Shown here: positions 1-64,000 of the stretch, in pieces
Layout of the letters: each line of letters starts with the position of its first letter
How positions within the stretch are numbered: the stretch's first letter is position 1
Origin: Salicibibacter cibi
GTDB lineage: Bacteria > Bacillota > Bacilli > Bacillales > Marinococcaceae
DNA: 64,000 nucleotides
Direction of reading: 5' to 3'
Assembly: GCF_016495865.1 (NCBI RefSeq)
Contig: NZ_CP054706.1
Location: forward strand, 2,914,001-2,978,000
Made by a program: the position numbers and the translations under genes
Notes under the pieces: generated by a model
Told to the model about the DNA's origin: nothing
Database searches by the model: none
Seen by the model: the letters and a program-made list of their open reading frames with translations, nothing else

Positions 1-11
1 GATTACAATTG

Positions 12-77
12 ATTTTTAGAAAACCTTAGTTACACTTATGCAGATAATAAAGTTGATTTATACTTTCTTAATCTGCC
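12..77. repeat. Dispersed hairpin repeat, copy A (shortened)
   Basis: This AT-rich element starts with TTTTTAGAAAA, continues with CCTTAGTTACACTTATG and ends in an imperfect hairpin whose outer arms are GCAGAT (41-46) and ATCTGC (71-76). It matches copies near 2.8, 18.8, 40.4 and 58.9 kb. The inner GC-rich hairpin present in copies B and C is cleanly missing. I see no gene in the rest of 1-493 apart from the promoter area of the next gene. Confidence 0.7.
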
Positions 78-462
78 AAAAAACGACGCGTTTCTTTCTT
101 TTAAATGATTTCTCTCTGGTTTCTTTCCTATCCCTTTCTCTATAGACTCCTCCTTTGCGACACGGAACATGCACGGCGCTACAAGGCTGCCCCGTGGATT
201 TTAAACGCATGGATGTTGGCCACCTCAAACCAAGTATGTAATCCAATAAATACAAAGAAGTTTCTTAACTGGCATCCATGAAGTCACACGTCCGTTCATC
301 ATTCCGACAATTTTATTGTACGCTTGCACACATATATCGTCAAGAAAATCACTCTAAAATCACTCTGTGCTCAGCGTTTTCACGGTAATTTGCACTGATC
401 CATCCAATGGTTTTCATCAAAAAAATTCACGCTTATGTATAGTCTTCTTTTTCATTAACGCT

Positions 463-468
463 TATAAT
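463..468 (+). promoter_or_regulatory. Possible -10 box of yslB
   Basis: A perfect TATAAT lies 26 bases upstream of the preferred GTG start of yslB. No good -35 box is seen at 16-18 bases upstream. The ATG at 467 overlaps this box, so it would be at or before the transcript start and is an unlikely start codon. Confidence 0.4.
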
Positions 469-493
469 GGAAAAAGAAAGTGGGGAGGTTTGT

Positions 494-895
494 GTGTCAG
501 AAACAAGTCGAAAATACAGTGATTATGGATACGAACTACTTAGGAAAACCTTGTTGCCGGAATTACTTAATGAAGATCATGACGCCATTATGTACTGGGG
601 AGGGAAATTACTGGCCCGTGAGAATCCCCTTGATGACATAGAAGAAATTCCGCCGTTTTTCGAACGCGCGGGTTGGGGAACGATTGAAAAACAAAAGGAA
701 AGCAAAAACCAATGGAAATACGAATTACAGTTAATGAGCGATGAAAAAAAGCCTGCTTTTTCCAGGCATTTGGAAGCAGGTTTTCTAGCCGGGCAATTCG
801 AACTCCTTTACGGAACGGTAGCGGAAGCAACAATGGAAAGGAAACGGAACGGAATTAAACTCTACGTCTATATTGATCCGTTTCGAGAACATTAA
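494..895 (+). CDS. yslB: YslB family protein (DUF2507)
   Basis: A 133-residue soluble protein of the YslB/DUF2507 family, which has no settled biochemical role; in Bacillus it sits beside uvrC, as here. The fold family is related to small ligand-binding proteins, but I can point to no catalytic residue. I choose the GTG at 494 because GGGGAGG (482-488) lies five bases upstream; the in-frame ATG at 467 overlaps a TATAAT box and lacks a ribosome site. The gene is convergent with uvrC, and a shared hairpin separates them. Family assignment is from the sequence pattern around YELLRKTLLPELL and YWGGKLLAR and from synteny. Confidence 0.8.
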   Translation: MSETSRKYSDYGYELLRKTLLPELLNEDHDAIMYWGGKLLARENPLDDIEEIPPFFERAGWGTIEKQKESKNQWKYELQLMSDEKKPAFSRHLEAGFLAGQFELLYGTVAEATMERKRNGIKLYVYIDPFREH

Positions 896-921
896 GGGCC
901 TTTCCACAGGCCCTTCACTTT
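894..921 (+). terminator. Terminator of yslB
   Basis: The stem AAGGGCCT (894-901) / AGGCCCTT (908-915) is followed by a T-rich stretch on the plus strand. It starts inside the yslB stop codon and just touches the uvrC stop codon. The minus-strand side lacks a good T tract. Confidence 0.75.
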
Positions 922-2687
922 TCTTGCAGCTTTTCCATTACCGCTCTCGCCACTTGATCGGGAATCGACGCCTTCCTAAAATCTTCAAGACTCGCTTCCT
1001 TCATTTTTTTCATTGAACCAAAGTGCCGCAGCAATTTCCGTTTTCGTTTTTCCCCGATTCCGGGCACATCATCGAGCACAGAAGCAAACGAACGCTTTGC
1101 CCGTGTTTGTCGATGAAATTGAACAGCAAAACGATGGACTTCATCCTGGATTCTTTGCAATAGGTAAAATTCGTGGCTATCTCTCGGGAGCCGCACCGGG
1201 TGTGCATCTTCCCCAAACAATAGTTGCGATGTTTTGTGCTTATCGTCTTTGGCCATACCTGCGACGGGCAACGGCAAATTAAGCTCGTCTTGCAAGACAC
1301 TGATCGCCGCTGACAACTGCCCTTTCCCTCCATCGACGAGCACCAAATCGGGCAATGGAGCTTCTTCCCTCAACAGGCGCAGGTAACGTCTGCGGATCAC
1401 TTCTTTCATGGACGCGTAATCATCTGGTCCTTGTACGTCTTTGACGCGATACTTACGGTAATCTTTTTTGTACGGTTTCCCGTCTGCAAACACGACCATG
1501 GCCGACACGGGGTTCGTGCCCTGGATATTGGAATTGTCAAACGCCTCTATTCGATAGGGGGGGTCGATATCCAGCGTTTCCCCAAGCTTTTCCACAGCTC
1601 GTACCGTTCGTTCTTCATCGCGCTCGATAAGGTCAAAGCGTTCTTTCAAGGCCGCTTCCGCGTTTTTTGTCGCGAGATCCAACAGTTCTTTTTTTTGCCC
1701 GCGTTTGGGTTCCAACACTTTAATGCCGAGCATCTCTCTCATATAGACGGCAGAGTCATTCGGCGGAACAATGATTTCTTTTGGCTTGAGATGGTTGTCA
1801 TCCCAATAAAATTGCCCGACAAACGTCAAAAAATCCTCTTCCGGGGTTTGATAAAAAGGAAACAGGGACACATCCCGCTCAATCAGCTTCCCTTGTCGAA
1901 TAAAAAAGACTTGCACACACATCCAGCCCTTGTCATACGCATAAGCGAAAACGTCCCGATTCGTCCCGTCCGTTGCCATCATCTTTTGTTTTTGCATGAC
2001 AGCATCAATGTGTTCGATTTGATCACGCATTTCCTTTGCCCGCTCAAAGTTTAACTCTTCGGACGCTGCGTGCATTTTCTCTTCAAGCTCGGCGCGCACT
2101 TCGTGATGGCCATTATTTAAAAAACGCTGGATTTCATTTACGAGCGCTTTGTTTTTTTCTTGGGAAACAGGGAATTCACAAGGAGCAAGGCACTGGCCGA
2201 TATGATAATACAAACATACCCGATCAGGAAGTGTGCGGCATTTTCTGAGCGGATACAACCGATCCAACAGCTTTTTCGTTTCATTTGCCGCTAAAGCGTT
2301 AGGATAGGGTCCAAAGTAACGTCCTCCGTCTTTTTTTACTTGTCGCGTTTTAATGAGGCGAGGGTGTTCTTCATTTGTAATTTTCAAGTAAGGGTACGAT
2401 TTGTCATCTTTGAGCAGCACGTTGTATTTAGGCTCATACTTTTTGATCAAATTCATTTCCAAAATCAACGCTTCAATATTGGAAGACGTCAAAATGTATT
2501 CAAAATCCTCGATTTGCGTGACGAGTGTCTGGGTTTTCGTATCATGGCTCCCGATAAAATACGACCGCACCCGAGTGCGAAGAACTTCGGCTTTGCCGAC
2601 ATAAATAACGGCGCCATTTTTATCTTTCATTAAATAACAGCCCGGATTTCTGGGAATCACTTCGCTTTTTTGTTTCAATGATTGCAT
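915..2687 (-). CDS. uvrC: UvrABC excinuclease subunit C
   Basis: Makes the two incisions in nucleotide excision repair after UvrA/UvrB hand over the damaged DNA. The 590-residue protein has the usual length and order: an N-terminal GIY-YIG nuclease domain ([18 protein letters not shown]), a UVR helix pair for UvrB binding near residue 210 ([13 protein letters not shown]), the RNase H-like second nuclease domain ([25 protein letters not shown]) and a C-terminal helix-hairpin-helix pair ([14 protein letters not shown]). The ATG at 2687 is preferred; the in-frame GTG at 2696 lies within the GGAGGTG ribosome site. A dispersed hairpin repeat sits 92-186 bases upstream, between it and trxA. Confidence 0.97.
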
Positions 2688-2778
2688 CGCCGCCACCTCC
2701 GATCTTTATGGATATTCCATCCATTCCTTAAAAACCATGGCGTTCCGCCAAACGCGGAAGCCGGAAGAGAGCTCCATG

Positions 2779-2873
2779 TTTTTAGAAAACTTGGTTTTTC
2801 GCCAAGCTTTTATGGCGAAAGCCTTTGTTGCACTTATGTAGGTAAGAAAGTTGATTTATACTTTCTTACCTAC
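2779..2873. repeat. Dispersed hairpin repeat, copy B (full)
   Basis: Full copy of the element. An inner part can form either CTTGG (2790-2794) with CCAAG (2802-2806) or TTTCGCC (2797-2803) with GGCGAAA (2814-2820). These share bases 2802-2803 and so exclude each other. The outer part is a perfect 14-bp stem, GTAGGTAAGAAAGT (2838-2851) with ACTTTCTTACCTAC (2860-2873). It accounts for much of the 313-base gap between uvrC and trxA. Confidence 0.8.
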
Positions 2874-2943
2874 CCGGAAAAGGCACTTTCCCGCTCCGGT
2901 CTCGGAAACCCGGCCGCGGAAGTTTCGCTGCATTCACAAGCGG

Positions 2944-2973
2944 AAAAAGCCTGATGCAACACCAGGCTTTTTT
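2944..2973 (-). terminator. Terminator of trxA
   Basis: The stem AAAAAGCCTG / CAGGCTTTTTT lies directly downstream of trxA and has T tracts on both strands. It most likely ends the trxA transcript. Confidence 0.8.
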
Positions 2974-3000
2974 CCGTCTGCTTTCATTTATCAATTCGAC

Positions 3001-3318
3001 TTAGCTAATGTGCTTCTCCAACACTTCGACAAGCGCTTCTTTCGGTTGGAAACCAACCATTTGTTCCACTTGTTCGCCGTCTTTGAATACCATTAGCGTA
3101 GGAATGCTCATTACGCCAAACTTGCCTGCCGTTTCTTTATTCTCGTCTACGTCTACCTTGGCAATGGTTAACTTATCGCCCATCTCACCATCAATTTCCT
3201 CGAGAACGGGAGCAACCATTTTACAAGGTCCACACCATGTCGCCCAGAAATCAGCGAGTACAACGCCTTCAGATGTTTCTTGGGCAAAATCCTGATCCGT
3301 TACATTCTTAATCGCCAT
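3001..3318 (-). CDS. trxA: Thioredoxin
   Basis: Cytosolic dithiol reductant for ribonucleotide reductase, peroxidases and oxidised proteins. The 105-residue protein has the classic length and the active site WCGPCK in the context [13 protein letters not shown], the cis-proline motif SIPTLMVFK, and the conserved central Asp in [10 protein letters not shown] strong ribosome site (AAAGGAG) precedes the ATG. It lies between etfA and uvrC as in Bacillus subtilis and has its own terminators on both sides, so it is probably a single-gene unit. Confidence 0.98.
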
Positions 3319-3434
3319 TTTTATAATCTCCTTTCATTATCTTCATCCATCCCACATGTGCATTGTAGCATTCCATTAGTATTGCCGCTAACAATCTGCT
3401 TATTCTGGAGATAAGAGGTGGGAAGGAAGCTAAA

Positions 3435-3475
3435 GAGAGACAGCAGCCTTTAATAAATGGTACTGTCTCTCCTTT
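3435..3475 (-). terminator. Probable terminator of etfB-etfA
   Basis: GAGAGACAG (3435-3443) pairs with CTGTCTCTC (3463-3471) around a 19-base loop, directly after the etfA stop. The T tract on the minus strand is weak, so efficiency is uncertain. Confidence 0.55.
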
Positions 3476-3484
3476 TCCATGTTT

Positions 3485-4462
3485 TTATGCGTCAGCTGTT
3501 ACTTTTTTGAATTCTTCGATGAGCAACGGTACGATTTCAAACAGGTCACCGGTCAGGCTGTAGTCGGCCACATCAAAAATCGGGGATTCTGCATCTTTAT
3601 TAATCGCTACGATGCATTTTGAGCTGGACATCCCTGCCAAGTGTTGGATGGCGCCGGAAATGCCTACAGCTATATAAAGATCCGGGGTAACGACCTTGCC
3701 TGTTTGTCCGATTTGCAAAGAGTAATCACAATATTCGGCGTCGCAAGCCCCGCGTGAAGCCCCTACTGCTCCGCCGAGAACGTCAGCAAGTTCATAAAGC
3801 GGCTCAAAGCCCTCGGCACTCTTCACGCCGCGACCACCGGCTATGATAACGTTCGCTTCAGACAAGTCAACGCCTCCGCTCGTCTTTTTAACGACATCCT
3901 TAATGACTGTGCGTAAATCGTTAATCTCTACGTCTACCGTACCTGTGTCCCCACTACGGCTACTATCTGCCTCCAACGGCGGAATATTGTTCGGCCTGAA
4001 GGTTGCAAAAATCACGCCGTCCGTGACACTTTTCTTTTCAAAAGCTTTTCCGGAATAAATCGGGCGGGTGAAAATGACTTCATCCCCATCTACTTCTACA
4101 TCGACCGCATCGGACACGAGTCCACTGTTCAATTTTGTCGCGATTCGCGGCGCCAAATCCTTCCCGGGGGATGTGTGTGGCATGAGCAAAGCGTCCGGTG
4201 ATTCTTTTTCGACCACTTGCAGGAGCGCTTGCTTATAAGCATCGGTCGTGTAGTTTTTCAAATTTTCATTTTCAGCAACCAATACACGATCTGCCCCGTG
4301 ATGAATGAGATTCTCACTCAAATCACTTACACTGTCGCCGCATAACAGGGCTACCACTTCATTATCTCCGGCAATCTTTCGTCCGGCGGCTACCGCCTCG
4401 TAACTGACATTTCTTAATTCGCCTTCACTGATTTCTGCAAGTACCAATACTTTTTCAGGCAT
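3485..4462 (-). CDS. etfA: Electron transfer flavoprotein alpha subunit
   Basis: Binds FAD and, with EtfB, passes electrons from acyl-CoA dehydrogenases to the respiratory chain. The 325-residue protein has the N-terminal nucleotide-binding-like domain and the C-terminal FAD domain with its signature ([19 protein letters not shown], then [14 protein letters not shown]). It follows etfB by 15 bases with a good ribosome site (AAGGAGG). It belongs to the fatty-acid oxidation group with fadR and lcfA upstream. Confidence 0.96.
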
Positions 4463-4477
4463 GAATGGGTCCCTCCT

Positions 4478-5251
4478 TTATATGACTTTGGCTTCGTTTT
4501 TGAGTAGATCGACGAGCTCCCGAACTTGCTCTGCCGGTTCGCCTTCCAATTTCTTGCCTGCTTCTTTTTCCGGTGGCAAGTAGCGATCAACCGTTTTTGT
4601 TTTCGCTTCCAGATCATCTTCATCCAGATCGAGGTCATCGAGGTCTAACGTGTCCAATGGTTTTTTCTTCGCTTTCATGATCCCCGGCAAAGAAGGATAA
4701 CGAGGTTCATTCAACCCTTGCTGACACGTGACGAGTAAAGGAAGCTCTGTTTCCACAATTTCAACGTCCCCTTCGATGTCACGTTCAATGTTCGCGGTCG
4801 TGCCATCGATCTCGAGTTTTGTAATCGTTGTCAATTGATTGATATCTAATTTTTCGGCAAGCCTTGGCGCGACTTGACCGGCTCCATCATCCACGGCAAC
4901 GTTTCCGCCCAGAATAATATCATACGCTTTATCTTTGAAATAAGCGGCCAACATTTCGGAAATCGTGTAATGGTCCACTTCCTCATCCAAGTCTTCCGTA
5001 TCCAGGAGCACTGCTTGGTCCGCCCCCATGGCAAGCGCGGTGCGCAATTCCTTTTCCGCTTCTTCATCCCCGACGGTGACGACGGTAACTTCCCCGTCAT
5101 GGGCATCTTTTAGAACGATCGCTTCTTCGATCGCATATTCGTCATATGGATTGATGACAAATTCTGCACCTTCTTCATCAATCACGCCATCGTTGATTTC
5201 TACTTTTTCCTCTGTGTCGAACGTTCTTTTCATAACGACATAGATATTCAT
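4478..5251 (-). CDS. etfB: Electron transfer flavoprotein beta subunit
   Basis: Partner of EtfA; carries the AMP site and the recognition loop that docks on acyl-CoA dehydrogenases. The 257-residue protein shows the family motif region around LVTCQQGLNEPRYPSLPGIMKAKKK. It is strikingly acidic: runs such as DLDDLDLDEDDLEAK and DGVIDEEGAEF replace neutral residues, which is the kind of surface found in salt-adapted proteins. In B. subtilis fadB lies between fadR and etfB; here only about 85 bases separate them and fadB is missing. Confidence 0.96.
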   Translation of the reverse strand: MNIYVVMKRTFDTEEKVEINDGVIDEEGAEFVINPYDEYAIEEAIVLKDAHDGEVTVVTVGDEEAEKELRTALAMGADQAVLLDTEDLDEEVDHYTISEMLAAYFKDKAYDIILGGNVAVDDGAGQVAPRLAEKLDINQLTTITKLEIDGTTANIERDIEGDVEIVETELPLLVTCQQGLNEPRYPSLPGIMKAKKKPLDTLDLDDLDLDEDDLEAKTKTVDRYLPPEKEAGKKLEGEPAEQVRELVDLLKNEAKVI

Positions 5252-5337
5252 GCTTCTCTCCTCCCTTTCTTTTCTAAAAGAGTAAAATGAAATGCTTTAT
5301 GAAAGCTTGGGCGCGTCATCCAGAAAAAAAGCGTCCT

Positions 5338-5949
5338 TCAAGCGTCTGTACTTAAACTACCACTTTTGAAGGCTCCTAGCAACATTTCAAATGCAGGTTT
5401 TGAAAGATCTCGCAAGTCATATTTGCGCTCTTTCATCACCCAATTGGTCACCATTTCATCAAGGGTGCCAAAAAGCATTTGCCGCCCAAGTTTTTCATCA
5501 AGATTTTGACTGAAAGTCCCTTCTTCTTTCCCGCTCTTAATCACATCTTCCATCAAATGCACGTACACTTTGAGAACTTCATTGATCTGCAATCTCAAGT
5601 CACGTGCGGATTGGCGCATTTCCAATTGCATAACAACGCTTAAATGCGGTTGAGCTGAAAATTGATTAAAGTGCATATGAACAATTTGCCGCAACTTCTC
5701 TTCAGCATTGGGACATGTTGCCATTCGTTCTTCAATAGCGGAAATGAACCCTCCCATTTTCGTTCGGAAAAGGGAAACAAGGATATCTTCTTTATTCTTA
5801 AAATAAAGGTAGATCGTACCGTCGGCCACGCCCGCTTCTTTTGCAATTTTGGAGACTTGGGCAGCGTGATACCCATGGTCTGCAATAACGGTAACTGCCG
5901 CGTCAATAATTAACTGGTATTTTTGAGAGTTTTTCTTATCTAAAGCCAT
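5338..5949 (-). CDS. fadR: TetR-family fatty-acid degradation repressor FadR
   Basis: A 203-residue TetR regulator with an N-terminal helix-turn-helix (residues about 10-55; VSKIAKEAGVADGTIYLYFKNKEDIL) and a C-terminal acyl-CoA-binding-type domain. In Bacillus, FadR represses beta-oxidation genes and lets go of DNA on binding long-chain acyl-CoA. The assignment rests on place (between lcfA and etfB) and on the palindrome at 5998-6015, which matches the known Bacillus FadR site, 48 bases upstream of the start. It probably controls itself as well as lcfA/etf. Confidence 0.9.
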   Translation of the reverse strand: MALDKKNSQKYQLIIDAAVTVIADHGYHAAQVSKIAKEAGVADGTIYLYFKNKEDILVSLFRTKMGGFISAIEERMATCPNAEEKLRQIVHMHFNQFSAQPHLSVVMQLEMRQSARDLRLQINEVLKVYVHLMEDVIKSGKEEGTFSQNLDEKLGRQMLFGTLDEMVTNWVMKERKYDLRDLSKPAFEMLLGAFKSGSLSTDA

Positions 5950-5997
5950 GATTTCTCCTTACGCGCGTTTAGATCACTGAGCGATGCCACAAGCTTG

Positions 5998-6015
5998 TGA
6001 ATGATTCTTCATTCA
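5998..6015 (-). promoter_or_regulatory. FadR operator
   Basis: TGAATGATTCTTCATTCA is a perfect inverted repeat (TGAATGA, four bases, TCATTCA). It matches the half-sites of the published Bacillus FadR consensus TGAATGANTANTCATTCA. It lies in the lcfA-fadR gap, upstream of fadR, which suggests a second, autoregulated promoter inside the operon. Confidence 0.8.
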
Positions 6016-6056
6016 TTTTATCTTAAGCGAATACCCTTGTCAAATGGGACCTCACC

Positions 6057-7769
6057 TTACCCATGTTTCTTCTGTGTGTCATTAGCCTCGTGTTTCTCCA
6101 TTTCTTCTTCGACAAGCGCGCGTCTTAAAACCTTACCGACAAATGTCTTCGGCAATTCTTCCCTTTTTTCAAAAATACGGGGAATTTTATATGCCGCCAG
6201 TTTTGAACGGCAAAATGCCTCAAGATCTTCATGAGTCGCTTCTTGTCCTTCTTTCAATACGACGAATGCTTTCACCGTCTCTCCTCGATACGGATGTGGC
6301 ACCCCAACTACTGCTGCTTCAAGAATGGCTTCGTGCTCGTAAAGAATTTCTTCCACTTCTCTCGGATAGATATTAAATCCTCCGGCGATGATCATATCTT
6401 TTTTTCGGTCAACGATATAGAAAAAACCATCTTCATCTTGATATCCCATGTCCCCGGTCTTAAACCAGCCGCCGTTAAAAACTGCGTTCGTCTCCTCTTC
6501 TTTTTTCCAATACCCTTGCATGACCTGCGGCCCGCGCACGGCAATTTCTCCGACTTCATTAATAGATGCAATTTCTCCGCTTCCCTGATTCAATGCTGCC
6601 ATCTCCGTATCTGGCCACGGCAATCCTATGCTTCCATTCTTATTCATCTCCCAAATCGGATTGGCAGACGCCACTGGTGAGGTTTCGGTCAATCCGTACC
6701 CTTCAACCAGTTTGCCACCCGTCTTCTCTTCAAATGTAAGTTGAACTTCTCTCGGCAACGGTGCCGCTCCACTTAAACATGCCTTTATCGAACCCAAGTC
6801 ATGTTTTTCAATATCGGGATGATTGGTTAAGCTAATGTACATGGTAGGGGCGCCCGGGAACATCGTGATTTTTTTCTTTTCAATCGTCTTTAGCACTTCT
6901 TTCGGATCGAATTTCGGTACGATGACTAACTCGGCAACATTTAATATCCCAAGATTCATGGCTGTTGTCATTCCATACACGTGGAAAAACGGGAGGGCTG
7001 CCAAAATTCGCTCTTTGCCTCTCTCGGTTTTATACATCCACTGGATGCATTGCTCGGTGTTAACGACAAGATTATAGTGAGTGAGCATCACTCCTTTGGG
7101 AGCACCTGTCGTTCCACCCGTATATTGAATCAAAGCCAAATCTTTTTTCGGATCGATGTCCGGTCCCTCGAATGTCTTGCTTGCATTCGCCACAATTTCC
7201 TTCCAGCTATGCGTCACATTATCATATGTTACTTCAATTTTCATCCCCATGTCTCTCTTTTGGATATAAGGATAGATTTTGTTTTTCGGGAATGGCAGGA
7301 AATCCTTGATGCCGGTGACAAGCACATGCTCCAGGCTAGTATTTTGCCGAACCTTTTGCACACGCGGATAAACCATGTCCAAACAGACGAGCATTTTTGC
7401 ATCCGAATCTACCAATTGTTGTTCAATTTCCCTTTCGACGAACAACGGGTTCATCTGTACAACGATCCCGCCGGCAAATAATGCTCCATAATAGCAAATC
7501 ACCGATTGGGGGGTGTTTGCAAGCATGATCGCCACACGGTCGCCTTTTTCAAGGCCTAACATTTTCAAGGCATTTGCAAACTGATGGCTGTAATCAAGCA
7601 ACTCCTGATAGGTTAATTCTTTTCCTTTAAAATGAATGGCTGTTTTCTCCGGGTATTCCTCCGCAGCCGTTTGCAAAAATTCGTGCAGCCCTTTTTCAGA
7701 ATATGGATAGGAAGGGGCTACCTCTGCCGGGTAATTATTTAGCCAGGCATGTCTTTCTTTTTTCGTCAT
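6057..7769 (-). CDS. lcfA: Long-chain fatty acid--CoA ligase
   Basis: Activates fatty acids to acyl-CoA using ATP, the entry step of beta-oxidation. The 570-residue protein is of family length and has the AMP-binding signature YTGGTTGAPKGVMLTH, the adenylate motif GYGLTETSP, and the C-terminal hinge and catalytic region (GWFKTGDMGYQDEDGFFYIVDRKKDMII, with a late Lys in GKVLRRALV). It has a strong ribosome site. It is first in the lcfA-fadR-(etfB-etfA) group, and its upstream region carries a cre box, so catabolite repression by CcpA is likely. Confidence 0.95.
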   Translation of the reverse strand: MTKKERHAWLNNYPAEVAPSYPYSEKGLHEFLQTAAEEYPEKTAIHFKGKELTYQELLDYSHQFANALKMLGLEKGDRVAIMLANTPQSVICYYGALFAGGIVVQMNPLFVEREIEQQLVDSDAKMLVCLDMVYPRVQKVRQNTSLEHVLVTGIKDFLPFPKNKIYPYIQKRDMGMKIEVTYDNVTHSWKEIVANASKTFEGPDIDPKKDLALIQYTGGTTGAPKGVMLTHYNLVVNTEQCIQWMYKTERGKERILAALPFFHVYGMTTAMNLGILNVAELVIVPKFDPKEVLKTIEKKKITMFPGAPTMYISLTNHPDIEKHDLGSIKACLSGAAPLPREVQLTFEEKTGGKLVEGYGLTETSPVASANPIWEMNKNGSIGLPWPDTEMAALNQGSGEIASINEVGEIAVRGPQVMQGYWKKEEETNAVFNGGWFKTGDMGYQDEDGFFYIVDRKKDMIIAGGFNIYPREVEEILYEHEAILEAAVVGVPHPYRGETVKAFVVLKEGQEATHEDLEAFCRSKLAAYKIPRIFEKREELPKTFVGKVLRRALVEEEMEKHEANDTQKKHG

Positions 7770-7818
7770 ATCTCTTCCTCCTCCTGATGTCTATTAAATC
7801 TCCCCTTTCTCTATCATA

Positions 7819-7833
7819 ATGGAAACGCTCTCA
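7819..7833. promoter_or_regulatory. CcpA (cre) box upstream of lcfA
   Basis: ATGGAAACGCTCTCA fits the cre consensus WTGNAANCGNWNNCW at every fixed position and lies 50 bases upstream of the lcfA start. The B. subtilis lcfA operon is known to be CcpA-repressed, so the site makes sense. Confidence 0.75.
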
Positions 7834-7864
7834 TTAATAAAGTAGAACTTTTATTTTCGATCCT

Positions 7865-7948
7865 CTATAACGCGATTGCCAGATAAATAATCCCAATGAG
7901 GATAAAACCGATACAGCACGTGATTAATATTTTTCCCAACGTTTCCAT
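7865..7948 (-). CDS. Possible 27-residue membrane peptide
   Basis: A short open frame encodes METLGKIL followed by a nearly unbroken hydrophobic stretch (ITCCIGFILIGIIYLAIAL), which would make one membrane helix. A G-rich ribosome site (GGGGGG) lies about nine bases upstream of the ATG. It sits between the mutS2 terminator and lcfA on the same strand. I do not recognise a family. Small size means it could be chance, but the helix ends exactly at the stop and the ribosome site is good. Confidence 0.4.
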   Translation of the reverse strand: METLGKILITCCIGFILIGIIYLAIAL

Positions 7949-7963
7949 GCATTTGATCCCCCC

Positions 7964-7988
7964 AAAAAGGGAGCGCGTTCGCCCCCTT
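7964..7988 (-). terminator. Terminator of mutS2
   Basis: On the minus strand AAGGGGGCG pairs with CGCTCCCTT (loop AACG), followed by T5. It lies two bases after the mutS2 stop codon. Confidence 0.8.
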
Positions 7989-7989
7989 A

Positions 7990-10356
7990 TTATTTTAATT
8001 CGACAACCGTATTGCCAATCCCGCCTTCATTCATTCCGCCGTCTCTTGTATTTTTTACACTTGGATGTTTTGCCAACAGTTCTTTTACGCCTTTGCGCAA
8101 AGCGCCCGTTCCTTTGCCATGAATGATATGAACGCGCCCATAACCGGCAAGCACAGCTTCATCGAGGTATTTTTCCACCTCTGTCATGGCATTTTCATAA
8201 CGCTCCCCACGCAAATCCAATTCCGGTTTTACATGAGACGAACGTCCGGAGACACGCGTGACGCTTTTTCCGGTTTTTTCAGGCTTTGGCTGCGATGTTT
8301 TTTCCAAGTCGTCTGCCTTTAATGTCATTTTCATAATCCCCAGTTGGACGCTATATTCGTCTTTCCCGGATGTTTCCACGATGTGGCCGCTTTGATTAAA
8401 ACGAGGCACGAAAACTTCTTCGCCCGGCTCGTAACTTGCCGCTTTTTGCGCTTTTCTCTTCACTTGTTGTTGTTTTTTCGTTAACTGAGGGGGTGTTTCT
8501 TCAAGTCCCTTGCGTGCGTCAATGAGCTCATGCTCTTTCACTGCATGGCCTTCTTGTTGGAGACGACGCAAATCGGCAATGATTATTTCCGCTTCTTCTT
8601 TTGCCTTTTCCACTTCTGCTTTCGCCTTTGCTTCCGCTTCCTCGTAGATCGCCTGTTTTTGCTTTTGCAAATCCGTGAATGCGCGATCCAATTCGCGGTG
8701 CAGTTCCTCCGCCTGTCTCCGCGTTTCATCCGCTTCTTCTTGGGCTTGTTCCGCTTGTTGATAGCGGGCTTCGAGCGAAGTGATCATTTGTTCCGCTTGC
8801 TTCGTGTCAGCGGCCATTTCACTTTCGGCTGCTTCTATAATGTTTTCCGATAGACCAAGCCGCCGGGAAATGGCAAATGCATTGCTGCGCCCCGGAACGC
8901 CCGTGAGTAGCCGGTACGTGGGACTTAGCGTATCTACATCAAATTCAACGCTGGCATTCATCACGCCACTCCGGTTATAAGCATAGCCTTTCAGTTCCGT
9001 GTAGTGAGTGGTGGCTACCGTGCGTGCGTCGCGGTCGTGGACTTCATCCAAAATGGAGACGGCTAGTGCCGCTCCTTCGGCAGGATCGGTTCCTGCCCCC
9101 AATTCATCGAATAAGACGAGGCTTTGATCATCGACATCTTGCAGAATGGAAACAATATTCGTCATATGGGAAGAAAACGTACTCAAGCTTTGTTCAATGG
9201 ATTGCTCATCACCGATATCGGCAAAAATATTCGTGAAAACCGTCGCTTCCGTTTTTTCCGCGGCCGGTAAAAATAAACCGGATTGTGCCATAAGCGTAAA
9301 TAAGCCAACGGTTTTTAGAGCGACGGTTTTGCCGCCGGTGTTCGGACCGGTAATCACAAGCGAATGATAGTCTCCCCCGATCTCTAAATCAATGGGGACG
9401 ACGTCATCCGCATTTAATAATGGATGGCGGGATTTCGGAAAATAAACGTAGCGGCGATCATTCAGTTGCGGTTGCACCCCTCTGATTTTCTGTGCATATA
9501 AAGCTTTAGCAGAAATAAAATCCAGCTGCGCAAGGGTGGCCGTATTGCTTGATAAATGCTCGCCTTCCATTGCCACCTCTTCCGTTAACATCCGCAAAAT
9601 CCGTTCAATTTCCTGCTTCTCTTTCATTTTTGCTTCCCGACGTTGATTATTCGCCGTCACAACGGATTGCGGTTCAATAAACAGCGTTTGCCCGGAGGAA
9701 GATTGGTCGTGGACAATCCCTCCAAATGCATTTCGATAGGCCTGTTTAACAGGAATTACGTAGCGCTCGTTTCGTATCGTAACGACCCGGTCGGAAAGCT
9801 TAGTCTCCGCATCTCTCGAACGTAGAATCTGTTCCAGTTTCGATCGAATCGTTGCTTCAAACGTGCGGATTTGTTGTCGTGCCGTTCGCAGGGAATCACT
9901 CGCGCTATCAAGCACATGGCCATCTTCACTAATGGTTCTCCGGATGGTCGTTTCCAAGTTTTTTAACGGAAACAGCTCAAAGGCATATGCCTGCAAATGA
10001 GGAATTGAAACCTCTTCTTCCTCTTCAAGCAATTGCTCGATAAATGCCTTCAGTTGGTTTCCGGCGCGAATGGTATCATTAATGTTCGTAAAATCTTGAG
10101 GGTCGAGGACGCTCCCAAGTTGAGCCCGTTTAATTTCGGCGCGAATATCATGGACGCCTCCAAGGGGGATGTGCCCGCGAAAACGGAGAACTTGCTCCCC
10201 CTCTGCTGTTTCCTCCTGGGCGACTTGCACAACTGTTAGTTCCATATGAGGGAAGAGATTATGGATTTTTTCTTTGCCTAAGTCAGATGCTACGTGTTCC
10301 ATCAGCTGATTTTTCATTTTATGGTATTCTAACGTTCGCAGCATATCCTCCTGCAT
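7990..10356 (-). CDS. mutS2: Endonuclease MutS2 (MutSB)
   Basis: A MutS homologue without the mismatch-recognition domain, linked to suppression of recombination and, in Bacillus, to rescue of collided ribosomes. The 788-residue protein has the core helices, a Walker A motif GPNTGGKT (about residue 332), Walker B (VLFDELGAGTDP), a long coiled coil (about 515-630) and a C-terminal Smr nuclease domain with DLRGERYENA and HGKGTGALR. The first ATG is used, as the N-terminus aligns with known MutSB proteins. It follows polX closely, as in B. subtilis. Confidence 0.97.
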   Translation of the reverse strand: MQEDMLRTLEYHKMKNQLMEHVASDLGKEKIHNLFPHMELTVVQVAQEETAEGEQVLRFRGHIPLGGVHDIRAEIKRAQLGSVLDPQDFTNINDTIRAGNQLKAFIEQLLEEEEEVSIPHLQAYAFELFPLKNLETTIRRTISEDGHVLDSASDSLRTARQQIRTFEATIRSKLEQILRSRDAETKLSDRVVTIRNERYVIPVKQAYRNAFGGIVHDQSSSGQTLFIEPQSVVTANNQRREAKMKEKQEIERILRMLTEEVAMEGEHLSSNTATLAQLDFISAKALYAQKIRGVQPQLNDRRYVYFPKSRHPLLNADDVVPIDLEIGGDYHSLVITGPNTGGKTVALKTVGLFTLMAQSGLFLPAAEKTEATVFTNIFADIGDEQSIEQSLSTFSSHMTNIVSILQDVDDQSLVLFDELGAGTDPAEGAALAVSILDEVHDRDARTVATTHYTELKGYAYNRSGVMNASVEFDVDTLSPTYRLLTGVPGRSNAFAISRRLGLSENIIEAAESEMAADTKQAEQMITSLEARYQQAEQAQEEADETRRQAEELHRELDRAFTDLQKQKQAIYEEAEAKAKAEVEKAKEEAEIIIADLRRLQQEGHAVKEHELIDARKGLEETPPQLTKKQQQVKRKAQKAASYEPGEEVFVPRFNQSGHIVETSGKDEYSVQLGIMKMTLKADDLEKTSQPKPEKTGKSVTRVSGRSSHVKPELDLRGERYENAMTEVEKYLDEAVLAGYGRVHIIHGKGTGALRKGVKELLAKHPSVKNTRDGGMNEGGIGNTVVELK

Positions 10357-10365
10357 AACTGCACC

Positions 10366-12093
10366 TCATTTTTCCGTCAACATTCGTTTGTTTTTTAAAT
10401 GGCTCTCCAATTTTTCCAACGGCCACGTATTTAGCACTTGGTCCGCAAGAAGAAAAGCCTTCTTTGCCGCGCCGATGCCAAACGCCATTTGCTCCAATCC
10501 TTCTGCGCGGTGCGCATCGGTGTTGATGGCAGTGGCGACTCCTTGGTCGACCGCGCGTTTAAGTACGTCTGCAGACAAATCCAAGCGGTTGGGGTTTGCA
10601 TTCAGTTCTAACGCTGTCCCTGTTTCTGCCGCCCGTTTGAAAAGCCAGTCCAAGTCTACCTTGTATCCTTGCCGTTTGCCGATGAGACGGCCCGTTGGGT
10701 GAGCAATGAGATCAACGCAAGGGTGTTCCAAAGCTGTATTTAAACGAGCATGGATAGCTTCTTCCGATTGGGAGAAAGCGGAATGAATCGAAGCGATGAC
10801 AAAGTCCAGTTGTCGGAGCGTTTCGTCCGAGTAGTCGAGCGTACCGTCCGGCCGGATATCCATTTCAATGCCTGATAAAATCCGAATATTATCGAATTTT
10901 TCATTGGCAGCACGAATTTCCTCTTGCTGGCGGAGAACACGCGCTTCGCTTAACCCGTTCGCCACTTGCAAAAAACGAGAATGGTCAGTAATGGCCATAT
11001 ACGTGTACCCGCGCTCGATTGCTGCTTTGATCATTTCCTCGATGGAATTTGCACCGTCGCTCCACACGGTATGCATGTGGAGATCCCCTTTCACCTGCTG
11101 TAAATCAATATTTTCCCGGTTTTTTTGGTACCATTCCGTTTCAATCGTCCCTTCTCTTGCCTCCGGCGGGATGTTTTCCAAACCAAAATGGGCAAAAAAA
11201 TCCTTTTCATTTCGAAAAGTAGTTATTTTGCCTGTTTCGCTATCTTCAACGCCATATTCATTAATCTTCTCGTTTTGTGCTTTCGCGATTCTTCGCATGA
11301 GCAGATGATGGTCCTTGGAGCCGGTAAAATGATGGAGGGCACTTGCGAATGCATCGTCACCCACGATTCTAACGTCAACGTTGACGGAGAACCCTTTGTC
11401 CAATTGCAACGATACTTTCTTTTCCCCATCGGCAACAATCTCGGCAATGCCGGGCAGCTCTTTAAGTTGTTCCCGCACGTGTTCGGGATCATCGGTGGCG
11501 ATGACGTAGTCAAGGTCGCGCACCGTCTCTTTAAGGCGCCGTAAACTTCCTGCCCGAGCAAAACGATTGACCGCTGTAAACTGCCGCAACGCTGCTTCCA
11601 TTTCTGCTGCAACCTGCAACATAAAAGCAACCGACAAGCGTTCGGGGCGCTCATTAGTTGCGTTTAATGCAACGAGGATTTTTTCTTCCGTTTTCGCCCC
11701 GAATCCCGGTAACGTTTGTACCTGTTTTTGTTCACAGGCGTCTTTTAGCGATGCAGCATCTGTAATCCCAAGTTCTTGATAAAGCTTCCCGACTTTTTTT
11801 CCGCCCAACCCTGGCAATTGCAAGAGAACAGGCAGACCTGCAGGCACCTTTACTTTTAACTCATCCAGCACTTCGGTCTTTCCGGTATCCCTAAGCGATT
11901 CGATGACAGCGGCCGTCCCCTTTCCGATGCCATTCAATGTTTCGGGGCTCCCGATCTCTTCAAGGGTGCGCGCTTCACGTTCCAACGCTTGCGCCGCTTT
12001 ACGGTAGGCGGCAATTTTAAACGGATTTTCTCCTGCAATTTCTTGATAAATTGCAATCGTCTCCAACATTTGCATCACTTCTTTTTTATCCAT
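10366..12093 (-). CDS. polX: DNA polymerase X family protein with PHP domain
   Basis: Repair polymerase for short gaps plus 3'-5' exonuclease and AP-endonuclease activity in the PHP domain. The 575-residue protein has an N-terminal helix-hairpin-helix region (GIGKGTAAVIE, LPGLGGKKVGKL), the polymerase X palm with RDLDYVIATDD, and a C-terminal PHP domain beginning at GDLHMHTVWSDGANS with further metal ligands in AITDHS and LIAHPTGR. It is directly downstream of cvpA and just upstream of mutS2, so they are probably transcribed together. Confidence 0.96.
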   Translation of the reverse strand: MDKKEVMQMLETIAIYQEIAGENPFKIAAYRKAAQALEREARTLEEIGSPETLNGIGKGTAAVIESLRDTGKTEVLDELKVKVPAGLPVLLQLPGLGGKKVGKLYQELGITDAASLKDACEQKQVQTLPGFGAKTEEKILVALNATNERPERLSVAFMLQVAAEMEAALRQFTAVNRFARAGSLRRLKETVRDLDYVIATDDPEHVREQLKELPGIAEIVADGEKKVSLQLDKGFSVNVDVRIVGDDAFASALHHFTGSKDHHLLMRRIAKAQNEKINEYGVEDSETGKITTFRNEKDFFAHFGLENIPPEAREGTIETEWYQKNRENIDLQQVKGDLHMHTVWSDGANSIEEMIKAAIERGYTYMAITDHSRFLQVANGLSEARVLRQQEEIRAANEKFDNIRILSGIEMDIRPDGTLDYSDETLRQLDFVIASIHSAFSQSEEAIHARLNTALEHPCVDLIAHPTGRLIGKRQGYKVDLDWLFKRAAETGTALELNANPNRLDLSADVLKRAVDQGVATAINTDAHRAEGLEQMAFGIGAAKKAFLLADQVLNTWPLEKLESHLKNKRMLTEK

Positions 12094-12105
12094 AGCTTTG
12101 CCTCC

Positions 12106-12633
12106 TTACGTCCATATATCCGGCAACCATTGGGATAAAAACGGCGTTTGTTCAATTATCAACCTGGCAACCGTTGAGCCCACAATCGTATCCTGAACGG
12201 ATTCAACAGGGATTAACGCTGCCACCAACAATAAGACAAAAACAACCAAGTATCCTTCGATGAAGCCTAAAACACCGCCGAGAAAGTTATTCAAGGTACG
12301 CACAATAGGCAGGTAACGAACGAAGTCCAAGAGCGATGCAATCATGCGCAACAAAATACGCGTGGCAAAAAAAAGGATAGCAAAAGCAATGCCATTATAA
12401 TACACACTTTCCAAACTAAACGCAGGGATCATCATGCCACCATTGCTTCCGTCCAAAAATTGGGGGTACGGAAGCCATAGCCGTAAATAATCGGCAAATG
12501 GGCTAAAAAATACAAAGGCAACAATCATCGATCCGAAAAAACTGACCAGATGAAAAAATTGCAGGACAAGTCCCCGACGCAGCCCTACAAAGAACTTCGC
12601 GAAGAGTATCAGCAATATAAACAGACTTAACAT
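12106..12633 (-). CDS. cvpA: CvpA family membrane protein
   Basis: A 175-residue protein with four hydrophobic segments and the family glycines (FVGLRRGLVLQ near the N-terminus, NNFLGGVLGFIEGYLVVFVLLLVAAL near the C-terminus). CvpA proteins are inner-membrane proteins tied to colicin V production and stress tolerance; the exact role in Bacillaceae is unknown. It starts a few bases after zapA, as in B. subtilis (yshB). Confidence 0.88.
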   Translation of the reverse strand: MLSLFILLILFAKFFVGLRRGLVLQFFHLVSFFGSMIVAFVFFSPFADYLRLWLPYPQFLDGSNGGMMIPAFSLESVYYNGIAFAILFFATRILLRMIASLLDFVRYLPIVRTLNNFLGGVLGFIEGYLVVFVLLLVAALIPVESVQDTIVGSTVARLIIEQTPFLSQWLPDIWT

Positions 12634-12639
12634 ACGTAT

Positions 12640-12903
12640 TTAATCCTCTTCTTCCGGCATCAACCCTTGATCCTTTTGCATTTTCAAATAATCATCTGCA
12701 ATATTGATCGCTGCAAGGACAGCGAGGCGTCTCGTATCAAGATAAGGGTTCACCCTTTTCATTTCTCTCATTTTAGCGTCTACATGACTGGAAACATCAT
12801 TGACATGACCTTTTGATTCATCACTGATAACCGTATATTGATCCCCATAAATCGTGACAGTTGTTCGTCTTTTATCTTGATTGTTTGCTTCTTTACCAGC
12901 CAC
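12640..12903 (-). CDS. zapA: Cell division protein ZapA
   Basis: Cytosolic FtsZ-bundling protein that stabilises the Z-ring. I start it at the GTG at 12903 (87 residues, near the 85 of B. subtilis) because AAAGGGAGG lies nine bases upstream; a longer frame to 12972 lacks a ribosome site. The ZapA domain is seen in TTVTIYGDQYTVISDES and the C-terminal helix with NPYLDTRRLAVLAAINIADDYLKM. In B. subtilis rnhC precedes zapA; here it is missing. Confidence 0.9.
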   Translation of the reverse strand: MAGKEANNQDKRRTTVTIYGDQYTVISDESKGHVNDVSSHVDAKMREMKRVNPYLDTRRLAVLAAINIADDYLKMQKDQGLMPEEED

Positions 12904-13341
12904 CTGCGAGCGCCTCCCTTTTACCGCGTACGTGTAATGATTTTCGTAAACATCTATTATCAATACGAACAATAATTAGCGACCCATTCCCCCTTCAAAA
13001 TGATTTAGTGGGGGGGTAGTCGCTCTTTTTATTTCTGTTTCTTGTAGATTCAGGAACTGACGTTTGTTACAGTTAGAAATACCGAGGTTCGCATGATAGA
13101 CAAAAATTTCTATGCTGCCAATAAGAACATTTCGGAACTTGTCTTCATTCACTCGCCTAAACCTGGCGCAGGACTTCCCGATGGGATTGCATTGCGAGAT
13201 ATTGAACAATATTTAAGATAAGAGAAACTCCATCAAAAACTTTAGTTTAGTTGGAAAGGTTCACAATGAACATACTGATCCTATGTTATCTAACATCATA
13301 ACAGATTCCGAAGCTATTGAAAAACAACGAACGTAACGAAC
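12904..13341. other. Gene-poor gap where rnhC is expected
   Basis: About 440 bases separate zapA and pheT. The synteny partner rnhC (ribonuclease HIII) is absent. The gap holds a hairpin near 13003-13023 (CCATTCCCCC against TGGGGGGGT) and a 42-codon plus-strand frame at 13093-13221, open for some codons upstream of its ATG and ending FIHSPKPGAGLPDG-IALRDIEQYLR. It reads like the C-terminal stump of a protein I cannot identify. The region looks like debris from an insertion or deletion that removed rnhC. Confidence 0.5.
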
Positions 13342-13370
13342 AAAAGCGCACCCCGAGGGTGCGCTTTTTT
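13342..13370. terminator. Bidirectional terminator after pheT
   Basis: AAAAGCGCACCC (13342-13353) pairs with GGGTGCGCTTTT (13357-13368). It abuts the pheT stop codon. Confidence 0.8.
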
Positions 13371-15786
13371 AATCACGCAAAGTTGCGCCTAATCGTGTGC
13401 GGAGGGCGGCTACAATTTCTTCGTGAATATCTGCAATCTCTTCATCTTTCAGTGTGCGTTCGCGGTTTAGATAAAGGAGCGAATATGCGAGTGACTTTTT
13501 GCCGGCTTCGATATTTTCTCCTTGGTAAACATCGAATAGATGGATATCTTCCAACCACTTTCCTGCAGCTTCCACGATGACTGCTTCCACTTCAGCCGCA
13601 GCTATATTTGCATCGACGACAACGGCCAAATCCCTTCGAATGGCCGGAAAACGAGGCAGGGGTTGATAGCGGATTTCTTCTTTATCCACGGCAAATAGTT
13701 TTTTCGCATCTAATTCAAACACGTACGTGGCAGGCAACCCTTGCGCCTCTTGTTCAAGTGGATGGAGTTGCCCAAGGAAACCAACGGTTTCGCCATCAAT
13801 GAGCACCTCTGCGGATTGACCCGGGTGCATCCCTTCCCGTTTACGGGCGCGAAAGGTCGCTTCCTTTTCTTTTTTTGCTTGCCTTAACATGCCTTCTACA
13901 ATTCCTTTAACAACATAGAAATCGACCTGGATTTCTTCCCCGTTCCAAGCATGATTGTGCCACTGGCCGCTTAATACTCCAGCTACATGCTCATGCTCCC
14001 CAGGTTGCTTATTTTCATCTGCAGAGGGTTCAAAGACGGTCCCAATTTCAAACAAAAAGACATCTTCCAACTGTCGATTCACGTTGTAAACGCCGCCCTC
14101 CAGAAGGTGGGGGATCAAGCTTCTTCGCAACACTTCCCGTTCTTCACTCATAGGCATAAGCACACGCATTTTTCGGTCACTTTGGCGCAGTAAAAATTGG
14201 TCAGCATTTTGTGCGCTCGTGAGAGAGTAAGTAATTGCCTCTTGCATCCCCGTACTTTCAAGAAAACGGCGGAGTTTGCGGCGATTTTTTTGCTCGCCGG
14301 TCAAAGCTCCGGCTGAGCGCGCACCGACCGGCAATGTCGTCGGAATACGATCATAACCATAAAGACGGGCAACTTCTTCCATTAAATCTTCTTCAATCGA
14401 AAGATCGAGGCGTCTTGAAGGGATATGGACTCGCCATTCATTTCCCAGGTTCGTCACTTCCAAACCGAGCCGGTGCAACAACGTCTCGACTTCCTCCGAC
14501 TCAAGTTCCGTACCAAGCCGCATATTTAACCGTTCCAAATTTAAATGGACTTCTTGTACGACAGCCGGTAATTCCCCTGATTCCACCGTACCTTTCAGCA
14601 CAACGCCGCCAGTAATTTCTTCCATTAACATGACTGCTCTTTCTGCGGCTTCGGCGGTTCGTTCGAAATCTATCCCCTTTTCAAATCGTTGGCTTGATTC
14701 GCTGCGCAACCCTAGCTTTCCGGACGTTTTTCGAACATTTAATGCATCAAATTGTGCCGATTCCAGCAACACACTTGTTGTGTCTGCCTGCACTTCTGTT
14801 GACGCACCACCCATCACTCCCGCGATCGCAACGGGAGCATTGCCATTGGTGATCAATACATCCTCGCCAGAGAGCGTTCGCTCCTGCCCGTCCAACGTTT
14901 CGATTTTTTCTCCTTGTTCTGCGCGTCTCGTTACGATTTTCTCCGAGCCAAACCGATCATAATCGAACGCATGCAGGGGTTGTCCATACTCCAGCAACAC
15001 ATAGTTCGTAATATCGACAATATTATTGATCGGCCGAATGCCCACGGCCATTAAGCGTGTCTGCAACCATAGCGGCGATGGGGCTACCGTTACTTTATCG
15101 ATCACTTTTGCCCCATAGTAGGGAACATCCTCGCCATTTGTCACTTCAACGGCGATACGGCCGGCGGCATTTTTGCGAATCACCCCATGTGTGTAATCGG
15201 GATGATGAATCGGGCGGTCCAGCAACGCGGACAATTCGTAAGCGACTCCGAGCATGCTTAAGCAATCCGGGCGGTTCGGCGTCAAATCAAGTTCCATGAT
15301 CACATCATTTAAACCGAGAATCTCAAGAGCATCAAGCCCGGTCACGACCTCTGCCGGCAATTCGACAATTTGATCTTGTTCTGTTTTCGCCAATAACCGT
15401 TCATTGAAGCCAAGTTCATCCAACGCGCAAATCATACCCGCAGATGTTTCTCCGCGAATCGTCGTTTCTTCTATTTTTTTATTCCCCGGCAAGGTAGTTC
15501 CAGGCATCGCTACGGCCACTTTTTGTCTCTTTTGTACATTGCTGGCCCCACAGATAATTTGCTGTGTCCGATCGCCTACGTCCACTTGGCAAAGCGTTAA
15601 TTTTTCTGCTTCCGGGTGAGGGGTTGTTTCCTTCACCTCACCGACGATTACACCATCGATCCCATCATGATAGCGATGGAGCCGATCAACCTCTACCCCT
15701 GCGCGGGTAAGCTTTTCAGCAACTTCCTCCGGGGTTGTATCCGATAAATCGATATAATCCGTCAACCATTGGTAGGAAACGAGCAT
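13369..15786 (-). CDS. pheT: Phenylalanyl-tRNA synthetase beta subunit
   Basis: Beta chain of the alpha2-beta2 enzyme that charges tRNA-Phe; it carries tRNA binding and editing. The 805-residue protein has, in order, an N-terminal EMAP-like tRNA-binding domain (VIVGEVKETTPHPEAEKLTLCQVDVG), B5 and B3/4 editing domains (RIAVEVTNGEDVPYYGAKVIDKV), the catalytic-like core, and a C-terminal anticodon-binding FDX-ACB domain (LPRFPAIRRDLAVVVD). Glu and Asp are frequent on the expected surface. It follows pheS by 31 bases and shares its T-box. Confidence 0.97.
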   Translation of the reverse strand: MLVSYQWLTDYIDLSDTTPEEVAEKLTRAGVEVDRLHRYHDGIDGVIVGEVKETTPHPEAEKLTLCQVDVGDRTQQIICGASNVQKRQKVAVAMPGTTLPGNKKIEETTIRGETSAGMICALDELGFNERLLAKTEQDQIVELPAEVVTGLDALEILGLNDVIMELDLTPNRPDCLSMLGVAYELSALLDRPIHHPDYTHGVIRKNAAGRIAVEVTNGEDVPYYGAKVIDKVTVAPSPLWLQTRLMAVGIRPINNIVDITNYVLLEYGQPLHAFDYDRFGSEKIVTRRAEQGEKIETLDGQERTLSGEDVLITNGNAPVAIAGVMGGASTEVQADTTSVLLESAQFDALNVRKTSGKLGLRSESSQRFEKGIDFERTAEAAERAVMLMEEITGGVVLKGTVESGELPAVVQEVHLNLERLNMRLGTELESEEVETLLHRLGLEVTNLGNEWRVHIPSRRLDLSIEEDLMEEVARLYGYDRIPTTLPVGARSAGALTGEQKNRRKLRRFLESTGMQEAITYSLTSAQNADQFLLRQSDRKMRVLMPMSEEREVLRRSLIPHLLEGGVYNVNRQLEDVFLFEIGTVFEPSADENKQPGEHEHVAGVLSGQWHNHAWNGEEIQVDFYVVKGIVEGMLRQAKKEKEATFRARKREGMHPGQSAEVLIDGETVGFLGQLHPLEQEAQGLPATYVFELDAKKLFAVDKEEIRYQPLPRFPAIRRDLAVVVDANIAAAEVEAVIVEAAGKWLEDIHLFDVYQGENIEAGKKSLAYSLLYLNRERTLKDEEIADIHEEIVAALRTRLGATLRD

Positions 15787-15817
15787 TGGTTCTTCACCTT
15801 CCTTCGTTTATTATTGT

Positions 15818-16852
15818 TTACAATTGTTGAAACTGGGATAAAAAGCGCGTGTCATTCGTGTAGAAATGGCGGATATCGTCGATTCCATATTTCAACATGG
15901 CAAAGCGTTCCACGCCCATGCCAAAGGCGAAGCCGCTGTATATATCCGGGTCAAACCCATTTAATTCCAACACGCGCGGATGAACCATCCCCGAACCTAA
16001 CACTTCAATCCATCCGCTTTGCTTACATATCCTGCAACCTTTGCCCGCACAAATGCCGCAAGTGACGTCAATTTCCGCCGATGGTTCCGTAAACGGAAAA
16101 AAGCTCGGGCGCAACCGAATCTCCCGGTCTTGGCCAAAATACTGTTTAACAAATGTATCAAATATTCCTTTCAAGTCGCTCATGCGCACATTTTCATCCA
16201 CGTAGAGCCCTTCGATCTGCATAAACTGATGGGAGTGGGTGGCGTCGTCTTCATCGCGGCGATAGACTTTCCCCGGACAAATAATCCTTACCGGTCCTTC
16301 GCCTTCATGCTTTTGCAACGTCCGTGCCTGCACCGGTGACGTTTGGGTTCTCAAAAGGATGTCTTCACTGATGTAAAAGGTGTCTTGCATGTCCCTGGCC
16401 GGATGATTCGGAGGCAAATTGATCATTTCAAAATTAAAATAATCCGTCTCCACTTCCGGCCCTTCCGTTACCTCAAACCCAAGGCCGATAAAAATATCCT
16501 CGATTTCTTCCACAACAGCTGTAAGCGGGTGGGTAGAGCCTTGATTCATAGGTCTTCCCGGCAACGTCACATCGATTTCTTCCTCTTCCAGCCTTTGTTC
16601 CAATTCGGCTTCCTCAAAAGCTTCCACTTTTTTAGCCAGTGCCTCTTGAATGCTTTCGCGAACCTCGTTCGCCTTTTGGCCGACGACAGGACGTTCTTCG
16701 GCAGATAGTTGCCCCATCCCGCGCAGAACCTCCGTAATGGCTCCTTTTTTTCCCAGATAACGGATGCGCACTTGTTCGAGTGCCTTCTTGTCACCGCTTG
16801 CCTGTACGGCTTCGAGCGCTTCCGACTCAAGCGCCTTTAATCGTTCAATCAT
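15818..16852 (-). CDS. pheS: Phenylalanyl-tRNA synthetase alpha subunit
   Basis: Catalytic chain that makes Phe-adenylate and transfers it to tRNA-Phe. The 344-residue protein has an N-terminal coiled coil (about 1-90) and the class II core: motif 2 in [21 protein letters not shown] and motif 3 in [23 protein letters not shown] strong ribosome site precedes the ATG. Expression is very likely controlled by the T-box leader just upstream, and pheT follows in the same operon. Confidence 0.98.
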
Positions 16853-16879
16853 CTTGTATGTCCCCCTTCTTCACGAAAA

Positions 16880-17140
16880 TAAAAAACCTCCGCCCCCTAA
16901 AAAAGGGACGAAGGTTTCGCGGTACCACCCTTGTTAACGACAACAACTGTCGCTCACTCTTGCAAATAACGGCTTGCGCCCGGTACACTTTTTACGATCG
17001 GTAAACGATAAGTAACGTTCCCGCACTTTCAGTGCCAACTCCAGAGTGAATTCCAAAGCGCTTAACGCAGGGGAGCTTTCAATCCATGACTCCCCCTTCC
17101 TGGCCGCCAGTGTTCCAAGTACTACGCTCTTTCATTGTTT
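16880..17140 (-). ncRNA. T-box leader for pheST
   Basis: The minus strand carries the T-box sequence AAGGGTGGTACCGCG (16933-16919), followed by a terminator stem at 16885-16916 with a T run. Upstream, the stem I region contains GGAATTCAC, in which TTC (17050-17048) can serve as the Phe specifier codon. Uncharged tRNA-Phe would pair with TTC and with the TGGT of the T-box and favour read-through into pheS-pheT. This fills the gap between pheS and the next gene. Confidence 0.95.
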
Positions 17141-17204
17141 TTTCACTATGCTTGTATAACCAATAGTATAATCCGTTTTTTTATCTGTTTCAAGTCATGA
17201 GCAA

Positions 17205-18776
17205 TCAGTAACCGGCCCGATTACCCATAAAACTTTCGATCATTCTATACTCTTCTTTTTGCAACGGTTTTTCAGCCGGTCCCTCGATGACTTCCCCGGA
17301 ATAGGAAAACCTTGATCCGTGGCATGGGCAATCCCACGTGCGATCCGCGCCGTTCCAATTCACCTCGCAGCCAACGTGTGTACATGTTGTGTCAACGACG
17401 TGAAGTTCACCATCTTTATCCCGATATGCCCCTTTGCGTTTTCCGTCGATCCGCACGACAGCCCCTTCGTCCTTTGCTAAACTTTTCATTTCCTTATTCG
17501 ATGATTCCGCTTTTCCTTCGACGAGATGCTTCGCCACATCGAAGTTTTCACGAAGGAAATGTTTCAGACTGGGATCGGCATAAAAACGAGACGGTGTAAA
17601 AAGGGACGCGTATCGGTTTTCTTTTCCTAGCACAAGGTCTTTAAGCAACAGGGCAGCAGCCGTCCCATTCGTCATCCCCCATTTTCGGTAACCGGTGGCA
17701 ACAAGAATGTTTTGCTCGGAGGTTTGCGAGGTTAAATGGCCGATATAAGGGAGATTATCAAGTGTCGTCAAATCTTGTGTGGACCAACGGTTGACTTGTT
17801 TTTCGATGCCGAGCAGATCATCTCCGAACGTTTGCAAGGCGTGGTAGTGGTCATGGGTGTCTATTCCCTGCCCCGTTTTATGGCTCTCCCCGCCGACGAG
17901 AACTAACTCTTCGCCATCAATGTTGGCAGAACGCAGCGAACGCGTAGGTTGATCCGCGCTTATATACATTCCACCCGGGTACGCCATCTTCGGATTTATG
18001 GCAACGACATAAGAACGTTCCGCGTGCATCCTTGTAAAATAAAAACCGGTCCCTTCATAAAACGGAAAATGGGAACAAGATAAAATATAGTTTGCTTGGA
18101 CACGTGCATCTTCTCGGGTGATAACGGAAGGTTCCTCTCCCCGTTCCACATGGACGGCGGTAGTGTTCTCAAAAATCCGACCGCCTTTGTCGACGATGGT
18201 TTGTACAAGCGGGGCCAAGTAATGGAGAGGGTGAAACTGGGCCTGCTCCTTCATCACTAAGGCATTTTTGACGTTAATATCAATCGGAAGTTCCTCTAAA
18301 AGCTCCCCGTCGATCCCAAGTTTTTCATATGCTGCCGCTTCTTTTTCCAATTTCATTTTATATTTCGGAGTCGTTGCGTAAAGATACGCGTCTTGTGTGC
18401 GAAAATCACAGTTGATCCCATGTTTATCAATCGTTTTGCGAATAAACGCCATCGCTTCCCTATTCGCTTCATAGTAAAGCCTTGCATTTGTCTTACCCAA
18501 ATGTTGGATAAATTCATCATAGATCATCCCGTGTTGAGCGGTTACTTTCGCGGTGGTATGACCGGTTGTGCCATTGAGCAGCTTCCCGGCTTCTACCAAA
18601 GCAACTTGCAAACCTTCTTGAACGAGAAGATATGCGGTTGTAATGCCTGTGATCCCTCCGCCGACGATAACAACATCTGTTTTCATATCAGCTGTTAACG
18701 GTTCGAAATCCGGCAAGTCTGCCGATGCTTGCCAAGCGGTTTCCGCAAATTTTTCTTCGGTATGTTGATCTGCCAT
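17205..18776 (-). CDS. FAD-dependent oxidoreductase with Rieske domain
   Basis: A 523-residue two-part enzyme. Residues about 30-420 form a DadA/GlpO-like FAD amine or alcohol oxidase domain with the nucleotide-binding motif VVIVGGGITGITTAYLL and a C-terminal FAD contact (NILVATGYRKWGMTNGTAAALL). Residues about 435-510 are a Rieske [2Fe-2S] domain with ligands in CTHVGC and CPCHGSRF. Such fusions are common in Bacillaceae (YhfW-like); the substrate is unknown. I start it at the ATG at 18776, nine bases after AAGGAG. A dispersed hairpin repeat begins 18 bases upstream. It interrupts the usual pheS-ysgA neighbourhood. Confidence 0.88.
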   Translation of the reverse strand: MADQHTEEKFAETAWQASADLPDFEPLTADMKTDVVIVGGGITGITTAYLLVQEGLQVALVEAGKLLNGTTGHTTAKVTAQHGMIYDEFIQHLGKTNARLYYEANREAMAFIRKTIDKHGINCDFRTQDAYLYATTPKYKMKLEKEAAAYEKLGIDGELLEELPIDINVKNALVMKEQAQFHPLHYLAPLVQTIVDKGGRIFENTTAVHVERGEEPSVITREDARVQANYILSCSHFPFYEGTGFYFTRMHAERSYVVAINPKMAYPGGMYISADQPTRSLRSANIDGEELVLVGGESHKTGQGIDTHDHYHALQTFGDDLLGIEKQVNRWSTQDLTTLDNLPYIGHLTSQTSEQNILVATGYRKWGMTNGTAAALLLKDLVLGKENRYASLFTPSRFYADPSLKHFLRENFDVAKHLVEGKAESSNKEMKSLAKDEGAVVRIDGKRKGAYRDKDGELHVVDTTCTHVGCEVNWNGADRTWDCPCHGSRFSYSGEVIEGPAEKPLQKEEYRMIESFMGNRAGY

Positions 18777-18793
18777 TAAAAAGCGCTCCTTCA

Positions 18794-18853
18794 TTAGAAA
18801 ACTCGGCTTTTCGCCAAGTGCTGGCGCAAGCCTTAAATTTTCTTATACTATAC
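18794..18853. repeat. Dispersed hairpin repeat, copy D (shortened)
   Basis: Contains TTAGAAAACTCGGC, TTTTCGCCAAG and the short CTTATAC motif. Here the inner stem is kept in altered form but the outer hairpin is absent. It directly precedes the ribosome site of the FAD-Rieske gene. Confidence 0.65.
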
Positions 18854-18990
18854 TCCGTTACCACAGTTAATCTTAAAGTATAAACATAAGATGGGTTTAT
18901 TATTCGCAACTTATATGGTGGTATACGTTTGAAAGTACGCGTGAAATGGCGCATTGAGGGACAGGCTGCGTTTTGCGGCGGCAGGGTCCG

Positions 18991-19106
18991 TGTCCGGACA
19001 TATTACGGTTGCTTCGTTGGGAAACTGTCCGAGCTATCCCTTGGTTCGGACAGTTTATGCTTGCATCCTCGCAACATTGTCCGAGGAAGACCAAGGTTCG
19101 GACAAT
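18991..19106. repeat. Pair of 52-bp hairpin units plus a remnant
   Basis: Two units start 52 bases apart: AACTGTCCGA / TCGGACAGTT (19023-19055) and ATTGTCCGA / TCGGACAAT (19076-19106). The second arm pairs change together (CTG/CAG against TTG/CAA), so the stem is kept. The spacer after each hairpin is alike (GCTTGC and then TCG). An upstream TGTCCGGACA (18991-19000) looks like a collapsed third unit. The rest of 18854-19155 shows no gene I can support. Confidence 0.7.
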
Positions 19107-19156
19107 TGTCGCTTGCTTATACATCGAAACGGGTGCCATAAAGCAGCCATACGGAT

Positions 19157-19190
19157 AAAAGGCGAACGAGACAGCCCCGTTCGCCTTTTT
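19157..19190 (-). terminator. Bidirectional terminator after the MTH1187-family gene
   Basis: AAAAGGCGAACG pairs with CGTTCGCCTTTTT, directly after the stop codon of the minus-strand gene at 19196. Confidence 0.75.
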
Positions 19191-19195
19191 ACGAT

Positions 19196-19507
19196 TTAAT
19201 TTTTAAATTGATGGACACGTGCTTTTTTCTCTTCGAGCGTGTGTGCTTCTCCGTCTCTTCGATCATCGATACGTATATCGGTAGAAATTCTTGCCCATCC
19301 CCGCTGCACCGGCACATTGTGCAACGCTTGAATTACGGTGAACAAATCCTCCATATCGCCTTCAATGACGGTGCTCATCGGGGTTAACTCATAACGGACT
19401 TTATCCTTATGCTTGTCCAACTCTTCATGAATGGCGGCGACTTCTTCGCCTAAACTTCGGTTTTTCTCTTCTACAATCGGCACAATCGAAATATCTGCCA
19501 TCGCCAT
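19196..19507 (-). CDS. yqgV: MTH1187 family thiamine-binding protein
   Basis: A 103-residue alpha/beta protein of the MTH1187/YkoF-like family (UPF0045), whose members bind thiamine or related molecules; the physiological role is uncertain. The family is seen in the N-terminal DISIVPI strand, the segment YELTPMSTVIEGDMEDLF and the late VQRGWARISTDIRIDDR. Start chosen at ATG 19507, nine bases after AAAGGGG. It stands alone with its own terminator. Confidence 0.82.
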   Translation of the reverse strand: MAMADISIVPIVEEKNRSLGEEVAAIHEELDKHKDKVRYELTPMSTVIEGDMEDLFTVIQALHNVPVQRGWARISTDIRIDDRRDGEAHTLEEKKARVHQFKN

Positions 19508-19620
19508 GATCAAAATCCCCTTTCATCATTTGCTCTATAAGACCGATTCCCATTTCGTTATGGTCAAAAACGTTCTTTTTTCAAGGGGGGCCCTCAAGCG
19601 AATGGAGATGTTCCGACCAG

Positions 19621-20418
19621 TCACCGCATCACACTGCCGCCGGAGATTTTCACACTTTCTCCGACGATGTTGACAGCCGCTTCCGTGAGTAGATAGGCAA
19701 TGGTATTTGCCACTTCTTCCGGTTCCGTAATGCGACCGGAAGGCAATCCTGCTTGTACAGCCCGCATTTGCTCTAGATATGAACGATCATTTCGCTTCGC
19801 TTTTCGTTCAATGGATTGTTTTCCCATGTCTGTGTTCACAAACCCGGGACTAACCGCATTAACTCGCACCCCGTGTTCGATCGCTTCAACTGCAAACGAT
19901 TGGGTAAATCCGATTAAGGCAAATTTACTGCCAGCGTAAGCGGTATTGGCAAAAGTGCCCCGCATGCCTGACAAGGAAGAAACGTTCACGATCGCTCCCC
20001 GTTGTTTTTCCATCATTTGCTTGTACACGTGTTTGCTTAGCATGACGGCTGAGTTATAATTCAACGTCATTAGCTCATGCAAAAAATCTTCATCTATGTC
20101 TTCAACTTTTTGATTGCCTGCGACACCCGCAGAATTGACCAATCCTGAAATCGAACCGAACTGCGCCTTTGCATTTTCCACAAGCGCGCGGCGACTTGCT
20201 TCGGAATTAAGATCAGCGGGGCATACGTAGATATTCGACGTATCGGCTATTTTTTCCAGTTCCTTTTGCAAATCGTGGAGCTTTTCTTCGTTTCGGCCGG
20301 TAATAGTAATGAAAGCTCCCATGGACGCGGCTACTTTGGCTGTTTCCTTGCCAATGCCGCCCGTGGCTCCTGTAACCAAAACATGTTCGTTTTCCAACGC
20401 GGTTTCTGAAAAAATCAT
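19621..20418 (-). CDS. SDR family oxidoreductase
   Basis: A 265-residue classical short-chain dehydrogenase. The dinucleotide motif is TGATGGIGKETA near residue 17, the structural NAG motif appears as NSAGVAG, and the catalytic Ser-Tyr-Lys set lies in VSSLSG and YAGSKFAL. The C-terminal AVSPGFVNTDM is also typical. The substrate cannot be told. Its start overlaps the end of ysgA by four bases, so the two are probably co-translated. Confidence 0.88.
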   Translation of the reverse strand: MIFSETALENEHVLVTGATGGIGKETAKVAASMGAFITITGRNEEKLHDLQKELEKIADTSNIYVCPADLNSEASRRALVENAKAQFGSISGLVNSAGVAGNQKVEDIDEDFLHELMTLNYNSAVMLSKHVYKQMMEKQRGAIVNVSSLSGMRGTFANTAYAGSKFALIGFTQSFAVEAIEHGVRVNAVSPGFVNTDMGKQSIERKAKRNDRSYLEQMRAVQAGLPSGRITEPEEVANTIAYLLTEAAVNIVGESVKISGGSVMR

Positions 20419-21182
20419 CGTATTCCCCTTTCTCGGTGAATCCAGTCATACATGATGATCCCCGCAGTGACAGCTACGTTCAATGATTCAGCTTCACCCA
20501 TTATAGGGACGGACACCGTTTTGTCTGTTGAACTCAATAACTCCGGAGATATCCCTTGCGCTTCATTCCCGAGGAGCAGTGCATATGTCGCACCCTGGGG
20601 TTTGGCGTCGCGATAAGAAAATTCCGAATGCATATCCGTCCCATAGATCTTGATTCCTTCCTCTTTCAATGAAGAAACCTCTTTTTTTAAATCTGCAACG
20701 ATCACCGGGAGATGAAACATTACCCCTTGGGTTGCGCGAATCACTTTAGGGTTATACAAATCGACGGTATCTTCACTTACGTAAATTCCAGCCAATCCAG
20801 CTGCTTCCGCGGTGCGGATCATTGTTCCCAAATTCCCCGGATCGCGTATGCCATCAAGGAGCAAAACGTTTCCGCATGGCACTTCAACTTCCGCGGGCAT
20901 CTTGCATACCGCGAGCCACCCTTGGGGAGACTCGGTGTCGGAAAGCGTTGCAAATACAGACGCGTTCACTTCAAGCACGCGCCCGCGATGAGCACTGATG
21001 TCAACCGAAAGCAACGGTGCATCTTCACTTGTCACAAGCGTATCCACAGCTATGTTGGACACTAACGCTTCTTCCACTAAATGAACCCCTTCAACGAGAA
21101 AGCGGCGTTCTTTCATACGATATTTTTTTTGCCGTAATTTTTTAAGCTTTTTGATTACTGAATTGTTTGCGGATGTGATCAT
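20415..21182 (-). CDS. ysgA: SpoU-type RNA methyltransferase (YsgA)
   Basis: A 255-residue SPOUT-class 2'-O-ribose methyltransferase acting on rRNA or tRNA with S-adenosylmethionine. An N-terminal substrate-binding domain (KKLRQKKYRMKERRFLVEGVHLVEEAL) precedes the knotted catalytic domain with its three motifs: DGIRDPGNLGTMIRTAEA, LLLGNEAQGIS and VPIMGEAESLNVAVTAGIIMYD. Start at ATG 21182 after GAGGGA; a longer frame lacks a ribosome site. Its place beside sspI is conserved in Bacillus. Confidence 0.92.
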   Translation of the reverse strand: MITSANNSVIKKLKKLRQKKYRMKERRFLVEGVHLVEEALVSNIAVDTLVTSEDAPLLSVDISAHRGRVLEVNASVFATLSDTESPQGWLAVCKMPAEVEVPCGNVLLLDGIRDPGNLGTMIRTAEAAGLAGIYVSEDTVDLYNPKVIRATQGVMFHLPVIVADLKKEVSSLKEEGIKIYGTDMHSEFSYRDAKPQGATYALLLGNEAQGISPELLSSTDKTVSVPIMGEAESLNVAVTAGIIMYDWIHRERGIR

Positions 21183-21205
21183 AAGGATCCCTCGTTCACA
21201 AGTAT

Positions 21206-21235
21206 GTATAAGAAAGCATAGCATTTCTCATCCTA
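21206..21235 (+). promoter_or_regulatory. Sigma-G promoter of sspI
   Basis: GTATA (21206-21210), an 18-base spacer and CATCCTA (21229-21235) match the forespore sigma-G consensus (GHATR and CATNNTA). It lies 40 bases upstream of sspI, a gene known to be expressed in the forespore. Confidence 0.75.
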
Positions 21236-21275
21236 GAAAAGCGAATGACTTGTTTTCACATAAGGAGGGACATCC

Positions 21276-21482
21276 ATGAATTTTAATTTGCGTAATGCCA
21301 TATTGGATAACGTATCCGGAAGTGATGCCTCACAAATCGAGGCGACAATCGTCGATGCCGTTAATAGCGGCGAAGAAAAAATGTTGCCCGGTTTAGGCGT
21401 ATTGTTCGAAGTTTACTGGAATGAAGCGGATCAAGAGGAAAAACAGGAAGTGATCAATCAGATTGCAAACGGCGTCCGGTAA
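21276..21482 (+). CDS. sspI: Small acid-soluble spore protein I
   Basis: A 68-residue minor SASP found in the spore core. The sequence starts MNFNLRNAILDNVSGSDASQI, ends VINQIANGVR and fits the SspI family in length and pattern. It has a strong ribosome site and the sigma-G promoter described above, so it should be made only in the developing spore. It is the clearest proof in the window that the organism is a spore former. Confidence 0.96.
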   Translation: MNFNLRNAILDNVSGSDASQIEATIVDAVNSGEEKMLPGLGVLFEVYWNEADQEEKQEVINQIANGVR

Positions 21483-21496
21483 CGGTCGGAAAAGAC

Positions 21497-21528
21497 AACG
21501 TCCCCGCAACATACGAAACGGGGACGTT
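21497..21528. terminator. Bidirectional terminator between sspI and ysdC
   Basis: AACGTCCCC (21497-21505) pairs with GGGGACGTT (21520-21528) between two convergent genes. Confidence 0.8.
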
Positions 21529-21543
21529 CATTATTCTTGTCCT

Positions 21544-22629
21544 TTACTGAAATGTGATTTTTTTCACCGTGTCGGCATCAAGTTTTTCAATGACCGCCAC
21601 AATTAAATCTACGGCATGTTCAAAATCATCCCGGTGCAAAATCCCGGCATGGGTATGAATATAACGGGTAGCTACGCTGATGGAAAGGGCAGGGACGCCG
21701 TTCGCAGTTAAGTGAATCGCACCGCCATCGGTTCCGCCTGCGGCCATTGCGTCAAATTGATAAGGAATGTCTTTTTCCTCTGCTGTATCGACGACGAAGT
21801 CGCGCAACCCTTTGTGTGAAATCAGCGAAGCATCATACACGAGAATTTGTGGCCCGTGACCAATATCGGCTCGTGCTTCGTCTTTGGAAATCCCCGGGGT
21901 ATCACCGGCAATACCGACATCAACGGCAAAACCAATGTCCGGTTGAATGGCATGTGCCGACGTTCGGGCGCCTCGTAATCCTACCTCTTCTTGCACAGTT
22001 CCAACACCGTAAACAACATTCGGGTGCGTTTTTCCTTCCAACTTTTTCAACACTTCAATGGCAATGGCACATCCGATCCGGTTATCCCAAGCTTTTGCCA
22101 TCATCAATTTTTCGTTGTTCATGACGGTAAAATCACAAATCGGCACGACCGAATCACCCGGCCGCACACCAAATTCTTCAGCTTCTTCTTTGTTTGCGGC
22201 ACCGATATCAATAAACATTTCTTTTTTATCGACCATTTTTTTGCGTTGATCGGCAGGAAGCACATGCGGCGGCTTTGAGCCGATCACGCCGACGATGGCA
22301 CCTTTTTTCGTGAGCACGTTTACGCGTTGCGCGAGCATCACTTGCTCCCACCAACCACCAAGGGTTTGGAACTTCAAAAAACCGTTATCGTCAATTTGTG
22401 TGACCATGAAACCGACTTCATCAAGATGGCCGGCGACCATTACCTTTGGACCGCCTTCTTTCCCTGTTTTTTTGGCAATTAAACTTCCTAAATTATCGGT
22501 GGTCACTTCATCCGCGAACGGAGCAATATGTTTTTCCATCACTTGGCGGGATTCCCGTTCATTCCCCGGAACGCCGTTCGCATCTGTCAGTTCTTTTAAC
22601 ATTGTTTGCGTAGCGTCTAATTGTGTCAT
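21544..22629 (-). CDS. ysdC: M42 family metallopeptidase (YsdC)
   Basis: A 361-residue dinuclear metal aminopeptidase of the M42/FrvX family. Visible metal and catalytic motifs are [50 protein letters not shown] (Glu base and ligand) and the last His in RYIHTHAGI. It is cytosolic and probably trims peptides to amino acids. The ATG at 22629 is preferred to the GTG at 22635, which is only two bases from AAGGAGG. Paired with ysdB as in B. subtilis. Confidence 0.92.
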
Positions 22630-22795
22630 CTTCACAACCTCCTTCTTCCATCCCTGAGCATCTATTTTGCAGTATACGCTTCCTTCCCCAATCCCACAAT
22701 GAAAAGACCTTCTGTTTCTATTGTCGTGAGAGAGGGTAAAGATCTATAATAAAGATACACGATATCAGGGAAACCTAAATGAGGGGGATACTATA

Positions 22796-23182
22796 ATGAC
22801 CCTGTTGCTTCAATTGTTCGTGCTTGCCGCTCTGATCATTCTTGTTTATACTATTGTCCGTTATCTGCGCAGCCCTTTGCGAAAATTAGAACAGGCACAA
22901 AACAACAATCAATATTTTCTATACGATGATAGACAAAATGCTCACAATCATTTTTTCCTTACGTATAAAGGCGCGATGTTTGAAGGGGAAAAAAAAGTCG
23001 GCTCCACCGACCACTCTTTTGAAGTGGTGCGCATATCCATGCAGCCAAAACGAACGGATAAGCTGGAAGGTTTGGAATATGACGATTTCAGGTTTATTGA
23101 AAAAGAAATTAAAGACCGCTACCCTCATGCTTCGATCGATTGGAAAAGCCCGGTTGGTGCGTTGATGAAAAAACGCAAGTAG
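22796..23182 (+). CDS. ysdB: Sigma-W pathway protein YsdB
   Basis: A 128-residue protein with one N-terminal membrane helix (LLLQLFVLAALIILVYTIVRYL) and a cytosolic tail. In B. subtilis YsdB helps activate sigma-W by regulated proteolysis of RsiW. The family is recognised from the segment NNQYFLYDDRQNAHNHFFLTYKGAMFEGEKK and the place next to ysdC. A good ribosome site (AGGGGG) precedes the ATG. Confidence 0.85.
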   Translation: MTLLLQLFVLAALIILVYTIVRYLRSPLRKLEQAQNNNQYFLYDDRQNAHNHFFLTYKGAMFEGEKKVGSTDHSFEVVRISMQPKRTDKLEGLEYDDFRFIEKEIKDRYPHASIDWKSPVGALMKKRK

Positions 23183-23217
23183 GCACATTCCGACACGTCA
23201 TTTGAATGCAACGGAAA

Positions 23218-23252
23218 AAGCATTGCTCGTGAAGACACCACGGGCAATGCTT
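23218..23252 (+). terminator. Terminator of ysdB
   Basis: AAGCATTGCTCGTG pairs with CACGGGCAATGCTT just downstream of ysdB. The T tract is poor, so strength is uncertain. Confidence 0.55.
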
Positions 23253-23274
23253 GATAGAAGTTCCACTTTATTTA

Positions 23275-23560
23275 GGGATTGCTGAACAACATGCAGCTAT
23301 CAGCTGAAACCGGGATGCCGCTTCTATGGCTTCGCTTTCCGCGGACGAACGGGCAAGCCTCCTCGCGCAAAACCGGCGCTGCGGGGGCTTGACGCATCCG
23401 TTTTTCCGTTGGAGTCTCGCCATTGCAGCACCGTCCCTCCGTCCGTTGCCAGAAGTGCAAGGGTTTTTTTGTTTATAGGATGGATTTCCTTGCATCCAGC
23501 TTCGACAACACCAACGGAAAATGCTTATGTGCCAGTCTTTTTCCGTTATTCAGCAGTCCC
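23275..23560. mobile_element. 286-bp MITE with TATTTA target duplication
   Basis: The element begins GGGATTGCTGAACAAC and ends, in inverted form, GTTATTCAGCAGTCCC. It is flanked on both sides by the direct repeat TATTTA (23269-23274 and 23561-23566). It codes for nothing I recognise. Its middle carries a GC-rich stretch (CTTTCCGCGGAC, AGCCTCCTCGCGC) of the kind found in dispersed Bacillaceae palindromic repeats. The right target repeat contains the stop codon of malate synthase G, so insertion left the protein intact. Confidence 0.8.
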
Positions 23561-23563
23561 TAT

Positions 23564-25726
23564 TTAACGAGCAACCTTTTTCGCTTTCACCTCTTGGCGA
23601 CGCCGGTGCAAGATTGGCTCTGTATATCCATTTGGCTGTTCTTTTCCTTTAAATACGAGATCACAGCCGGCTTGGAAGGCAACAGAGTCATCGTAATTAG
23701 GTGCCATTGGCGTGTAGTTCGAGTCGTCGGCGTTTTGTTTATCAACGACTTTGGCCATTCGCTTGAGTGTGTCCATGACTTGTTCTTCCGTCACAATCCC
23801 CTGATGGAGCCAATTCGTCATGTGTTGGCTCGATATCCTTAATGTCGCGCGATCTTCCATTAACCCGACATCGTTAATATCAGGAACCGTTGAACTGCCG
23901 ACGCCTTGATCGACCCAACGAACGACATATCCGAGCATGCCCTGGGCGTTGTTGTCCAATTCCTGCTGAATGTCTTCTTTGCTCCAATCTTGCGCTCGGT
24001 CCACAGGGATCTCCAACATTTTATCCCGATACTGTCCACGCGTGATTTCTTCCTGCACGAGGGAAACATTGATGTCATGATAATGGAGCGCGTGCAGTGT
24101 TGCCGCGGTTGGGGATGGTACCCAAGCCGTGTTCGCGCCTGCTTTTAACTGGCCGCCTTTCTGCTCCATCATGTCTTTCATCAAGTTTGGCATCGCCCAC
24201 ATGCCTTTTCCGATTTGGGCTTTTTCTTTAAACCCTTGTTTGACACCAACACTGACGTTTGCATCTTCGTACGCCTGCAACCAATGAGAGGCTTTCATTT
24301 CATTTTTGCGGATCATCGCCCCGAGCGCCATCGACGTATGGATCTCATCGCCTGTTCGATCCAAAAAGCCGGTGTTAATAAAAATAATTCGTTCCCTGGC
24401 TTCATAAATGCAATTCTTAAGGTTTAGCGACGTGCGTCGCTCCTCATCCATTACCCCGACTTTAATGGTATAGCGCTTCAAGCCGAGCATATCTTCCACG
24501 CGATTAAACAGTTCATTCGTAAATGCCACTTCTTCCGATCCATGCATTTTCGGCTTCACGATATAAATCGAGCCTTGCGAGGAATTTTGGCGTTTCCCGT
24601 TTCCGAGCACATCTTGTTTACCGATTAAACTCGTAACGACAGCATCCAATATTCCTTCGGGAACCGGTTTGCCGCCCCCATCCAAAATGGCATCACTCGT
24701 CATTAAATGGCCGACATTCCGGATAAACATGAGGGAACGGCCGGACAAGGTGAAGTTCTCTCCCGACGGGCTTTTGTACGTGCGATCCGGATTCAATTTT
24801 CTCGTAACGGTTTTGCCCTCTTTTTCGAACGTCTTGGTCAATGTGCCGTTCATAAGGCCGAGCCAATTCCGGTAAACGTCTACTTTATCTTCAGCATCCA
24901 CCGCCGCTACCGAATCTTCACAATCTATAATCGTCGTAATCGCGGACTCGGCGAACACATCTTTTACGCCTGCTTTATCTGTCTTTCCGATCGGATGTGT
25001 GGCATCGATCTGAATTTCAAAATGCAGCCCGTTATTTTCAAGCAAAATCGCTTCGGGCTTTTCCGAATCACCATGAATGCCCACAAATTTATTTGCGTCT
25101 TGAAGACCGGCGCTTTTGCCCCCAACGTCAACTTGGAGAGCACCGTTAACGACTTTATAATGCGTCGCAGTTTTATGGGAACCTTCCGTCAGCGGCACAA
25201 CTTCATCAAGCCATTGTTTAGCATAGTCAATGACTTTATCCCCCCGGATCTTGTTATAGGAGGTTCCCTGCTCAGCCCCGTTTTCTTCGGAGATGATATC
25301 GCTGCCGTAGAGAGCGTCATATAAGCTTCCCCAGCGCGCATTTGCCGCATTCAAAGCATAGCGGGCATTTTTAACCGGAACGACGAGCTGCGGCCCCGGT
25401 TGGGAGGTCACCTCGGTGTCAACGCTTTCCGTTGTAATCTTAAAATCATCCACTTCTTTTTCCAAATAACCGATCTCTCGTAAAAAAGATTCATATTGTT
25501 CAGCCGAATAATCGTTTTTATGTTCTTCATTCCACTGATCCATTTTTTCTTGAATGTCTTCACGTTTTTGCAGAAGTGCTTTATTTCGTCCGGAAAAGTC
25601 TTGAATCAGCGAATCAAAATCCGCCCAAAATTGCTCGGCCGTCAAACCACTATCCGTTAATGCTTCATTGTTGATAAATTCATAGAGCAATGAATCGACA
25701 GTAAGGCTTCCTATTTTTTCACTCAT
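23564..25726 (-). CDS. glcB: Malate synthase G
   Basis: Condenses glyoxylate with acetyl-CoA to give malate; closes the glyoxylate shunt and glycolate use. The 720-residue protein has the length of the G isoform. Motifs include [24 protein letters not shown], the substrate loop [34 protein letters not shown] with the catalytic Arg region [16 protein letters not shown], and the late [24 protein letters not shown] start it at ATG 25726 after GGAGG. It is divergent from a LysR gene with a shared operator-like palindrome, and a MITE abuts its stop codon. Confidence 0.96.
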
Positions 25727-25803
25727 ATATTCGCCTCCGAAAGATAGATTATGTTTGTTTTTATTATATAACACAAGTACAATAGTTAAAAATACATATT
25801 TCG

Positions 25804-25820
25804 AATGCACGATATGCATT
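25804..25820. promoter_or_regulatory. LysR-type operator between glcB and its regulator
   Basis: AATGCA (25804-25809), CGATA, TGCATT (25815-25820) form a perfect inverted repeat that includes a T-N11-A LysR motif. Its position in the divergent gap suggests control of both glcB and the regulator. Confidence 0.65.
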
Positions 25821-25854
25821 TACGTTATAAAGTGAAACATCGGGGTGTTATCAA

Positions 25855-26754
25855 ATGGATATCCGACAGTTGCAATATTTTACCGAGGTTGCGAAACGCC
25901 AAAGTTTTACAAAAGCAGCTGCCTCTTTGCACGTATCCCAGCCATCATTGAGCAAAGCCATCAAGCACTTGGAGGATGAACTAGACGTCCCCTTATTTCA
26001 TCGTTCTTCGAAACAATTGCAATTAACGGATGCAGGGAAAGCCGTGCTCATCAATACAAAACATGTGCTGGATTCTTTCCAGCATTTAACCGCAGAACTT
26101 TCAGACATTATGGAATTAAAAAAAGGAGAAATAAGAATCGGCATCCCGCCGATCATCGGTGCAGCATTTATCGCCAGGCTCATCAGCGAATTCAAGGAAC
26201 AATACCCCGCTGTCGATTTGAGACTAACGGAAGTTGGCAGTAAACGTATTAAGCAAGGCATCGATGACGGGTCTCTTGACATCGGTTTCATCTGTAACAT
26301 TCCGTTTCAGAAAGAGAGCTTTGAAGTGATCAAAATTTTAAAAGATCCACTCGTGCTCGTTGCCCATCGCGATCATCCGCTCAGCGAGCAAACGAACATC
26401 CTTGTCTCGACGTTGGAAAATGAACCGATGGTTATGTATCACAGTGATTTTTCCTTGCATGACGCCATCATGGAGGAATGCCTCAAAAATGGGTTCTACC
26501 CGCAAATCGTGTGTGAAAGCACACAAAGAGATTTCATGTTGGAAATGGTCACTGCCAAACTGGGTGTTACTCTACTTCCCCGCCAAATCGCAAGTGAGAT
26601 TTCTGCCTCAACATTAGCGACCATCCCGTTGCAGGGTTCGCCCATTAACCTGGAATTAGGGGTCATTTGGAAGAAAAATATGTACATGTCTCGGGCCGCT
26701 CGTGCTTTCGCACAAACATCGGAAAAATATTTCCGTGAACATCATGTGAATTGA
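25855..26754 (+). CDS. LysR family transcriptional regulator
   Basis: A 299-residue LysR regulator: N-terminal winged helix (MDIRQLQYFTEVAKRQSFTKAAASLHVSQPSLSKAIKHLE) and a periplasmic-binding-like effector domain from about residue 90. It is divergent from malate synthase G and upstream of the permease gene, so it probably senses glyoxylate, glycolate or a related acid; this is inference from context. It resembles regulators of the CidR/YwbI type, but no effector can be read from sequence. Confidence 0.88.
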   Translation: MDIRQLQYFTEVAKRQSFTKAAASLHVSQPSLSKAIKHLEDELDVPLFHRSSKQLQLTDAGKAVLINTKHVLDSFQHLTAELSDIMELKKGEIRIGIPPIIGAAFIARLISEFKEQYPAVDLRLTEVGSKRIKQGIDDGSLDIGFICNIPFQKESFEVIKILKDPLVLVAHRDHPLSEQTNILVSTLENEPMVMYHSDFSLHDAIMEECLKNGFYPQIVCESTQRDFMLEMVTAKLGVTLLPRQIASEISASTLATIPLQGSPINLELGVIWKKNMYMSRAARAFAQTSEKYFREHHVN

Positions 26755-26762
26755 AAAGAGGA

Positions 26763-26791
26763 TTGACAAAGTTCAGGCAATAATGCATAAA
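26763..26791 (+). promoter_or_regulatory. Probable promoter of the permease gene
   Basis: TTGACA (26763-26768), a 17-base spacer and CATAAA (26786-26791). The -35 box is perfect and the -10 box weak. It begins nine bases after the LysR stop. Confidence 0.5.
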
Positions 26792-26806
26792 TAAATTAGT
26801 TCCTTT

Positions 26807-26821
26807 TTGAAAGCGCTATCA
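26807..26821 (+). promoter_or_regulatory. CcpA (cre) box upstream of the permease gene
   Basis: TTGAAAGCGCTATCA fits WTGNAANCGNWNNCW at all fixed positions. It lies just downstream of the likely start of transcription, a place where CcpA blocks transcription, so the permease should be repressed by preferred sugars. Confidence 0.75.
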
Positions 26822-26915
26822 TAAGGAGGTGGAAAAATTGTGTTAATCATGGTTCCTTTTAAAATTATTTGTTTTATTGTTACATTTTATACTTAAAAAC
26901 GAGGAGGTTACGCGA

Positions 26916-28718
26916 ATGGACTTGTGGGTGATGACTCTTTTAGCCTTGTTCCCTATTCTCGTGATTTTTTTCCTGATTGTATTTTTAAGATGGTCCGCGA
27001 AGGCAGCCATGCCGATCGCTCTTATCTTAACGGCACTAATTGCTATCACGATCTGGGGGGCAGAAGTTACGCAAGTAAGCGCGGCCGTTATCCATGGCAT
27101 TGTACTCGCGTTGGAAATTTTATTTATCGTGTTTGGAGCCCTTCTCCTATTAAACACACTTAAAGAAAGCGGCGCGCTGCAAACGATCCGCGCCAGTTTT
27201 ACAGGTATCTCTCCGGACCGCAGAATTCAAGCGATTATCATCGCCTGGCTGTTCGGTTGCTTTATCGAAGGTTCAGCTGGCTTCGGAACCCCTGCGGTCG
27301 TGGCAGCTCCCTTGCTCGTAGCGATTGGATTTCCGGCAATGGCCGCGGTTATGATTGCCCTCGTCATCCAAAGCAGCCCTGTTTCTTTCGGAGCCGTCGG
27401 AACACCGATTATCGTCGGCGTCGGTTCTGGATTAGAAGGACAAGAAAGCGTTATGGCCGCTTTGGGAAGCATGCCTTTTGATGAATTCATCCACTCTGTC
27501 GGAGCCCAAGTTGCTCTTACACATGGCATAGCGGGTATTCTCGTTCCATTATTAATGGCTGGACTTTTAACACGTTTTTTTGGAAAATCAAGATCTTTCC
27601 TGGAAGGATTCAAAGTTTGGAAATTTGCCCTTTTTGCCGCTTTCGCGTTCGTCATCCCCTATTATTTAGTGGCATTACTGCTGGGCCCTGAATTTCCCGC
27701 CTTACTTGGAGGCTTGACCGGACTATTGATCGTTGTTCCTGCCGCCAGAGCAGGTTGGCTCCAACCGAAAGAAGATGAGATGTTTGAATTTGAACCTCGC
27801 AGCAAATGGGAGCCGGAATGGATCGGAGCCCTTCAGGATGAGGTTGACAAGGAAATAGCCGGAAAGAATATGGGCTTATTAAAAGCATGGTCGCCCTATG
27901 TCATCGTCGCCGGTTTACTCATTGTGACAAGAGCAGTTGATGGCATCAACGAGTTTTTACAACAACCTGCGCTTACATTTGAATGGGAGAATATTTTCGG
28001 CTCAACCGTCACCACAGATATCGCGCCTTTATTCGTACCCGGAATGTTTTTCGTGATTACATCGATTATCACCTATTATGTTCATTCCATGGGCAAACAG
28101 CCCGGCACCTATAAAAATGCCTGGTCTGTTTCGTTTAAGACGTGGCTGGGAGCGGCGGCGCCTTTATTGTTCGCGGTGCCGATGGCCCAGGTGTTTGTCA
28201 ATTCCGGTTCAGACATGTACGAAAGTATGCCGATCCTGCTCGCAGAAGCAGCAACGAATGTGGCCGGAGAGTTATGGCCGTTGTTCGCACCGATCTTTGG
28301 AGCGTTGGGGGCTTTCTTTGGGGGAAGCAACACGGTAAGCAATGTCATGTTCTCGTTTTTCCAATTTGGTGCTGCCCAAAATATGGGCCTCGACCTTAAC
28401 GGCTCGAGAATTGTCGTCTCTCTGCAAGCGGTAGGCGGCGCTGCCGGAAACATGATTGCTGTCCATAACGTCGTGGCTGCCTCGGCAACCGTCGGATTGC
28501 TCGGAAAAGAAGGTTTGATCATTCGCAAAACGCTAATCCCCATGATTTATTATGTCATCATTGCCGGAATGCTCGGCATGGGCTTTATCATGGGCGGCGT
28601 GAATTTCTGGTTTTTAACCGCTCTCCTGTGGGCCATCGTTTACGTCATTATTTTAGCCCTGAATAAAGGGAAGAACGTTCCGGTTGGTCCTGATAAGAAA
28701 CCATCGATCCGAGGCTAG
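26916..28718 (+). CDS. L-lactate/glycolate permease (LctP family)
   Basis: A 600-residue membrane carrier with about 12-14 hydrophobic segments that imports 2-hydroxy-monocarboxylates with protons. The family is clear from [26 protein letters not shown], the segment [17 protein letters not shown] and the late [21 protein letters not shown] and [26 protein letters not shown]. Start at ATG 26916 after GAGGAGG. Next to glcDEF and malate synthase G, glycolate or lactate is the likely substrate. A cre box and promoter lie upstream. Confidence 0.93.
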
Positions 28719-28747
28719 TGTTCATTTGAAAGCCTTATTGGTCAAGC

Positions 28748-28780
28748 AAAACCGACAGGCTCAGCACCTGTCGGTTTTTT
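28748..28780. terminator. Bidirectional terminator between permease and FAH genes
   Basis: AAAACCGACAGG (28748-28759) pairs with CCTGTCGGTTTT, followed by T's; it sits between convergent genes. Confidence 0.85.
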
Positions 28781-28781
28781 A

Positions 28782-29540
28782 TCATTTATTCACAAATTTA
28801 TTTCTCAATACGCCTATCCCATTGACCTCACATTCGATCACACTGCCCGCGCTTGCCATTTCGGCACCGACAGGACTTCCCGTCAAAATCACATCTCCTT
28901 GTTCGAGCGTCATTACGCCAGATAAATAAGAAATCATTTTTTCAATCGAAACAATCATTAAATCCGTCGGGCTATTTTGCTTCTCTTCATTGTCCAGCCT
29001 TGCTTTTATGCTTACATTATGAGGGTCAAGGTCCGTTTCCAAATAAGGTCCGAGTGGTGTAAACGTATCGAACGCTTTTCCGAGCGTCCAGTGGCCGTCT
29101 TCATGAAAATACTGCGGCGCAGTTACGTCGTTTCCGACCGTATATCCGAAAATATGATCCAACACCTGGTCTTCCGAGATATTATGCGTTTTTTTGCCAA
29201 TAACAGCCGCCACTTCAGATTCAAATTTCACCTGATTGATGTCCTTCGGGATCAAAATAGACGCCTCCGGCCCGATAACCGACGATGTTGGTTTGAAGAA
29301 AAATACTGGGAGTTCCGGTGCTGTCTCCGGTAGATCCTCTTTTTCTGCCACAAAGTTTGCTCCAATGCCTATAATGTGATTCGCTTCCAGAGGTGCAAGG
29401 AGCTTGACGTCACCTTCACGGAACGTTCGCCCCGTATACTGCCAGTCTTTAAAAATATCACCCTCAACCGCTTGAATGCCCTGTTCTGCAAGAACTCCTG
29501 TATAAACGCCTGAATCGTACATAAATCTGACAAATTTCAT
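28782..29540 (-). CDS. Fumarylacetoacetate hydrolase family protein
   Basis: A 252-residue metal-dependent enzyme of the FAH superfamily (hydratases, decarboxylases and acylpyruvases). The C-terminal FAH core is seen in KPTSSVIGPEASILIP, FESEVAAVIGKK (metal ligand Glu), the segment DHIFGYTVGNDVTAPQYF and DVILTGSPVGA. Substrate is unknown: oxaloacetate tautomerase or acylpyruvase are both possible. It lies 100 bases downstream of glcD on the same strand, so it may belong to the glycolate operon. Confidence 0.85.
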   Translation of the reverse strand: MKFVRFMYDSGVYTGVLAEQGIQAVEGDIFKDWQYTGRTFREGDVKLLAPLEANHIIGIGANFVAEKEDLPETAPELPVFFFKPTSSVIGPEASILIPKDINQVKFESEVAAVIGKKTHNISEDQVLDHIFGYTVGNDVTAPQYFHEDGHWTLGKAFDTFTPLGPYLETDLDPHNVSIKARLDNEEKQNSPTDLMIVSIEKMISYLSGVMTLEQGDVILTGSPVGAEMASAGSVIECEVNGIGVLRNKFVNK

Positions 29541-29641
29541 GATTATGTTTCCTTTCTCTTTTTAGTTCGTGTTCGGACATCTCTCACCTATTTTCGCTAA
29601 TGGGCGGCTGAAGATGCGTCGGCCACCCGGTTAAACATTTA

Positions 29642-31093
29642 TCATCCCTGCCCGACAACTTGATGCGCTTCTCCGCTTCCCACGGCTTGCTTCACCTCGC
29701 CACAGCGAGCGGGTTTCGGAAACTGTTTGTCGGGGTTTAACATGTTGTTCGGGTTAAAGACCGAGCGAACATTTAGTTGCCGATCGATTTCTCTCTCGGT
29801 AAACACCAAGCGCATATCTTCTTTCTTTTCAATGCCAACGCCGTGTTCTCCGGTTATCGATCCACCGGCGGCGGTGCACGCTTCCAACGTTTGTGAGCCG
29901 ACTTTCAAAGCAAGGTCCGTTTCCCCCTCGTTGCGCGCATCAAACAGGATTAACGGATGAAGATTCCCGTCGCCGGCGTGAAAGACATTAGCAATTCTTA
30001 ACCCCGATTCGGCGCTGATATCAGCAATATTCGCCAGCACTTCCGACAACCGACTGCGTGGGATCACGCCGTCTTGCACAAGATAGTCCGGGGAAATCGC
30101 GCCCATTGCACCAAAGGCGGTCTTGCGATTCGCCCACCAGCGGCCGCGTTCACGGTCATTTTTTGCCACTTTGATTTCCGTCACGTTATGCCGCTCGCAG
30201 ACACTGACCATATCCTTGATTTGCTCTTCAATGCCTGCGGCGATGCCATCGACCTCCATGATGAGCACCGCTTTTGATCCTTCCGGATGACCGGCAGGTT
30301 TGGTCGCCCGTTCCACACCTTGAATGGCGATTTCGTCCATCATTTCAATGGCTGCCGGCACAATGCCCGCCGCAATAATGTCCGACACTGCGTAACTGGC
30401 ATCTTCAACGGTGTCAAAATAGGCCATTGCCGTTTCTTTTCCTTCCGGATTTTTTAAAATGCGGACAGTAATCGCAGTCACAATGCCCAGTGTCCCCTCT
30501 GAGCCTGTTAAAAGCCCCATTAAGTCGTAACCGGGCGTATCGGGGACACCGCCGATGTCTATCACTTCACCATTATGCAAAACCACTTCCAAACCGAGCA
30601 CATGATTCGTCGTCACGCCATATTTCAAACAATGAGCCCCGCCAGCATTCTCAGCAACATTGCCGCCAATCGTGCAGTTTGATTGACTGGACGGGTCCGG
30701 CGCGTAATAGAAACCTTTATTCGTAATCGAATTGGTCAACGCAAGATTAATGTAGCCCGGTTGCACAACGGCTTCGCGATTATCATAGTCCAAATGAAGC
30801 AGCTTCTTCATGCGAACGAGACTAATGATCACTTCCCCGCCGAGTGGCGTTGCTCCCCCGCTTAGTCCCGTGCCGGCACCGCGGGGGATAAATGGAATAT
30901 CGTTTTCATATAGCCATTTAACCACGCCGGACACTTCTGCGGTCGACGATGGAAAAACGACAGCGATTGGCATTCCGCGGTAAACAGTGAGACCGTCACA
31001 TTCATACGTAAGCAAATCTTCATCCCGGTAAAGAACCGCGTCGTCTCCAAGTTGGCGAATCATCTCCTTAACCATTTCCGCTTTCTCAGTCAT
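29642..31093 (-). CDS. glcD: Glycolate oxidase subunit GlcD
   Basis: FAD-binding catalytic subunit that oxidises glycolate (or D-lactate) to glyoxylate. The 483-residue protein has the PCMH-type FAD domain (IPRGAGTGLSGGATPLGGEVIISL, then NCTIGGNVAENAGG) and the C-terminal FAD-oxidase domain with its late motif GGSITGEHGVGIEK. Start at ATG 31093 after AAGGAGG; this overlaps the end of glcF by eight bases. It is last of the GntR-glcE-glcF-glcD run. Confidence 0.94.
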   Translation of the reverse strand: MTEKAEMVKEMIRQLGDDAVLYRDEDLLTYECDGLTVYRGMPIAVVFPSSTAEVSGVVKWLYENDIPFIPRGAGTGLSGGATPLGGEVIISLVRMKKLLHLDYDNREAVVQPGYINLALTNSITNKGFYYAPDPSSQSNCTIGGNVAENAGGAHCLKYGVTTNHVLGLEVVLHNGEVIDIGGVPDTPGYDLMGLLTGSEGTLGIVTAITVRILKNPEGKETAMAYFDTVEDASYAVSDIIAAGIVPAAIEMMDEIAIQGVERATKPAGHPEGSKAVLIMEVDGIAAGIEEQIKDMVSVCERHNVTEIKVAKNDRERGRWWANRKTAFGAMGAISPDYLVQDGVIPRSRLSEVLANIADISAESGLRIANVFHAGDGNLHPLILFDARNEGETDLALKVGSQTLEACTAAGGSITGEHGVGIEKKEDMRLVFTEREIDRQLNVRSVFNPNNMLNPDKQFPKPARCGEVKQAVGSGEAHQVVGQG

Positions 31094-32447
31094 CAGGATT
31101 TGCCTCCTTCTCTTCCAGCGCATACGCCCAATCGATCAACTGCATCGTATGAACGATCATTTCATCACGCCCGTGATTCATAACTCCCATCGCCATTTGT
31201 AGCATACAACCGGGATTTCCCATCGAAATCATCTCCACATCGTCCGGAACATCCTCGATTTTACGATCCAAGAGACGACCGGCCATATCTGGATGGGTAA
31301 TGTTATAGATCCCCGCGCTGCCGCAACAACGATCCGCATTCGGAAGTTCCGCCATCTCAAGGCCCGGAATCTCTTCCAACAAATCCCGAGGTTCATCCCA
31401 CACTCCTTGCCCATGGGCGAGATGACAGGCATCGTGGTACGTAATACGCTTCTTCATTTCGGCTTTGGGCGCTCGGTAGCCAAAGTCATGCAAATATTTC
31501 GATACGTCCATTACTTTTTCAGAAAACTGTTTGGCTTTTTCACGGTATTCATCGTCATTTTGCAGAAGCTCAGGATACTCGCGCAGCGCACACCCGCACC
31601 CGGCCGCATTCACGACGACATGCTCGGCATCGGAATCCAAAAATGTATCAATATTTTTACGGGCGAGTTTTTTGCCCATTTCCCGATCTCCGGCATGCAC
31701 ATGGAGGGCGCCGCAACAAGTTTGTTCTTTAGGCAACTCAACCGCGTGCCCGTTCTTCGTGAGCACTCGCACAGTTGCTTCGTTGACATCGCTGTACATG
31801 ACATCCATAATACAGCCCGCAAACATGGATGCGGTACCTTTTTGCTCTCCTTCAGCAGGAATTGATACCGGGTGCGTCTTTAAAATCGGCCGCCCTATTT
31901 CCGGCATGATCGACTCCATCGCTCCGAGATGGTCGGGCAGGATTTTCTTCGCGCCGCTCTTGCGAACGACCGTCTGCACCCCGCTTTTTTGGTATATTTT
32001 TGTTAACATCCCCAACGCGTGCAGACGCTTCGTATGTGGAAACATTCCGCGAAGGAAAAAGCGGCTCACAATATTTTGCCACCCTTTTAATGGCATCGCT
32101 TGCCGTACTTGCCCGCGCGCCTCTTCAATCAAAGCGCCTACTTGCACCCCTGCCGGGCATGCCGTTTCACAGGCACGGCAATCCAGGCACGTAAACATGG
32201 GGTCTTCAAAGGCTTCATTGATGTCCATCTTCCCTTCAGCAACAGCCACTATCGAGTGAATACGTCCGCGTGGCGATTGATGCTCATGCCCAAGTTCCTG
32301 ATACGTGGGACAAGCTTCCAAACACATGCCGCAATGCACGCATGCCGAGAATTTCTCCTCATCAGGGGGGTCTTCCCACAAATAGTTGCCCTGCGGCGGA
32401 TCATTTTTTTTCACAACCAATTCCGCTAATTTCGGTTCCGTCGTCAT
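31086..32447 (-). CDS. glcF: Glycolate oxidase iron-sulfur subunit GlcF
   Basis: Electron-transfer subunit of glycolate oxidase. The 453-residue protein has two [4Fe-4S] ferredoxin motifs near the N-terminus (CVHCGMCLEACPTY and CLDCRACETACPAGV) and two CCG cysteine-rich domains (CCGALHVHAGD and CCGSAGIYN). It couples glycolate oxidation to the quinone pool. Start at ATG 32447 after GGGAGGG. It is tightly packed between glcE and glcD. Confidence 0.95.
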   Translation of the reverse strand: MTTEPKLAELVVKKNDPPQGNYLWEDPPDEEKFSACVHCGMCLEACPTYQELGHEHQSPRGRIHSIVAVAEGKMDINEAFEDPMFTCLDCRACETACPAGVQVGALIEEARGQVRQAMPLKGWQNIVSRFFLRGMFPHTKRLHALGMLTKIYQKSGVQTVVRKSGAKKILPDHLGAMESIMPEIGRPILKTHPVSIPAEGEQKGTASMFAGCIMDVMYSDVNEATVRVLTKNGHAVELPKEQTCCGALHVHAGDREMGKKLARKNIDTFLDSDAEHVVVNAAGCGCALREYPELLQNDDEYREKAKQFSEKVMDVSKYLHDFGYRAPKAEMKKRITYHDACHLAHGQGVWDEPRDLLEEIPGLEMAELPNADRCCGSAGIYNITHPDMAGRLLDRKIEDVPDDVEMISMGNPGCMLQMAMGVMNHGRDEMIVHTMQLIDWAYALEEKEANPDD

Positions 32448-32448
32448 C

Positions 32449-33687
32449 TTATATCCCTCCCACAAACCGATTTGGATTTAGAATTGCATTCGGATCCATC
32501 TGCTTTTTAATCCCTTCGAGGAGGGAAAAATATGACGGCTTCGCTCCCCAGACCCCGACGTTCTGTCTAAATGAAAACGGAGCATGAGTGACCACCAAGT
32601 AGCCTCCGGATTCCTCGCACACCTTTCGCACATCTCGCACAAAGGATTGAACGGCTGCTTCATCCCCTTTGACGTAAGCCCGGGTAATGCCATGCCCTGC
32701 ACCGCCATGGGCAAATACTTGCATATCCCGGCCTCTTTGTAATCGTTTGCAATTTTCAAGTCGTTCAAGGACTTGCAAATTTTTACTCCCCATTTTCACA
32801 TGCACTGCCGTTTCATCGCCGGCAAAGGAAAGTTCAGCAAATTTCGCCCAAAATCCATCGACGTCTTCTTGATGAAACACCGTCAATTCGGTACCTTCCG
32901 GCACGTGTTCCCGCACCCATCGCTCTTGATATTCCACCGCTTTGTGAACGTCTTCAAACGTCATTACCAAGCTGGATCCCTTTTTATTCAGTAACTGTTC
33001 CGTCAGATTCGGATTCATATATTCCAAGGTTGTTGGCTCAAGATGAGTCGAGAGCAATTCCGTGATAAACGGTTTGGCGTAAGGTTCAACTTCTTCCGGA
33101 AACGTCATTGCACACATACTTTGATATTTCGGCAGCGGGCGCAATTTTAACGTCACTTCTGTCATGACTCCAAGCGTCCCCATGGAACCAATGAACAGTT
33201 TGTTCATGTCATAACCGGCAACGTTTTTGACAACTTTCCCTCCGGACCGTAAAATTTCACCGTTCGGGTGCGCGACGTGAAGACCAATCACATGGTCTCG
33301 CGCCGAGCCATATGACATTCGTTTCGGACCACTGTCATTGGCCGCAATCACCCCGCCAATGGTTGCATCAGCGGGGAACGAAGGATCAAGGGGCATCATC
33401 TGGTCTTGTGCATGGACCGTATCCATGATCTTTTGTATCTTTGTTCCCGCCTGCACGGTGATCGTCATGTCGCCGGGGGAGTACTCAACAATACCATCAA
33501 GTTTTTCGAGTGATAATAACAGATCGGCGTCCCCACTCACGCCGCCGAACCCTTGTTTTGTACCTCCTCCGACGGGAATGACCGTTTCTCCCTTTTCATT
33601 TGCTTTTTTTAAAATATCCGCGACTTCCCCGGCGGAGTCCGGAACGACCTTCTGGCTTGCTCTGTTGCCAAGCATTTGACTATGCAT
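32449..33687 (-). CDS. glcE: Glycolate oxidase FAD-binding subunit GlcE
   Basis: Second FAD-binding chain of glycolate oxidase. The 412-residue protein has the PCMH FAD domain (ETVIPVGGGTKQGFGG, DATIGGVIAANDSGPKRMSYGSARDHVIG, KVVKNVAGYDMNKLFIGSMGTLG) and a C-terminal half with the late LNPNRFVGG. Its start follows the regulator's stop directly. The presence of separate GlcD, GlcE and GlcF matches the three-subunit E. coli-type enzyme. Confidence 0.93.
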   Translation of the reverse strand: MHSQMLGNRASQKVVPDSAGEVADILKKANEKGETVIPVGGGTKQGFGGVSGDADLLLSLEKLDGIVEYSPGDMTITVQAGTKIQKIMDTVHAQDQMMPLDPSFPADATIGGVIAANDSGPKRMSYGSARDHVIGLHVAHPNGEILRSGGKVVKNVAGYDMNKLFIGSMGTLGVMTEVTLKLRPLPKYQSMCAMTFPEEVEPYAKPFITELLSTHLEPTTLEYMNPNLTEQLLNKKGSSLVMTFEDVHKAVEYQERWVREHVPEGTELTVFHQEDVDGFWAKFAELSFAGDETAVHVKMGSKNLQVLERLENCKRLQRGRDMQVFAHGGAGHGITRAYVKGDEAAVQSFVRDVRKVCEESGGYLVVTHAPFSFRQNVGVWGAKPSYFSLLEGIKKQMDPNAILNPNRFVGGI

Positions 33688-34365
33688 CTACATCCCTCCC
33701 GCTTGTAGCAATTGCTCCACATAATTTAAATGTTCTTTCATCTTTTCCCTTGCCCCGTCTGTATCTTTATTTTTGATAGCTTCGTATATGCTTCTATGTT
33801 GGGCATCAATCGCCTCGGCAACTTCCGCGTTTTCCGCAATAACACGATGGCAATCAATAAGTGCTTCTTTCATGTTTTGGGAAATGCTTTCCATTAATTT
33901 GACGAGCACGTCATTATCCGTCGCTTCGGCAAGGGCAATATGAAATCGGTAATCCGCTTCCCACCCTTGGTCAAATTGGCGAATCGCCTCTTTCATCGCG
34001 TCCAGTTGCTTATTGCCCCGCTTTAAAGCCGCCTGCTCTGCAATGCCAACTTCCATCATTTTGCGCACCGCATACAAATCCTGTATCGATTTTGCATCGA
34101 TCAGCGGGTACGCGCCAAATGTTTGCCAGCGGCGGGGATCGCAAACAAAAGCCCCCTCTCCTTGAATAACTTCAACCATGCCTTTTCCTTTTAAAACTGC
34201 GATCGCATCCCGCACGGCCGAACGTCCGACCTGAAATTGTCCAGTCAGTTCCCGTACCGATTGAAGCTTCTCCCCTGCTGAAATGCTGCCGTTCACAATC
34301 GATTGTTCTAACTGTTCGGCAACTTGTTCGGAAATTTTTCTTGTAGTAATTTTTTGAATATCCAT
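33688..34365 (-). CDS. GntR/FadR-subfamily transcriptional regulator
   Basis: A 225-residue regulator with an N-terminal winged helix (LEQSIVNGSISAGEKLQSVRELTGQFQVGRSAVRDAIAVLKGKGMV) and a C-terminal FCD ligand-binding domain with the metal-site region DYRFHIALAEATDNDVL. It is first in the glcEFD run and is likely the glycolate- or lactate-responsive regulator (LldR/GlcC type). Start at ATG 34365 after GAGGAGGTG. A 16-base palindrome lies 17 bases upstream and could be its own operator. Confidence 0.88.
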   Translation of the reverse strand: MDIQKITTRKISEQVAEQLEQSIVNGSISAGEKLQSVRELTGQFQVGRSAVRDAIAVLKGKGMVEVIQGEGAFVCDPRRWQTFGAYPLIDAKSIQDLYAVRKMMEVGIAEQAALKRGNKQLDAMKEAIRQFDQGWEADYRFHIALAEATDNDVLVKLMESISQNMKEALIDCHRVIAENAEVAEAIDAQHRSIYEAIKNKDTDGAREKMKEHLNYVEQLLQAGGM

Positions 34366-34381
34366 CGCACACCTCCTCACC

Positions 34382-34397
34382 TATCAGTTATCTGATA
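34382..34397. promoter_or_regulatory. Candidate operator of the GntR regulator
   Basis: TATCAGTTATCTGATA is a perfect 6-4-6 inverted repeat directly upstream of the regulator gene, in the divergent gap with the AhpD-like gene. Confidence 0.6.
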
Positions 34398-34444
34398 TCT
34401 GAACTCTATTTTATTACAAATTATTCGAAAAATGAAGAGGAAAA

Positions 34445-34468
34445 ATGATAAAATGATAAAATGATAAA
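34445..34468. repeat. Three tandem ATGATAAA units
   Basis: Three perfect 8-base units run directly together 28 bases upstream of the AhpD-like gene. They lie in its promoter area, so a change in copy number could alter expression. Confidence 0.75.
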
Positions 34469-34496
34469 ATAATGATCGAAAGGCAGGGATCTGCAC

Positions 34497-35150
34497 ATGG
34501 CGGAAAGTTTATACGAACGTTCCTATTTTTCCAGACTCAGTGAGTTTTCCGATCTGGCTCCCGAAATGTTTAAGGAATTCATGACGTTTAACGATGGCGT
34601 GATGAAACACGGCTCTCTTTCCCTTAAGCTTAAAGAATTGGCCGCCGTAGCCGTTGCTCACGTTACGGGATGTCCTTACTGTATTGAACTCCACGTAAAC
34701 AATTTGAAAGAAGCAGGCGGAAGTAAAGAAGAGATGAGCGAAGCGATCTTGATTGGTACCGCGTTGAAAGCAGGTTCATCCATGGCCCACGGCGTGAACG
34801 CTTTAAACGCTTATGACGGGATTGAAGACGAGGCACTTTTTAAACGGAAATATTTTGACCGGCTCGGTGAATTCTCCAAATTGCAACCGGAGATGTTCCA
34901 ATCCTTTGTGGATTTTGATGGACAAGCCCTGCGCCCGTCAACGATGAGCAAAAAGGAAGGTGAACTCATCGCCGTCGCTGTGGCTCACACGACTGGCTGC
35001 CCTTATTGCATTGAGCTCCACACGAAAGCGGCCAATGGTGAGGGGGCAAGCAAGGAAGAGATCGCAGAGATTATTTTCGTCGCCACTGCGCTGAAAGCAG
35101 GCTCTGCCCTTGCCCATGGAGTAAATGCTTTGAATGCGTATGATCGTTGA
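34497..35150 (+). CDS. Duplicated-domain AhpD-like carboxymuconolactone decarboxylase family protein
   Basis: A 217-residue protein made of two tandem CMD domains (about 8-108 and 115-217), each of which would normally be a whole protein. Both halves keep TGCPYCIELH, the AhpD-type CxxC plus His, and both end AHGVNALNAYD. They likely act as peroxide- or alkylhydroperoxide-type thiol enzymes, but the substrate is unknown. The near parallel of the halves points to a recent internal duplication. It is divergent from the glc regulator. Confidence 0.85.
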   Translation: MAESLYERSYFSRLSEFSDLAPEMFKEFMTFNDGVMKHGSLSLKLKELAAVAVAHVTGCPYCIELHVNNLKEAGGSKEEMSEAILIGTALKAGSSMAHGVNALNAYDGIEDEALFKRKYFDRLGEFSKLQPEMFQSFVDFDGQALRPSTMSKKEGELIAVAVAHTTGCPYCIELHTKAANGEGASKEEIAEIIFVATALKAGSALAHGVNALNAYDR

Positions 35151-35166
35151 TGGATGAACCCTTACG

Positions 35167-35194
35167 ACCCACCGCCTCTCGCGGTGGGTTTCTT
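35167..35194 (+). terminator. Terminator of the AhpD-like gene
   Basis: ACCCACCGC (35167-35175) pairs with GCGGTGGGT, followed by TTCTT. Confidence 0.8.
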
Positions 35195-35313
35195 ACATAA
35201 ATGGACATGTTATTTTTTAAAGCATTTTTCATCATGCTTATAAAAAGAATGAAACTTCCTCTTATAATTTTGGCTCTTCATCAAAATCTATCGTTGATAT
35301 CTGTGAATATTTA

Positions 35314-35467
35314 TGGTGATAGCACTAGCTAGCGGAGGAAAAACACGGAGACTCCTGTGGGAAAGCGCAGGGCGAAGACCCCGCAGAAAAAAGTGATTTT
35401 CTTTTTTTTGAGGAGGCTAAGCACAAGCCCACGGAAAGCGTCGTGTTTTTCCGTAGCGATTACCATC
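35314..35467. repeat. Bacillaceae-type long palindromic repeat
   Basis: A 154-base imperfect palindrome. Outer arms ATGGTGAT / ATTACCAT enclose CGGAGGAAAAACACG / CGTGTTTTTCCGTAG, and inside are CCTGTGGG / CCCACGG and GACCCCGCAG. The phrases GAGACTCCTGTGGGAAAGCG, GACCCCGCAG and GAGGAGGCT belong to a repeat I know from many Bacillaceae genomes. It holds no gene. The rest of the 35195-35710 gap shows nothing else I can support. Confidence 0.75.
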
Positions 35468-35710
35468 GTTCATCATTACACCTATTTTTCAACCATAGTT
35501 TTAGTGTTGCCCCATAATTTTTAAGCCATAGTTTTTTCCACAAAAATGCAAAAGGAGCACGCCGGAGTTATCGTACTCCTCTATGTCGTAAAGACTCCTC
35601 TTCACCAATGTTCCATAACAAAAATTTTCTTAACTTTTTTCTACAACAGGTATTGATTTTTGATTTCTGTTATAATACAATAATTTCAACAAACAAGAGT
35701 GGAGGGGTTC

Positions 35711-35872
35711 ATGATGAAAAGCACAAACGTTATGGAGCATACGACGAGTTTTGGATATCCCCCGGCAAAAGCAGAACCACGCACTTGCCACGATTGCGGT
35801 GAAGTCATTAGCGAAGTGCCGGATACCTATTTTACACAGTGCGAAAAATGCATGCGGGCAAATAATGAATAA
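35711..35872 (+). CDS. yhfH: YhfH family small zinc-ribbon protein
   Basis: A 53-residue protein with two CxxC pairs (TCHDCGE and QCEKCMR), which would bind one zinc. Size, spacing and the central EVPDTYFTQC fit the YhfH family of Bacillaceae, of unknown role. The ribosome site GGAGGGG is close to the ATG, and a perfect terminator begins inside the stop codon region. Such proteins are easily missed because they are short. Confidence 0.8.
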   Translation: MMKSTNVMEHTTSFGYPPAKAEPRTCHDCGEVISEVPDTYFTQCEKCMRANNE

Positions 35873-35909
35873 GCAAAAAGTGACTCCAAACAGGAGTCAC
35901 TTTTTGCTT
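35871..35909 (+). terminator. Terminator of yhfH
   Basis: AAGCAAAAAGTGACTCC pairs perfectly with GGAGTCACTTTTTGCTT (5-base loop). Confidence 0.9.
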
Positions 35910-35924
35910 ATGTTATCATACAGT

Positions 35925-35958
35925 AAAACTGCCGATGAATGATCACCGGCAGTTTTTT
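35925..35958 (-). terminator. Terminator of aceA
   Basis: AAAACTGCCG (35925-35934) pairs with CGGCAGTTTT (35947-35956), a few bases after the aceA stop. T tracts exist on both sides. Confidence 0.8.
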
Positions 35959-35964
35959 TGATCT

Positions 35965-37254
35965 TTATTTTTGGAATTGGGCTGTTTCTGTCGAGCCTGA
36001 AAGAGCGGTTGTTGACGAGGTTCCTTCTGAAATTGTCTGTGCAACTTCATCGAAATAACCGGTACCGACTTCCCGCTGATGGCGAGTAGCGGTGTATCCA
36101 TCTTTTTCAGCGGCAAACTCGGCTTGTTGCAATTCAGAATACGCACCCATCCCTCTGTTCTTGTAGCCGCTGGCGAGTTGAAACATACTGTGATTAAGGG
36201 CATGGAAACCGGCAAGTGTAACAAATTGAAATTTATACCCCATCTTGGCAATCTCTTGCTGGAACGTTTCAATCGTATCTTTATCCAAATTCCCTTCCCA
36301 ATTAAAGGATGGCGAGCAGTTGTATGCAAGCATTTGGTCCGGATATTTCTCATGAATCGCATCTGCAAATTTTTGCGCTTCTTCCAGGTTAGGCGTCGAC
36401 GTTTCACACCAAATTAAATCGGCGTAAGGCGCATAAGCCAACCCGCGCGCAATCGCCTGGTCGATACCGGCTCTTGTCCGATAAAAACCTTCATCCGTTC
36501 GCTCTCCGGTAATAAATTCTGCATCGGCAGGATCGACATCGTTGGTAATCAAGTCTGCTGCGTCTGCATCTGTACGCGCAAGCAATACAGTCGGCACACC
36601 GGAAACGTCAGCGGCCAAACGTGCAGACACAAGATTTCTTACTGCGTTTTGTGTTGGAATCAATACTTTTCCGCCAAGGTGTCCGCATTTCTTTTCTGAA
36701 GCCAATTGGTCCTCAAGATGCACCCCGGAAGCACCTGCTTCAATCATCGCTTTCATTAATTCAAAAACATTCAGCTGACCGCCGAAACCCGCTTCTGCGT
36801 CTGCAACAATCGGTGCAAAATAATCAAGATCCCCTTTGCCTTCCATATGCTGAATTTGATCGGCACGCACCAACGCATTATTAATCCGTTTAACAACTTG
36901 CGGAACGGAATTCACCGGATAAAGGCTCTGGTCCGGATACATTTCCCCTGCAAGGTTGGCGTCAGCCGCCACTTGCCATCCGCTTAAGTAGATCGCTTTC
37001 AATCCGGCTTTCACTTGTTGAACGGCCTGATTCCCCGTAAGTGCACCGAGAGAATTTACATAATCTTCATTTTTCAAACTATCCCAAAGCTTTTCCGACC
37101 CTTTACGGGCAAGCGTGTGTTCAATTTGCAAAGAACCGCGAAGACGAACGACATCTTCTGCCGTGTACGGGCGTTTTACCCCTTGCCAACGCTCCTCCGT
37201 TTCCCACTGTCTGTTTAATTCGTCCACCTGCTGCTCAAATGATTGATATGCCAT
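35965..37254 (-). CDS. aceA: Isocitrate lyase
   Basis: Splits isocitrate into succinate and glyoxylate, the first glyoxylate shunt step. The 429-residue protein has the catalytic loop [11 protein letters not shown] (Cys base), the metal region [12 protein letters not shown] and the C-terminal [12 protein letters not shown]. Start at ATG 37254, seven bases after AAAGGAG. With malate synthase G 10 kb away and glcDEF between, the organism can make and use glyoxylate from both isocitrate and glycolate. Confidence 0.97.
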
Positions 37255-37395
37255 ACCCATTCTCCTTTCCTAATTCACATGCGCAAAAGCCCGATCGCAG
37301 CTTTTTCACACTGTGTTACTACAGTTAATAACTGATGCTTTTAATATATAACAGTTTTGATTATGATTCAAGTGTTATATAAAAATTTTTTGTAC

Positions 37396-37425
37396 TTGAC
37401 TTTGTAAAAAATTAAAGCGTATACT
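37396..37425 (+). promoter_or_regulatory. Promoter of the TetR gene
   Basis: TTGACT (37396-37401), an 18-base spacer and TATACT (37420-37425) make a good sigma-A promoter 37 bases before the start codon. Confidence 0.75.
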
Positions 37426-37429
37426 TTAA

Positions 37430-37444
37430 TTGACCACTGGTTAA
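37430..37444 (+). promoter_or_regulatory. Candidate TetR operator 1
   Basis: TTGACCACTGGTTAA is a pseudo-palindrome placed directly over the expected start of transcription. Its left part recurs at 38067-38080 before the next gene. Confidence 0.65.
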
Positions 37445-37461
37445 ATGAAAGAGGGATCACC

Positions 37462-38034
37462 GTGTCAGCCAGAAAAGCTGTAAACACTGAACTTACACGT
37501 GATATCATTTTGGATGCCGCAAAAGATTTATTTGCAGCGAAAGGATATCAGCACGTATCTATGAGACAAATTGCCAAGGAGTTAAGTTATAGTCATGGCT
37601 CGATTTATTATCACTTCAAAAATAAGGCCGAATTGTTTTATGCACTCGTTGAAGTGTACTTTGTCATGCTCGATGAAAAGATTGAAGCGGCAGTAGCCGG
37701 ACAAAAAAGCAACATTGGTAAACTTAGACACATTTGTCTTGGCTTCATCGAATTTGGCCTCACCCATCAAAGCCATTATGAAATTATGTTTTTAATCAAA
37801 GACGAGGAAGTTCGCCAATTCATTAATGAAAGTCCGATGAAAACATATCAAAATTTTGCTCATCACGTGGCCAAATATAGTGAAAGGCAAATGGCAGTTT
37901 CTGAAATATGGTCCATTTTTTTAGCACTGCACGGATTTGTTACCCATTATTTGCGCCATATCACGACTTTTTCAGATGTGAAAAATCTTGCCGAAACGCA
38001 TGTAGATTTATTATTAAGTTTCACAAAAAAATAG
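37462..38034 (+). CDS. TetR family transcriptional regulator
   Basis: A 190-residue regulator with an N-terminal helix-turn-helix (AAKGYQHVSMRQIAKELSYSHGSIYYHFKNKAELF) and an unassigned ligand domain. The operator-like TTGACCACTGGTTAA over its own promoter, found again before the following SDR gene, suggests it represses both. The ligand is unknown. It begins at a GTG (37462) 8 bases after GAGGGA. Confidence 0.85.
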   Translation: MSARKAVNTELTRDIILDAAKDLFAAKGYQHVSMRQIAKELSYSHGSIYYHFKNKAELFYALVEVYFVMLDEKIEAAVAGQKSNIGKLRHICLGFIEFGLTHQSHYEIMFLIKDEEVRQFINESPMKTYQNFAHHVAKYSERQMAVSEIWSIFLALHGFVTHYLRHITTFSDVKNLAETHVDLLLSFTKK

Positions 38035-38066
38035 GGCTTGCAATGCCTTATTTTTTATATCTATTT

Positions 38067-38080
38067 GAACAGTGGTCAAT
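38067..38080 (+). promoter_or_regulatory. Candidate TetR operator 2
   Basis: GAACAGTGGTCAAT is the inverse of ATTGACCACTGTTC and matches operator 1 in 12 of 14 positions. It lies 26 bases upstream of the SDR gene. Confidence 0.6.
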
Positions 38081-38105
38081 TAATTGCAAAGGAGTTACAA
38101 TAAGG

Positions 38106-39032
38106 ATGAAAGCACTGGTTCTGGGAGCAACTGGCGGTATGGGGCACGCCATTATTAAAGAATTAACGGAACGAAACATCGAAGCTACAGCTTTCGCGCG
38201 GTCTCACGCGAAACTCGAGAAAATGTTTTCTCGTCATTCGACGGTAACAATACACCCCGGTGATATTTTTACATCCAATGACATTCATGCAGCAGCGGAC
38301 GGCGTTGACCTGATCTTTCATGCCATAAACATTCCTTATGCAGACTGGGAATATAGACTTCCCACAATGAATCAAAATATCATTGCCGCCGCAAAAAATC
38401 ACTCCGCAAAATTGGCCGTCGCAGACAATATTTACGCGTATGGGAGAGGTGACAGCGATAAAACGAAAGAAACAACGCCCAAACACCCTCATACTAAAAA
38501 AGGAAAAATCCGCTTACAGATGGAGCGCCTGTTCAAAGAATCCGAAGTACCTTATCTGATCGCACATTTCCCTGATTACTATGGTCCACATGCCGAAAAT
38601 GCTCCGCTGAACTACACGCTTAAATCTGTGGCAGCGAATAAACGAACAAGCTTCGTAGGAAACCCATCCATAGCCAGAGAACATATTTACACACCTGATG
38701 GCGCAAAAGCCATTATTGAACTCGCTCTTCGTGATGATGTGTATAATCAAAATTGGAATATCCCCGCGTATGACACGATAACAGGTGTAGAAATTATAGA
38801 AATCGTACGTTCTATGGCGGACTATAAGAAACGGGTCTCCACCATCACAAAAAGCATGATTCGGTTTTTAGGTTTCTTTAACAAACAAATGCGCGAGTTT
38901 ACGGAAATGCAATACCTCAATGAGGACCCGGTTATTTTAAGCGGAAAGAAATATGAAAAATTGATAGGTCCAGTGCCAAAAACCCCTTATTCACAGGGTA
39001 TACGTGAAACGATGGCAGCCTATGAACAGTAA
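38106..39032 (+). CDS. NAD-dependent epimerase/SDR family protein
   Basis: A 308-residue extended/atypical SDR with the N-terminal NAD(P) motif LVLGATGGMGHAI and the segment YAYGRGDSDKTKET, where a Tyr of the active-site type may lie. The C-terminal half carries a substrate domain of unknown specificity. The ATG at 38106 follows AAAGGAG by 11 bases; a longer frame would run back into the TetR gene. It is likely controlled by the TetR protein next door. Confidence 0.82.
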   Translation: MKALVLGATGGMGHAIIKELTERNIEATAFARSHAKLEKMFSRHSTVTIHPGDIFTSNDIHAAADGVDLIFHAINIPYADWEYRLPTMNQNIIAAAKNHSAKLAVADNIYAYGRGDSDKTKETTPKHPHTKKGKIRLQMERLFKESEVPYLIAHFPDYYGPHAENAPLNYTLKSVAANKRTSFVGNPSIAREHIYTPDGAKAIIELALRDDVYNQNWNIPAYDTITGVEIIEIVRSMADYKKRVSTITKSMIRFLGFFNKQMREFTEMQYLNEDPVILSGKKYEKLIGPVPKTPYSQGIRETMAAYEQ

Positions 39033-39191
39033 CATACACAAACACACCCCATCACGTTCTTTTACTATGTTTAAGGAAAAAATGAACCGATTGCTTGGCG
39101 TCCCTCATTTACGCAGCGTTGCAATTAGAATGCAGATTGGCGGAAAAATGACACTCTATCTTGTGCGCACACTATTCCGATCCTTACCAAA

Positions 39192-39226
39192 AAGAACGCG
39201 AACCCCCGATTCAGGTTCGCGTTCTT
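39192..39226. terminator. Bidirectional terminator after rplT
   Basis: AAGAACGCGAAC pairs perfectly with GTTCGCGTTCTT, between the SDR gene and rplT. Confidence 0.85.
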
Positions 39227-39230
39227 CATT

Positions 39231-39587
39231 CTAATTCAATTCCGCTTTGGCTTTTTCGGCAAGGTCTGCAAAAGCATCTTTATCGTTCACTGCCAAGTCG
39301 GCGAGCATTTTTCGGTTAACGTTAATCTCCGCTTGCTTCAATCCATGCATGAGACGGTTGTACGAAAGTCCGTTTACACGAGCGGCCGCATTGATACGTG
39401 TAATCCATAGTTTTCGGAAATCACGTTTGCGTTGGCGTCGATCACGGTATGCATATTGAAGTGATTTTCTCACTTGTTGTTGGGCCGTGCGAAATAAACG
39501 ATGTTTCGATCCGTAATATCCTTTTGCAAGTTTTAAAACCTTTTTTCGACGACTACGGGCGACTGTTCCGCCTTTAACTCTAGGCAT
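39231..39587 (-). CDS. rplT: 50S ribosomal protein L20
   Basis: A 118-residue basic protein that binds 23S rRNA early in 50S assembly and represses its own operon. The start [26 protein letters not shown] and the core [25 protein letters not shown] are diagnostic. It is last in infC-rpmI-rplT and ends at a strong terminator. Confidence 0.98.
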
Positions 39588-39621
39588 CGTCGATCCCTCC
39601 TATTCACTCTCGATTGTTGAT

Positions 39622-39822
39622 TTATTTTTTGTATGGGAGCAATGGTTCGACACGCTGTTGGTCACTTTTATCCATTACCGTGCCTTTTCGTAAATGCCGT
39701 TTTTGTTTTTGCGTCTGGTTACGGGACAAGTGGCTAGTAAACGCATGATTGCGCTTCAGTTTTCCACTGCCGGTACGCTTAAAACGCTTGGCTGCTCCTC
39801 GGTGAGTTTTCATTTTTGGCAT
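39622..39822 (-). CDS. rpmI: 50S ribosomal protein L35
   Basis: A 66-residue basic ribosomal protein. The true N-terminus is [24 protein letters not shown], so I start at ATG 39822; a longer frame upstream would run into the ribosome site. It lies between infC and rplT as in all Bacillales. Confidence 0.97.
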
Positions 39823-39838
39823 GACAATTTCCTCCTTG

Positions 39839-40372
39839 CTACGACTTTTTCTTATTGTCTTGGTCTGACTTGGGGGCAAGCATCAAAAACATGCTGCGCC
39901 CATCCATTTTGGGTTTTGTTTCAATAGCTGCAACGTCTTTGGTTTCTTCTGCAAGACGTTCCAAAATCTCTCGACCAATGGATGAATGCGTAATGGCGCG
40001 ACCGCGGAAACGAATGGCAGCTTTTACTTTATCGCCTTTCGACAAAAATTTACGTGCATTGCGAAGCTTCGTATTAAAGTCATGCTCATCAATATTCGGG
40101 CTCAATCGCACTTCCTTCACATTGATGACTTTTTGTTTTTTACGCGCTTCACGCTCTTTTTTCTGTTGCTCATAGCGATATTTCCCGTAGTCCATGATGC
40201 GACAGACCGGCGGTTTCGCATTCGGTGCGACGAGAACAAGATCCTGTTCCGCTTGCTCAGCACGATCCAATGCCTCCCGTTTCGATACAATCCCCACTTG
40301 GTCCCCATTCGCGTCGATGAGGCGAACCTCGCGGGCGCGAATCCCGTCATTAAGCTTCATATCCTTACGAAT
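39839..40372 (-). CDS. infC: Translation initiation factor IF-3 (AUU start)
   Basis: Prevents premature joining of ribosomal subunits and proofreads initiation codons. The 177-residue protein has the N-domain ([25 protein letters not shown]), a Lys-rich linker and the C-domain. The best start is ATT at 40372: GGAGGTGG lies six bases upstream, while the ATG at 40360 is 18 bases away. The N-terminus then reads (I)[15 protein letters not shown], which lines up with the ISKDFIINEQIRAREV of Geobacillus IF-3, known to start with AUU. A non-standard start lets IF-3 limit its own translation. Confidence 0.93.
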
Positions 40373-40393
40373 AAAGAGCCACCTCCATTAAAT

Positions 40394-40490
40394 TTTTTTA
40401 GAAAACTTGGCTTTTCGCCAAGCTTTTACGGCGAAAAACCTTAGTTGCACTTATGCAGGAAAGAAAGCTAATTTATACATTCTTTCCTGC
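40394..40490. repeat. Dispersed hairpin repeat, copy C (full)
   Basis: Full copy with inner alternatives CTTGG/CCAAG and TTTTCGCC (40412-40419)/GGCGAAAA (40430-40437), then ACCTTAGTTGCACTTAT, then the outer stem GCAGGAAAGAA (40455-40465) / TTCTTTCCTGC (40480-40490). Its outer stem bases differ from copy B but still pair fully. It has been placed between the infC attenuator and the infC start. Confidence 0.8.
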
Positions 40491-40560
40491 GAAAAATAAC
40501 CCATAGAAATGTGCCGACAATTGCATTGCAACATGCACACAGCAAAGCTTTGCACACGTA

Positions 40561-40697
40561 AAAAAAGTGAGTGCCGCACTACACACGACACCCACTTATC
40601 CAATCCGATTCATTCGATTGCCGACCAGTCAACAACCCGAAGGCGTCGATCAGGTGAGAAGCGGGCGCTTCTGCTTGTGTGCAACATGTTCAATTCT
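40561..40697 (-). ncRNA. Leader of infC-rpmI-rplT (L20-type attenuator)
   Basis: From the promoter at 40704-40732 the transcript runs through this region. A 13-bp hairpin (minus-strand AAGTGGGTGTCG with GCGGCACTCACTT) is followed by T7, giving a full intrinsic terminator far upstream of infC. In B. subtilis L20 binds such a leader and promotes termination, so this is likely the same control. The L20-binding fold itself is inferred, not traced. Confidence 0.75.
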
Positions 40698-40703
40698 TTA
40701 TCC

Positions 40704-40732
40704 AGTGTACAATCCGAGGACGTGAATGTCAA
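40704..40732 (-). promoter_or_regulatory. Promoter of the infC operon
   Basis: On the minus strand a perfect TTGACA (40732-40727), a 17-base spacer and TACACT (40709-40704). Confidence 0.8.
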
Positions 40733-40927
40733 GAGGATATGGACGCCCGGTGTGAGTTGGCCTTTATTTCACGTTTTCCGGGGCTTTCATTGTACTTCTA
40801 ACCTCTGTTCAACATTTTTCATCTGCTCGGGGTACATTGAGTTCTTCAACGTACCTATGATCGAGAATTCTTTCCATGCCGAAGTGCAATACCTTTCATT
40901 GTACCAACTATTACCGGATTTTCCTTT

Positions 40928-42283
40928 TCAATTGCCCAACAAGACTCTCCCTTTTTGATAAAGGCTTTTCCAATCTGTTTCCGGAATGAGCGACCCCCCT
41001 GTTGCCCATGCCACATGTGTCGCTTCCTTCATCTTGGAGGATAAACCGTGATTGTCGATATAGGATGGATGTTTTGATAATTGTATCGGCCCTTGCAAAC
41101 CGGAAGCGGCAGAGGGTTCCACTTTTACACCTTCAGAGCTCATCAGTAGGGAAAGCATTCTAAACAGCTCATCGTCTTCGATGGTATAAACGCCGCTTAT
41201 GAGTTTCTCACTAATTGCCGTCGCAAAACTTGAAGGTCTTCCAACGGCCAAGCCGTCCGCTTCCGTTACATTGTCGATGCCAAAATCCTGGACACTGACC
41301 TTTTCATGTTTTTCCGTCAAAAGGCCAATTAAGACGGAGGGAGAATGCGTAGGTTCAACAAAAAAACAATGAACGTTATCGCCAAATAATTGTTTGAGGC
41401 CAAAAGTCAATCCCCCCGGCGATCCTCCCACGCCACAAGGAAGATATAGAAACAGCGGATGGTCGCTATCCACACGGGTGTCTTGTTCGTCAAGTTGCGC
41501 CTTCAATTCGTAGGCTGCGATGCTGTAACCTAAAAACAAGTCCCGCGAATGTTCATCGTCGATAAAATAGCCGTTCGGATTCTCGAGGGATAATTTTCTC
41601 CCCTCATTAATCGCCTTGCTGAAATCTGCGCTGTATTCATAAACGTTAGCTCCGTTTTCTTTTAGCAAATCTTTTTTCCATTGTTTGGCATCCGAAGACA
41701 TGTGGATCGAGACGTCAAAGCCGATCACGGAACTGACGATCCCGATGCTAAGGCCTAAATTGCCGGTAGAACCCACATCAATAGCGTATTGATTAAAAAA
41801 ACGCTTGAAAGCAGAAGAGGCAAATTTTTCGTAGCTTTCCTGCTTTGTGATCAACCCATTGTCAATGGCCAACGTTTCCGCGTATTTGAGTACTTCAAAA
41901 ATCCCGCCGCGCGCCTTTATGGATCCGGCAATCGGCAATTCATTGTCGCATTTTAAATACAAAGTCCCTTCGATGTTTCCTTTATAATGATCTTCAAGGT
42001 GCGTTTTCACATTCGGAATGGAGCGTAAGGGAGATTCAATGATTCCGCCATTTTCTTTCGTTTCCGGGAACTCCCTTTCAATAAACGGCCGAAACCTTGC
42101 CCACATGTCCGCTGCTTCTTCCATATCTGCTTCGCTTACGGAGAAACCGGAAGCAGAGGCATCCGCCCATTTTTGTTTGAATGGATTTTCCCACCATACC
42201 GGCCTTAACGCTGTAATATCTTCAAGAAGGGGGAATGCTTTTGTCCAACTTGCCATTGGCTCACCCAACACCTGATTATTCAT
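40928..42283 (-). CDS. dsdA: D-serine ammonia-lyase
   Basis: PLP enzyme that turns D-serine into pyruvate and ammonia. The 451-residue protein has the PLP-lysine region LPIAGSIKARGGIFEVLKYAE, the phosphate loop GSTGNLGLSIGIVSS and a C-terminal SAASGLQGP. Its start is set to ATG 42283, seven bases after GAGGAGGG. It ends the operon glyA-sdaAB-sdaAA-gcvH-dsdA, so both serine isomers would be broken down when glycine is plentiful. No D-serine regulator (DsdC) is near. Confidence 0.93.
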   Translation of the reverse strand: MNNQVLGEPMASWTKAFPLLEDITALRPVWWENPFKQKWADASASGFSVSEADMEEAADMWARFRPFIEREFPETKENGGIIESPLRSIPNVKTHLEDHYKGNIEGTLYLKCDNELPIAGSIKARGGIFEVLKYAETLAIDNGLITKQESYEKFASSAFKRFFNQYAIDVGSTGNLGLSIGIVSSVIGFDVSIHMSSDAKQWKKDLLKENGANVYEYSADFSKAINEGRKLSLENPNGYFIDDEHSRDLFLGYSIAAYELKAQLDEQDTRVDSDHPLFLYLPCGVGGSPGGLTFGLKQLFGDNVHCFFVEPTHSPSVLIGLLTEKHEKVSVQDFGIDNVTEADGLAVGRPSSFATAISEKLISGVYTIEDDELFRMLSLLMSSEGVKVEPSAASGLQGPIQLSKHPSYIDNHGLSSKMKEATHVAWATGGSLIPETDWKSLYQKGRVLLGN

Positions 42284-42311
42284 GGTCAAACCCTCCTCGG
42301 CTAAGAACGAC

Positions 42312-42689
42312 TTAGTCTTCTTCGGTAAAAGCATGATACTGCGCTTCATTCATTAGATCTTCAAGTTCGTCCCGGTCAGTCAACTTCACATCGATCAACC
42401 AGCCTTCACCTTCCGGGTAGGCATTGACTAATTCCGGTTCATCTTCCAATCTTTCATTTATGTTCACAACCGTTCCGGAAATCGGAACGTATATTTCCGA
42501 AACCGTTTTTACCGACTCAATGGTACCGATGCTTTCGTTCGCGGCAACCTCTTCATCGACTTCCGGAATTTCCACAAAAACAATATCTCCAAGTTCCTGT
42601 TGCGCGTAATCCGATATTCCGATACGAACAATGCCTTCTTCTAACGTTTCTACCCATTCATGTTCTTTGCTATACCATTTACTCATCAT
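42312..42689 (-). CDS. gcvH: Glycine cleavage system H protein
   Basis: Lipoyl carrier that shuttles the aminomethyl group in glycine cleavage and, in Bacillus, also hands lipoyl groups to other enzymes. The 125-residue protein has the lipoyl Lys in GTIESVKTVSE and the usual start KWYSKEHEWVE. No gcvT or gcvP lies in the window, so this may be an extra H protein. It sits in the glycine-riboswitch operon, 11 bases after sdaAA, and lipA is just upstream of the operon. Confidence 0.95.
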   Translation of the reverse strand: MMSKWYSKEHEWVETLEEGIVRIGISDYAQQELGDIVFVEIPEVDEEVAANESIGTIESVKTVSEIYVPISGTVVNINERLEDEPELVNAYPEGEGWLIDVKLTDRDELEDLMNEAQYHAFTEED

Positions 42690-42700
42690 AGGTACTCCTT

Positions 42701-43573
42701 TTAGCTATATAGTTTACGTTTGATGTCTTCGCCCGTTGGTGTGGTCGCAAGACCTCCAAGGGATGTTTCCCGCAAGGTTCGAGGCATTTCACTCCCGACT
42801 CTATACATCGTTTCGATGACTTCATCACACGGGATACGGCTTTCAATACCCGCGAGCGCCATATCCGCGGAAGAAAATGCGATCGATGTGCCGATGACGT
42901 TCCGTTTAATGCATGGAACTTCCACCAGACCGCCAACCGGATCACACACGAGGCCAAGCAATGATTTCATCGCCATCGCGGTCGCGTGTACGGCTTGCCT
43001 CGGGGTCCCCCCTTTTAATTCCACGATTACACTCGCGGCCATTGCTGTTGCAGAACCGACTTCTGCCTGGCAGCCGCCCGCAGCACCTGAAATAAACGAG
43101 CGATTGGCGATAATATAGCCTAGGCAACTGGCCGTAAACAATCCATACGCAAGCGCATCCAAGGAATAATTATCGTTGTCGCGAAGGGAAAACAAGATCC
43201 CCGGAAGTACGCCCGCTGAACCTGCCGTTGGGGTCGCGACAATAACGCCCATTCGGGCATTGCATTCAGACGTTGCCATCGCGTAACGCATCGCCCCGGT
43301 AATGTGCGGGCCGGAAAGGGTGTCCCCACGGTCGATATACGCTCCCATTTTCAGGGCATCTCCCCCTGATATGCCACTTGGAGCAGGGGAACCGTCCGAT
43401 TTGCCGGCTTCGACGGCCTCTTGCATTTTAATTAAGCGATCTTTCATTTTATTGAAAATATCCTCACGCGTCATGTCCGTCTTTTCGCTTTCCATGTCGA
43501 TCATTGCATCAGCAATGCTTACGTTTTTCGTCTCACAGTGGGAAAGCAAACGTTCCATCGAATCAACTTGCAC
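42701..43573 (-). CDS. sdaAA: L-serine dehydratase alpha subunit
   Basis: Iron-sulfur subunit of L-serine dehydratase (serine to pyruvate plus ammonia). The 290-residue protein has the expected Cys positions in CLGYIIANRSFISGAAGGCQAEVG and CDPVGGLVEVPCIKRN for a [4Fe-4S] cluster. It starts with GTG (43573), six bases after GGAGGTG. It follows sdaAB by three bases and needs it for activity. Confidence 0.95.
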   Translation of the reverse strand: MQVDSMERLLSHCETKNVSIADAMIDMESEKTDMTREDIFNKMKDRLIKMQEAVEAGKSDGSPAPSGISGGDALKMGAYIDRGDTLSGPHITGAMRYAMATSECNARMGVIVATPTAGSAGVLPGILFSLRDNDNYSLDALAYGLFTASCLGYIIANRSFISGAAGGCQAEVGSATAMAASVIVELKGGTPRQAVHATAMAMKSLLGLVCDPVGGLVEVPCIKRNVIGTSIAFSSADMALAGIESRIPCDEVIETMYRVGSEMPRTLRETSLGGLATTPTGEDIKRKLYS

Positions 43574-43576
43574 GCG

Positions 43577-44098
43577 TTACACCTCCTTTTTTTCATTCGT
43601 GAGCATATATAAAGGCAGACGATTACATATCGAACGAAAGTCGTCATCTGTGCTTAAACGAATCGTCGTTTCCGCATCATTGATGAAAAAGATATGTGAC
43701 AAACCGCCGCCAAGAGAAACACCACCCACTTTTACGTGTCGATATCCGGCCTCGGCAACGATAATTACCGTGTTCGGATGATCGTAATAAGGACATTGAT
43801 CCTTTTCGAGCAGAAACTGGTAATCGATGTTTTCTGCATTCGCGATCGCCAAGGCGTCTTTAATCCGAACATCCTCTGTTCCCATCCCGAGCAAGCCGCC
43901 GAGAAGCGCTTTGTCGGTGCCGTGGCCTTGATACGTTTGGGCAAACGAATCGTACAAGGTAATGCGAACCTGTTCCGGTTTGCACCCGCCGAGGAGTTCG
44001 TACGTAAATCGACCGATGGAAACCGCTCCCGCCGTATGAGAACTAGACGGACCCACCATGACGGGGCCGATAATATCAAAACAGCTTTGAAATTCCAT
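43577..44098 (-). CDS. sdaAB: L-serine dehydratase beta subunit, without ACT domain
   Basis: Partner of SdaAA. The 173-residue protein keeps the beta fold with DIIGPVMVGPSSSHTAGAVSIGRF and the segment GHGTDKALLGGLLGMGTEDVRI, but it stops about 45 residues short of B. subtilis SdaAB (220 residues): the C-terminal ACT domain is missing. Because sdaAA begins three bases later there is no room for it. Start at ATG 44098 after AAAGGAGG. Loss of ACT may remove a serine-binding control step (inference). Confidence 0.92.
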   Translation of the reverse strand: MEFQSCFDIIGPVMVGPSSSHTAGAVSIGRFTYELLGGCKPEQVRITLYDSFAQTYQGHGTDKALLGGLLGMGTEDVRIKDALAIANAENIDYQFLLEKDQCPYYDHPNTVIIVAEAGYRHVKVGGVSLGGGLSHIFFINDAETTIRLSTDDDFRSICNRLPLYMLTNEKKEV

Positions 44099-44112
44099 GT
44101 TTCGATCCTCCT

Positions 44113-45366
44113 TTATCGTACGCTTGCTTCTTTCTGAAAAAGAGAAAAGGCTTTGCAAATATCCTTCGTCTTGTTTTTCGCCTGTTCCAAGACATCGGGA
44201 TTGCCGTTACTTCCCAGAACATCAGCAATAATTTCGCCGATGTTGATCATTTCTTGTTTTCCCATTCCCCGTGTCGTAAGCGCCGCCGTGCCGATTCTAA
44301 TGCCGCTCGTCACAAACGGACCTTCCGGGTCAAACGGGATTGTATTTTTATTGACCGTAATGCCGGCTTTTTCAAGCAATTGCTCCGCCTCTTTTCCAGT
44401 AAGATTCCACGGCCGTACATCGACAAGCAATAAATGGTTGTCAGTTCCGCCTGAAACGAGGGCAGCGCCGTTCTCTTTTAGCGTGTCACCGAGTGTGATT
44501 GCGTTTTCCACAATTTGATTGGCATACGTTTTGAATGACGGTTGCAGGGATTCTTTAAAAGAAACGGCTTTGGCGGCAATCACATGCATTAATGGTCCGC
44601 CTTGCAGGCCGGGAAAAACAGCCTTGTTAATCCCTTTTGCCATCTCTTTGTCATTCGTTAAAACAAACCCTCCGCGAGGCCCCCTTAATGTTTTATGTGT
44701 CGTGCTGGTTACAACGTCCGCATAAGGCACCGGAGACGGATGAATGCCGGATGCAATAAGTCCGGCAATATGCGCCATATCGACCATCAATTTTGCATCA
44801 ATCTTATCCGCAATTTCCTTAAATTTTGCGAAGTCAATGACCCGTGGATAAGCACTTGCACCGGCGATAATGAGTTTTGGTTTTTCTTTTTTTGCTTGTT
44901 CTTCCAATTGATCATAATCAATGAAGTGATCGTCTTCCCTGACACCATAAGAAACAACATCAAACCACTTGCCGGAAATGCTGACAGGACTGCCATGCGT
45001 CAAGTGCCCTCCGTGGGATAAATTCATCCCCATCACCTTATCCCCGGGTGTTAACTGTGAGTAATAAACAGCCAAGTTGGCGGATGCTCCGGAATGAGGT
45101 TGCACATTCGCATAATCGGCTTGATAAAGCTCTTTCAATCGTTCGATTGCCGTACTCTCGGCAATGTCCACGTACTCACATCCGCCATAATACCTTCGTC
45201 CCGGATAGCCCTCCGCGTATTTGTTCGTCATCACCGATCCCATGGCTTCCATGACGTCCTCGCTCACAAAATTTTCTGATGCAATTAACTCAAGCGTGTC
45301 ATGTTGTCTGTGCCGCTCTTCCTCAATAGCCGAAAAAATGGTCGCGTCGTTTTCTTTTAAACTCAT
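44113..45366 (-). CDS. glyA: Serine hydroxymethyltransferase
   Basis: PLP enzyme joining glycine and methylene-tetrahydrofolate to serine and back. The 417-residue protein has the PLP-lysine in [15 protein letters not shown], the N-terminal [17 protein letters not shown] segment and the folate region [10 protein letters not shown]. Start at ATG 45366 after GGAGGGG. It is first in an operon led by a tandem glycine riboswitch, so here it probably works in the direction glycine to serine, feeding the dehydratase. The usual biosynthetic glyA of Bacillus lies elsewhere, so this may be a second copy. Confidence 0.96.
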
Positions 45367-45406
45367 CAAAACCCCTCCATTTAAAATTATTTTTGGGTAA
45401 ATAAAA

Positions 45407-45612
45407 AAGGACAGAAAAAGGTATATACACCTTTTCTCTGTCCTTGTACCTGAGAGTTCAACTTCCGTATACGGAGTCTACCCCTTTGGTGGCTTTAGCG
45501 CTCTCCAGAGCTGCGTCCCATTGTAGTCATTTTACCTGAGAGATTCATTCACAAGGTTTTTTATGTGAATATTGCCCCTTCGGTGCCGACGCTTAAGTCG
45601 GTCTCTCCCACA
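45407..45612 (-). ncRNA. Tandem glycine riboswitch 1 with terminator
   Basis: Two glycine aptamers lie in tandem. Both show the complement of the aptamer core (TACCTGAGAG at 45447 and at 45533; CCCCTTTGGTGGC and GCCCCTTCGGTGCC; CTCTCC at the outer ends). They are followed on the minus strand by a long terminator stem, AAGGACAGAGAAAAGG with its partner (45407-45445), and a T run. Glycine binding should open the stem and switch on glyA-sdaAB-sdaAA-gcvH-dsdA. Confidence 0.95.
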
Positions 45613-45725
45613 ATAATCATTCGCAAATTTATTTAATTTGTTATTATCTTAGCAAAGCAATTGTCTTAATGCAACATTATTTTAAAAATTATTTAAACAT
45701 TCTTATCTCATCAGATTTCTATATA

Positions 45726-46646
45726 CTATATAGAGACCTCGTTGCCTTGGTATTTGGCGGCTTCTTGCCATACCTGTGCTTTATTAACCTGTTCATCGGC
45801 GTGATAAGAAGAACGAACGAGGGGTCCTGCCTCACAATGACGGAACCCTTTTTGCATAGCAATTTCTTTAAACCGCGCAAATTCCTCGGGTGTGTAGTAT
45901 TTTTGCACATCCAAATGTTTCTTCGTCGGCTGCAAATATTGTCCGATCGTCATAATATCCACATCGTGGGCACGCAAATCATCCATGACTTCTTCGATTT
46001 CTTCGGGCGTTTCCCCGAGGCCGATCATAAGACTTGATTTCGTCGGAATATCGGGATGCAATTCCTTGGAATAGCGAAGAAATTCCAAAGAACGATCATA
46101 CGTCGCGCGTGCACGAACTTTCTTCGTTAAGCGCCGGACCGTTTCAATATTGTGGTTCAATATATTCGGGCGAGCCTCCATGAGCGTTTGTAAATTGTCG
46201 TGCAACCCCATCATATCCGAAGGCAATACTTCAATCGTCGTAAGCGGATTGCGGCGACGGACGGCGCGAACTGTTTCTGCGTACACCCGTGAACCTCCGT
46301 CTTTAAGGTCATCACGGGCAACAGCCGTAATAACGACGTGTTTCAAGCCCATTTGTTCCACGGACTCGGCAACTCGTTCCGGCTCGCCCCAATCAAGTTC
46401 ATTGGGAAGTCCGGTTTTCACCGCACAAAATCGGCACCCGCGCGTGCATACATCCCCGAGGATCATAAATGTGGCCGTTTTTCTTACTGCCCAGCATTCA
46501 TGAATATTTGGACAGCGCGCTTCTTCACAGACCGTATGTAATTTCTTTTCGCGCATCATCTTCTTAAGGCCTTTATAGGATTCATTTGTATTTAATTTTA
46601 TTTTTAGCCAATCCGGTTTGCGAACATGCGCTTCTTTTTTCCCCAT
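45726..46646 (-). CDS. lipA: Lipoyl synthase
   Basis: Radical SAM enzyme that inserts two sulfurs into octanoyl groups on carrier proteins such as GcvH. The 306-residue protein has the first cluster's Cys set in [12 protein letters not shown] and the radical SAM motif CTRGCRFC, plus the late [10 protein letters not shown] with the conserved Ser. It lies between two glycine riboswitches, upstream of the operon that holds gcvH. Transcription from riboswitch 2 through the arcC remnant may reach it. Confidence 0.96.
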
Positions 46647-46720
46647 TTGATCACATCCTTTCCCTTCAACGCATAATATCGAAGAACAGAGACAACTGTA
46701 CAGTCACTTTTTCTCTGTAT

Positions 46721-47173
46721 TTAGCCAACAGTGACGCCTTTTTCAGTAGCAGTAATGATTGTGCCGGTTTTCCCCTGCAGGGCTTCCTCTGCCTTATCCA
46801 AAGCGCAGATGATGGAGGTGCCACCGGTTTTGGCGAAAGACAGTGCAGACTCAACTTTTGGGACCATGCTCCCTTTACTAAAGTGACCTTCTTCGATTTT
46901 TCCAATTTATCAACAGAAAGATTTTTCAAAGCTTTCTCAACTGTTTTCCCGTAGTTTACATAAACATAGTCAATATCCGTTAAAACCATGAGTACATCCG
47001 CTTCAATCTCTTCAGCCAACTTACATCCGTTGCGGTCTTTAGCAATAACAGCCTCGATCCCCACATCGGCATATGCACTTTTGCAAATGACGGGTATTCC
47101 CCCACCATCGATTGGCATCTTTCTTCATATTCCAACGGTTGGAGACTTGCTCTTTAAACTCATCGAAATCCAT
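46721..47173 (-). pseudogene. arcC: Carbamate kinase remnant
   Basis: Two frames together encode the C-terminal half of carbamate kinase. The first reads GGGIPVI ... GIEAVIAKDRNGCKLAEEIEADVLMVLTDIDYVYVNYGK ... VDKLEK. A frameshift near 46895 then leads to [25 protein letters not shown] ... GKTGTII. Upstream, a stub MDFDEFKEQVSNRWNMKKDAN corresponds to a region that should lie about 35 residues before GGGIPVI, so there is also an internal deletion, and the N-terminal domain is gone. It lies directly after riboswitch 2. Confidence 0.88.
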
Positions 47174-47226
47174 CCTGATTCATGTTAATAATGCATATCG
47201 TAAACCTTTCGGACAGATCATAAAAA

Positions 47227-47432
47227 AGGACAGAGAAAAGGTGTATACACCTTTTCTCTGTCCTTTTACCTGAGAGTTCAACTCCCCGTGACGGAGTTTA
47301 CCCCTTTGGTGGCTTATGCGCTCTCCAGAGATGCGTCCCATTGCAGTCATTTTACCTGAGAGATTCATTCACAAGGTATTTATGTGAATGTTGCCCCTTC
47401 GGTGTCAACACTTATGTCGATCTCTCCCACAA
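47227..47432 (-). ncRNA. Tandem glycine riboswitch 2 with terminator
   Basis: A second copy, almost the same base for base as the one before glyA: two aptamers (TACCTGAGAG at 47268 and 47353, CCCCTTTGGTGGC, GCCCCTTCGGTG) and a perfect terminator hairpin at 47227-47266 with GGACAGAGAAAAGGTG arms. It faces the arcC remnant and, beyond it, lipA. The rest of the 47174-47555 gap shows no gene. Confidence 0.93.
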
Positions 47433-47555
47433 TTTTCATTCGCAAATATCAATATTTGATATTAGTTTAACAAACAAGAGGTTATAAGGCAATGGTTATT
47501 TGACAATTATTTAAATTTTATATTTACACACGTTTCTATGACATTGCCCAAATTC

Positions 47556-48683
47556 CTATGCTTCAAATGTAAGAGCCAACCTTTTATAATACTCAATCGA
47601 CCGCAAGTAAGCATCAATATTCACATATTCATTCGGTTGATGGGCCAACTGCTCGTCTCCGGGGCCATAAATAAGTGTAGGGATCTTACTTTCCGGATTC
47701 AAAACGGCTGCATCCGTATAGTATGAAACACCGTAAACATCGTCGTCAGTAGCCTTAATATCTTTTGCGGTCTGAATGATTTGACTTGACGATTCAGTCA
47801 AGATGCCAGGCCTGTTTAGTAACGTCTCCATTTTAAAAGTTGAGTCATCGTTTTCTTTTTTAAACAAATCGGTTAATTTCCTTTTTAATTCCATAAAAAT
47901 ATTATCGTGGGACTGAGGCGGGATCGTTCGAATGTCGACATATATATGACATTGATCCGGAATAACATTTGTTTGCATGCCGCCTTCAATTTTATTAATC
48001 GATAAACTGCTTTCCCCAAGGGGGGCACCGGTAATTTTCCAATCCAGTCGGCATTCATCAAGGATGGCCATGACGTCTCTTATCCGTTCAATGGCATTAA
48101 TCCCTCGATGCGGCATCGCACCATGTGCCGTTTTCCCGAACGTGATAATTTCAACCCATAATGCACCTTTATGACCGACGACGACTTTCTCTCGTGTCGG
48201 TTCACCGATGACCATTGCTGCAGTGTTCGACAGATCATGGTCATCCAAGTACGTTCTCGCCCCGCAGCTATCCACTTCCTCCCCCGCTGTCGCAAGAAAT
48301 ACAATATCGTGAGGCGGTTCTTCGTTTTGTAAATATAGTGACTCCACGGCTAAAAACATGGCAGCAAGGCCGCTTTTCATGTCTGAAGCCCCTCTGCCAT
48401 ATAGTTTATTCCCCGTTTGCTCTGCTTCAAATGGTGGGTAATCCCATTTTTGTTCCCCGGGTAAAACCGTATCCATATGACCGCAAAAGAAGAGCTCACG
48501 ACGATCTCTTCCTTTAAGCCGAATGCTAAAGTTACTTCGGTTCTCCCCTAACTCTGTTATTTGATAAGGTAATCCGCTTTTCTCACAGCGCTCTACAAGA
48601 AGTTCTGAAACGTATGATTCATTACCCGGCGGATTAGAGGAATTGACCCTTAGCAACCTTTTCAAAAATTGTTCCGCGTTCAC
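47556..48683 (-). CDS. M20 family metallopeptidase / amidohydrolase
   Basis: A 375-residue dinuclear zinc hydrolase of the ArgE/DapE/allantoate-amidohydrolase type. Metal ligands are seen in FFCGHMDTVLPG, GRGASDMKSGLA, the catalytic ATAGEEVDSCGA, VIGEPT and the late His in QLAHQPNEY. A dimerisation lid domain lies at about 175-285. It starts with GTG overlapping the stop of the DUF1989 gene (GTGA), so it is the last gene of the microcompartment operon. It probably frees an amino acid or splits a ureido acid. Confidence 0.87.
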   Translation of the reverse strand: MNAEQFLKRLLRVNSSNPPGNESYVSELLVERCEKSGLPYQITELGENRSNFSIRLKGRDRRELFFCGHMDTVLPGEQKWDYPPFEAEQTGNKLYGRGASDMKSGLAAMFLAVESLYLQNEEPPHDIVFLATAGEEVDSCGARTYLDDHDLSNTAAMVIGEPTREKVVVGHKGALWVEIITFGKTAHGAMPHRGINAIERIRDVMAILDECRLDWKITGAPLGESSLSINKIEGGMQTNVIPDQCHIYVDIRTIPPQSHDNIFMELKRKLTDLFKKENDDSTFKMETLLNRPGILTESSSQIIQTAKDIKATDDDVYGVSYYTDAAVLNPESKIPTLIYGPGDEQLAHQPNEYVNIDAYLRSIEYYKRLALTFEA

Positions 48684-49297
48684 ATACTCCCCCCTATCGC
48701 TTGCATTTTTAACGGTGTGACTTGCCAGCCGTTAACGGCCTCCATATCTTGCGAGCACGTAGAACATGCAATGACAACATCTTCCTTCGCCCTTAGCCAC
48801 ACATAATCCCCGGGCTTCGACAGCGGTTCTTGAATGTCATAATCTCCCCATTCATCAAGCACGTTGTTCATAAACCAATTGATAGGATCAGGTATGATTG
48901 CCGGATGTATCCCATGGGTTTCAAGGGCCTTTTTCAAATTGTCGTGGCAATTCGGATGCTCGTCGTCATCAAAATCGACTTTATACCTGTAATAATCACA
49001 GGCGGGGAAGAAAAAATCATGTTTCCCGACCGTTTCCTTGACGAGTTCCATGAGCGGTCGTCGTTTATTACTGTATAATCCATCCCCGTGCTTGAGACGA
49101 ATGCTGCTTAATGAAGCACGCATATGAACGGGAGAAACATACTCATCGATGTCATGTTTATTAAAACAAACAAAATCCCCCACCTGCTTACCTTCGACAT
49201 CAATGATAATTAATTCATCTCCGGCCTTTAGTTCTGCACTCCTACCTTCATAAGGAGGAATGAAAATTTCTTCTCGAACCCCTGTGCCATAAACCAT
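48680..49297 (-). CDS. DUF1989 (urea carboxylase-associated) protein
   Basis: A 205-residue protein of the DUF1989 family. Members next to urea/guanidine carboxylase form carboxyguanidine deiminase as a pair of paralogues; here only one is present and no carboxylase is seen. Conserved features are GDELIIIDVEGKQVGDFVCFN, FFPACDYYRYKVD with a Cys, HPNCHDNLKKAL and the late VIACSTCSQD. Start at ATG 49297, seven bases after GGGAGGT. In this operon it probably acts on a C-N bond of a carbamoyl or guanidino intermediate (inference). Confidence 0.85.
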   Translation of the reverse strand: MVYGTGVREEIFIPPYEGRSAELKAGDELIIIDVEGKQVGDFVCFNKHDIDEYVSPVHMRASLSSIRLKHGDGLYSNKRRPLMELVKETVGKHDFFFPACDYYRYKVDFDDDEHPNCHDNLKKALETHGIHPAIIPDPINWFMNNVLDEWGDYDIQEPLSKPGDYVWLRAKEDVVIACSTCSQDMEAVNGWQVTPLKMQAIGGSM

Positions 49298-49316
49298 ATA
49301 TCTGACCTCCCTATCC

Positions 49317-50003
49317 TTATTCCAAAAAGACGGCAACTGCCCGTATCGGTGACCCCGTCCCTCCGCGAATCTTTAATGGCAACCCAAAATATAAAAAGCG
49401 TTTCCCTACAATTTTGTCTAAATTACATAAGTTTTCCGTATTAGACATTTCATACTCACGACACATCAGATGCCCAGAAAACTTCGAGTCTTTAGGATTA
49501 TCAGGTGCCGGCGCGTCGACGCCAATGTTAACGACACCTTTTTCTCCAAGCCATCTTCCGGCCTCTATATTCAGCCCCGTGTAGCGTGTAAGCCATTCAT
49601 CCGTTCCATATGCCCGTTCATAATGACCGGTATACAGAAGGACGATATCCCTTTTTTCCAGCACTTGTCCTGATCTTTGCAATGCCCTTTCAAGGTCACC
49701 CGCCGTAATATAATCATCAGGGGAAACATGTGACACATCCAGGCAAATGGCAGGGCCATAAAAATATTCGAGTGGCATTTCATCGAGTTTCTTTCCGTTC
49801 GGGTCAAACTCGTAAATTGCATCAGTGTGTGTCGGACCGTGTTCATTAATCAAGAGATTATAAGTGGCAAATTCAAAGCCGACTTCCTTTTTAGATTCTT
49901 CATGCGTCTTGTTTTGAAATATAAATGTTTTTTGGTGAAGGGGAAAGACGGGCATGCCATTATAAATCTCTTGCGACAAGTCGACTAATTTAACATTACT
50001 CAT
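49317..50003 (-). CDS. Cyclase family hydrolase (kynurenine formamidase-like)
   Basis: A 228-residue metal-dependent amide or lactam hydrolase of family PF04199, which includes kynurenine formamidase and isatin hydrolase. The metal motif is present as HGPTHTDAIYEF (canonical HxGTHxDxP), with Gly to Pro and Pro to Glu changes nearby, and the second region is RDIVLLYTGHYERAYG. It opens cyclic amides or cleaves formamides. It lies 14 bases downstream of the adenine deaminase gene. Confidence 0.86.
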   Translation of the reverse strand: MSNVKLVDLSQEIYNGMPVFPLHQKTFIFQNKTHEESKKEVGFEFATYNLLINEHGPTHTDAIYEFDPNGKKLDEMPLEYFYGPAICLDVSHVSPDDYITAGDLERALQRSGQVLEKRDIVLLYTGHYERAYGTDEWLTRYTGLNIEAGRWLGEKGVVNIGVDAPAPDNPKDSKFSGHLMCREYEMSNTENLCNLDKIVGKRFLYFGLPLKIRGGTGSPIRAVAVFLE

Positions 50004-50016
50004 AAATCGATCCTCC

Positions 50017-51834
50017 TCATTCTACGACAGTAGGTAGCACTTCAAATTGATTGACATCAATTAAACCCATGTCGGTAATCTTCCACTCAGGGCTTGTTAC
50101 GAGCGACCAGAAAGATAGGTGCATAAATGGCACATGTATGCCACACCCGAGTTCTTCTTTAGCCAAGCGTGACATTTCATCTACTCTATCACTCACTTCT
50201 TTGCCGCTTAGTTCATCGCTGATTAGTCCTCCAACTTTTAGCGGCAAGTCACCGATCACTCTTCCCTCGTTTATCATCGCAATTCCGCCATTCATCGCTA
50301 TGACCCGGTTGACGGCTGTCGCCATATCATCATAGTTCGTTCCGGTGACGATAATATTGTGCGTGTCATGTGCAACACTTTCGGCAATCGCACCGCTTTG
50401 CAATTGGAAACCATGCAAAAACGTTTTTCCGATTCGATTACTCCTTCCATGGCGTTCGACAACGAGGAGAGGGAGAACATCCTGTTGGAGGCAAGGCTCG
50501 ACGACTCCGCCGGAAACATTTAAATTAAATTCTTCCGCACCTGTTAAGTTTTGGTCGGGAATGGCAACGATCGATCTAACTCTGGCTTTATTGCTATTTC
50601 GATTCGTAGTGATGTGTAGGTCTTCAGTTTTTACCCTTTTCCTTTTTACTGACGTTTTCGTGCTTTCCGGATACGTATACGAAGGAAGGTCTATCGTTAA
50701 TTCACCTTTATCGGCTGCCGCATTTCCATTTAAATAAACTTTATCAATGGTCATTTCATTCAAGTTATCGATAACAACAACATTGGCACGTTTCCCCGGG
50801 GCCAATACACCTACATCCTTAAAACCAAAATGCGTGGCCGGATTGATGGTAGCCATTTGAATGGCTTCAACGGGATCAATCCCTTCGGCGATTGTCCGTT
50901 TAATAATGTCGTTCATATGGCCATCCGCTAAAAGATCATCAGCAGCCATATCGTCGGAAACGACGATCGCTCGCCTTGAATCAAGCCCTTCTTCTTTGAT
51001 GGCACGAACACATTCTGCCATATTACGTTGGGAAGAACCTTCACGCATAAATACACTCACGCCATAGCGAAGTTTTTCAACGGTTTCTTCTTTTGTTGTC
51101 GTTTCATGGCAAGAAATATGAGTGCCCCCACTAATAATATGTGCAGCCAATTCTTTACCCAACAGTCCCGGGGCGTTGCCTTCCACCGTTTTCCCAATGC
51201 TGTTGGCATAGGAAACCGCTGCTACTAAATCATCGATGAGCTCGGGGGCATTTTGATAGACAGGATTGATATTGCTAAAACTTTGAATTTCACCGATACC
51301 TTGTACATTTTCATCATTCAATAAATCGTTCATATGTTTAGCAGTGACTTCTTCGCCCGCCGTCTCTAACCCGGGAGCATCAGGAACAGCAGCCGGGACA
51401 GTGAAATAGATCTGGTTCGGCAATGTTTTCGCTTCTTTAATCATTTCCTGCATTCCATGAACGCCAAGGACGTTTCCAATTTCATGCGGATCGCCGACCA
51501 ATGTCGTCGTCCCCGTCGGGATCGATAGCCTTGAAAATTCCGTGCACGTTAACATCGAACTTTCAAAATGCATATGTGAATCTATAAACCCGGGGCTAAT
51601 GAACTTTCCGCTTACATCTTCAATCGTTGTCGATGCTCCGATCAAATCTTTCACATCACCGACAAGTAATATATATTCATCCTTAATAGCGACATCTGCC
51701 TGATAAATTTCTCTTGTGACCGTATTAATAATGTAGCCGCCCTGAAGAACAAGATCAGCGAATAAATGTTGATCCAAGAGGACATCAATCAATTTACGAC
51801 GCTGAATCGCTTCCTTGAAATTTTCCGCTTCCAT
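50017..51834 (-). CDS. adeC: Adenine deaminase-like amidohydrolase
   Basis: A 605-residue protein of the AdeC family, which makes hypoxanthine and ammonia from adenine using a binuclear iron or manganese site. Metal motifs include FISPGFIDSHMHFESSM, the Glu bridge in VQGIGE, GGTHISCHETTTKEE and IVVSDDMAADDLLADGHM. The C-terminal AdeC domain is present (HDTHNIIVTGTNYDDMATAVNRV). Start at ATG 51834, nine bases after GGAGGGG. Being inside a shell operon suggests a related cyclic N-compound may be the true substrate. Confidence 0.9.
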   Translation of the reverse strand: MEAENFKEAIQRRKLIDVLLDQHLFADLVLQGGYIINTVTREIYQADVAIKDEYILLVGDVKDLIGASTTIEDVSGKFISPGFIDSHMHFESSMLTCTEFSRLSIPTGTTTLVGDPHEIGNVLGVHGMQEMIKEAKTLPNQIYFTVPAAVPDAPGLETAGEEVTAKHMNDLLNDENVQGIGEIQSFSNINPVYQNAPELIDDLVAAVSYANSIGKTVEGNAPGLLGKELAAHIISGGTHISCHETTTKEETVEKLRYGVSVFMREGSSQRNMAECVRAIKEEGLDSRRAIVVSDDMAADDLLADGHMNDIIKRTIAEGIDPVEAIQMATINPATHFGFKDVGVLAPGKRANVVVIDNLNEMTIDKVYLNGNAAADKGELTIDLPSYTYPESTKTSVKRKRVKTEDLHITTNRNSNKARVRSIVAIPDQNLTGAEEFNLNVSGGVVEPCLQQDVLPLLVVERHGRSNRIGKTFLHGFQLQSGAIAESVAHDTHNIIVTGTNYDDMATAVNRVIAMNGGIAMINEGRVIGDLPLKVGGLISDELSGKEVSDRVDEMSRLAKEELGCGIHVPFMHLSFWSLVTSPEWKITDMGLIDVNQFEVLPTVVE

Positions 51835-51839
51835 TTGGT

Positions 51840-52121
51840 TCAACCCCTCCCATAATCACATTCCAAAATATCAATAATGCCGACAATGGCTGCATCAACA
51901 GGCGCATGATTGTTATCAAACGCTCTTGATGCCATACTTCCTCTAACGAAGATCACTTTTTCCCCAACCCCTGCACCCACCGTATCGACTGTAATAATGG
52001 GTTGCGATTGACTTGGTTGATCGTCAATCCCCACCGGCTGTGTAACCAACATTTTTGCACCGACAAGGCTTTCGTCCTTTCTTGTCGCCGTTACAGTGCC
52101 AACTACAATACCGATTTCCAT
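51840..52121 (-). CDS. BMC vertex protein (EutN/CcmL family)
   Basis: A 93-residue pentameric shell protein that caps the vertices of a bacterial microcompartment. The family is clear from MEIGIVVGTVTATRKDESLVGAKMLVT, the segment DTVGAGVGEKVIFVRGSMAS and the late VDAAIVGIIDIL. Start at ATG 52121, eight bases after AAAGGA; the longer frame upstream overlaps the previous gene. It is the only vertex protein in the operon. Confidence 0.95.
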   Translation of the reverse strand: MEIGIVVGTVTATRKDESLVGAKMLVTQPVGIDDQPSQSQPIITVDTVGAGVGEKVIFVRGSMASRAFDNNHAPVDAAIVGIIDILECDYGRG

Positions 52122-52134
52122 ATTAGGTGTCCTT

Positions 52135-52875
52135 TCATTCTTCACGAATTTGAATGTTATTTTCATAGGCTAAATCTCTGGCAAGCGGGGTAATGACCGT
52201 ACTTGAATCGATAAAAACCTTATCGTCTGATTGTAATATCATTTGTTTAATGATTTCTGCGCTTATAATCGTCTTGCGTCTAGATCTAGAATGGAAAAAT
52301 TGATTAACATCTTGTTCATCTGAAAATAATTGAATCCCGTAACTCTGGAGTTTATGCATTTGATTGTTCATTTCATTTTTTAAAAAAGGCGTCCCGTGAT
52401 TTAATCCGTTTTGAGCCCACATAGAATGATAAGGGTTTGAACCAATATCTAAGGCAGTGACTGTTTTTCCTTTCAACAAACTCCATAAAATAATATGGGC
52501 GAATGCACGGCTTTCGTTAAAAGCCAGTATATCCGATATAAGCGAAAATGATAAAACTGGTATAAAAAAAGATGAAAACCGTTCCTTTAAGGCATCTAAT
52601 CCATAATACGGAACGAATGCATCAATGCCTGTTAATGCATGGATATCCTCTCTACTGTATTGTTTTAACACAGAGTCTTCCATACTTATATAGATAGTCG
52701 TTCCACTTGCTTTTAATAGCTTTAATGCAGCTAACCCTCGTTCCATTCCGATCATATGATGAGAAAGAAGAGCCAGGATTTGCGGATGTTTCTGCAGTTC
52801 TGGCTCTGTTTTGTTTTTTTGTAAAAGTGCCTGCAAAGTGTAGGTAACAACAGCACTTTGCCTTTTTTGTTTCAT
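52135..52875 (-). CDS. BMC-associated flavoprotein-like protein
   Basis: A 246-residue protein. The middle (FIPVLSFSLISDILAF ... SRAFAHIILWSLLKGKTVTALDIGSNP) resembles HFCD-type flavoproteins (the dipicolinate synthase B or UbiX-like fold). The C-terminus ends with KVFIDSSTVITPLARDLAYENNIQIRE, a motif common in proteins of other microcompartment loci. The flavin-binding motif is not canonical, so a redox or structural role is open. Its start overlaps the ribosome site inside the end of the upstream BMC gene, so the two are translationally coupled. Confidence 0.6.
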   Translation of the reverse strand: MKQKRQSAVVTYTLQALLQKNKTEPELQKHPQILALLSHHMIGMERGLAALKLLKASGTTIYISMEDSVLKQYSREDIHALTGIDAFVPYYGLDALKERFSSFFIPVLSFSLISDILAFNESRAFAHIILWSLLKGKTVTALDIGSNPYHSMWAQNGLNHGTPFLKNEMNNQMHKLQSYGIQLFSDEQDVNQFFHSRSRRKTIISAEIIKQMILQSDDKVFIDSSTVITPLARDLAYENNIQIREE

Positions 52876-52877
52876 GT

Positions 52878-53156
52878 TTATTCACCTTTGGAGAGTAGAG
52901 CGCGTTCAATTTCACTGTGAGGGCGTGGAATGACATGGACCGAAATCAGTTCACCAACTCGTCCCGCAGCATTTGCTCCGGCATCAGTCGCTGCCTTTAC
53001 AGCGCCAACGTCACCTCTCACCATGACAGTTACGAGACCAAAACCGATTTTGTCGTATCCGCATATTTCTACATTGGCTGCCTTTACCATCGCATCTGCT
53101 GCTTCTATCGCACCGACAAGACCTTTTGTTTCGACCAATCCTAAGGCTTCACCCAT
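52878..53156 (-). CDS. BMC-domain hexameric shell protein
   Basis: A 92-residue single-domain shell protein that forms hexameric tiles. It shows the full BMC pattern: [30 protein letters not shown], then [29 protein letters not shown] and the C-terminal [18 protein letters not shown]. It is the most typical of the three and is likely the main facet protein. Strong ribosome site (AAGGAGG). Confidence 0.96.
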
Positions 53157-53174
53157 TATGATGACCTCCTTGAT

Positions 53175-53621
53175 TTAAGCTTTATTTGATTTACCATTTT
53201 TGTCATTTGCGTTATCGCCCTGATTTTCCTTTGCTTTTGCACTCGCAGACTTTTCTTTCTTTTCCGTGCCTTGACTAATCGGCACATTTTCTTGCGATTT
53301 TTTTGGTCCGTCCTTCGATTGTCCAGTTGCTTTGTTCATGAACTTATCAAGTAATTCGTCTTTAACATTTGAATGCGTGCGCGGGATGACATGTGATGAA
53401 ACAATCTCTCCGACGCTTTCACCGGCGCTCGTGCCGGCTTCAACCGCTGAGGTAACCGCTGCAACATCTCCGCTTAAATGAATGGTGACACCGACAGCAC
53501 CGTTAACACCAATAACCGTCTCGCTGCCAAGAATCTCAACATTAGCTGCTTTCACTGCCGCGTCAGCTGCAGATACTGCTGTTGTATAGCCGATCGACTC
53601 AATTAAACCGAGTGCGATCAT
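53175..53621 (-). CDS. BMC-domain shell protein with charged tail
   Basis: A 148-residue protein. Residues 1-95 form a BMC domain ([30 protein letters not shown] ... HLSGDVAAVTSAVEAG ... IVSSHVIPRTHSNV). Residues about 96-148 are a tail rich in Lys, Asn, Ser, Gln and Glu with no hydrophobic core, most likely disordered. Such tails may bind cargo, the cytosol face or nucleic acid. Start at ATG 53621, eight bases after AAAGGAGG. Confidence 0.93.
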   Translation of the reverse strand: MIALGLIESIGYTTAVSAADAAVKAANVEILGSETVIGVNGAVGVTIHLSGDVAAVTSAVEAGTSAGESVGEIVSSHVIPRTHSNVKDELLDKFMNKATGQSKDGPKKSQENVPISQGTEKKEKSASAKAKENQGDNANDKNGKSNKA

Positions 53622-53656
53622 TAAGTCCACCTCCTTTACAAGTATAGCTTAACGAA

Positions 53657-54580
53657 TCATCCTATAAATTGACCCCCATTTTTTCTGAATACGGCTTCGG
53701 CTTCTTTAACGTCAGCTTGATTTCCTGCAACGAGTAAATATTCGTTTTCAATCGAATAGTTAATTGTTGTATTTGGAACTGCCTTCAATAAATAATCCAA
53801 TAGCGCAACGTTACTGTAATAAGGAAGCCCTTCAATAAAACATAGCCCCTCGACCGTATCGATGATGCCTAGTTGCTTGGAAAGCCATGTGCTCGGATAG
53901 TCAATGTTAAATACGTCATAACGTTTCATCGTATTTCGGTTTAATTTTTGGAACAATTGGTTCATGACGCTTTTTAGCCAGTGTTCATCTTCATAAAATA
54001 ACTCCAGTAAAAACTCGCCATTATTGTCTTTATCCCATTCCATATAAAACTTGATCGTTTGATTGTCTCTGATCACATTGTTTACATACACTAATTGACT
54101 CGGATAGCAGTTGGGAAAGTTAACGCTTCCTACGCTCGAACCTTGTGGATCACGATAAAAGAATGTCTTCAAGCTTTCAGATGGCTTCGAAAAAAACCAG
54201 GCGGCACCTCCCGCTTTAGATTCCCCTATCATTTTGGCGTGCCCTAAACCGTTAGAACCCTGATTGTAAACATTAACCCTTTCACCGTTTGTAAGCGACA
54301 TCGTTTGTAACTTGGATAATACGTTACTCGTGTTGTTGTTTGGGATAACCGTTACGTTGGGTTCGTGTGTTTTTTTGGAAACTGAAGATGACCGTTCGTT
54401 TGACGTTGTTGACAATCGTTTATTTTTGTTTTGTAATTGATAATTTGGTCGTTGAATGGCATCAACAGAAGAGCTTTCCTTCTTTTGTTGAAACATTGCA
54501 TTCTCTCCTCCGTCATTGGAGCTCTTCACACGTTCCGGACTAAGGATTTGCCCAACGACCTCTTTCATAAAATCCGACAT
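53657..54580 (-). CDS. Unrecognised 307-residue BMC-locus protein with divergent BMC-like C-terminus
   Basis: I do not recognise the full protein. Residues 1-17 (MSDFMKEVVGQILSPER) could form a short amphipathic helix like those that target cargo to shells. About 18-95 is a low-complexity linker rich in Ser, Asn, Gln and Lys. The middle is an unassigned beta-rich domain. The last 65 residues (VEGLCFIEG ... ALLDYLLKAVPNTTINYS ... LLVAGNQADVKEAEAVFRKNGG) follow the strand-helix-strand-helix order of a BMC domain. It lies between two shell genes, so a scaffold or tile role is likely. Confidence 0.65.
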   Translation of the reverse strand: MSDFMKEVVGQILSPERVKSSNDGGENAMFQQKKESSSVDAIQRPNYQLQNKNKRLSTTSNERSSSVSKKTHEPNVTVIPNNNTSNVLSKLQTMSLTNGERVNVYNQGSNGLGHAKMIGESKAGGAAWFFSKPSESLKTFFYRDPQGSSVGSVNFPNCYPSQLVYVNNVIRDNQTIKFYMEWDKDNNGEFLLELFYEDEHWLKSVMNQLFQKLNRNTMKRYDVFNIDYPSTWLSKQLGIIDTVEGLCFIEGLPYYSNVALLDYLLKAVPNTTINYSIENEYLLVAGNQADVKEAEAVFRKNGGQFIG

Positions 54581-54598
54581 CGCCCTGCCACTACCTCC

Positions 54599-54862
54599 CT
54601 ATAGTAATTTTTCAAGTTCCGTATGTGGCCGGGGGATGACATTACTGGATATTAAGTCTCCACCGACACGGTCCGGTGATAGCTTGCCAATTTCAACTGC
54701 AGAATTAACATCAGCGACATCCCCCTCAATAATCACTGTGATTAATCCTGACCCAACTCTTTTTAAGTCAAGACAGCTGATATTAGCGGCTTTCGCCATT
54801 GAATCCAGCGCTTCGACTGCCGACGTCAACCCCCTTGTTTCAACTAACCCAATTGCACTCAC
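54599..54862 (-). CDS. BMC-domain shell protein, second type
   Basis: An 87-residue BMC protein (SAIGLVETRGLTSAVEALDSMAKAANISCL ... GLITVIIEGDVADVNSAVEIG ... SNVIPRPHTELEKLL). The pore-loop region KRVGSG differs from the GYDKIGFG loop of the first hexamer, so a different pore is likely. Start is set at GTG 54862; the frame's upstream GTG (54871) lies in the ribosome site. It follows ubiD by about 20 bases. Confidence 0.93.
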   Translation of the reverse strand: MSAIGLVETRGLTSAVEALDSMAKAANISCLDLKRVGSGLITVIIEGDVADVNSAVEIGKLSPDRVGGDLISSNVIPRPHTELEKLL

Positions 54863-54882
54863 TAGGCTCACCCCTCACTCGT

Positions 54883-56222
54883 TTACAAATAATCATTTAA
54901 ATCAACCGTTACCGGTATAGATACTCGTCTAAATTCCTTTTTTTGGTCCAAAGGAACTGTAGCGTCAATACCCATTTTTGCCGTGACCCCCTTAGATTGT
55001 GGGAGGCTTCAAGGGGAGAACCATTACCCCCGGGCATGATCGTAATATCCATGTCGGCTTGGACTCTTGTCGCGATTGCCCATTCGACATCTTCGGGATT
55101 ATATAGGTCAACATCATCATCCACAACAACCACGTGCTTTAAGTCCTTATCACTTGCAAATGCTGCCATTGCCGCTTGTTTGCCGTCCCCGTCCGTCTTT
55201 TTCTCAATTTGAACAACGGCATGTAGGCGAGCGGCTGCAGCCATTGTCACGTGAACCGATTTCACATCAACCACTTGTCGGATAGTCCTAAAAAGGGTCA
55301 TTTCACGAACCAGACACATTGGCAGTTTCTCTTCTGCGCTGGCCGGAAAAATCGTTTGCGAAATCGCATTTTTTCTATAAGTTAGTGCAGACATTTCCAC
55401 AATCGGTTGTGGCATATCGCCTCCATAATACCCTCCTAATTCCGCAAACGTACCCTCTGAATCCCGTTCATAAGGTAACATTCTCCCCTCAAGCACAATT
55501 TCAGCTTCTGCCAAAACTTCCAAATCCACGGTACGACACTGAACGACATCCAATGATTGGCCGAGTAATGCACTGGCTACGTTTAACTTATCCGAATGAA
55601 ATAAATGTGTACTGACTTGAGATGCGAGTACGACAGCCGGGACAACGCCAAACATGACGGCGACTTCCAACGGTTCATTGTTTTGTTCAAACATTGAATA
55701 TTGACGTTGTAGTTCAGGTGACGTAATTGCAATGTTTGTCCTGTTGTCACCGATAAAACCCATTCTTCGGATCGATGTGTATCTTTTTTCCCCATTTGGT
55801 TCTTTCACAACTAATACACCGGATACATAATAAGGACCGCAATCTTCTGCGTGAAAAGTCGGAATGGGAAAATACTCGTCCAGTTTAAACGGGGGATAAA
55901 CAACATTTTCATGGACAGGCGCTGCATTAGAAGATACGGTATTCGTTTTAATGGGATGAACAATGCTTTCAACCAATGATGGAACCAATTCAGATGATGA
56001 AACACCTATACTGTCAGCCATTAACTCACGATCGCCACCAAGTCCGGCAATCATCGAAGAGTCATAACCTTTAATGCTATCAAACAGGAATGGTTCCTTT
56101 CCATCTTTTGTTTTGACGACAGCTCCAAGCTCAAATTTAGGATCAACTTCTTTTTTTATGCAATAGAGGAGATTTTTGTTTTCTAAACGCTCGATCAAAT
56201 TTCTCATTGATACGGGGTTCAT
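54883..56222 (-). pseudogene. ubiD: UbiD family decarboxylase with a frameshift near the C-terminus
   Basis: Prenylated-FMN-dependent decarboxylase. The first 411 codons read through the prFMN and metal regions (RYTSIRRMGFIGD, RTVDLEVLAEAEIVLEG, EGTFAELGGYYGG with its Glu). At a run of five C's (54987-54991; G's in the mRNA) the frame goes off, ending 26 codons later at 54909. In the next frame the expected UbiD ending appears, GVTAKMGIDATVPLDQKKEFRRVSIPV, with its stop at 54883, 20 bases before the next gene. One missing G, a sequencing error or a programmed slip would all explain this. Start at ATG 56222 overlaps the ubiX stop. Confidence 0.85.
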
Positions 56223-56776
56223 TGTTTCTCCCCCCATCTTTCGATAAGTTTGTGATCTATATTAAGTGCATCCAAAATACGTGACACGATAAAGTTAATC
56301 AGTTCCCAAATTTCTTTCGGTTGGTGATAAAATCCCGGAGATGCCGGCATGATTGATACATTTGCTTCGGCTAATTTTGTCATGTTTTGCAAATGAATCA
56401 AATGAAAAGGCGCCTCTCTCGGTACAATAATGAGGTTTCGTTTTTCTTTCATCGCAACATTGGCCGCTCGGGTAACCAATGTATCGCCTATCCCATTTGC
56501 AATCGCTCCCAATGTATTCATGGAACAGGGTACAATGACCATTCCGTCCGTTTTAAAAGAACCACTGGCAACCGGCGCAAATAAATTACTGTCATCATGA
56601 ACCTCAGCAAATTGTTTCATGTCGTTGATGTTGACACCGCATTCGTATTGCAACACCTTTTCTCCCGTTTTAGTTGCAATAACGTGTGTCTCTATGCCTA
56701 ACTGATGAAGGGTGCGGATCAATGTATATGCATACAAAGATCCACTTGCTCCGGTAACCCCCACAATGATTCTCAT
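56219..56776 (-). CDS. ubiX: UbiX family flavin prenyltransferase
   Basis: Makes prenylated FMN from FMN and dimethylallyl phosphate for UbiD-type decarboxylases. The 185-residue protein has all expected motifs: VGVTGASGSLYAYTL, VPCSMNTLGAIANGIGDTLVTRAA, LIIVPREAPFHLIHL and IMPASPGFYHQPK. It lies directly upstream of ubiD with a four-base overlap, so the two surely work together. Confidence 0.95.
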   Translation of the reverse strand: MRIIVGVTGASGSLYAYTLIRTLHQLGIETHVIATKTGEKVLQYECGVNINDMKQFAEVHDDSNLFAPVASGSFKTDGMVIVPCSMNTLGAIANGIGDTLVTRAANVAMKEKRNLIIVPREAPFHLIHLQNMTKLAEANVSIMPASPGFYHQPKEIWELINFIVSRILDALNIDHKLIERWGEKQ

Positions 56777-56779
56777 TTT

Positions 56780-57367
56780 TTAATTTCTCTGTTTCTGGGA
56801 GAATTTCTGTTTCACTGCTGTTTTGTACTCCTCTGTTGTCATTACCTGGCCAAAAATCCCAATATCCACCAAACCTGCTTCATGCATTTTATCGGTTTTC
56901 GAAGATGTCGCATCCGATAAACATACGACGTTATACGTATGATATAAAGCATCGGAGGCAGTGCTTCTTACGCAAACGTTCGTCCAATTTCCTGTTAGCA
57001 CGACAGTGTCAATACCTTCTTCACGAAGGAAAAGATCCAAATCGGTATATGCAAACGCACTATGGCGCCGTTTCTGGACAATATAATCCCCTTTGTCCTC
57101 ATCCGGTTGTAATTCGGGTATAAATTCTGATCCCCATGTCCCCTTAATTGCGTGAACGGGCCTTACTTTAAAATCGGCATCGTTTTTTCGATGGGTTTCT
57201 TGAATGAATACGACCTGAATGTCATTGTCATGGCTAAAATCAATTGTTTCTCTTATTTTTGGAACGATTTTTTCATTATTCTCTACTCTAAGAGCGCCCC
57301 CTTCCTTAATAAAATCGTTCAACATATCGATGACAATGATGGCATGTTTGTTTCCTTTTACGTCCAT
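56780..57367 (-). CDS. Isochorismatase-like cysteine hydrolase
   Basis: A 195-residue cysteine hydrolase. The catalytic triad is visible: Asp in IIVIDMLNDFI, Lys in IVQKRRHSAF and Cys in LTGNWTNVCVRSTA. Relatives include N-carbamoylsarcosine amidase, ureidoacrylate hydrolase (RutB) and biuret hydrolase, all of which free ammonia and carbon dioxide from carbamoyl groups. Start at ATG 57367, seven bases after GGGAGGT, which is part of the hydantoinase gene. As second gene after the ring-opening enzyme, it likely removes a carbamoyl group. Confidence 0.9.
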   Translation of the reverse strand: MDVKGNKHAIIVIDMLNDFIKEGGALRVENNEKIVPKIRETIDFSHDNDIQVVFIQETHRKNDADFKVRPVHAIKGTWGSEFIPELQPDEDKGDYIVQKRRHSAFAYTDLDLFLREEGIDTVVLTGNWTNVCVRSTASDALYHTYNVVCLSDATSSKTDKMHEAGLVDIGIFGQVMTTEEYKTAVKQKFSQKQRN

Positions 57368-57368
57368 T

Positions 57369-58844
57369 TTAAATACCTCCCGCAAATTGTTTTTCTTTTT
57401 CTTGTACCTTTACCGGTCTCCCCAACGTATTTTCCGTTTCATATTTCAATTCGCGATCAAGACGTTGAATGCTTTGACGTTCAACATATTGTCCATAGCC
57501 TGGTTCGCTTACAATACCGCCATCATCTGCATCATACACAGTTTTACCCCGGACAATTGTTTGCACAGGGATGCCTTTTAGTTCCATCCCATGGAATGGG
57601 GTGTATTTGGCATCCGTGAGCACATTGTCCTTGTCTATGGTGTACTCACGATCGAGATCGATCACAGTGAAATCCGCATCACTACCAAGCTCCATCGCAC
57701 CTTTTTTCGGATAAATTCCGTAATGTATGGCGGCGTTTCGGCTGGTCACTTCTACAAATCTTGACAATGATAAGCGCCCTTTGTTCAAACCTTTACTCAC
57801 TAGAATAGGTACCATTTGTTCGACGCCAGGCATACCAGGGAAACTGGTCCAAATGGTTGAACCCTTCTTTTCAGTTTCAATGTTATAGGGTGCATGATCG
57901 GTTCCGACGAAATCGACCGTGCCATCTGCAAGTCCCTGCCAGAAAGCTTCATTGTCTTCTTTGCCACGTAAAGGCGGTGCAATTTTGGCAAATGTTCCCC
58001 ATTTGTTCATGGCTTCCTCTGCGTTCAACACCAAGTATTGAGGACACGTCTCTGCTGTGACTTTAACGCCGCGTTTCTTTGCTTCACGAACGAGTTCGAC
58101 ACCTTTTTTGGACGTCATGTGAACAACATGAACACGGGCGTCCGTTTCTTCAGCGAAACTGAGAATCAGTTCTATAGCCGTTTTTTCAGCTATAACTCCT
58201 CTTGCTTCTGACCAGGCAACCGGATCTTCACGGCCTTCATTTTCCAACTTACTGGAATAAAATGTACAAATATCAAGGTTTTCGGCGTGAACACCGATAG
58301 GTAAGTCTGTCGGCGCAACATGACGGAATATTTCGAGCATTTCTGCATCAGATACCGGCGGAAACGTCGGTACAGAAGGTGTCATATAGACTTTAAACGC
58401 AACAACGCCCTCATCGACTTGGGGTTGAATGTTGTGAAGTAATCCTTCTCGAACATCTTCACCCGTCATGCCGCCCCAGAAGGCAAAGTCAATCACTGCC
58501 TTATCCTTAATGGCATTTAATTTTTCATGAAATTGTTCGCGACTACGTACAGACGGTTTTGTTGTACAAGGCATATCAATGTGAGAAGTTAGCCCACCCT
58601 TTGCTGCTGAGCGTCCGGCGGCATCAAACGTATCACGATGACTAAATCCCGGCTCCATAAAATGAGTGTGAGGGTCAATACATCCCGGAACGACCAACTT
58701 TTGTTTTACATCAACAACCTTATCGGCTTGCAAACCGTTAATGGAATCGGCAAAGCCGACAATTGTTCCTTGATCGACTAAAATATTCGTCAATACTTGT
58801 CTGTCCCCCTGCGGAATATTAGCATTTTTCACGATTAAATTCAT
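57369..58844 (-). CDS. Dihydropyrimidinase / hydantoinase / allantoinase family protein
   Basis: Zinc amidohydrolase that opens cyclic ureides or imides. The 491-residue protein has the binuclear site: GCIDPHTHF, the carboxylated Lys in VAFKVYMTP, His in GVHAENLD and VHVVHMTS, and Asp in FVGTDHAPYN. Allantoinase, hydantoinase or a new cyclic amide hydrolase all remain possible. About 35 residues at the C-terminus (from VERQSIQRLDREL) are a charged extension. It is the first gene of the shell operon and probably acts first. Confidence 0.92.
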   Translation of the reverse strand: MNLIVKNANIPQGDRQVLTNILVDQGTIVGFADSINGLQADKVVDVKQKLVVPGCIDPHTHFMEPGFSHRDTFDAAGRSAAKGGLTSHIDMPCTTKPSVRSREQFHEKLNAIKDKAVIDFAFWGGMTGEDVREGLLHNIQPQVDEGVVAFKVYMTPSVPTFPPVSDAEMLEIFRHVAPTDLPIGVHAENLDICTFYSSKLENEGREDPVAWSEARGVIAEKTAIELILSFAEETDARVHVVHMTSKKGVELVREAKKRGVKVTAETCPQYLVLNAEEAMNKWGTFAKIAPPLRGKEDNEAFWQGLADGTVDFVGTDHAPYNIETEKKGSTIWTSFPGMPGVEQMVPILVSKGLNKGRLSLSRFVEVTSRNAAIHYGIYPKKGAMELGSDADFTVIDLDREYTIDKDNVLTDAKYTPFHGMELKGIPVQTIVRGKTVYDADDGGIVSEPGYGQYVERQSIQRLDRELKYETENTLGRPVKVQEKEKQFAGGI

Positions 58845-58875
58845 AAAAGACTCCCTTTCTGTGATAATAATATTT

Positions 58876-58945
58876 ATTAGAAAAACTTGGATTACGCCAG
58901 ATGCTTAATAGCGAAAACCATAGTTTTACTTATACTTTACAAAAG
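58876..58945. repeat. Dispersed hairpin repeat, copy E (shortened)
   Basis: Contains TTATTAGAAAAACTTGG, GCGAAAACCATAGTTTTACTTATAC and a decayed inner stem. The outer hairpin is missing. It begins 32 bases upstream of the hydantoinase start. Confidence 0.6.
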
Positions 58946-58970
58946 TTAAAAATTTTAAAGTCTACAATGA

Positions 58971-59023
58971 AAAACCGTAGATGAAAGAGGGTATATGTAT
59001 ATACCACTCTACACCTACGGTTT
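58971..59023 (-). terminator. Terminator in the leader of the microcompartment operon
   Basis: On the minus strand AAACCGTAGGTG ... CATCTACGGTTTTTC forms a long hairpin with an inner GGTATAT/ATATACC helix and a T run. It lies between the DUF2294 gene and the first operon gene. It shares TCGGAG and the CCGTAG-TG-AG arm with the plus-strand terminator at 60587. It may end the DUF2294 transcript, or act as an attenuator for the operon. The 300-base gap holds also copy E. Confidence 0.75.
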
Positions 59024-59145
59024 CTCAGCTCTCCGATTAAACAGAGAATAAGCACCCGTGTTAAATGTTATGAGAAAACTATGACGAATCAATCGCCTAA
59101 CATCCCCATCTCAACTTAGCCGCCTGATTCACATATGGAAAATTA

Positions 59146-59505
59146 CTATAATCGATCTTCTTTAAAATAGATGACCGTACAAGCAAATTCAGTCTCAGGA
59201 TCGAAATCCTTTAATACGGTGTGGACATCTTTACTCAGGTGATATTGAATATCCCTTTTCAGTCTTTTTTTAAATTCGGAAATAAGCGCTGCATCGGCTG
59301 CGATCGTTAATTCTTTATACTGATGCTGGAGAGCTTCCAAGTCTGGGGCGCGTTTATGTTCACTGAATATCACAACGGCATTATTAAGGAACTCAATCTT
59401 TTGCTTTTTTACTCCTAAACCATACATCTCTTGATTGACTTTGTTATAAAGTTGTGAAATATCTTTCTTAAGAGTGCTCCTCAGCGAATCAGAAACTGCC
59501 TCCAT
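59146..59505 (-). CDS. DUF2294 (MpsC-like) protein
   Basis: A 119-residue soluble protein of the DUF2294 family, sometimes called MpsC after a protein linked to sodium and bicarbonate systems. It shows the pattern KKDISQLYNKVNQEMYGLGVKKQKIEFLNNAVVIF and ends TVLKDFDPETEFACTVIYFKE. No catalytic residues are known. It has a good ribosome site and lies upstream of the shell operon on the same strand, separated from it by a terminator. Confidence 0.78.
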   Translation of the reverse strand: MEAVSDSLRSTLKKDISQLYNKVNQEMYGLGVKKQKIEFLNNAVVIFSEHKRAPDLEALQHQYKELTIAADAALISEFKKRLKRDIQYHLSKDVHTVLKDFDPETEFACTVIYFKEDRL

Positions 59506-59689
59506 ATTACCCCTCCAATTGTTTTAGTAAAAGTCACCCCGATAATACAGCGTAAAAAACTTTGATTATGTGAAAAAATGTATGGACTCCGCTTATTCTT
59601 ATAATATACTGCCTTTTAAAAATCGTCAATACTTTTTTCTAATTTTGTAACATCCGTTACCTCAATGGGTGAATCGTCCTTGTAGGCGA

Positions 59690-60300
59690 GGAAACAGTGC
59701 AAGGAAGCCCGTCATACATGCCCAGTGTTAAGAAACTCCATCAGAATGTCCGAGAACTCCCCCAAAGCCGCGTACATTTTCGGTCATTGATTTGGTGCCC
59801 CCCCGGCGTTCTCATGGGAAGCGTACAGAAATGGTTCTGCTTGCCATTGCTCATGAACCTCCAAGATGGGGAATACCATTTTTGGCTGGGGCGAAGCCTC
59901 ATCAGAACGGAAGAATTCTCATACTGATTGATCAGGAGTTTGCGACTACGGGGACAAGGGCTCTATCAGGGACCTGTATAAGTACCGGTTCAAGATCGAG
60001 GGGACTGAAGCAAGCCATTGGTGAATTTGACTACCGGTTTTGGAGCAAGGCCATGCCCAAGTTGAATTGATATCGGAAAAAAGGAGAATCTCATCCATTG
60101 GAAGATGTTGTTGATGAAAAAAACAGGGAAAACATCCGATTGACCATTACAGTCATCGCAGGCTTCGTGATGTGCCGTTGTTTTGCGATTGACCTCTTTG
60201 ACTTATCGCGGTGCGTTACTCCCGTCGTGTGCCTACCCTCTTCTTTCGCTAATCGCGGACACCTTCGACGAACATCGTCTCTGAAGCCATAGGCATGGCT
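59690..60300 (+). pseudogene. Decayed transposase
   Basis: Short stretches in shifting plus-strand frames match the end of a DDE-type IS transposase: EMVLLAIAHEPPRWGIPF, DLYKYRFKIEGTEASHW, GEFDYRFWSKAMPKLN, RKKGESHPLEDVVDEKN and ENIRLTITVIAGFVMCRCFAI. Stops and frameshifts separate them, so it is inactive. I cannot find the element ends. It fills much of the gene-free 59506-60864 stretch. Confidence 0.75.
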
Positions 60301-60458
60301 TATTTGCGTCGGCTTTTTTTGCATATTTGATCGAAACCCGCATTTACCCATAACGAAAATCATTCATTCCAAGCAGGAAATCACCTACTTGAGGTGATTC
60401 ACTGGTTTCTTAGTGTTCAAAACTTCCACTATTTACTTGAAATAATATTTACAACATA

Positions 60459-60487
60459 TTGACAAATCTGTTATCTCGCTTTACTAT
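60459..60487 (+). promoter_or_regulatory. Promoter before a structured leader
   Basis: A perfect TTGACA (60459-60464), a 17-base spacer and TACTAT (60482-60487). Confidence 0.75.
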
Positions 60488-60493
60488 TTTTAT

Positions 60494-60628
60494 CAATACT
60501 CTGAAGGTGAGACCGATCAATCGGTGCACGATCAGACCCTAAAATGACAGCGGTTACTAACCCTTTGTTTATCGGAGGTTTTTGGAGCCGTAGATGAAGA
60601 TGCCACGTCTTCATCTACGGCTTTTTTT
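60494..60628 (+). ncRNA. Candidate cis-regulatory leader with terminator
   Basis: About 95 bases of likely folded RNA follow a good promoter and end in a strong terminator: GCCGTAGATGAAGA (60587-60600) with TCTTCATCTACGGC (60608-60621) and T7. Upstream helices include ACCGA-TCAA-TCGGT and GGTT-ACT-AACC. I cannot match it to a known riboswitch. The DUF3100/amidohydrolase operon starts 236 bases further on, with no better promoter seen between. Confidence 0.55.
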
Positions 60629-60864
60629 GGCACTTGCATGACCATCTCAGAAAAAATTCACTAAAATTAATGAGCCTAAATGAGAGGAGTGGTTTCATAA
60701 AATACACCTTTTCGTATTTATGTCATGAATGTTTTTCGATTCCCTATAAATATGAATTGACACAAAATTTATATATGTGAGGTAACCTAACATAATGATT
60801 GTATTTTTTCATCGCATCTTTTACAGTTATAGATATTCTCATATAGGGAGAAGGAGGATTAATT

Positions 60865-61725
60865 ATGGAAGGTTATAAATCAATTTTTGATAGAATCAGA
60901 AATGAATACAAACTATATATTGTTGCATTTAGCATTCTTATTATCGCAGAGATTATCGGGGAATTCGAGTTTGCAGTTGGTCCCGGAATGTTAATATTAT
61001 TCCCAATTTTCTATGGAATAATATTAGGTGTTATATTAGGCCCTGATTTAATTGGGTTGCTTAAAGAGAAAGATGTTAATGCAGCAAAGCCTTTGGTTTT
61101 AGTCGCTATAGCACCTTTCATTGTCAACATTGGTATTACCGCTGCCGGGAATATACCTGAACTTGTGAGCCTTGGTCCAGCCTTAATATTAGGTGAATTA
61201 GGAAATGTTTTTACCGTCATTATTGCATTGCCAATAGCACTGCTTTTAGGGATCAAAAGAGAAGCAATAGGCGCTGCCCATTCTATAAACAGGGAGGTTA
61301 ATTTAGCTTTAATCACCAATTTATATGGTCCCGAGTCAGCTGAAACAAGAGGAACACTTTCCGTTTATATTATGGGAGGGTTATTTGGAACAATCTTTTT
61401 CGGTTTCTTGGCTACCCTGGTAGCTTCTACAGAATTATTTCACCCCTACGCCCTTGGTATTGCGTCAGGTGTAGGGGCAGGAATTATGATGGCTGCCGCA
61501 ACCACCAGTTTAGGTCATGTATACCCTGCATATGCCGACGATATACTTGTACTTGGTGCTGCGGGCGATATGTTAACGGGAATGACAGGGCTGTATGTCG
61601 CATTATTTATCGCATTACCTCTTGCTAATAAAATTTACAGTGTTTTGGAACCTAAACTTAAAATTAATGAAAAATCAAAATCTAAAGTTGGAACTGAAAG
61701 GAGATACGATGATTATGAAGCTTAA
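60865..61725 (+). CDS. DUF3100 family membrane protein
   Basis: A 286-residue protein with about eight hydrophobic segments, of the DUF3100 family, whose members are thought to be transporters but are not characterised. Notable are the short NREVNLALITNLYGPESAETRG and the Gly-rich GIASGVGAGIMMAAATTSLGHVYP. The ATG has a strong ribosome site (GGAGAAGGAGG). It overlaps the next membrane gene by 17 bases and comes before an amidohydrolase, so it may import that enzyme's substrate. Confidence 0.75.
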   Translation: MEGYKSIFDRIRNEYKLYIVAFSILIIAEIIGEFEFAVGPGMLILFPIFYGIILGVILGPDLIGLLKEKDVNAAKPLVLVAIAPFIVNIGITAAGNIPELVSLGPALILGELGNVFTVIIALPIALLLGIKREAIGAAHSINREVNLALITNLYGPESAETRGTLSVYIMGGLFGTIFFGFLATLVASTELFHPYALGIASGVGAGIMMAAATTSLGHVYPAYADDILVLGAAGDMLTGMTGLYVALFIALPLANKIYSVLEPKLKINEKSKSKVGTERRYDDYEA

Positions 61726-62161
61726 AGAGTGGGTAATTTTATTCATTTTTATAGGTATGGGCATTCTTGCCGTAAATTTAATTGGATACAATACATCAAT
61801 TGCAACTTCTTTTCCCGGAGTCGTCGTTTTATTGTCTATTGCATTTTTAGCAGTTTGCATATGGAAAGTAATACCATTAAAACTCCCCGTCATTATTTAT
61901 TGTTCCCTGTTGGGATTACTTTTAGCATCCCCAATTTCACCTATATCGGGTTTTATAACCGAATCTGCAGAACAAATAGATTTTAAGGCGCCACTTACTA
62001 TGGTAGGTGCCTTAGCTGGAATTTCCATTGGAGCAAGCATTCATCAGCTTAAAAAGCTAGGTTGGAGAATGATTATTATAGCTTTGGCCGTAATGGCAAG
62101 TACGTTCATAGGATCTGTGATCATTGCCCAAATTGTATTGAGTATTACCGGTGCCATTTAA
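61709..62161 (+). CDS. Small membrane protein, partner of DUF3100
   Basis: A 150-residue protein with about five membrane segments. I start it at ATG 61709, five bases after AAAGGAG, inside the end of the DUF3100 gene; the overlap points to translational coupling. I do not recognise the family. The two proteins may form one two-part carrier. Its AT-rich codon use matches the neighbours on both sides. Confidence 0.7.
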   Translation: MIMKLKEWVILFIFIGMGILAVNLIGYNTSIATSFPGVVVLLSIAFLAVCIWKVIPLKLPVIIYCSLLGLLLASPISPISGFITESAEQIDFKAPLTMVGALAGISIGASIHQLKKLGWRMIIIALAVMASTFIGSVIIAQIVLSITGAI

Positions 62162-62232
62162 ATATATTATCACCACTAGAATAAGCGATGCTGTCGATTA
62201 ATTATTTTGGAAAATTAAAGGAGGTCAATATT

Positions 62233-63579
62233 ATGAACAACTTACATACCAGTGATATGATCATAAGAAATTGTTCCATTTTAACACCAGAATTTAGGAT
62301 CAAAAGTGATCAATCTATCGTTATAAAAGAAAAAAATATATTAGCGATTAATGACACATCCATTATTGATGAACAATACACGACCTCAACGACAATAAAA
62401 GGCAAAGGGAAACTTTTTATGCCGGGGTTAATAGATGCGCACATGCATACATGCCAGCAATTTTTAAAAGGGAGAATAGCCGATGAATATCCGATGATCT
62501 GGACACGAATTATGGTTCCTTTTGAGAGCAATCTAACAAAAGAGGATGTTTCTATAAGTTCACAACTAAGCTGCTTGGATATGATAAAATCTGGAACAAC
62601 TGCATTCGTCGATGCAGGTGGTTCTTATATGGATAAGGTAGCCGAGTCCGTCATTGACTCAGGATTAAGAGGCTCATTATCTTGTTCAACTATGGATTCA
62701 GGCAGTTTTATTCCAGAAAATATGAAATCAACTGCAACAGAAGAAATTAGCAAAAATATGTCATTATATCAAGACTTTAATGGTTTAGGCGAAGGAAGAT
62801 TGAACATTTGGCTTTCTCTTCGCTCCCTTATATCGTGTTCACCACATTTAATTGTACAAGTGTTTGAGAAAGCAAAAGAACTTAATACAGTCGTTCAAAC
62901 TCACATGAATGAGTATACAAATGAAATCAGTTTTTGTCTGGAGAAATACAAACAAAGACCTTTTGAGTTTCTTGAGTCATTAGGTATCTTAGATGCAAAT
63001 TTTTTAAGTTCACATAGTATATTAGTTTCTGAAAATGAAATCGATATATTAAAAAATTATGATATCAAAATTGCACACTGCCCCATAAGCAATTCAGGGA
63101 AAGGGGTTACTAAAACACCGAACCTGTTGCAAAAAGGGCTTGATATTGGCCTAGGAACCGATGGTGCAGCCCATGGAGGATTGAGTATATTTGATGAAAT
63201 AAAAACGTTAAAATCGATGATGCGAGCCTACTGGGGGGCACCCATTTTTGATCCATTAATTATGCCATCAAAAAAATTATTGGAACTTGCAACATTAGGC
63301 GGTGCTAAAACAATTTTTCAAGAACAAAAGCTGGGAACTTTAGAAGCTGGAAAAAAAGCAGATATGATATCTATAAACATAGATCAGCCGCACATTCAAC
63401 CGACTCATGATATGGTAAACACTTTGGTTGAATCAGTAAACAGCAGTGACGTGGAGGATGTCATCGTCGATGGAAAGATGATCATGAAAAATCGAGAAGT
63501 TATGACATTAGACGAAGAAAAAATAATGCATGAAAGCAACTTGGCTATGAGTAACATCTCTTACAGAGCTGGAATTTAG
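62233..63579 (+). CDS. Amidohydrolase family deaminase (AtzA/TrzA/SsnA group)
   Basis: A 448-residue metal-dependent hydrolase of the group with chlorohydrolases, guanine and 8-oxoguanine deaminases. The mononuclear site is seen in MPGLIDAHMHTCQQFLKG, the His in VQTHMNEY, LSSHSILVS and GLGTDGAAHGG. It removes amino or halide groups from ring compounds. Start at ATG 62233 after AAAGGAGG. Together with the DUF3100 pair and the shell operon it extends the theme of N-ring breakdown. Substrate unknown. Confidence 0.88.
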   Translation: MNNLHTSDMIIRNCSILTPEFRIKSDQSIVIKEKNILAINDTSIIDEQYTTSTTIKGKGKLFMPGLIDAHMHTCQQFLKGRIADEYPMIWTRIMVPFESNLTKEDVSISSQLSCLDMIKSGTTAFVDAGGSYMDKVAESVIDSGLRGSLSCSTMDSGSFIPENMKSTATEEISKNMSLYQDFNGLGEGRLNIWLSLRSLISCSPHLIVQVFEKAKELNTVVQTHMNEYTNEISFCLEKYKQRPFEFLESLGILDANFLSSHSILVSENEIDILKNYDIKIAHCPISNSGKGVTKTPNLLQKGLDIGLGTDGAAHGGLSIFDEIKTLKSMMRAYWGAPIFDPLIMPSKKLLELATLGGAKTIFQEQKLGTLEAGKKADMISINIDQPHIQPTHDMVNTLVESVNSSDVEDVIVDGKMIMKNREVMTLDEEKIMHESNLAMSNISYRAGI

Positions 63580-63624
63580 CTGGTTAATTAAATTCCAGCA
63601 TGTTTGAAACAGACAAAAACCGTT

Positions 63625-63655
63625 AGCCACCCTCCTTCAGTTCTTAAGGGTGGCT
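63625..63655 (+). terminator. Possible terminator after the amidohydrolase
   Basis: AGCCACCCT (63625-63633) pairs with AGGGTGGCT (63647-63655). The T tract is weak. Confidence 0.5.
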
Positions 63656-63719
63656 TACTCTCGGTATAACCTATAAATTACACATACTTCTTGCGACACC
63701 AACAGAGGTGAAATTCAAC

Positions 63720-64000
63720 ATGGCAACATATTTATTTTTTTTAATACTACTTATCAATCTTGGAGTAGGAATCCCATTAGGAATGTCTGGTATTGCAGGA
63801 TTTCTTCTTCCTTTGCTTTACGTTGGTTTTCTACAGTTACCGCTAAGAGATTCACTTGCATTAAGTTTTTTTTCTTTTGCAGTAGCTGGAATTATAGGCG
63901 CATATTCTTATTGGAAATCAAAAAACATGGATTTAAGACTCGCTCTTTTCATTAGTATAGGGAGTATACCCGGCGCTCTATTTGGAGTGCAATTGAACGT
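63720..64000 (+). CDS. TauE/SafE family exporter, cut by the window end
   Basis: The first 93 residues of a membrane protein that runs off the window. The start (LFFLILLINLGVGIPLGMSGIAGFLLPLLYVGFLQLPLRDSLALSFFSF) has the repeated Gly-rich pattern of TauE/SafE anion exporters, which handle sulfite, sulfoacetate and similar acids. It has a ribosome site AGAGGTG nine bases upstream. It could export an acidic end product of the pathway, which is inference. Confidence 0.75.
   Translation, partial: MATYLFFLILLINLGVGIPLGMSGIAGFLLPLLYVGFLQLPLRDSLALSFFSFAVAGIIGAYSYWKSKNMDLRLALFISIGSIPGALFGVQLN

Follow-up and report, generated by a model that had tools for sequence, protein, structure and literature searches.

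Between positions 47556 and 58844 of the window, by which we mean the 64,000-nt stretch of Salicibibacter cibi contig NZ_CP054706.1 within which all coordinates are given, 14 open frames lie on the minus strand. Their coordinates were confirmed, and neighboring genes, as listed, overlap by at most 32 bases or are separated by gaps of at most 37, in agreement with an initial annotation of 14 minus-strand genes mostly coupled or within 40 bases of each other. For M20, DUF1989, ADE, and ISO, the start given is the first start codon in frame, and the true start may differ by a few codons. From upstream to downstream, the operon and the gene preceding it are as follows.

59146..59505, minus strand: MpsC/DUF2294 gene (PF10057), an operon neighbor at 12 of 15 Bacilli loci
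57369..58844, minus strand: HYD, cyclic amidohydrolase of the allantoinase/hydantoinase family; proposed to act as a xanthine amidohydrolase and open the six-membered ring
56780..57385, minus strand: ISO, RutB-like cysteine hydrolase of the isochorismatase family; proposed to decarbamoylate 4-ureido-5-imidazolecarboxylate
56219..56776, minus strand: UbiX flavin prenyltransferase, the prFMN maker (NF004685, 228 bits, above the cut-off of 188; TIGR00421, above cut-off)
54909..56237, minus strand: UbiD-family prFMN decarboxylase (TIGR00148, above cut-off); proposed 4-amino-5-imidazolecarboxylate decarboxylase
54599..54871, minus strand: BMC-H shell protein H3 (PF00936, 9.6e-25)
53657..54580, minus strand: P307, 307 aa; predicted fold resembling tandem-BMC shell proteins
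53175..53630, minus strand: BMC-H shell protein H2, with a charged C-terminal extension (PF00936, 4.4e-22)
52878..53156, minus strand: BMC-H shell protein H1 (PF00936, 7e-30)
52135..52875, minus strand: P246, 246 aa; predicted UbiX-like flavoprotein fold, TIGR02536-related
51840..52166, minus strand: BMC-P vertex protein, EutN/CcmL (PF03319, 3.7e-28)
50017..51843, minus strand: ADE, adenine-deaminase-family enzyme (TIGR01178, 472.5 bits, exactly its cut-off); proposed 4-aminoimidazole deaminase
49317..50003, minus strand: CYC, metal hydrolase of the kynurenine formamidase/isatin hydrolase family (PF04199); proposed to act as the 4-imidazolonase
48680..49336, minus strand: DUF1989, member of the carboxyguanidine deiminase family; proposed to deiminate formiminoglycine
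47556..48683, minus strand: M20, ArgE/DapE-type amidohydrolase (TIGR01910, 243.8 bits, above the cut-off of 217.6); proposed N-formylglycine deformylase

Pfam searches of the 14 proteins recovered M20, DUF1989, the PF04199 cyclase, adenine deaminase (C-terminal domain and amidohydrolase), EutN/CcmL, PF00936 three times, UbiD, a UbiX-type flavoprotein, isochorismatase, and amidohydrolase. The locus thus combines shell genes of the BMC-H and BMC-P kinds, and the earlier count of three hexamer proteins and one vertex protein is borne out; H1, H2, and H3 account for every PF00936 match reported genome-wide. Two further proteins had been described as BMC-type accessory proteins, and neither P307 nor P246 has a Pfam match at an E value of 0.001. 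From its predicted structure, in which a long N-terminus is of low confidence, P307 is probably a shell protein with a cryptic tandem BMC fold (BMC-T), and its residues 3-13 are predicted to form an N-terminal helix that is encapsulation-peptide-like. For P246 the predicted fold points elsewhere, resembling UbiX-like flavoproteins. Unlike classical metabolosomes (Eut, Pdu, Grp), the locus lacks aldehyde core enzymes, as first noted: none of the 14 operon proteins gave a profile match to an aldehyde dehydrogenase, an alcohol dehydrogenase, or a PTAC family, and a genome-wide search found no PTAC (PduL, PF06130).

The association of enzymes with shell genes recurs in relatives; its absence there had been named by the initial annotation as a ground for refutation. 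Fifteen Bacilli loci were read, nine found by UbiD or P307 and six by a DUF1989 search, and all 15 carry UBIX, UBID, three BMC-H genes, ADE, CYC, and DUF1989 together. Five loci on genome contigs retain the whole 14-gene set in the same order. A cyclic amidohydrolase, an isochorismatase, UbiD, a deaminase, and shell genes are also common to 27 clostridial-type genomes, some of them on cut stretches; CYC was not detected on seven of these 27 stretches (L044-L048, L111, and L113, some of which end early) and on the extension of clostridial-type L123.

The BMC type of the locus, which had been left open, is one that is already known: it was described as the BUF microcompartment in 2014 (Axen, PMC4207490) and was assigned to xanthine utilization (Xau) as a proposal in 2019 (Ravcheev, PMC6620236). 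A 2021 survey distinguishes BUF1-3 (Sutter, PMC8217296), of which BUF1 may be the present type. By gene content, our locus is like BUF in having shell genes without a metabolosome core enzyme, together with amidohydrolases, a deaminase, a carboxy-lyase, and an isochorismatase (PMC4207490). The same description includes formiminotransferases and a dehydrogenase, whereas our locus has no formiminotransferase gene (FTCD) but has DUF1989 and M20. The enzyme families and the order of chemistry are the same as in Xau, and the Xau clusters of Bacillus fordii and Bacillus sp. 2_A_57_CT2 are likewise without FTCD, which that study explains by placing the reaction outside the shell (PMC6620236). Because two FTCD-less loci have already been counted as Xau, the missing formiminotransferase is a variant feature. 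In the main text of PMC6620236, DUF1989, a peptidase, a riboswitch, and glycine never occur. Taken as a whole, the operon is probably a Bacilli variant of the BUF/Xau microcompartment with a DUF1989/M20 ending.

The xanthine core of the route is very likely correct. Purine uptake and conversion to xanthine would take place outside the shell. HYD would then open the six-membered ring of xanthine to yield 4-ureido-5-imidazolecarboxylate, ISO would take off its carbamoyl group, UbiD, with prFMN from UbiX, would decarboxylate the ISO product to 4-aminoimidazole, ADE would deaminate this to 4-imidazolone, and CYC would open the remaining five-membered ring to give formiminoglycine. The N-ring-opening families named initially were confirmed, and both they and the order proposed for them (ring opening, decarbamoylation, prFMN-driven decarboxylation, deamination) agree with the classical xanthine route. 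A shell of three BMC-H proteins, one BMC-P, and probably one BMC-T would enclose at least the steps around 4-aminoimidazole. This intermediate, which is unstable and would arise between the UbiD and ADE steps, seems a more natural guest than ammonia or cyanate, whose retention by the shell finds no support in this analysis.

Conservation of individual residues is consistent with these assignments. In HYD, the expected ligand residues H59, H61, K151, H186, H242, and D316 are each conserved in 97% or more of 40 sequences, as are D20, K105, and C138 of ISO, whose best solved relative is 3hb7. The same level of 97% or more is reached by R158, E261, and E266 of UbiD among 42 sequences and by H55, H59, and D61 of CYC among 34. 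CYC resembles isatin hydrolase, an enzyme that opens a five-ring amide.

Just beyond the window end lies an XDH-like operon with a purine riboswitch in front, along with permeases and a deaminase. The XDH-like genes, whose best models are pucE, XdhB, and pucD, all under their equivalog cut-offs, match the BUF/Xau trait of a xanthine dehydrogenase in the genome, often colocalized. On the stretches read, such genes occur in 9 of the 15 Bacilli genomes and in 23 of the 27 genomes of clostridial type. The linked deaminase scores over its cut-off as a 5'-deoxyadenosine deaminase, rather than as a guanine deaminase. A purine-type aptamer before XDH-like genes recalls the xanthine-II and guanine-II riboswitches (PMC9295807), and in our copy the U51 equivalent is kept, as judged by eye, with one base inserted near J3-1.

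Our analysis also points to a way in which the route may end without folate. DUF1989 would deiminate formiminoglycine to N-formylglycine, replacing the folate-dependent formiminotransferase, and M20 would release glycine and formate. Both had been grouped with deamination or amide cleavage; they most likely act after formiminoglycine and not on the ring. A variant of histidine degradation runs without folate through formiminoglutamate deiminase and then a deformylase; the logic is shared, although the families are unrelated and the substrate there is formiminoglutamate. DUF1989 itself belongs to the family of carboxyguanidine deiminase CgdAB and of TMAO demethylase. It matches the family profile and has the Zn-binding Cys triad; C113, C130, C194, H127, and D197 are kept in 15 of 15 sequences, with the triad, His, and Asp at the spacing seen in TMAO demethylase. 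Unlike the CgdAB pair, it is a single gene in the operon, its substrate would also differ if our proposal is right, and it scores 114.7 and 64.8 against the UAAP1 and UAAP2 equivalogs, below their cut-offs of 284.7 and 205.95. For neither family did we find a description of the proposed activity, formiminoglycine deiminase for DUF1989 or N-formylglycine deformylase for M20. The xanthine-to-glycine fermentation of C. acidurici and C. cylindrosporum also passes through 4-ureido-5-imidazolecarboxylate and formiminoglycine, but, unlike the variant proposed here, it ends folate-dependently with formate-THF ligase; genes for its xanthine steps were not identified in a genome study of 2012 (PMC3519856).

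The distribution of the two endings bears on this proposal, to which we give even chances. Since a DUF1989 search supplied 6 of the 15 Bacilli loci, its unbiased count is 9 of 9, and DUF1989-free loci could have been overlooked. FTCD_N is absent from all 15 Bacilli genomes, and FTCD is likewise lacking in two congeners in which P307 has no match. FTCD is present in 26 of 27 clostridial-type genomes, adjoined in L103 by formate-THF ligase, and DUF1989 in none of the 27; G562 has the shell locus with neither. The tree divides the loci at a single split into two clades, so that the exchange of FTCD for DUF1989 is a single event, confounded with ancestry. An argument can be made that the xanthine core holds while some other enzyme cleaves formiminoglycine, for example to glycine and formamide, leaving DUF1989 and M20 to a guanidino or carbamoyl side substrate. 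M20 adjoins only 11 of the 15 Bacilli loci, being missing beside L043, L145, L146, and L148, and the DUF1989 relatives work on carboxyguanidine or TMAO. Yet the reciprocal pattern of DUF1989 and FTCD speaks against a side role, as does a class-wide search in which DUF1989 proteins of at least 66% identity occurred in 8 of 348 genomes, all 8 in such loci. We consider this alternative rather unlikely.

Other alternatives concern the substrate and the shell. HYD, ISO, and M20 belong to families that also serve hydantoin and pyrimidine routes, so the substrate could be another N-heterocycle (pyrimidine, hydantoin, or nicotinate-type) with the purine genes nearby by coincidence. That is improbable: formiminoglycine lies five steps from xanthine, and the operon has five enzymes that fit these steps, with the cofactor supplied by UbiX, which argues against a non-purine ring, and the substrate is narrowed to purines because XDH-like genes, permeases, and riboswitches are linked to the operon, as are a deaminase and glycine riboswitches, with clostridial-type loci sharing the XDH-like linkage. 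Even less probable is a reductive urate pathway (YgeXYWZ/SsnA) housed in a microcompartment, despite a hydantoinase, an M20 enzyme, and nearby SsnA-like amidohydrolases in common; M20 scores 158 bits against a YgeY cut-off of 321, carbamoyltransferase and ammonia-lyase families match none of the 14 operon proteins, and UbiX, UbiD, ADE, and CYC have no known place in that pathway. Finally, the shell might be degenerate or fail to assemble, leaving the enzymes free in the cytosol. The chemistry may indeed work without one, since no shell gene turned up on the 15-19 kb read around HYD-ISO-UBID in two genomes, G239 and G164. Nevertheless, H, P, and probable T tiles are present and conserved, with H1 91-100% identical across the 15 Bacilli loci, and a nonfunctional shell seems quite unlikely.

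Glycine, the end product of the preferred xanthine route, may also act as a signal downstream of the operon, where the following features lie.

47255..47439, minus strand: tandem glycine riboswitch 1 (RF00504, 62.6 and 39.8 bits), preceding an arcC remnant and lipA
45436..45620, minus strand: tandem glycine riboswitch 2 (RF00504, 68.1 and 35.0 bits), preceding glyA-sdaAB-sdaAA-gcvH-dsdA
40928..46646, minus strand: glycine/serine genes lipA, glyA, sdaAB, sdaAA, gcvH, and dsdA, named by eye from translations

The first riboswitch has a terminator hairpin at about 47262-47229. Glycine from the route would induce the adjoining glycine/serine genes through these riboswitches. The same gene block occurs in G301 (L062), and glycine riboswitches in two of seven other Bacilli stretches; no riboswitch was found in the seven clostridial stretches scanned.

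Upstream, the operon is preceded by a structured leader that has a second copy in the window.

58972..59110, minus strand: leader RNA of two hairpins in front of HYD, the second hairpin overlapping an intrinsic terminator
60490..60593, plus strand: second copy of the leader element, preceding DUF3100/P188/amidohydrolase genes

The fold of the first copy has a z score of -6.4, terminator included. The element precedes the BMC operon, the DUF3100 genes, and an operon for purine permeases, and a terminator accompanies most copies; leaders are also present at L060, L143, L144, and L147. None of 4227 Rfam 15 families matched at gathering scores when the leaders of the window and of L131 and L008-L012 were scanned; further Rfam comparison gave chance-level matches only, and we found no published description of the element. 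It is a tentative suggestion, and more doubtful than not, that a purine-degradation regulon of Bacilli is controlled by an undescribed antiterminator RNA with two hairpins, which might represent a new class of riboswitch, and that the route also has the folate-free DUF1989/M20 ending.

Xau has been put forward as a third paradigm of microcompartment function, with none of its enzymes characterized (Ravcheev 2019, PMC6620236). The BUF/Xau type itself being known, what appears to be new here is the folate-free ending, the fold readings of P307 and P246, and the leader element. The locus supplies a complete, testable assignment of genes to steps for the xanthine route, and it offers both an inducer to try, in the form of purines, and a product sensor in the glycine riboswitches. 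DUF1989 and M20 may represent two new enzyme functions, and the leader is a candidate regulatory RNA.

By gene content, the microcompartment locus of Salicibibacter cibi belongs to the BUF/Xau kind. The minus-strand operon of 14 genes that the initial annotation had recognized at 47556-58844 was borne out, with the reading frames where it had placed them and with neighboring frames that overlap or are separated by gaps of at most 37 bases. Pfam and NCBIfam models identify the enzymes as M20, DUF1989, PF04199 (CYC), adenine-deaminase-family (ADE), UbiD, UbiX, isochorismatase-family (ISO), and cyclic amidohydrolase (HYD) proteins, while Pfam assigns the shell genes to three BMC-H and one BMC-P. 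Outside the operon, a profile search found no further PF00936 match in this genome of 3.81 Mb on one contig. The claim that PduL (PTAC) is lacking from the operon also held, and a profile search of this genome returned no match. PTAC was absent from eight of the nine Bacilli genomes tested (genomes of the same class, or named ones), and the Bacilli genome G219 has one PTAC on a contig other than that of its locus.

Axen 2014 (PMC4207490) named the BUF locus, and the accessible portion of that paper describes amidohydrolases, a deaminase, a carboxy-lyase, an isochorismatase, and formiminotransferases without the metabolosome core enzymes. The same cluster is interpreted in the accessible portion of Ravcheev 2019 (PMC6620236) as anaerobic xanthine utilization, or Xau. 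Because these two studies already describe it, we rejected the idea of a new, unnamed type of microcompartment. A reductive urate route was rejected on the profile scores of the operon proteins, and a pyrimidine or hydantoin as main substrate was rejected owing to the linked XDH-like genes, permeases, deaminase, and purine riboswitch. We also considered the purine route of a 2013 paper (PMC4016543), which in the part of that source available is a different pathway.

The linked genes lie just past the end of the window, on the plus strand of the same genome, and encode a permease, a deaminase, three XDH-like subunits, an XdhC-like protein, and a second permease. The best NCBIfam models for the subunits were pucE, XdhB, and pucD, every one below cut-off. 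The deaminase matched the model for 5'-deoxyadenosine deaminase, above cut-off, rather than guanine deaminase. A purine riboswitch precedes the XDH-like operon at L131:7929-8029 (plus strand), L131 being a stretch that reaches past the window end. An extra base sits near J3-1, as in the xanthine-II and guanine-II variants described in the accessible part of PMC9295807; by eye, the L131 copy retains the equivalent of U51. Rfam models matched purine riboswitches in five of seven other Bacilli stretches examined, and no family matched in seven clostridial-type stretches (same phylum, different class).

The co-occurrence of enzymes and shell genes expected in relatives was confirmed. A UbiD search of contigs yielded loci in Natribacillus halophilus, Geomicrobium halophilum, Virgibacillus alimentarius, V. 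indicus, and Ornithinibacillus halophilus, and all five carry the 14 genes in identical order. Searches with UbiD and with P307, a 307-aa probable cryptic BMC-T shell protein, added the Bacilli loci of G301, G418, and G219. In total we compared 15 Bacilli genomes, nine found through P307 or UbiD and six through DUF1989. UbiX, UbiD, three BMC-H, a P307-like protein, ADE, CYC, and DUF1989 occur in all 15, BMC-P and the 246-aa protein of UbiX-like fold in 14 each, and M20 in 11. HYD and ISO adjoin the locus in 12 of the 15; in G219 both lie downstream on the same contig. An MpsC/DUF2294 gene (59146-59505, minus strand, in the window) lies next to the operon on its upstream side in 12 of the 15 Bacilli loci, the window included. 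One candidate, L007 (G409), was left out (P307 E value of 3.5e-4, a frame with stops, and no operon gene recognized in 3.3 kb).

The clostridial-type set comprises 27 genomes in which the stretch read contains HYD, ISO, UbiD, and shell genes; L112 (G782), a 6-kb contig lacking a shell gene, was left out. Neighborhoods were read for 23 of 40 HYD-positive genomes, and for 17 of 27 UbiD-positive genomes plus our own, 10 of these having no shell genes on the stretch. In this set the genes run HYD-ISO-UbiX-UbiD-shell-ADE; a permease and XDH-like genes commonly come next, and many of the loci have CYC on the other strand. In a tree of loci having ADE, UbiD, and HYD (13 of the 15 Bacilli and 25 of the 27 others, the G219 HYD being taken from a different stretch of its contig), the two groups are each monophyletic with support of 1.0 under a midpoint root, which amounts to a single split. 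The clostridial-type stretches L045-L047 and L123 (G122, G087, and G048) contain an additional ASKHA-like protein, recognized by eye, amid the shell genes; a PF04199 cyclase was not observed on any of them. Outside this set, L049 (G239) and L051 (G164) have HYD, ISO, and UbiD together but no shell gene along the 15-19 kb examined, and both genomes have FTCD, the folate-dependent formiminotransferase; they are possibly a shell-free form of the pathway.

The residues expected of the core enzymes are retained. At least 97% of aligned sequences keep the binuclear amidohydrolase ligands of HYD, the Asp-Lys-Cys triad of ISO, the Arg-Glu-Glu set of UbiD, and the His-x3-His-x-Asp motif of CYC. Among solved structures, ISO is closest to 3hb7 (E value of 2.7e-72), presumably an Alkaliphilus metalliredigens protein; HYD is nearest to L-hydantoinase, and the matches of CYC are to kynurenine formamidase and isatin hydrolase. 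On 7 of the 27 clostridial-type stretches no CYC was seen, and ring opening in those loci may therefore proceed differently.

The two groups differ in how the pathway would end. In the classical route, as the accessible part of PMC3519856 describes it, the formimino group of formiminoglycine passes to folate. FTCD profiles match 26 of the 27 clostridial-type genomes (20 of 21 in one set and 6 of 6 in another, which also included two genomes whose stretch showed no shell gene). In several of the clostridial-type genomes the FTCD gene is within the locus or close to it, and on L103 it adjoins formate-THF ligase. Among Bacilli, PF02971 matched none of nine genomes, nor either of two congeners without a P307 match, and PF07837 matched none of 15. 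DUF1989 is the mirror image: it is present in all nine Bacilli loci found without DUF1989 as query and in none of the 27 clostridial-type genomes. In a class-wide search, DUF1989 at 66% identity or more occurred in 8 of 348 genomes, all eight times within such loci.

Carboxyguanidine deiminase acts on an amidine beside a carboxylate, an arrangement that formiminoglycine also has. The accessible literature includes this enzyme among DUF1989 proteins. The Cys triad, His, and Asp of the DUF1989 protein are conserved here, and their spacing is the one published for trimethylamine N-oxide (TMAO) demethylase. On the strength of the mirrored distribution, the family chemistry, and the kept residues, we propose that DUF1989 would deiminate formiminoglycine to N-formylglycine, which M20 would deformylate to glycine and formate. 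Weighing against this ending, M20 is not beside 4 of the 15 Bacilli loci, and both FTCD and DUF1989 are lacking in G562; moreover, the distribution reflects a single split in the tree, and 6 of the 15 Bacilli loci were recruited through DUF1989. The open-access literature, as far as accessible, gave no description of DUF1989 activity on formiminoglycine. L141 carries a less closely related DUF1989 (45% identity) next to a frame that by eye is ureohydrolase-like, a neighborhood that fits a family acting on amidines or guanidines.

Two tandem glycine riboswitches lie directly downstream of the operon, and behind each of them the sequence shows a terminator-like hairpin. They precede lipA and glyA-sdaAB-sdaAA-gcvH-dsdA, respectively (gene names by eye). 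The arrangement recurs in G301, and L010 has a single glycine aptamer before glyA; Rfam found none in the remaining five of the seven other Bacilli stretches. Between a glycine riboswitch and lipA (46666-47118, minus strand) is a carbamate kinase fragment matching only residues 188-260 of the 309 of arcC, which looks like a remnant; at this position in G301, no minus-strand frame of at least 130 aa was listed.

A structured leader RNA precedes the operon, between the MpsC/DUF2294 gene and HYD, and recurs twice nearby:

58972-59110 of the window, minus strand: leader RNA before the BMC operon (HYD)
60490-60593 of the window, plus strand: leader RNA copy before the DUF3100 genes
L131:4634-4737, plus strand: leader RNA copy before a purine permease, same genome

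The divergent set behind the second copy (60865-63579, plus strand) encodes a DUF3100 protein, a small product that no Pfam family matches, and another amidohydrolase resembling deaminases. The core pattern occurred at 13 places in 149 sequences (1.52 Mb, partly non-distinct because many loci overlap) and at none in one shuffled set. The window and L131 share one element, and with a looser match in L010 there are 13 distinct elements: nine before HYD, one before a permease-HYD operon, two before a purine permease (one in our genome), and one before the DUF3100 genes. A structural scan gave 11 matches, which fall at 10 distinct places; a terminator accompanies 10 of these matches. The scan missed L060, L008, and L010; three mononucleotide-shuffled sets gave one match, without a terminator. 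As the patterns were derived from the leaders themselves, these scans show recurrence and placement rather than independent discovery. A promoter and terminator scan was not above shuffles (31 versus 36; 9 versus 15) and missed the leader terminators.

Folded singly, all 13 elements form two hairpins, some with additional outer pairs. The HYD leader has a fold z-score of -6.4, terminator included, and its CCGUAG is both part of the second hairpin and the 5' side of the intrinsic terminator. Without the terminator, eight leaders scored -1.6 to -5.9, L144 and L011 being weakest. The apical stem shows C-G to U-A differences among the elements, with positions numbered outward from loops of 3-6 bases and registers not strictly aligned between leaders. 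The ACGG/CCGU pairs are nearly invariant and, hardly varying, are no proof of structure. RNAalifold on a MAFFT alignment of the 13 recovered only four pairs, three of them invariant; the shared shape came from single-leader folding. None of the leaders in the window, L131, or L008-L012 matched an Rfam 15 family. Inspection by eye for the known motifs led us to set aside ANTAR and PyrR targets. The guanidine-IV variant Gd4v was considered at the level of its published description, and its paper mentions neither amidohydrolase nor microcompartment in the part available. The accessible open-access literature yielded no earlier description of this leader.

Overall, the evidence supports well a Bacilli variant of a known, experimentally untried microcompartment type. 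New relative to that type are the ending, which we infer, and the undescribed RNA element. The simplest reading is purine in, glycine out.
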